From positions 1 to 24,227 of IMG/VR virus record IMGVR_UViG_3300025096_000131: 24,227 nt of DNA. One strand, given 5' to 3'. Of this stretch, positions 1 to 24,227 are shown piece by piece. The translations under genes were made by a program, and so were the position numbers. The notes under the pieces were generated by a model that was not told the origin of the DNA, ran no database searches, and was given only the letters and a program-made list of their open reading frames with translations. The stretch's first letter is position 1. Each line of letters begins with the position of its first letter. The DNA is from a virus.

Positions 1-50
1 ACTATAAGCACTATGAATGTATCAGTTTATACTGAATAATTGCATTAAAT

Positions 51-98
51 GTGTTTTAAAACAAAAAAAAGGTGTTTTTAAATGTATATGAGTGTTTT
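51..98 (+). repeat. Three phased GTGTTTT repeats in an AT-rich tract
   Basis: GTGTTTT occurs at 51-57, 72-78 and 92-98, that is, with steps of 21 and 20 bases, about two helical turns each. Each copy lies in very AT-rich sequence, and an A8 run sits at 63-70. The exact DnaA-type box at 104-112 follows directly. Phased AT-rich repeats next to DnaA boxes are the usual layout of an unwinding element in bacterial origins, but the repeat is short and could be a chance result of T-rich sequence. Confidence 0.45.
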
Positions 99-178
99 AT
101 GAGTTTTCCACAGGGCTGTTAATAACGCAGTGTTATATGTGGAATAAAGTGATATAAATGCTCCTGCTGTTATCAGTG

Positions 179-217
179 GAAAAGCATCATTCTGTCACTG
201 TAGAAAAGCATCATTCT
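179..217 (+). repeat. Direct repeat GAAAAGCATCATTCT, two copies
   Basis: The 15-base unit occurs at 179-193 and 203-217, 24 bases apart start to start. Each copy overlaps the end of a one-mismatch DnaA-type box on the - strand (175-183 and 199-207), so the larger repeated unit is box plus GCATCATTCT. This suggests a duplicated protein-binding unit within the origin-like region. Confidence 0.7.
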
Positions 218-237
218 TATAGTGATCTAGGCGAGCA

Positions 238-286
238 TTGTAACATTTTTTCATGAAAATGTCAATGCATTTGTAACATTTTTTCA
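238..286 (+). repeat. Direct repeat TTGTAACATTTTTTCA, two copies, with TGTAACA motif
   Basis: The 16-base unit is at 238-253 and 271-286. The core TGTAACA appears a third time at 338-344, followed by the inverted GTTACA at 351-356 after a seven-base spacer. A perfect 12-base palindrome, TTTTCATGAAAA, overlaps the first copy at 248-259. These iteron-like elements fill the space between the outlying box at 104 and the dense DnaA-box cluster at 367-524, and could be initiator-binding or strand-opening sequence. Confidence 0.65.
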
Positions 287-366
287 CTATAATACCAAAC
301 CAGTTCAGTATAACTTATAGTATGAGTATCTGTAATATGTAACACAAACAGTTACAGCACTAAAAG

Positions 367-398
367 TTTTCCACAGCCCTGTGGAAAAGAGTACTCTT
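367..398. repeat. Two adjacent perfect palindromes in the DnaA-box cluster
   Basis: At 367-388 two DnaA-type boxes face each other (TTTTCCACAG, two bases, CTGTGGAAAA), giving 10-base arms that could form a hairpin or bind a symmetric pair of protein monomers. It overlaps by two bases a second perfect palindrome, AAGAGTACTCTT, at 387-398. Neither is followed by a T-run, so they are not ordinary terminators. Confidence 0.7.
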
Positions 399-607
399 AA
401 GAGTTCTCCACAGCCCCCTGTAGGGCTGTGGAAAAATAGTTTTCCACATTTCCACAGGTTTTTCCACAGGGTTTTCCACAGCCTTGTGGATAACTTTATA
501 GTTTTTCCACAGCCCTGTGGATAACTATAACAAACATAGAACCACAGTTTAGGTGCTTATATGTTAGTTACCTCTAAAGTGTACCTGTTGTATAAGGACA
601 CACACCC

Positions 608-636
608 TTGACTTTTGTAAGACGCTGCCCTATAAT
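608..636 (+). promoter_or_regulatory. Near-consensus sigma70 (early-type) promoter
   Basis: The -35 element TTGACT is at 608-613 and the -10 element TATAAT at 631-636, separated by exactly 17 bases. Transcription would start near 643. The promoter lies 84 bases downstream of the last DnaA-type box and 70 bases upstream of the 706 start codon. T4-like cyanophages use host sigma70-type promoters for early genes, so the two small ORFs downstream are probably early. The stretch from 525 to 607 shows nothing else I can name. Confidence 0.75.
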
Positions 637-705
637 AACAGTATAATTCAATAAGACCTGGGACGTCTCTAAAAGCACCACTATCTAACACAAACCGTTT
701 TTATT

Positions 706-810
706 ATGTCGAAATCATTTGCCCTATTCCTTCTTGAGAATACTGACAACGGAAATGATATACTTGCAGTGCTAGATGATATCAGCGAGGTAACAGATAC
801 AGTGCTCTGA
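706..810 (+). CDS. Small unknown protein, 34 residues, probably early
   Basis: The ORF runs from ATG at 706 to TGA at 808-810 and gives a 34-residue acidic protein rich in Asp, Leu and Val, starting MSKSFALFLLEN and ending in DTVL. No Shine-Dalgarno is visible; the leader is pyrimidine- and AT-rich (TTTTTATT directly before ATG). It is the first ORF after the sigma70-type promoter at 608-636. The peptide AVLDDI resembles AVLDSI of the next ORF, and the 20 bases before both start codons are similar, which suggests a duplicated pair. I do not recognise the protein. Its shortness means it could be a chance ORF, but promoter, position and likeness to the neighbour favour a real gene. Confidence 0.5.
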   Translation: MSKSFALFLLENTDNGNDILAVLDDISEVTDTVL

Positions 811-853
811 GCAACGCAAACTACACATTAATTAACACACAATTCTTATTATC

Positions 854-1030
854 ATGCCAACAGTAATTGACCGCCTAGTCGACGCACAAACCAGCACAGA
901 AGTGCGTGCAGTTCTTGACAGTATCGTAAGCACAGATTCAGGTGCAGATAGTGTTAGTTTCAACGCACAATCTACCAGTGCTTCAGTAACATCTACCTTT
1001 GGTACAGTTTCTGATACTGTGGTCTTCTAA
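854..1030 (+). CDS. Small unknown Ser/Thr/Val-rich protein, 58 residues
   Basis: The ORF runs from ATG at 854 to TAA at 1028-1030 and encodes 58 residues, starting MPTVIDRLVDAQTS. The first half looks helical and includes AVLDSI, also found with one change in the ORF at 706-810. The second half is low-complexity Ser/Thr/Val (QSTSASVTSTFG) and ends SDTVVF. It lies 43 bases after the previous ORF and should share its early promoter. The leader TAACACACAATTCTTATT resembles that of the neighbour (TAACACAAACCGTTTTTATT). No Shine-Dalgarno is visible. No family is recognised. A 10-bp hairpin lies just downstream. Confidence 0.6.
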   Translation: MPTVIDRLVDAQTSTEVRAVLDSIVSTDSGADSVSFNAQSTSASVTSTFGTVSDTVVF

Positions 1031-1050
1031 TTGTAACGTCACAGTGTTAC

Positions 1051-1077
1051 TTAGTGGGGGTATTATGCCCCCTCTGA
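1051..1077 (+). other. Hairpin after the small-ORF pair, no U-tract
   Basis: GGGGG at 1056-1060 pairs with CCCCC at 1068-1072 around a seven-base loop. The stem extends past one T-T mismatch to 1051 and 1077, giving nine pairs of ten. No T-run follows, so it is not a standard intrinsic terminator; it may protect the 3' end of the upstream transcript. The rest of the gap to 1205 holds the 10-base palindrome GCCTTAAGGC at 1116-1125 and repeated GATGCC, and no ORF I would defend. Confidence 0.5.
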
Positions 1078-1205
1078 GCGTTATGATTTGGACAGTGTTT
1101 TTGCCCCTACGTGATGCCTTAAGGCGAAGCGATGCCCCCCATAAGGGTTAACGAAAAAAAGCAAACTACCCTAACCTACAAAAGTGGGTACATGCATGCG
1201 ATAAA

Positions 1206-1213
1206 AATAAATA
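1206..1213 (+). promoter_or_regulatory. Late-promoter-like box AATAAATA
   Basis: AATAAATA fits the NATAAATA late motif of T4-like cyanophages (T4: TATAAATA). It lies 36 bases before the GTG at 1250, similar to the spacing in front of the glycosyltransferase. The surroundings are very A-rich, so a chance match is possible. Confidence 0.45.
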
Positions 1214-1249
1214 ATCATATAAAAAAAATTCCCCCCAGGTATAACACTA

Positions 1250-1426
1250 GTGTTTAAACCTTTTGAACTTCTTTGGAACATCGTTAGATTTCCATTCTTT
1301 ATTATGGTCGGGACCTTATGTCTTATCCTTTTTAATATTTTGCCTTATATCCATTGGTTGATATTAGGATTAATATTGGGAGGGATTTTGCTTTGGATAT
1401 ATACATCAAGAATTAAGGAAGTATGA
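1250..1426 (+). CDS. Small two-helix membrane protein, GTG start
   Basis: Reading from GTG at 1250 to TGA at 1424-1426 gives 58 residues: a short N-terminus (MFKPFELLWN), a hydrophobic stretch at about residues 12-31, a Pro-containing turn, a second hydrophobic stretch at about 33-51, and a basic end (TSRIKEV). This predicts two transmembrane helices joined by a tight hairpin, probably in the host inner membrane. AGG at 1237-1239 may act as a ribosome site. The stop overlaps the next gene's ATG (ATGA at 1423-1426), the usual sign of translational coupling. An ATG at codon 19 would remove the first helix, so GTG is preferred. The fold resembles small holin-like proteins only in general form, and no function is assigned. 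Confidence 0.6.
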   Translation: MFKPFELLWNIVRFPFFIMVGTLCLILFNILPYIHWLILGLILGGILLWIYTSRIKEV

Positions 1427-1647
1427 TAAAAAAATCCTCAGAAAAAATTGCTACGCACGAGAAGGTTTATCACATCTATGCAAAGGAGCGATGTCTATAT
1501 CATAATTTAAATGTGGAAGATTTTGAGGAGAAATGGGAAATGTTGAATATAATGGTTGGTATACTTAAAACTGATTATCAAACTGACGATTTACAATACG
1601 TTGAAGTAGAAGAAACCCCCACCGATAAAGAAGAGAATTCATATTGA
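1423..1647 (+). CDS. Unknown 74-residue protein coupled to the membrane protein
   Basis: It starts at the ATG inside the ATGA overlap with the membrane protein and ends at TGA 1645-1647. The protein is hydrophilic and probably helical: Lys-rich N-terminus (MIKKSSEKIATHEKV), a middle with Tyr, Cys and His (KERCLYHNLNVEDFEEKW), and an acidic tail (VEVEETPTDKEENSY). No domain is recognised. The overlap suggests equimolar production with the membrane protein and perhaps a shared role. Its stop codon lies within the -35 element of the promoter for the glycosyltransferase gene. Confidence 0.75.
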   Translation: MIKKSSEKIATHEKVYHIYAKERCLYHNLNVEDFEEKWEMLNIMVGILKTDYQTDDLQYVEVEETPTDKEENSY

Positions 1648-1672
1648 CAATTACTAAATAAACTGTTAAAAT
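1644..1672 (+). promoter_or_regulatory. Overlapping sigma70-type and late-type promoter
   Basis: TTGACA at 1644-1649 and TAAAAT at 1667-1672 are separated by exactly 17 bases, a near-consensus sigma70 promoter with a predicted start near 1679. Inside the spacer is CTAAATA (1654-1660), the late-type motif also seen before gp25. The glycosyltransferase ATG follows at 1699. The gene may be read both early (host sigma70) and late (phage sigma). Confidence 0.65.
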
Positions 1673-1698
1673 AATGATGAAATGGAGAGTATTATTTC

Positions 1699-2523
1699 AT
1701 GGCTAAAGGATTTACGGTAAAAGCAAAGAACCCTACGTCGCACAAATCTCAACCAGATAAACCACAATGGGATATTGATGCTATTAAAGCACGAATGCGA
1801 GGTAAGACTATTGTATTCTGTCTACCTGGACGAGGCGTATCATATGTCTTTCTAAAGAACTTCGTACAACTGTGTTTTGATATGGTACAGAACCAGATGA
1901 GTATCCAGATTAGTCAGGATTACTCCTCTATGGTTAACTTTGCACGTTGTAAGTGTCTAGGTGCTAACGTATTACGTGGACCAGATCAGATTCCATGGGA
2001 TGGTAAACTTAAGTACGATTATCAACTATGGATTGATAGTGATATTGTGTTTACCTCTGAGAAGTTTTGGCAACTATGCGATTTGGCAGTTCCTGAAGAA
2101 TCAGTTAATGAGGATGGATCTACTAATGAAGAGGTATTAATGGATCATGCAATTACTGCTGGTTGGTATTCTACTGAAGATGGACGAACTACGTCCGTTG
2201 CACATTGGTTAGATGAAGACGATTTCAGAAACAATGGCGGCGTAATGAATCATGAAATGGTCGATGGTATCTCTAAGCGGAATAAACCTTTCACTGTCGA
2301 TTATACTGGTTTTGGTTGGGTAATGATTAAGAAGGGCGTATTTGAACATCCAGAGATGAAGTATCCTTGGTTTGCGCCTAAGATGCAAGTATTTGAATCT
2401 GGCGCAGTACAAGATATGTGCGGCGAAGACGTTAGTTTCTGTCTCGATGCTATCGATGCTGAATTTAAAATTTGGTGCGATCCTAGGATTAGAGTAGGAC
2501 ATGAAAAGCAAAGGGTAATTTGA
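1699..2523 (+). CDS. Glycosyltransferase, GT-A fold (GT2-like)
   Basis: The protein has 274 residues. After a basic, probably disordered N-terminus (1-25), a strand and turn IVFCLPGRGVS (38-48) fit the nucleotide-sugar entry of a GT-A fold. WIDSDIVF (111-118) holds the DxD metal and nucleotide-sugar motif (D113, D115). TGFGWVMIKKGVFEH (203-217) and GEDVSFCLDA (242-251) match the acceptor-side region of GT2-like enzymes, with E243-D244 a candidate catalytic pair; H268 near the end may be a metal ligand. These motifs predict sugar transfer from a nucleotide donor, in the host cytoplasm. The target could be phage DNA, a virion protein or a host glycan; the sequence does not say. GGAG at 1684-1687 could be a ribosome site. 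Transcription probably starts at 1644-1672. Confidence 0.85.
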   Translation: MAKGFTVKAKNPTSHKSQPDKPQWDIDAIKARMRGKTIVFCLPGRGVSYVFLKNFVQLCFDMVQNQMSIQISQDYSSMVNFARCKCLGANVLRGPDQIPWDGKLKYDYQLWIDSDIVFTSEKFWQLCDLAVPEESVNEDGSTNEEVLMDHAITAGWYSTEDGRTTSVAHWLDEDDFRNNGGVMNHEMVDGISKRNKPFTVDYTGFGWVMIKKGVFEHPEMKYPWFAPKMQVFESGAVQDMCGEDVSFCLDAIDAEFKIWCDPRIRVGHEKQRVI

Positions 2524-2524
2524 G

Positions 2525-2734
2525 ATGAAACTTCTTAGAAGTTTAGAGAATAAGTTTTTTGAGTATTGCTTAGCAGTAAGAGATAACGATTCATTATGGG
2601 ATCTTACTGCTATGACGCTTACGCATCTTTCCGAAAGAGATGGGGTAGATTTTAGAGTTAGTGCTACCCCAGAATCAGTTAAAAGAAAATTAGTAACTAC
2701 CTATATGAGAGGTGACATTAATGGTAAGAATTAG
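2525..2734 (+). CDS. Unknown 69-residue protein
   Basis: ATG at 2525 lies one base after the glycosyltransferase stop, and the ORF ends at TAG 2732-2734, so the two genes are probably translated together. The protein is mixed-charge and looks alpha-helical, starting MKLLRSLENKFFEYCLAVRD and ending in a basic tail (MRGDINGKN). It has no transmembrane segment and one Cys, and I recognise no motif. The next gene begins inside its last five codons (2721), so this belongs to a tightly packed string of short genes. Confidence 0.75.
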   Translation: MKLLRSLENKFFEYCLAVRDNDSLWDLTAMTLTHLSERDGVDFRVSATPESVKRKLVTTYMRGDINGKN

Positions 2735-2870
2735 AAAAGGACTACTAGGTGGTTCAGATTATATTGATTCCATCCCTAAGAAGACCCGTCAGGGTCATGG
2801 GAAACATACAAAATATACTGCGACTAGTAGAAATAATGCTAAGAAAGTATATAGAGGTCAAGGTAAATAA
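2721..2870 (+). CDS. Small, very basic conserved-type protein, 49 residues
   Basis: From ATG at 2721, overlapping the previous gene by 14 bases, to TAA at 2868-2870. The 49 residues are strongly basic: MVRIRKGLLGGSDYIDSIP, then KKTRQGHGKHTKYTATSR, then a C-terminal KKVYRGQGK. The Lys/Arg/Gly composition and lack of a hydrophobic core suggest a nucleic-acid- or ribosome-associated peptide. From memory, very similar short proteins of unknown function occur in many T4-like cyanophages, which supports a real gene. The next gene's ATG overlaps its stop (TAATG). Confidence 0.75.
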   Translation: MVRIRKGLLGGSDYIDSIPKKTRQGHGKHTKYTATSRNNAKKVYRGQGK

Positions 2871-3043
2871 TGGCTATTAGATTACCAGCATGGTTTCGTA
2901 GAGAAATAAAAAAGATAGTTCGGGAAGCAATGGATGAATGGACTGTTGATTGTGAGTACTTAACGCCTAATAAAGGTGAAGGTCGTTATTATTGTTCTAA
3001 ACCTGATTGTGAAGGGGTTGCATTTAATACAGAAAATTCCTGA
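2870..3043 (+). CDS. Unknown 57-residue protein with three cysteines
   Basis: ATG at 2870 shares its A with the preceding stop codon (TAATG), and the ORF ends at TGA 3041-3043, giving 57 residues. The N-terminal half is a basic amphipathic helix (MAIRLPAWFRREIKKIVREA). The second half holds Cys in DCEYL, YYC and PDC, which could form a small metal site, but only three Cys are present and none of the spacings matches a named zinc motif. It is the last gene of its unit; the terminator stem starts at the last base of the stop codon. Confidence 0.7.
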   Translation: MAIRLPAWFRREIKKIVREAMDEWTVDCEYLTPNKGEGRYYCSKPDCEGVAFNTENS

Positions 3044-3066
3044 CCCCCTCTGTGGGGTTTTTTTTT
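3043..3066 (+). terminator. Rho-independent terminator
   Basis: ACCCC (3043-3047) pairs with GGGGT (3054-3058) around a six-base loop, followed by nine T's (3058-3066). It closes the unit that runs from the glycosyltransferase through the three small genes. A late-type promoter box follows 44 bases later. Confidence 0.85.
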
Positions 3067-3109
3067 ATGGTTTCCTAAAAAATAGCGGAAACCCTTGCGT
3101 CGCTCTATA

Positions 3110-3116
3110 GTAAATA
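3110..3116 (+). promoter_or_regulatory. Late-promoter-like box GTAAATA
   Basis: GTAAATA resembles the CTAAATA boxes ahead of gp25 and the glycosyltransferase gene. It follows a terminator, as expected for a new transcription unit. It lies 10 bases from the ATG at 3127 but 22 bases from the ATG at 3139; the second figure matches gp25 (24) and gp8 (19). Confidence 0.4.
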
Positions 3117-3126
3117 GTAACGTTGG

Positions 3127-3408
3127 ATGTTAAAAGCGATGACTAACGCAACTGAACACGATTTGGATCATGAAGTTTATCTTGACCCTAAAGATAATAA
3201 GGAACATATTAATGGTGGGGTACTTGAGTATTCTAAGGAAGATTTAAAAACTTCTCATGCTTATTATGATGAGTACCATAAAAATGATGAAATTGATCCC
3301 AATAGTGGTAAAATCAATGATTATCATACACGACACCAAGATTCAAAATTAGAGGTGTATTGTGAGAATCATCCTGATGCATTCGAATGTAGAGTTTACG
3401 ACGAATAA
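3127..3408 (+). CDS. Protein with a CP12-type C-terminal tail
   Basis: This 93-residue, hydrophilic, probably disordered protein has eight His and many Asp/Glu. Its last 15 residues, CENHPDAFECRVYDE (79-93), match the C-terminal CP12 signature CxxNPxxxECRxYxD: two Cys with eight residues between them, Pro in the fifth position, ECR, then Tyr and an acidic end. In CP12 this disulfide loop binds GAPDH and, with PRK, shuts down the Calvin cycle in the dark; cyanophages are known to carry cp12. Differences are clear: the N-terminal Cys pair and the AWDxVEEL helix of host CP12 are absent, and residues 1-70 match nothing I know. It could be a divergent phage CP12 or an unrelated protein carrying a mimic tail. 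The longest reading is given; ATG 3139 (89 residues) fits the promoter spacing better. Confidence 0.65.
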   Translation: MLKAMTNATEHDLDHEVYLDPKDNKEHINGGVLEYSKEDLKTSHAYYDEYHKNDEIDPNSGKINDYHTRHQDSKLEVYCENHPDAFECRVYDE

Positions 3409-3410
3409 AA

Positions 3411-3569
3411 ATGGACAGAATAACTAAGAGTGAATTTCTAAGAGAAATTTCTAATGATAGTGCTACACCTAAACAAAGTAAAGTTTCGGAACACAACGAC
3501 CTCTATTTTATAGATGAAGAAGGTGAGCAGGATCCTAAAAATGATCCTATTACATTAAATGAATTTTAG
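3411..3569 (+). CDS. Unknown acidic 52-residue protein
   Basis: It starts two bases after the stop of the CP12-tailed gene (ATG 3411) and ends at TAG 3567-3569. The 52 residues begin MDRITKSEFLREIS and become acidic (FIDEEGEQDPKNDP). No Cys, no membrane segment and no recognised domain are seen; it is probably soluble and partly disordered. Tight spacing places it on the same transcript as the CP12-tailed gene, so a linked role is possible. The gp25 promoter box begins four bases after its stop. Confidence 0.65.
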   Translation: MDRITKSEFLREISNDSATPKQSKVSEHNDLYFIDEEGEQDPKNDPITLNEF

Positions 3570-3572
3570 TGA

Positions 3573-3579
3573 CTAAATA
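3573..3579 (+). promoter_or_regulatory. Late promoter box CTAAATA before gp25
   Basis: CTAAATA sits 24 bases upstream of the GTG start of gp25. The same seven bases occur at 1654-1660, and related boxes occur at 1206-1213, 3110-3116 and 19415-19422. Late structural genes of T4-like cyanophages are read from such -10-only boxes by the phage late sigma factor (gp55 family). This one probably drives gp25, gp6 and the giant gene. Confidence 0.65.
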
Positions 3580-3603
3580 AGATAGAAATCTTGTAGTAAG
3601 AAA

Positions 3604-4005
3604 GTGCCTGTACAAAGGGTAAGTCAATCATTTAAGGATATTAGCGCTACTTTTCAGATTAATCCTCTGAATAGAGATCTAATATCTTTAAATAATTCTT
3701 ATGCTATTGCAAGATCCCTTCGTAATCTTATTATGACAGTTCCAGGTGATCGTCCTTTTAATCCTGTTTTAGGATCACAAGTGACGAATTTACTTTTTGA
3801 AAAACTGGATAAATTGACTGCTGTTACCATCAAATCTGAAATTGTAAACACTATAGAAAACTTTGAACCTAGAGTTAGGTTAAATGAAGTTATAGTAAAT
3901 GCTCAATCTGATAAAAATCAATTTGATGTTATAATTCAATACTACATTGTTGGTATTGATGTTCAGTTACAAGAGCTCACATTCGCATTAGAACCCACTA
4001 GGTAA
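3604..4005 (+). CDS. gp25: Baseplate wedge protein gp25 (GPW/gp25 family)
   Basis: The 133-residue length matches T4 gp25 (132). Diagnostic family features are GDRPFNP at 48-54 and the EPR motif at 88-90 (NFEPRVRL), followed by beta strands and an acidic-aromatic C-terminus. gp25 sits in the inner baseplate, binds the gp6 dimer and gp53, and helps start sheath assembly. The start is GTG at 3604: the in-frame codon two positions upstream is a stop (TAG), and no later start keeps the conserved N-terminus. No clear Shine-Dalgarno is present. gp6 begins on the base after its stop codon, so the two subunits are probably coupled in translation, as suits their shared assembly. Confidence 0.95.
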   Translation: MPVQRVSQSFKDISATFQINPLNRDLISLNNSYAIARSLRNLIMTVPGDRPFNPVLGSQVTNLLFEKLDKLTAVTIKSEIVNTIENFEPRVRLNEVIVNAQSDKNQFDVIIQYYIVGIDVQLQELTFALEPTR

Positions 4006-5961
4006 ATGCCTTTAGTAAATTTTAGCAATATCGATTTTGATCAAATTAAGGTCTCTATACGAGACTATTTGAAAGCGAACAGCAATTTTACTGATTATGA
4101 TTTTGAGGGATCAAACCTATCTACAATTATAGACACATTAGCATATAATACATATATCTCCTCATATAATGCTAATATGGTGAGTAATGAGGTGTTTATT
4201 GACAGTGCTACCCTAAGAGAGAATGTAGTCTCTCTGGCAAGGAATATAGGGTATGTACCTAGGTCAAGAAAAGCAGCAACAGCAACAATTTCTTTTGAAG
4301 TTAATGTTGCTACGAAGAATATATCAACAATAACTCTACAACCAGGAATTATTGCAACATCTAGTCTTCTTTTTGGAAATCAATCTTATGTTTTTTCCGT
4401 TTTAGAGGAAACTAAGGCAACTGTAAGTCCTGGAGGCATTGCATCTTTCCAAAATGTTCCAATTTATGAAGGAACTTTTGTTAAACAGTCATTTGCAGTC
4501 AGTTCTAGGACTCCTAATCAGCGATTTATCCTCACTAACACTGGAATTGACACCAGTTTACTTAAAGTTATAGTAAAAAGAGACGAAAGTTCCACTGTTT
4601 CAAGAGTTTTTAGACAATTTAACAGTTTATATAAGATAGATTCTCAAACTCCCATATATTTTCTTCAAGAAGTAGAAGATGAGAGGTATGAATTACTCTT
4701 CGGAGATGGAATTTTTGGAATGGAGTTGAGTGAATCCGCTTTATCTTATATCGAAACAACTTATGTGGTTAATAGTGGTGAATTAGGTAATAATATTTCA
4801 CAATTTTCCTTTGCTGGTCAGTTATTAGACCAAAATGGGGCAGCTGTTACCACTGGAATTTCAGTTATTAATACAGAAATTGCCTCTTATGGAGGATCTT
4901 CCATTGAAAGTGTAGAATCGGTTAAAAAATATTCTACTCAAATCTATTCTGCTAAGAATAGAGCAGTAACTGCTTCAGATTATGAAGCAATTATACCCCA
5001 AATTTACCCAGAAACAGAATCTGTTTCTGCTTATGGTGGTGAAACTTTAAATCCACCAGCATATGGAAGAGTTTTTATCAGCGTTAAACCACATAATGGC
5101 ACTCATTTGTCTAGTTCCATTAAAAGAAGCATTGCAAATGACTTAAGAAGGTACTCTGTTGCTGGAATTATCCCCGAAATTGTTGATTTGAAGTATTTGT
5201 GGTTAGAATCTAATTCTAATGTTTATTATAATACCAATCTATCTTCAGGTCCTGAGAATGTAAAATCAACAGTATTATCAAATATTCTAACTTACTCAAA
5301 TTCTTCTCAGTTAAATAAATTTGGTGGGAGATTTAAGTATAGTAAATTCCAAAAAGTCATTGATGACAGTAGTGAAGCAGTAACTTCTAATATCACAACA
5401 GTGGCTATGAGAAGAGATCTGGAAGCTGCCTTAGGTCAATTTGGTGAATATGAAATTTGCTTTGGTAATAGATTCTATATTAGAAACCCCGGGAAACCTC
5501 CAGTGATGGATAATGAAGTTATTGGATATAATATTAGGTCTTCTGGATTTAAAGTGAGTGGATTAAGTAGTACTCTTTATTTGGGAGATACTCCAAATTC
5601 AGATTTAAAAACAGGATCACTGCTTTTCTTTAAATTAAATTCCCCCACAGAGGTTGTAGTGGTTAAAAAATCAGTTGGTACAATTGATTACATTAAAGGA
5701 GAAGTTAAACTTAATCCTGTTAAATTTATACAAACTGAAATGAATCGTAAATCATCTTTACTTGAAATTTCTGCCACTCCTTATTCCAATGATGTGATTG
5801 GATTACAGGACCTTTATTTACAACTAGATATGAATAACGTGGTAGTTTCTATGGTGGATGACAGAATTTCTTCTGGAAATGATAATTCTGGTAGTAATTA
5901 TCTTGTTAAATCTAGTTATGTAAATAATTTAATTCGTGGAAACCCTATTTACTCTTCATAA
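4006..5961 (+). CDS. gp6: Baseplate wedge protein gp6 (baseplate J-like)
   Basis: At 651 residues it is close to T4 gp6 (660). The N-terminal region has the typical run of short helices (NTYISSYNANMVSNEVF, then ATLRENVVSLARNIGYVP; about residues 47-90). The central core around 316-361 has RAVTASDYEAI, a YGGE turn and YGRVFISVKP, which are hallmarks of the gp6/baseplate J-like fold. gp6 forms the dimer ring that ties the six wedges together and contacts gp25, gp53 and gp7. The ATG directly abuts the gp25 stop, and TAGG three bases upstream may assist initiation. No frameshift or unusual codon use was seen. Confidence 0.95.
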   Translation: MPLVNFSNIDFDQIKVSIRDYLKANSNFTDYDFEGSNLSTIIDTLAYNTYISSYNANMVSNEVFIDSATLRENVVSLARNIGYVPRSRKAATATISFEVNVATKNISTITLQPGIIATSSLLFGNQSYVFSVLEETKATVSPGGIASFQNVPIYEGTFVKQSFAVSSRTPNQRFILTNTGIDTSLLKVIVKRDESSTVSRVFRQFNSLYKIDSQTPIYFLQEVEDERYELLFGDGIFGMELSESALSYIETTYVVNSGELGNNISQFSFAGQLLDQNGAAVTTGISVINTEIASYGGSSIESVESVKKYSTQIYSAKNRAVTASDYEAIIPQIYPETESVSAYGGETLNPPAYGRVFISVKPHNGTHLSSSIKRSIANDLRRYSVAGIIPEIVDLKYLWLESNSNVYYNTNLSSGPENVKSTVLSNILTYSNSSQLNKFGGRFKYSKFQKVIDDSSEAVTSNITTVAMRRDLEAALGQFGEYEICFGNRFYIRNPGKPPVMDNEVIGYNIRSSGFKVSGLSSTLYLGDTPNSDLKTGSLLFFKLNSPTEVVVVKKSVGTIDYIKGEVKLNPVKFIQTEMNRKSSLLEISATPYSNDVIGLQDLYLQLDMNNVVVSMVDDRISSGNDNSGSNYLVKSSYVNNLIRGNPIYSS

Positions 5962-5980
5962 AAATATAATCTTAAAGTAA

Positions 5981-8900
5981 ATGGCAATAGATAGAATCCA
6001 ATTCCAAGACCTAGTTACTGGCCAACTCCCAACGTATGTTCAGGAAGATTTTCCTCTTCTTGGGGAATTTTTACAGCAATATTATTTGTCTCAAGAGATA
6101 GATGGTGGAACATATGATCTATTGCAAAATATGGATCAATATGTAAAAGTTGATGAATTATATAATCTTAAAGATTCTACTCTATTGGGTGATGATGTTT
6201 CATTTGTAGATACCACTGTAAGTACAGACGCTTCTACTAATTTTACGCAAGGATTTCCAGAAAAGAATGGTATTATAAAAATTGATAATGAGATCATATT
6301 CTATGGTAATAAGACTACAACCTCTTTTGAGAACTGTATAAGGGGGTTCAGTGGCATTACAACCTACATTGGGAGTGATACCCCAGATAAGTTAGTATTT
6401 AAAGAAACTGTTACTGAGAAGCATGAGAAGGGGAGTGAGATACAGAATTTAAATATTCTATTCCTTAAGGAATTTTTCAGAAAACTTAAGCGTCAGGTTG
6501 TTCCTGGATTTTCTGAAAGGGAATTGAGTGGTGATCTCAATGAAAGAAATTTTCTTTTTGGTGCTAGTAGTTTTTATGATGCCAAAGGAACTGATGAAGG
6601 ATTTAAAATACTTTTCAGAGCATTGTATGGAGATGAAGTAAAAGTTCTCAAACCTAGTGAATTTTTATTCCGTCCTTCAGATACTGATTATGTGGTTACT
6701 CAAGATTATGTTGTTGAAAAAATAAGTGGCGATCCTGAAGATCTTAAGAATTTAACTCTTTTCCAAGATAGCACTCAATCTAGAGGAACAGTAACTAATG
6801 TTCAGAATTTGCTTTATGGAGACGGAGAATATTATCAAATTAGTATTGATGCTGGATATCAAAGAGATATTGACTTAAGTAGTGGAACTATTTTTGGAAA
6901 GTTTAAACCTAATCCAAAAACTCAACTTTTAACTACTGTTGGATCTGGAACTACAGTTTTAGATGTTGATTCCACTATTGGATTTCCTCCTTCTGGAGAA
7001 TTAGATACTCTTGATGAAGATGGAAAGCAACTTAAATTAAAGTATGGAAGTAAAAGTTCTAATCAATTTTTCGACGTTCTAACAGGTGCTGGAGTTACTT
7101 TAACTAAAAGAATTGAGAGAAAAGAAGATATACATTTAGATGACTATTCATATGCTTATGTTGGCATTACTACATCTACTCAAATTAAAGTTAGATTTAC
7201 TACTACTCTTAAAGATCTTCAATTAGATGAACCAACATATTTGTATAATGTAAATGATACTATTAAACTCCAATCTTTGGGAATAGAATCTGATGTAATT
7301 AGATCTGATAATTGGAATTTTAACGTTAAAACCGAGTGGGATATTAATAAGGTTTCTCTAATTGATGCTACTGAGAATAAGTATCTTTTTAGTACTCATG
7401 ATGAAAACATTTTAAGACCAGGATATGATATTACTGTAACTGACGCATTTGATTCTCTTACTGGTGGAAGGGTTATTAAGAAAACCTCCGGAATAGGATT
7501 TGAAGCTGTTTTGGCTAGCGGTATTGATCTTAATGGCAACTATAGAGTAGAGAATAAACTATTAAAGGGTAATCAAGAAAATCATACTTTAATTAATCAG
7601 TCTATTGCTAATGTTCAAAATACATACTCCAAATTTGATGGAGAAGTTTTAGTAGCATCTAATTCTATTCCTAGTTGGGGTGAAGATGTAGATTTAAACG
7701 TTTATGATAAAATAAAATCTTTCTCAGGAAGAGCTAATGGAGAAATCATCACTTTTGATGGAACTGATGACCATGGATTCTATACTGGTAATGGTGTTTA
7801 TTATGAGGCAGGAAATATTGTAACTACTACTCTCATTTATCAGAGAACTCTTACTTCTACTTCCATCAGTAAGTTTGATAATATGGATCAAGGGGTCTAC
7901 TATGTTTATAGAGTAGATGCTACTAGTATTAAGCTTTCTAGAAGCAGATCAGATCTATATGAACAAAAGTATATTACTCCTTCTGGGGACGTAGTTAATA
8001 ATAAATTTATCTATTATCCTTATTATCAAAAATCAATATCTCCTCAAAGTCTTTATAGAAAAGTTATTGATCCTCTTAAAAAGGATGATTCTTATGAGAC
8101 TTATACTGGACATACCGGAATTTTACTTAATGGCGTAGAAATCATTAATTATAAATCTGGAGATCAAATAATTTATGGTGATGTAAAAAATGTGGATATT
8201 ATAGATGGTGGAAGTGGATATGATATAATTAATCCTCCTCTTTTCCATGTTTCTGATGTTGTTGGAACTGGTCTTACTGGAATATCTGCAGTTGAAGGTA
8301 GTTTAGAAGAGATCAAAGTAGTAGATAAAGGATTTGATTATATTGATGCTCCTATAGTTACTATTAGCGGAGGAAATCCTATACAGACTGCTTCTGCAGA
8401 AGCTATTATAACTGATATTGTTCATACAGTTTCTTTTAATGCAGAAAGAGCAGGTGGTAATATAGCGGTTTCTACAGATGGTGGATTATCTGGTATTGGT
8501 ACTACTTCTGCATCTATAGGTTTCTCCACTTATCATAAGTTTGCTCCTTCTGAAAAAATCATTTATAAGACAAATGGGGGGGACGCTCTTGTAGGTCTAG
8601 TTACTAATTCTGCTTATTTTGTACAAGTTGTTAATGATTCTAAGATTAAACTTCATGGTAGTTATAGCGACGCTGTTGTGGGCGTTAATACTATAGAATT
8701 TACAAATTATGGAACAGGCATACAAAATATTCAATCTGCAAATAAAAAGAATATAGTAACCAATATAGTTGTAACTGATTCTGGTTCTGGATATCAAAAT
8801 AAGAAGAGAGAGATTGTTGTTAGTGGAATTAATACTGCTAGTAATTTAATTAAGATCACTAATCACGGATATGAAACTGGGGAAACTATCAGATATAGTT

Positions 8901-11900
8901 ATGAAGGAGGGTCTAATACGTTATCTGGACTTTCTACTACTACTGATTATTATGTTTCTAAGTTAGATGATGATAATTTTAGACTATGTTTAGTAGGAAG
9001 TGGTAGTACAACAAATTATTATTTAAATAATAAAATCTACGTTTCTTTAGGTTCTACTGGAACAGGATCTTTTAATTATAAACCTATTACTGTTACTATT
9101 GATGGCAATATTGGTATTGCTACTTTAACAGGCCAAGATTTTAGAGCTAAGATTCAGCCAAGATTTAGAGGCCAAATTAACTCTATTGATTTAACTAATA
9201 ATGGAACTGGATATGGTTCTTCTGAAATTTTTAATTTGGATAGACAACCAGAAATTGATTTCTATAGTGGAAATGGTGCTTTAGTAAGTCCGGTTATTAG
9301 TAATGGTAAAATTGTTGATATAGTTATTACTTCTAACGGTAGTCAGTATAATTCACCTCCAAATCTTGTACTTAGTGGGGTGGGATCTTTTGCTAGATTA
9401 ACTCCTATTATTAATAATGGGCAACTTATAGAAATTAAGATAATTAACAGTGGTATAGGATATGAAGAGGGTAAATCTTCTATTAAAGTTGAAGCAGCAG
9501 GTAAAAATGCCGTTACTGATGTAGATATTAGAAGATGGAATATTAATGCTTTTGAAAGAGATTTTAATAATATTTCAGCGGATGATACATTCTTAAGTAA
9601 TAATATTTCAAATACTTCTTTGCAGTATGGATACATATATGTTCCTCGTTATTTGAGAGAAAATACATACGGAATAACTGAAGGAAAAATTTTATATGGA
9701 AATCCAGATTTAAGAAGAGATGTTGTTACTGGAGAAGAAGAAGATAGTAAATATCATTCTCCCATTATTGGATGGGCATATGATGGAAATCCCATTTATG
9801 GTCCTTATGGTTATGCCACTCCTAGTGGTGGTTCTATTACCAGAATGCAATCTGGGTATCAATTACAAGTTAATCCCACCAATAGACCTGATGTAGGATT
9901 ATACAAGGAAGGATTTTTCACAGAAGATTATAGTTTCGAGGATGAAGGACATTTGGACGTCCATAATGGAAGATTTTGTGTAACTCCTGATTATCCTAAT
10001 GGTGTTTATGCATATTTTGCTACTATTGATGCTGTTAATAGTGGAATTTCACCATTTGCTAAATCTAGACCTCCTGTTTTCCCCTATTTAATTGGACAAA
10101 GTTATCATTCTGAACCTATTGATTTTAATTTCACAAATTCTTCTAATCAACAAGAATATGATATAGTAAGCCATACTTGGTTAAGGAATACATCTCCTTA
10201 TAATCTAGATGCATCTAAGAGTGGATATGATTATATTTTTAATTCTAATAGTTTAAAACAACAAACTCTTAATGTTGAAGCAGCAACTGTTGGAAATGTA
10301 GAATCAGTAAAAATTATTAGTGGTGGAGATAATTATCAAGTTAAAGATAAAATTTTCTTTGATAATGGTGGAACTGCTGGAAGTGGAGCAAGAGCAAAAG
10401 TTGAGAAAATTGGTGGAAAGAAAATTATAACTGTTACTACTAATACGTCAGAAATTACTGATGTGGAGTTCGGTAGTAATAATTTTGATCAATTAATTGG
10501 TTTTTGTACTACCCCACACCCCCTCAGTGATGAAGATGCAGTAAACATTACAGGCCTTTCTACTCATTATCCAGTAAGTAGTGGGGAATTTGAGGTTGGA
10601 GTAAGATCTGATAATTTTATATTGAATTTGGGGATAGGTGATACATCCACTACTGGTATAGTTACTTATTTCTATGTGGGAGGTAATTTACATTATCCAC
10701 ATATTAGACCTAATGATATCCTAGGAATAGGAACTGAAAAGGTTAAGGTTTTAAATATTGATAAAAAGAGTGAAAGAATTAGAGTTCTTAGAGAAGTTGA
10801 GGGGACAAAAACTTCTGGAATTGCTTATACTAGCAGTAGAGCATTATTTGAAATTCCTAGGAAGTTTAGGATTGATGTAGGACTTTCTAAAACTACTAAA
10901 TCTTTCAATGTAAATGAGGAATTCTATTTCTATCCTCCCGAAACGGTTGGACTAGGAACAGTTACTCCTACTGGAGCTGGAACCACCATTGTTTTTGGAA
11001 ATCCAGGAGTTGGAGTTGCTTCTATATTCCTTGAGCCACGATCTCTCCGTCTCCCAGATCATAGATTAAAACTCAATGATAAAGTTACTTATAATGTTAA
11101 TAAATTGAATAATGGAGATGTTGCAACTGCTATTTCTGCTTGGAATGGAATTACAACTACTACTCCCGGTCCTCATTATGCACCTTTAACAGATCATGCA
11201 ACTCTTTATGTTGCTCCTCTTACTAGGGATACTATTGGATTGGCTACTAATCCTGTTGGATTAGCATCTACTGGTGGTGGATATGCTGGTATTGGTACAG
11301 ATCTTGGATTGTTATACTTCACATCAGTAGGAACAGGCAATTATCATAGTCTGAAGACTTCTTTTGATGATGTCTTAACTGCTCAAGTAAGTATTAGCAC
11401 TGTTACTGTTGCCGTATCTACTGCTCATGGATTGTCTAAAGGAGATACTGTCTTTATAGATTTAAATCCCAAAAATACTAAAACAATAGATGTTAGATAT
11501 GATGATTATAATAGAAGAATGGTATTTGACCCCACAAGTTTTTCTACTGGAGATGTAGATGTTGCTCAAAATACTATTACTCTAAGTGATCATGGATTTA
11601 ATACTGGGGATAAGGTAATCTATAAGTCAGACTCTCCTATGACTAACCTTCAGCATGAGGGAATGTATTTTGTTATAGTAGATTCTCCAGATAAAATTAA
11701 ATTAGCTAATTTAGAAATCGATGTAACCAATGGAGTTCCTATTAATATATCTGGAGAATCTGCTGGAATTATATGTAGAATTAATCCTTTAATTGAAATT
11801 AGTAAAAATCAAACTTTAAAATTTGATTTATCACATTCAACTTTAGCTTTTATTCAAAATAGTGTTACATATTCTGCTTTTGATTTAAATCTTTATAGTG

Positions 11901-14900
11901 ATAGTAGGTATAGTAGTCAATTCTGGACTTCTAAATCTACATCAGCATTTGAAGTTACCAAGAGTGGAAATCCGGGAATAACCACTACTGCTAATTTGAC
12001 TTTAGAATTTAAAGATAATGTTCCTGATAATCTATGGTATAAATTCTCTTTACAGAATCCCGATATTATTCCCAATATCAAAAGTGAAATGATCATTGAT
12101 AGGGAATCCTATGGTTATACTAAAATTAATGCAGTAAAGACTCTCTATGATGGACAACAGAATGTTGTAGGAGTTGGAACTACTACATTTACCTATAATC
12201 TTAAGAGACCTCCTCTCAAATCAGGATATGGTTCTACTGATTCTTCTCCAACCTATGAGACTACTTCTCTTACATCTAATGGGACTATTAAGAAAGTAAA
12301 AGTTACTAATACTGGATTTTCTTATAAAAATTTACCAGGAATTGCTAGTATCACTAGTACTTTAGGTGCAGGAGCTCTTTTAGAAGCAGAAAGTAAGAAT
12401 GTAGGATCTATCTTGGCAACTGAATGGGATGCTAATGGAATTGGATGGGCATATCCTTCTGATCAAACTTTAAGAGGAGTTGCAAATCTTCCAGAAATTT
12501 TAAAGGTAGAACCATTATCTTCCTTTAAGAGTATTGGTGTTACTTCTGCAGGTAAAGATTATCTAGTAGCACCAGATTTGATTGTTATTGATGGATATAC
12601 TAAAGAAGTCCTTACTGAGGCGGATATAGAATATGAATTAGGTGATAATCAAGTTAATATTTTATATAACCCCACAGGAATCTATAATACCCCTCCTACC
12701 ATCTTACCCATTAATAATTCTAATGGAGTTGGAATTACTTCACTTTCTTATACTGATGCTACTAAGACAGTAAGACTGTATCTTAATGCTTCATTTAGTG
12801 ATGCTGAAGATTTTCATTATAAAGTAGGTGAGCCTATTTTAGTTGAAAATGTTAATGTTGGGGTGGCTACACTTGGAAAGGGTTATGACTCTGCTGGTTA
12901 TAATTACGTTCTTTTTGACGTCACTGCAGTTGACTCTCAGTTGGGTGGAAGTGGTGCTTGGGTGGAATATAGTCTAGAAGATCATCTAGGGTCTGGAGAG
13001 GTTCCTGGAGCAGTCTTATCACAGACTTCTTATGCTAGAGTAATATCTAAGAATCAATTCCCAATCTTTAATCCAGTCTTGAAGAAAAATAATTTTGCAA
13101 TTGGGGAAAATGTAACTAATGGTGAAACTATTGGTGTTGTAGAGTCTTGGAATAACAAAACTGAGTTTTTAAAAGTTTCAGTTAGCAAAGAATATAGTGT
13201 TGGTGAGATAGTTAAAGGATTAAGTTCCAATACTCAAGGACTAATTGGAAATAAAATTAATTTCAATTCTACTATTAAAACTGGAGCTGGTGCAACTATA
13301 ATCGATGGATGGCAAAAGATTACTGGATTCTTGAATAATAGTATGCAGAAGTTGCCTGATAATCAATATTATCAAAACTTCTCTTATTCACTTAGTTCTA
13401 AAGTTCCTTTCGAAACTTGGGATGATCCTGTAAGTATTCTTAATCATACATCTGGGTTTGAAAAATTTGCTGATTTACAAGTTATAAGCGAACAAGAAAA
13501 TCCATTTCAACTAGTTGCAGGAGCTGATGACAGTAATATTGAGGTTGTGGTTGATGTTATTAGTGAAGGTTCTTTAAATTGTGAATATAATTTTGACTAT
13601 GTTAGTGAAGGTACTGTTTATATAAATGGATCTTTTTTCTCTACTGATATTAGATTTGAAAATAGAATTATAAGTGATTATTATGAATCTGTTGGAAATA
13701 GAGTTCTTACTATAGATGATTTTAGTTCCTCCTTTAATAGTAATGAAGGAACTAGTAAGTATGGAAAAGTAGGAGCAGGTAATTCAAACTATACTTATAG
13801 TAAGATAATAACTTATGTGAAGGATAGAAGTTATACTGATGAACGACAATTTGCAGTTGTAGGTGTTGTTCAAAATGAAGCATTAGGTTATGTTGCCCAA
13901 TACGCAACTATTGAGTCTGTTGATGATCTGGGATATTACAGTTATCTCAACACCTCTACTGGTTGGGATTTAACTTTCTATCCCAATAATTATGAGACTA
14001 GAACTTATGATATGTCTACTCTCAATTTCAGTATTCTAAACAATTATAGTGGAGTTACTACTACTGCTCAATTGGGCGATGTTGTTAATATTAATAGTGG
14101 AGTATCAACAGTTGCTGCTGGTGTTACAGGCACCCTTGTTTCTATATCTAACACTTATAGGGCTGCAAAAGTCTTAGCAATGGTTCAGGATAGCAGTAAT
14201 AATTATACTGCACAAGAATTCAATATGATTCATGATGATTCAGTTGTATTCTTACAGGAATATGGAAATATTGATAATGTAGATAGCACAGTCTTTACTG
14301 GATTTGGAACATTTAATGCTTATTTGGATGCATCAAATCTCAAATTAGATTTCATCTCATCTTATGATTCACAAGTAACATGTAATGCATCTATTGTTGC
14401 TATTGCAGATACAGCAACTGGAATTGGTACTTATTCTCTTACTGCTTCTAGATTAAGTTCAGATTATGTTGCTATAGCAGCAACAACCATTTTAGCAGCA
14501 ACTACAGTTGCTACTTTTGATACTCCTTATGATGCCGGATATTATGTTGTTTCTGTGAAGGATACTACTAATGATCTTTATGAATTATTAGAAATAGGAT
14601 GCATTAAACAAGGAACTGATCAAGAAGCATTACTTGTAGAATATGGCAATGTGGGAACTGGGGGAAGTATAGGTAAAATTGGAATTTCTGCTTCTGGAAG
14701 TACTGCGCTTAATATCACTTATACTCCTAATACTTCTACTGCTGTTCAGGTGAGAGCATTTGGTGCTGATATGCAGGTTTATAATGATAATAGCAATGAT
14801 TCAGCAATGCCTGCAGATAATATTGTTATTCATTCCAACTATGGATCTTATAGTGGAACTAAATTAAATCTTCAAACTCAGTTTGCTCTTAATCATGATG

Positions 14901-17900
14901 GAAATGCAATCTTTAAGAGGATATTTGATGGAAGTGATGCTGGAATTGCAGATACAACAGAAAATTATATAAGAATTGCAGACCATTATTGGGTTAGTGG
15001 GGAAAATGTTCAATATGGTTGGCCTGGAACGGGCACAACTATGTCCATTGGAATCGATGAAACTGTAGTTGCTGGAATTGGAACAACTGATAAGTTGCCT
15101 GGTGATTTATATGTGGTTAAAGTTGATGATGGGAAATTAAGATTTTCAGGTAGTGCAGAAGATGCTTTAGCATCTAATCCTACTACTTTTGAACTTAGAT
15201 CTGTTGGTGTTGGTGAATCTCATACTATTACCTCCAAGAAACAGAATACAAAGGCATTATTATGCATTGATAACATGATTCAATCTCCTCTGGTAGCTAC
15301 TGCTGTTACTACAACTTTGGGAGAAAATATTGTTTTCCAAGATAAGTTCCTTACTACAGGAATTACTTCTATTGCTTCTCAAGACATCATTAAGATGGAT
15401 GAGGAATATATGCTTATTGAAAGTATCGGTGTGGGCGCAACTTTCAGAATAGAAGTTGAAAGAGGTAAGATGGGAAGTGCTATTGCTATCCATACTTCTG
15501 GAGCACTTATCACTAAGATGGCTGGCAATTATCAGATTGTTGATAATACCCTCAATTTCTCAGAACCTCCTCATGGTCAAGTTCCTTTAAGCACTTCTAC
15601 TGCTCAACCAGATGATAGGGATTGGGTAGGAATTACCACTAATTCTACTTTCCAAGGTAGAACTTTTATGAGAAGAGCTGCTGAAGGAACTAATGAAGAA
15701 ACATATGCTAGCAATTATGTCTTTGATGATATTTCTAATCAATTTACAGGAATTAAGAGTGACTTTATTCTAAAGGCTGATGGTTCAAATACCACTGGAT
15801 TCTCAACAAATAATGCAGTTATTTTGATTAATGGAGTATTCCAACTTCCAGAAGGAGAGCAAGATAATTTACCTAATAATTATACTATTAATGAAGCAGA
15901 TCCTGGTGTTTCTACTATCACCTTTAGTGGAGATATTAGAGAATATGGATATGATCCCAGTAGAGCTGAATTCCCAAGAGGTGGGATGATTGTTTCAGTA
16001 GCAGCTACTTCTGGATTCGCTTATCAACCTTTAGTGGGAGCAGCAGCAACTGCTGTCGTTGGATCTGCAGGAACTATTACTAGTGTAAGTATTGGTAATA
16101 GTGGATCTGGTTATAGGTCAGGTGTTCAAGGTACAGTAGTTGTTGGTGTTCAGACTTATAATACCGGTATTGCATCCGCAGTTCCAATTGGAACAGCCAC
16201 CATCAGTGAAGGTCATATTACTGCAGTTGCTATTACTAGTGATCCAAAATTCTATATTCCAAGATCTATATCTGGTGTGGCATATAGTTCTGTTACAGGA
16301 ATGACTACTGTAACTACTAATTGGAAGCATGGATTGGATGCTGGTGATCAGATTCTATTGTCTGGTATTGCCTTTACTTGTGAATATGCCCCCTCAGTAT
16401 CTGTGGGCATTGCAACTTACACCAATACTAGTGGTGTGATGACAGTTACTACTTCAACTGTTCATGGATTAAATGCCAGCAAGACTAAAGATTTTGTTAT
16501 TCTAACTGGATTGGGATTCACTTGTGCTATTGATTCTGGAGTGAGTACTCATTTCTATCCTAGAGCAAAAGATCCATTCTATGATACTGCTGTTTCAATT
16601 GCATCTACTACTGCTACCACTATTACTCTGAATGTTGGATTTGCTAATGCTGGTCAGCAATATACTCATACTTGGAAAGGTGGGACCGCAACAAATGCTA
16701 TTCAAAGCGGTGGTAATTATGGGCATAAGTTTGTAAGAGCTAAGTCTCATTCGGTATTAGCAGATTCGGGTGCTACATTTACGCCTCAGCATGTTGCTTA
16801 TACTCCATCAATTGGAATAGTAACTATGACTATGCCAAGTCATGGTCTTACAACTTCCAATAGTGTTAAGATTGATCTTAATTCTTTGACACTTACTTGT
16901 GCTATGGATGCTTATAGAACTGAGCATACTTATCCCAGAACAAGTGATTCTATTGCAGGCATATTTACAGCAATTACTAGTGTAACTACAGATACAATTG
17001 GATTTAATGTTGGAGTTTCTACTATTGTTAATCACAGCATTACTACTGCCACTTATAATGCATCTACTGGTGTAATGGCTTTGACTATTGGTGCTCATAC
17101 ATTGAAGACAGGAACTAGTGTTAAGATTGCTGAAGAATCATTGACATTTGACTGTTCTAGAGATGGATATGCTACAGATCACAAGTATCCAAGAAGAGGA
17201 GATCCTTTCTTCAATGGAATGAAGGTTATTAATGTTAATACTACTAGAGAATTTGAAGTTAATGTGGGAACTTCAACTGTACCAACTTTCTATAAGACTG
17301 GGGGAATAGTTCAACCTGCTATTATTGCTCCTAGACAAGGAACCAGTAGTGCTGGAACAGGAATTGCTACAGGTGTAGATCCTGCCTTTAATGGCACTCC
17401 AATCAATAGAATTATTAGCGATACTCAGTTTGAAGTTAATACAGGTATATCTACCAGAGATCATCATTATGCTAGAGGTGGAACTGTTTCTCAACCAGTT
17501 GAGATAGTTATTGATGAACCTTTAAGTTATGACAATATTATGCTTCAATATAGTGCAGAATCTCAATCTGGGGTAGGTAAGAGTGCTACAGTTGATATTG
17601 TAGTAGGACAAGGATCTAGTGTTGTTGATTTCACTATAAGAGATTTTGGATATGGTTATGGTAATGGGGAAATTTTAACACTTCCTGTAGGAGGAACCAC
17701 TGGTATTCCTACAGATACTACTACTAATGTATTTGCAGAATTTGCATTAACTATTGAAAATATCTTTACAGATAGTTTTAATGGTTGGTCACTTGGACAA
17801 CTACAAGTGTTGGATAAATTAGATTCTCAATTCGATGGAACCACAAAGGCATTTAGACTTTCAGTTAATGGAGAAACTGTTTCTATTCAGGCTTCTAAAG

Positions 17901-19408
17901 GATCTGCTATTGATGTAGAAGATACTTTACTAGTCTTTATTAATGATGTTCTTCAAGAACCTGGAGTTGGATATGAATTTGAGGGAGGAAGTGTAATTAC
18001 TTTCTCAGAATCTCCTAGGGGTGCATATTTGGAAAATGGAAATGTAGCAGTTGGAGATAGTTCTAAGATTCTCTTCTATAAAGGCGCTGGAAATGTTGAT
18101 GTTGTTTTCAAGGATGTATTAGATACTGTGAAGAAGGGTGACACATTAGATATTGGATATAGTCCATTAAAGGGCCAAACCGTAATTCTGGATCAAGATC
18201 CTAGAATCATTACTGGAATCAACACTATTGATACAGTTGAAACTAATTTATATAATGGTGTTGGAATTACTACAGATATTACTGTTGGTAGACCAGTTAC
18301 ATGGTGCAAACAGACAGTTGATATTATGTCAGACAATACCAAAATTGGAAAAGATAGAATTCATTATGAACCTTTAATTAGTCCAGTATCTTATCTTATT
18401 AATTCTGTAGGTTTAGGAACTACAGCATTCTATGTTAATGATTTAATACCTTCTTTTAATCCTAAGAATGAAATTGAAAATGATAACCAAAGAAGTACCT
18501 GGCAAGATATTATTGAAATAAATGATCAAAATACATTAACTGGCGCTGCAGCTACTGCACTTGTTTCTGTTGGTGGAACAATTTCCTCTATTGTCATTAG
18601 TAGTGGTGGTATTGGATATACTGCTGCACCTATTGTTACTATTTCCAATCCCGTTGGGGGTGGTGGTAGTACTGGAGTAGGGTTAGCAACAGCAAATATA
18701 AGTAGTGCTGGAACTGTAACTTCTGTTATTATTTCTTATGGCGGAACAGATACTGGGTTCGCTTATACTTCTACCAATCCTCCTGCTGTTCTTATTCAAC
18801 CTCCTATTATAGAGAGAGAAAAGATTAATGTAGATTCTTATGAAGGTGATTCTGGTGTAATCGTTGGAGTTGGAACTACAACTTCTGGATCACAGCAACA
18901 ATTCTATTTTGACCTCTTTATTCCTCAAGGTTCTTATTTAAGAGATACTAATATTGTTTCTACTGCTGTGACAGTAAGTGGATTGGGTACAGATGATTAC
19001 TTTGTAGCTTTTGACACTAATGCATCTATTGGGAGTACTTTCGCAACAGAATCTGGGGATGGTACTACTACAGTTGGAATTGGAACTACTCAACTTGATG
19101 CTGTATACAGGGTTAAGAGTGTAGAAACAAGAACTATGGTTAATGTGACTGCTGGATCAACTATTGGGTTCTCAACTGATGTGAGAAGAGTATTTGTTAA
19201 TATTGATAGTTATAATATTGGAATTGCTTATACTACTTCTCCTTTCATAGGACAATTTAGTTGGGGTAAGATTAACTCTGAAGCGAGAGTGGGTCCAAAG
19301 AGTTTTGATGCTCATACCATGACTGGTATTGGTACACCGGGGAGTGGAATTTCTACCTCTAGTGTGGTGAAGAGGTTTAATGATCTTAAATACACAGCTT
19401 ACACCTAA
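5981..19408 (+). CDS. Giant gp7-like baseplate protein, 4475 residues, with YHYH domain and beta-repeat modules
   Basis: A single unbroken frame of 13.4 kb in the gp7 position between gp6 and gp8. Residues 1-330 have wedge-type features: EIIFYG with CIRGFSG (about 101-125), LFLKEFFRKLK, and FYDAKGTDEGFKILFRALYG (198-217), which resembles T4 gp7's DFYSTKGIEASYKFLFKVLY. Downstream are at least 13 GxGY-type beta units from 743 to 4274; several HG(L/F)..GD units; a YHYH-type domain (about 1250-1375, SPIIGWAYDGNPIYG); three related modules at 2603-2930; an ILINGVFQ/FINDVLQ pair (3280s and 3985-4013); a repeat array with (H/F)xYPRxxD(P/S) at 3440-3800; and a C-terminal domain with FSWGKI. It probably joins the wedge through its N-terminus while the remainder forms peripheral or host-contact structures. 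The start lies 19 bases after gp6. T4 gp7 has 1032 residues. Confidence 0.85.
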   Translation: MAIDRIQFQDLVTGQLPTYVQEDFPLLGEFLQQYYLSQEIDGGTYDLLQNMDQYVKVDELYNLKDSTLLGDDVSFVDTTVSTDASTNFTQGFPEKNGIIKIDNEIIFYGNKTTTSFENCIRGFSGITTYIGSDTPDKLVFKETVTEKHEKGSEIQNLNILFLKEFFRKLKRQVVPGFSERELSGDLNERNFLFGASSFYDAKGTDEGFKILFRALYGDEVKVLKPSEFLFRPSDTDYVVTQDYVVEKISGDPEDLKNLTLFQDSTQSRGTVTNVQNLLYGDGEYYQISIDAGYQRDIDLSSGTIFGKFKPNPKTQLLTTVGSGTTVLDVDSTIGFPPSGELDTLDEDGKQLKLKYGSKSSNQFFDVLTGAGVTLTKRIERKEDIHLDDYSYAYVGITTSTQIKVRFTTTLKDLQLDEPTYLYNVNDTIKLQSLGIESDVIRSDNWNFNVKTEWDINKVSLIDATENKYLFSTHDENILRPGYDITVTDAFDSLTGGRVIKKTSGIGFEAVLASGIDLNGNYRVENKLLKGNQENHTLINQSIANVQNTYSKFDGEVLVASNSIPSWGEDVDLNVYDKIKSFSGRANGEIITFDGTDDHGFYTGNGVYYEAGNIVTTTLIYQRTLTSTSISKFDNMDQGVYYVYRVDATSIKLSRSRSDLYEQKYITPSGDVVNNKFIYYPYYQKSISPQSLYRKVIDPLKKDDSYETYTGHTGILLNGVEIINYKSGDQIIYGDVKNVDIIDGGSGYDIINPPLFHVSDVVGTGLTGISAVEGSLEEIKVVDKGFDYIDAPIVTISGGNPIQTASAEAIITDIVHTVSFNAERAGGNIAVSTDGGLSGIGTTSASIGFSTYHKFAPSEKIIYKTNGGDALVGLVTNSAYFVQVVNDSKIKLHGSYSDAVVGVNTIEFTNYGTGIQNIQSANKKNIVTNIVVTDSGSGYQNKKREIVVSGINTASNLIKITNHGYETGETIRYSYEGGSNTLSGLSTTTDYYVSKLDDDNFRLCLVGSGSTTNYYLNNKIYVSLGSTGTGSFNYKPITVTIDGNIGIATLTGQDFRAKIQPRFRGQINSIDLTNNGTGYGSSEIFNLDRQPEIDFYSGNGALVSPVISNGKIVDIVITSNGSQYNSPPNLVLSGVGSFARLTPIINNGQLIEIKIINSGIGYEEGKSSIKVEAAGKNAVTDVDIRRWNINAFERDFNNISADDTFLSNNISNTSLQYGYIYVPRYLRENTYGITEGKILYGNPDLRRDVVTGEEEDSKYHSPIIGWAYDGNPIYGPYGYATPSGGSITRMQSGYQLQVNPTNRPDVGLYKEGFFTEDYSFEDEGHLDVHNGRFCVTPDYPNGVYAYFATIDAVNSGISPFAKSRPPVFPYLIGQSYHSEPIDFNFTNSSNQQEYDIVSHTWLRNTSPYNLDASKSGYDYIFNSNSLKQQTLNVEAATVGNVESVKIISGGDNYQVKDKIFFDNGGTAGSGARAKVEKIGGKKIITVTTNTSEITDVEFGSNNFDQLIGFCTTPHPLSDEDAVNITGLSTHYPVSSGEFEVGVRSDNFILNLGIGDTSTTGIVTYFYVGGNLHYPHIRPNDILGIGTEKVKVLNIDKKSERIRVLREVEGTKTSGIAYTSSRALFEIPRKFRIDVGLSKTTKSFNVNEEFYFYPPETVGLGTVTPTGAGTTIVFGNPGVGVASIFLEPRSLRLPDHRLKLNDKVTYNVNKLNNGDVATAISAWNGITTTTPGPHYAPLTDHATLYVAPLTRDTIGLATNPVGLASTGGGYAGIGTDLGLLYFTSVGTGNYHSLKTSFDDVLTAQVSISTVTVAVSTAHGLSKGDTVFIDLNPKNTKTIDVRYDDYNRRMVFDPTSFSTGDVDVAQNTITLSDHGFNTGDKVIYKSDSPMTNLQHEGMYFVIVDSPDKIKLANLEIDVTNGVPINISGESAGIICRINPLIEISKNQTLKFDLSHSTLAFIQNSVTYSAFDLNLYSDSRYSSQFWTSKSTSAFEVTKSGNPGITTTANLTLEFKDNVPDNLWYKFSLQNPDIIPNIKSEMIIDRESYGYTKINAVKTLYDGQQNVVGVGTTTFTYNLKRPPLKSGYGSTDSSPTYETTSLTSNGTIKKVKVTNTGFSYKNLPGIASITSTLGAGALLEAESKNVGSILATEWDANGIGWAYPSDQTLRGVANLPEILKVEPLSSFKSIGVTSAGKDYLVAPDLIVIDGYTKEVLTEADIEYELGDNQVNILYNPTGIYNTPPTILPINNSNGVGITSLSYTDATKTVRLYLNASFSDAEDFHYKVGEPILVENVNVGVATLGKGYDSAGYNYVLFDVTAVDSQLGGSGAWVEYSLEDHLGSGEVPGAVLSQTSYARVISKNQFPIFNPVLKKNNFAIGENVTNGETIGVVESWNNKTEFLKVSVSKEYSVGEIVKGLSSNTQGLIGNKINFNSTIKTGAGATIIDGWQKITGFLNNSMQKLPDNQYYQNFSYSLSSKVPFETWDDPVSILNHTSGFEKFADLQVISEQENPFQLVAGADDSNIEVVVDVISEGSLNCEYNFDYVSEGTVYINGSFFSTDIRFENRIISDYYESVGNRVLTIDDFSSSFNSNEGTSKYGKVGAGNSNYTYSKIITYVKDRSYTDERQFAVVGVVQNEALGYVAQYATIESVDDLGYYSYLNTSTGWDLTFYPNNYETRTYDMSTLNFSILNNYSGVTTTAQLGDVVNINSGVSTVAAGVTGTLVSISNTYRAAKVLAMVQDSSNNYTAQEFNMIHDDSVVFLQEYGNIDNVDSTVFTGFGTFNAYLDASNLKLDFISSYDSQVTCNASIVAIADTATGIGTYSLTASRLSSDYVAIAATTILAATTVATFDTPYDAGYYVVSVKDTTNDLYELLEIGCIKQGTDQEALLVEYGNVGTGGSIGKIGISASGSTALNITYTPNTSTAVQVRAFGADMQVYNDNSNDSAMPADNIVIHSNYGSYSGTKLNLQTQFALNHDGNAIFKRIFDGSDAGIADTTENYIRIADHYWVSGENVQYGWPGTGTTMSIGIDETVVAGIGTTDKLPGDLYVVKVDDGKLRFSGSAEDALASNPTTFELRSVGVGESHTITSKKQNTKALLCIDNMIQSPLVATAVTTTLGENIVFQDKFLTTGITSIASQDIIKMDEEYMLIESIGVGATFRIEVERGKMGSAIAIHTSGALITKMAGNYQIVDNTLNFSEPPHGQVPLSTSTAQPDDRDWVGITTNSTFQGRTFMRRAAEGTNEETYASNYVFDDISNQFTGIKSDFILKADGSNTTGFSTNNAVILINGVFQLPEGEQDNLPNNYTINEADPGVSTITFSGDIREYGYDPSRAEFPRGGMIVSVAATSGFAYQPLVGAAATAVVGSAGTITSVSIGNSGSGYRSGVQGTVVVGVQTYNTGIASAVPIGTATISEGHITAVAITSDPKFYIPRSISGVAYSSVTGMTTVTTNWKHGLDAGDQILLSGIAFTCEYAPSVSVGIATYTNTSGVMTVTTSTVHGLNASKTKDFVILTGLGFTCAIDSGVSTHFYPRAKDPFYDTAVSIASTTATTITLNVGFANAGQQYTHTWKGGTATNAIQSGGNYGHKFVRAKSHSVLADSGATFTPQHVAYTPSIGIVTMTMPSHGLTTSNSVKIDLNSLTLTCAMDAYRTEHTYPRTSDSIAGIFTAITSVTTDTIGFNVGVSTIVNHSITTATYNASTGVMALTIGAHTLKTGTSVKIAEESLTFDCSRDGYATDHKYPRRGDPFFNGMKVINVNTTREFEVNVGTSTVPTFYKTGGIVQPAIIAPRQGTSSAGTGIATGVDPAFNGTPINRIISDTQFEVNTGISTRDHHYARGGTVSQPVEIVIDEPLSYDNIMLQYSAESQSGVGKSATVDIVVGQGSSVVDFTIRDFGYGYGNGEILTLPVGGTTGIPTDTTTNVFAEFALTIENIFTDSFNGWSLGQLQVLDKLDSQFDGTTKAFRLSVNGETVSIQASKGSAIDVEDTLLVFINDVLQEPGVGYEFEGGSVITFSESPRGAYLENGNVAVGDSSKILFYKGAGNVDVVFKDVLDTVKKGDTLDIGYSPLKGQTVILDQDPRIITGINTIDTVETNLYNGVGITTDITVGRPVTWCKQTVDIMSDNTKIGKDRIHYEPLISPVSYLINSVGLGTTAFYVNDLIPSFNPKNEIENDNQRSTWQDIIEINDQNTLTGAAATALVSVGGTISSIVISSGGIGYTAAPIVTISNPVGGGGSTGVGLATANISSAGTVTSVIISYGGTDTGFAYTSTNPPAVLIQPPIIEREKINVDSYEGDSGVIVGVGTTTSGSQQQFYFDLFIPQGSYLRDTNIVSTAVTVSGLGTDDYFVAFDTNASIGSTFATESGDGTTTVGIGTTQLDAVYRVKSVETRTMVNVTAGSTIGFSTDVRRVFVNIDSYNIGIAYTTSPFIGQFSWGKINSEARVGPKSFDAHTMTGIGTPGSGISTSSVVKRFNDLKYTAYT

Positions 19409-19414
19409 AAGTGT

Positions 19415-19422
19415 AATAAATA
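19415..19422 (+). promoter_or_regulatory. Late promoter box AATAAATA before gp8
   Basis: AATAAATA lies in the 33-base gap between the giant gene and gp8, 19 bases before the gp8 ATG. It matches the NATAAATA late motif and gives gp8 and the DUF4815-type gene a transcription start independent of the 13.4-kb gene upstream. GAAAAAAG (19424-19431) follows. Confidence 0.6.
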
Positions 19423-19441
19423 AGAAAAAAGTCCTATAAAA

Positions 19442-20998
19442 ATGGCAGCGATAATTACTGATCAACTTCGTATATTAAACGCGAAGAATTTTATTGCTGG
19501 GGTACAAACCAGCACTAATTCTTATTATACGTTTATTGGATTACCTAATTCTGCAGATAATCAATCTGATTGGGATTCTAACTCCCCAACACCCAATGAT
19601 AGTTTCAATGCTTTTAATGAAGATTGGGATACTATGTTGGCTGTTAAAAAAATTGGCACCAACGATGTAAGTCAGGTAGTTAATAAAAATGTATGGGCAT
19701 CTGGAGTAACCTATGATATGTGGAGGAATGATATCACCATTGACAATCAATCCCAACCATCTGGTGTTGCTGATATCTATGCTGCTAATTATTATGTGAT
19801 GAACTCTGATTATAGAGTTTATATTTGTTTGTATAATAATGCAAAACCAGAGAATAATCATAGAGGAGGACCATCTTTAGATGAACCTACTTTTACTGAT
19901 CTAGAACCTAGAACAGCAGGAACTAGTGGAGATGGTTATATTTGGAAATATCTTTATACTATTAAACCTAGTCAAGCTATTAAATTTGATTCCACTAATT
20001 ATATCCCTGTTCCGAGTGAATGGTCTACTAATACTCTAGATGCTGCTGTTAGGCAAAATGCAGCAACTAGTGGCCAGATAAAAATTGTAACTATTAGAAG
20101 TAGAGGTGCTGGTTTAGGAACTGCTAGATCTTATTCAAATGTTCCTATTAATGGAGATGGCGCTGGAGCTAAGGCAACTGTAGTTGTTAATGCTGATTCT
20201 AAAATTGATTCTGTAACTATTTCTAATGGTGGTTCTGACTATTCATTTGGAACTGTAGATTTAGAAGCAGGTGGATTGCCCACAGGGACTACTATTCCAG
20301 ACTGTGATGTTATTATTCCTCCTCCAGGAGGTCATGGATCAGACATCTATAGAGAATTGGGTGCATTTAATGTTTTAACTTATGCAAGATTTGAAAATGA
20401 TACAGAAAATCCAGATTTCATTACAGGAAACCAATTTGCTAGAGTTGGTCTAATAGAAAATCCCAAATTATTTAATTCAGATGGTATTTTTACTGATGAT
20501 AAAGGTAGTTTATCTTATGCAATAAAACTAACTGGTGTTGGTTATAGTGAAGCTACTTTTACTCCTGATAGTTTTGTTACTCAAACAGTTGGGGTTGGAT
20601 CTACTGCTGTTGGAAGAGTTGTTGCTTATGAGCAAATAACAGGTATTTTGAAATTATGGCAAGATAGAGCTACTGCTGGATTTACTACAGTTGGAGCAGC
20701 CATAACAAATCCAACCTATGGATTTACAATGAATAGATTTACTGCAGGTATTTCCACCGGTGGAACTTATAATATTGTCCCAACTACAGGCAATACACTA
20801 GCTATTGAGACTTCCTTTACAGATAATAAAGTGTTAATAAATAATAGAGATTATTATCTGGGACAAGATTTTACTCTAGGTGTTGCTCAACCAGAAGTTC
20901 AAAAATATTCTGGAAATATTATTCATATTGATAATAGACCATCAGTAACAAGGTCCTCGTCCCAAAAAGAAGACGTCAAAATTATCTTGCAATTCTAA
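19442..20998 (+). CDS. gp8: Baseplate wedge protein gp8
   Basis: The 518-residue protein keeps the T4 gp8 landmarks in order: an N-terminal YYTFIGLP strand, WDTMLAVKKI, GDGYIWKYLYTI (T4: GDGYVWEYLFEI), ARFENDTENPDF with RVGLIENPK (T4: FRQISIITNP), and a C-terminal IIHIDNRPSVTR (T4: MIYMENRPPI) ending KIILQF. gp8 forms a dimer that binds gp7 and gp10 on the wedge arm. T4 gp8 has 334 residues; the excess here lies mainly in two insertions, a GxGY beta module at about 215-290 (VTISNGGSDY) and a GxVVAYEQITG-type module at about 370-430, both of kinds present in the giant protein. The ATG 19 bases after a late box is well placed. Confidence 0.93.
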   Translation: MAAIITDQLRILNAKNFIAGVQTSTNSYYTFIGLPNSADNQSDWDSNSPTPNDSFNAFNEDWDTMLAVKKIGTNDVSQVVNKNVWASGVTYDMWRNDITIDNQSQPSGVADIYAANYYVMNSDYRVYICLYNNAKPENNHRGGPSLDEPTFTDLEPRTAGTSGDGYIWKYLYTIKPSQAIKFDSTNYIPVPSEWSTNTLDAAVRQNAATSGQIKIVTIRSRGAGLGTARSYSNVPINGDGAGAKATVVVNADSKIDSVTISNGGSDYSFGTVDLEAGGLPTGTTIPDCDVIIPPPGGHGSDIYRELGAFNVLTYARFENDTENPDFITGNQFARVGLIENPKLFNSDGIFTDDKGSLSYAIKLTGVGYSEATFTPDSFVTQTVGVGSTAVGRVVAYEQITGILKLWQDRATAGFTTVGAAITNPTYGFTMNRFTAGISTGGTYNIVPTTGNTLAIETSFTDNKVLINNRDYYLGQDFTLGVAQPEVQKYSGNIIHIDNRPSVTRSSSQKEDVKIILQF

Positions 20999-21004
20999 AA
21001 AATC

Positions 21005-24000
21005 ATGCCACAGGAAACCAATCTTAATGTTGCTCCTTATTTTGATGACTTTGATACGCAGAGCAATTACTATAAAGTACTATTCAAACCTGCTTATCCA
21101 GTTCAGGCAAGAGAGTTAAACAATCTTCAGTCCATACTGCAAGATCAAGTCGAAAACGTAGGTAATCACTTTTTTAAGGAGGGAGCTAAGGTTATTCCTG
21201 GGCAAACAACTTATTTGAGTAGTTTTTCTGCAGTTCAAATTGAACCTCAATTTACAGGACTGCCCGTATCTACTTACCTGGATCAATTAATTAATAAAAC
21301 ACTTACAGGTAGAAGATCTGGAGTTACTGCTAAAGTAGTAAAGTATTTGACAGACTCAGAGTCTGAAAGAGGTAATTATACACTATACGTAGATTATGTA
21401 GAGTCCGGTACAGATTCATCATCAACTAAAGAATTCTTTGATAATGAAATTCTTAGTGTTAGTGAAACTATAAGTTTTTCCAATACTTTTATATCTGCAG
21501 GAGAAGGAGTTGCTCAAACTCTAGCATCTAATTCTTCTGCTCTTGGCTCTGCATTTGGGATAAGCAATGGAGTTTATTTCTTAAGAGGATATTTTGTTGA
21601 TGTATTTGATCAATTAATGATTCTTGATCAATATAGCAATACTCCCAGTTATAGGATAGGATTATATGTTCAAGAAGAATTAGTTTCTTCTGAAAGTGAT
21701 AGAAGTTTAAATGATAATGCTCAAGGATTTAGTAATTTTACTGCGCCAGGTGCAGATAGATTAAAAATTTCTGCAGATCTTGCTAAAAGAGATTTAGATG
21801 ATTTTGATGATCAGAATTTTGTTCAAATAGCAGAAGTACGGAATGGTATTTTAAGAGAACTGGATAAAGGTGGTGTATTTAACCAACAGTTGAAGGATGA
21901 ATTAGCAAGAAGAACTTTTGATGAGTCCGGACATTATTATGTAAGAGAATTTGTGACTACCATGAAAGATAGTCTCAATAATGGATTTGGTAATAGGGGT
22001 CTTTTTAATGTAGATCAGCTTACTTCTGGTGGCAGTAAGCCCAGTAAGGATTTGGCTGTATATAAAATATCGCCAGGAAAAGCATATGTTAGAGGATATG
22101 AAATTGATAAAAATACTCATTCTTACTTAGATTGTCCCAAACCCAGAACTACAAATACAGCAGAAAATCAAGCTGTTAATTTTGGTTTTGGTCCTACTTG
22201 GAGAGTTAATAGAACAACTGGATCACCATATGTTGGATTTAATACTAGTACTACTTTGGGTTTAAGAAGTAGGAGAGTTGGAGTTGATTCTACTACTGCT
22301 GCAGGTACAGAGATTGGAATTGCGAGAGTTTATGATTTTGCTTTAGAATCAGGTGCTTATGATTTACCCAATCCTAATCTAAACAGATGGGATTTATCTT
22401 TATTTGACGTTCAAACTTATACTGATATTTCAATTAATGAGGCGCATACCATTCCAGTTCCTTCTTTCGTAGAAGGTCAATCTAGTGGTGCTACTGGTTA
22501 TTTAAGAACTGAAGTAGTAGTAGGGACTGGAATAACTGTTTATGGAGGAAAGGGTAATTTTGTTATTGGAGAAAGAATTACTTTCAATGGAATTGGAACA
22601 GATGCAAGAACAGCAATAGGAGTTACTCAATATTCCCTTTCAGATGTTGAATCCGTTTATGGTAATACTACTAGTGGATCTGGTACTGGAATTAATACCT
22701 TTACTGCGGATCTCGTTACTTCAACAGCAAGAGTTATTGGTATTGCATCAATTTCAGCTGCTCCTACTATTTCTTGGATTAAAACCAATGGTAATATTTC
22801 TGGAGGTGTTACAGTAACTTCTCCGGGGTTCACATGGCCAGGTATTGTTACTACAGGAGATCTTGTTAGTTTTAGTGTTGGTGGGCAAACAGATAAGCAT
22901 TTTGCGAGAGTAGAGAGTGTTGCTACTAATTCTATTGGTATTTCTTCAGTAGCTAATGTTATTGGTATTTGTACTGGAGATTTGCCTCATGGTAATGGAG
23001 GTACTTTAAATGTTACTGCAACTGAAGTAACCAATTTTACTCTTTTAGAATCTAGATTGCAAGAACAACTTTCATCTGGTAATGCTGCAAATAATGAATC
23101 ACTTTATAGTATCTTTCCTAGAAAGAATATAGAATCTATAAATTTTGTTGATAATACTTTAGATATTAGAAAGCAATTTAATGATTTACAAATCGATGTA
23201 AATGGAGATTCTAGCACTATAACTGCTGGGACTGATGAAGTGTTCCTTTCTTTTGATGAAGAAAGATATACTATGGTTCGTTCTGATGGATCTATTATTT
23301 CTCTTACACAAGGTAATTTAGATTTTGGGTCTGGAAATACAACACTTACTTTTAAAGGTCTTGAATCAGGATTCAATAATATAGCTAAAGTTACTGCTAC
23401 TTTACGTCAGAGTAAGATTACATCGAAACAAAAAGTTAGAAATATTGGAGCTACTACTTTAATTGAGTATTCAACTAATTCAGCATCAGGAACAGATGTC
23501 TCTGGAGGTGCTGCAACTTTAAATGATGGATTGACTTTTGGCAATTATCCGTATGGAACTAGAGTTCAAGACGCCGCAATTTCTCTTAATGTTCCAGATG
23601 TAACTGTACTTTATGGGCTTTTTGAATCACAAGATACTGATGATCCAGTACCTCCCAGCATGACTGTTGGTTCTATGGATGGTCCTACCTCTACAAGTAG
23701 TGATCTTATTATTGGTGAAGAGGTTGTTGGATCTATTAGTGGTTCAAGGGGAAAATATATCAGTAAACTTTCTAATACTTCTATTCAATTCATCTATATG
23801 AATCAGACTGTATTTGCAAATAATGAAGTTGTTAAATTCCTAGATTCTGGTATAAGTGCTGTTGTATCTAGTGTTAGTATTGGAAGTAAGAATATTACTC
23901 AAAACTTTACTCTTTCATCTGGGCAAAAGAGCAGCATTTACGATTATGCTCGTCTTTTAAGAAAAGCAGATGCACCTATTCCTTCTCAGAAACTTAAAGC

Positions 24001-24227
24001 TTGGTATTTAAGTGGTAGTTATAATTCTTCGGATACTGGAGATATAACAACAGTTAATTCATATAGTGATTTTGAGTATGGAAGTGAGATACCTAGTGTA
24101 AATGGGGTTAGGTGTAGTGATATTGTTGATTGTCGTCCAAGAGTTAGTGATTTTAGTGTAAGTGCTGGATCAAGATCTCCTTTTGAATTTTTAGGAAGAA
24201 GTTTTGATGGAGGACAACATAGTTCTA
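21005..24227 (+). CDS. DUF4815-type phage structural protein, cut by the window edge
   Basis: ATG at 21005 lies six bases after the gp8 stop, and the frame is open to the end of the window (over 1070 codons), so the C-terminus is missing. The N-terminus (MPQETNLNVAPYFDDFD, then FKPAYPVQARELNNLQSIL and FKEGAKVIPG) is characteristic of DUF4815 proteins, which occur in phage tail and baseplate clusters. KISPGKAYVRGYEI (about 355-368) is a conserved central motif. From about 480 it carries beta-rich modules (GATGYLRTE, GNFVIGERITFNG) like those in gp8 and the giant protein. Near the edge, VDCRPRV and SPFEFLGRSF are typical of the family's later part. The role is probably in the outer baseplate or in attachment of fibres; direct function is not known to me. 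It is co-transcribed with gp8. Confidence 0.85.
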   Translation, partial: MPQETNLNVAPYFDDFDTQSNYYKVLFKPAYPVQARELNNLQSILQDQVENVGNHFFKEGAKVIPGQTTYLSSFSAVQIEPQFTGLPVSTYLDQLINKTLTGRRSGVTAKVVKYLTDSESERGNYTLYVDYVESGTDSSSTKEFFDNEILSVSETISFSNTFISAGEGVAQTLASNSSALGSAFGISNGVYFLRGYFVDVFDQLMILDQYSNTPSYRIGLYVQEELVSSESDRSLNDNAQGFSNFTAPGADRLKISADLAKRDLDDFDDQNFVQIAEVRNGILRELDKGGVFNQQLKDELARRTFDESGHYYVREFVTTMKDSLNNGFGNRGLFNVDQLTSGGSKPSKDLAVYKISPGKAYVRGYEIDKNTHSYLDCPKPRTTNTAENQAVNFGFGPTWRVNRTTGSPYVGFNTSTTLGLRSRRVGVDSTTAAGTEIGIARVYDFALESGAYDLPNPNLNRWDLSLFDVQTYTDISINEAHTIPVPSFVEGQSSGATGYLRTEVVVGTGITVYGGKGNFVIGERITFNGIGTDARTAIGVTQYSLSDVESVYGNTTSGSGTGINTFTADLVTSTARVIGIASISAAPTISWIKTNGNISGGVTVTSPGFTWPGIVTTGDLVSFSVGGQTDKHFARVESVATNSIGISSVANVIGICTGDLPHGNGGTLNVTATEVTNFTLLESRLQEQLSSGNAANNESLYSIFPRKNIESINFVDNTLDIRKQFNDLQIDVNGDSSTITAGTDEVFLSFDEERYTMVRSDGSIISLTQGNLDFGSGNTTLTFKGLESGFNNIAKVTATLRQSKITSKQKVRNIGATTLIEYSTNSASGTDVSGGAATLNDGLTFGNYPYGTRVQDAAISLNVPDVTVLYGLFESQDTDDPVPPSMTVGSMDGPTSTSSDLIIGEEVVGSISGSRGKYISKLSNTSIQFIYMNQTVFANNEVVKFLDSGISAVVSSVSIGSKNITQNFTLSSGQKSSIYDYARLLRKADAPIPSQKLKAWYLSGSYNSSDTGDITTVNSYSDFEYGSEIPSVNGVRCSDIVDCRPRVSDFSVSAGSRSPFEFLGRSFDGGQHSS

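Follow-up and report, generated by a model that had tools for sequence, protein, structure and literature searches.

The window, a 24,227-base IMG/VR virus fragment, derives from the part of a T4-like cyanophage genome that encodes the baseplate and contains a short ORF whose predicted product ends in the manner of CP12, a small protein that turns off a key enzyme in photosynthetic carbon fixation. This raises the question of whether the gene encodes a CP12 or, as the original prediction had it, a non-CP12 protein that carries a CP12-type tail. Comparison of sequences and gene order indicates that it is very probably the CP12 gene of the phage itself, in an unusual variant known from P-SSM2 (T4-GC 63, within PHROG 2603), which replaces the ordinary cp12, and for which an action on GAPDH is proposed.

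The ORF is present in the window exactly as first described (Table 1), encoding 93 amino acids when counted from the first ATG and ending in CENHPDAFECRVYDE. Translation probably begins at 3139, the second ATG (89 amino acids), because it is there that the relatives start, with M-T/S-x-x-x-K-H-D-L. Homologues were collected from 80 IMG/VR loci and comprise 60 distinct sequences. The ORF is a coding gene under purifying selection, with dN/dS values of ~0.03-0.15 in most pairs with measurable dS and a lowest value of 0.009. No matching model for the protein was found in NCBIfam, and a megablast search with the whole window returned only short matches, to four phage records.

Table 1 Features of the cp12 locus and neighbouring baseplate genes, with positions in the window
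Feature	Position	Strand	Basis
Hairpin with T-run resembling an intrinsic terminator, between cp12 and the gene upstream	3042..3059	+	Similar hairpin in loci L005 and L038
TAGTAAATA box, candidate late promoter	3108..3116	+	Differs by one mismatch from the CTAAATA boxes (1654, 3573)
CP12-like gene	3127..3408	+	ORF; PF02672 match; phrog_2603 full length E 5.9e-24; purifying selection
Phage-specific conserved N-terminal segment, residues 11-35 (HDLDHEVYLDPKDNKEHINGGVLEY)	3157..3231	+	Conservation, 60 distinct sequences
Putative helix and linker, residues 36-60 (SKEDLKTSHAYYDEYHKNDEIDPNS)	3232..3306	+	Weak profile match
Insert before the tail, residues 61-74 (GKINDYHTRHQDSK)	3307..3348	+	Alignments
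CP12 C-terminal tail, residues 75-93, Cys79 and Cys88	3349..3405	+	PF02672; PDB CP12 chains; Cys invariant 60/60
gp25 baseplate wedge gene, downstream of cp12 in the window lineage	3604..4005	+	PF04965 E 1.5e-14; phrog_261; synteny 7/80 loci
gp6	4006-5961		Baseplate region of the window
gp8	19442-20998		Baseplate region of the window

The resemblance of the tail to CP12 is, by alignment, far beyond chance. The original prediction had proposed a PF02672 profile search and conservation of the tail Cys pair as tests. Searching the 93-residue protein with the profile gave a match above the cut-off (E 6.9e-8, 33.6 bits, gathering score 22.7) that spans residues 69-92 and covers only profile positions 47-70 of 70, and the tail aligns to the CP12 chains in the solved structures 3zdf, 6gfo and 5nmu. 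Both cysteines and their C-x8-C spacing are invariant in all 60 distinct homologues, and the window protein has the ECRVYD-type ending. On the strength of the profile score and the structural alignments the tail is, by sequence, a genuine one of the GAPDH-binding type, as had been suggested; a chance or artefactual CP12 tail is ruled out by the Pfam score and dN/dS.

The nearest annotated homologue, PSSM2_066 of P-SSM2 (T4-GC 63, 267 bp), is full-length, with 71% identity over residues 11-93 (E 3e-33), and is named 'hypothetical protein' in GenBank. Table 3 of Sullivan et al. 2010 lists 'CP12 = carbon metabolic regulator, T4-GC 337 + 63', with 267 bp under P-SSM2 (PMC3037559), and because PSSM2_066 matches this entry in both cluster and length the P-SSM2 type was already recognised as a CP12 in 2010; the cp12 genes of P-HM2 and P-SSM7 belong to T4-GC 337. 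PSSM2_066 and its T4-GC 63 counterpart PRTG_00050 of P-SSM5 have the N-terminal segment, insert and tail of the window protein, although the P-SSM2 gene lies in another genome region and not beside gp25. Cyanophage proteins resembling the CP12 C-terminal region were also noted by Lopez-Calcagno 2014 (PMC3906501), and the window protein, with a C-terminal Cys pair and no N-terminal pair, fits the C-terminal-only class (CP12-C, Stanley 2013) in so far as that class is described in PMC3906501. The 2010 listing of the full-length family, together with its occupation of the syntenic slot of ordinary cp12 (see below), contradicts the description as a non-CP12 protein.

Apart from Cys79 and Cys88 the 93 residues contain no cysteine, and there is no AWD_VEE motif. 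Classical CP12 (Thermosynechococcus, Synechococcus elongatus, plants) and the GapB extension resemble the window protein in the C-terminal Cys pair, which in those proteins forms a hairpin entering the GAPDH active site (PMC4436894, PMC3838966), but classical CP12 has in addition a second, N-terminal Cys pair and AWD_VEE, and GapB is a fusion to GAPDH itself. The loss of a host-type N-terminal Cys pair and AWD helix had been put forward as a departure from the host; the absence stands but the departure does not, as both features are also lacking from 35 distinct CP12s of the Prochlorococcus/marine Synechococcus family (the host set of 36 includes one probable phage copy). The classical CP12-N/C criterion of an N-terminal Cys pair plus AWD_VEE thus excludes the window protein from the classical class only, because it would exclude these host CP12s too. 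Their tail is like that of the window protein, and they differ in an N-terminal MKSIDEHIQKDQ... and RHLxxEL helix and in having no insert. A search for full-length homologues in 79 host and related genomes found none, the matches taking in the tail and no more than part of the region before it.

The part of the protein that lies before the tail allows a different view of the gene, namely that a CP12 tail has been joined to a protein with another job, the N-terminal segment binding a further host or phage target while the tail provides an anchor on GAPDH. Residues 11-35 (HDLxHEVYxDPKDxKEHINHGMLEY) equal the tail in conservation (mean major-residue frequency of 0.92 vs 0.91 over the 60 distinct sequences) and were not seen in the 35 distinct picocyanobacterial CP12s, and CP12 tails do transfer, as in plant GapB and cyanobacterial CBS-CP12 (PMC3906501, PMC4436894; 5nmu). 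We regard this alternative as unlikely, though not negligible, given that the gene occupies the genomic slot of ordinary cp12, that the two did not occur together in the genomes checked, and that the region following the N-terminal segment may line up with the helix of ordinary CP12. Residues 36-60, a putative helix and linker of which the linker is not conserved to this degree (mean major-residue frequency 0.64 over the 60 distinct sequences), are possibly collinear with the host CP12 'ELxxLxEYxxHHPxDxHDPN', and residues 36-58 may correspond to the helix and HDPN linker of ordinary CP12. The profile comparisons are only suggestive on this point and on a homology of residues 1-58 to ordinary CP12: hhalign of the N-terminal half with ordinary CP12 gave E 0.0078 in one comparison, with 9 of 300 column-shuffled controls equally high, and in an earlier profile test against the hosts alone 1 of 50 controls scored higher.

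Between linker and tail lies the insert GKINDxHxRHxD (residues 61-74, mean major-residue frequency 0.89 over the same 60 sequences), which is common to the short PHROG 2603 type (ACG-2014f, S-B05), whereas ordinary CP12 is without it. An AlphaFold model built from 42 sequences had a mean pLDDT of 53, a low value that fits a disordered protein and tests nothing.

Two other phage types are close to the window protein. The ordinary cyanophage CP12 (T4-GC 337, phrog_627; P-HM2, P-SSM7, S-SZBM1) likewise has a C-x8-C tail but lacks the GKINDxHxRHxD insert and has another N-terminal part. The short PHROG 2603 type (ACG-2014f, S-B05 and RB11-B, where it is named 'carbon metabolic regulator') shares a GKIxDxHxRHxDK insert and a CP12-like tail but is only ~65 amino acids long and has no HDLxHEVY segment; the phage copies read have Q or M in place of the Glu that precedes the second Cys. 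Since the short type mostly lacks this residue, PHROG 2603 may not be uniform in function.

Short-type CP12-like proteins were also found in 8 of 201 picocyanobacterial genomes (E 4e-21 to 8e-27), mostly beside a standard CP12 match. These copies are L172-L177 (on contigs of G050, G133, G145, G090, G167 and G185), L178 and L179; the gene in G050 adjoins a cytochrome c assembly gene and its protein has no PF02672 match, and L178 and L179 are reported with an in-frame TGA. Phage-type CP12 genes on contigs filed as Euryarchaeota and Nonlabens genomes (L101-L103, L105) probably represent cyanophage sequence binned or assembled with them; these contigs and one Prochlorococcus single-cell contig (189 kb) were treated as probable phage and not as host.

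The genomic place of the gene is, with mutual exclusion, the main evidence that it replaces ordinary cp12. In P-SSM7 and S-SZBM1 ordinary cp12 lies between the phrog_350 tail gene and gp5, with cpeT in between; the phrog_350 gene is T4-GC 15 in P-SSM7, and the T4-GC 15 product is a detected virion protein (PMC3037559). Genes of the window type share this gp5-side slot: 33 of the 80 loci have the phrog_350 tail gene upstream, most of them with gp5 directly downstream and six with cpeT first. A further 24 loci, in part resembling P-SSM2, have the gene close to one for a DNA methyltransferase, phrog_21547 or phrog_1987, and for the remaining 16 of the 80 the slot was not assigned. The position beside gp25 occurs in seven loci in addition to the window and is a local variant; adjacency to gp25 as a family trait is ruled out by this synteny. 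The original prediction was correct that the gene lies next to baseplate genes, but its being there and not among metabolic genes is no sign of novelty, as ordinary phage cp12 also sits between tail and baseplate hub genes, together with cpeT; because the slot is shared, a baseplate neighbourhood is normal for cp12.

From the same surroundings the product could be taken for a small component of the baseplate or virion, with a CP12-like tail that has no GAPDH function: in most of the 33 loci the gene lies tightly, to within a few tens of bases, between phrog_350 and gp5, and in the window it stands beside gp25. We consider this extremely improbable: ordinary cp12 uses the same slot, other loci, including P-SSM2, are away from baseplate genes, and the tail is a significant match to CP12.

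Further features of the window were noted alongside. Its gp6 is closest to those of the Synechococcus phages RN05-S, RB11-B, S-B05 and S-B43 (61%), followed by P-TIM68 (58%). Positions 5981-19408 form a single ORF of 4475 amino acids whose entire length matches a baseplate wedge family (phrog_2885) and which has a YHYH domain (PF14240) at residues 1186-1351, and an open ORF of at least 1074 amino acids (21005-24226; phrog_358, DUF4815) runs off the window end. The conserved gene at 1699-2523 (phrog_1574, E 3.7e-114, with a weak glycosyltransferase match), preceded by the CTAAATA box at 1654, is kept with cp12 and gp25 in four other loci (L006, L007, L038, L083).

The gene had been described as lying behind a late-type box, a point that needs correction. 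The exact CTAAATA box at 3573 is 3′ of the ORF, in front of gp25, and what lies upstream is the one-mismatch variant TAGTAAATA; similar boxes precede cp12 in L005, L038, L050 and L083, all of them gp25-slot loci. An exact late box (YTAAATA) upstream of cp12 is ruled out for the window ORF and most relatives, with 4 of 59 distinct upstream regions having one within 140 nt. From its position, late expression of the window cp12 is plausible; the well-studied cp12 of P-HM2 is a highly expressed middle gene (PMC5082946).

The upstream box, together with the baseplate or tail gene neighbourhood seen in the window and 40 of the 80 loci, would agree with the suggestion of a second Calvin-cycle inhibitor, expressed late and encoded in addition to an ordinary cp12. 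A PF02672 search for a second CP12 found a single match in each of P-SSM2, ACG-2014f, RB11-B and 13 contigs (≤ 92 kb), and the ordinary-type profile phrog_627, run on 15 records that included P-SSM5, P-SSM2, two ACG-2014f genomes and RB11-B, gave no match or a weak one to that gene. No additional CP12 was thus present in five complete genomes of the window type or the short sister type (ACG-2014f and RB11-B carry the latter and not the window type) or in the longer contigs, although the window, as a 24-kb fragment, cannot itself decide the matter. As the slot is moreover that of ordinary cp12, a second inhibitor is very improbable. The shared slot and the mutual exclusion instead point to an orthologous or functional replacement of ordinary cp12.

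For a phage CP12 of the P-SSM2 type the most likely mechanism is one proposed from known systems. In oxidised CP12 and GapB the hairpin enters the coenzyme site of GAPDH, where the acidic end competes with NADPH and NADPH-dependent activity drops (PMC4436894, PMC3838966); the role of phage CP12 is treated in PMC5082946 and PMC3906501. The tail of the window protein has both the Cys pair and the acidic end. We infer GAPDH binding, redox switching, an effect on flux and a role for the N-terminal part of the window protein. The CP12-like protein would be expressed during infection of a marine picocyanobacterium, and formation of a Cys79-Cys88 disulfide would fold the last ~19 residues into the CP12 hairpin. 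The hairpin would then insert into the active site of host GAPDH on the NADP-binding side, reducing the NADPH-dependent activity of the enzyme, so that carbon flux would shift from the Calvin cycle to the pentose phosphate pathway, a source of NADPH and of the pentoses needed for phage DNA. Both the N-terminal segment and the GKINDxHxRHxD insert would probably tune or extend the binding, to PRK or the GAPDH surface, in place of the N-terminal half of host CP12. A more specific and rather doubtful proposal is that these two parts, the phage-only segment and the HxRH insert, together make up a binding module replacing the PRK-binding half of CP12, by which these phages would hold GAPDH either along with another partner or in a state resistant to release by light-driven thioredoxin.

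The identification as a CP12 corrects the 'hypothetical' or 'unknown function' label borne by PSSM2_066 in GenBank and by PHROG 2603, for a family present in no fewer than 80 marine viral contigs. A divergent CP12 stands in for the ordinary one across a large group of cyanophages, and its conserved, phage-only N-terminal part poses a defined question of how phages rebuild a metabolic switch.
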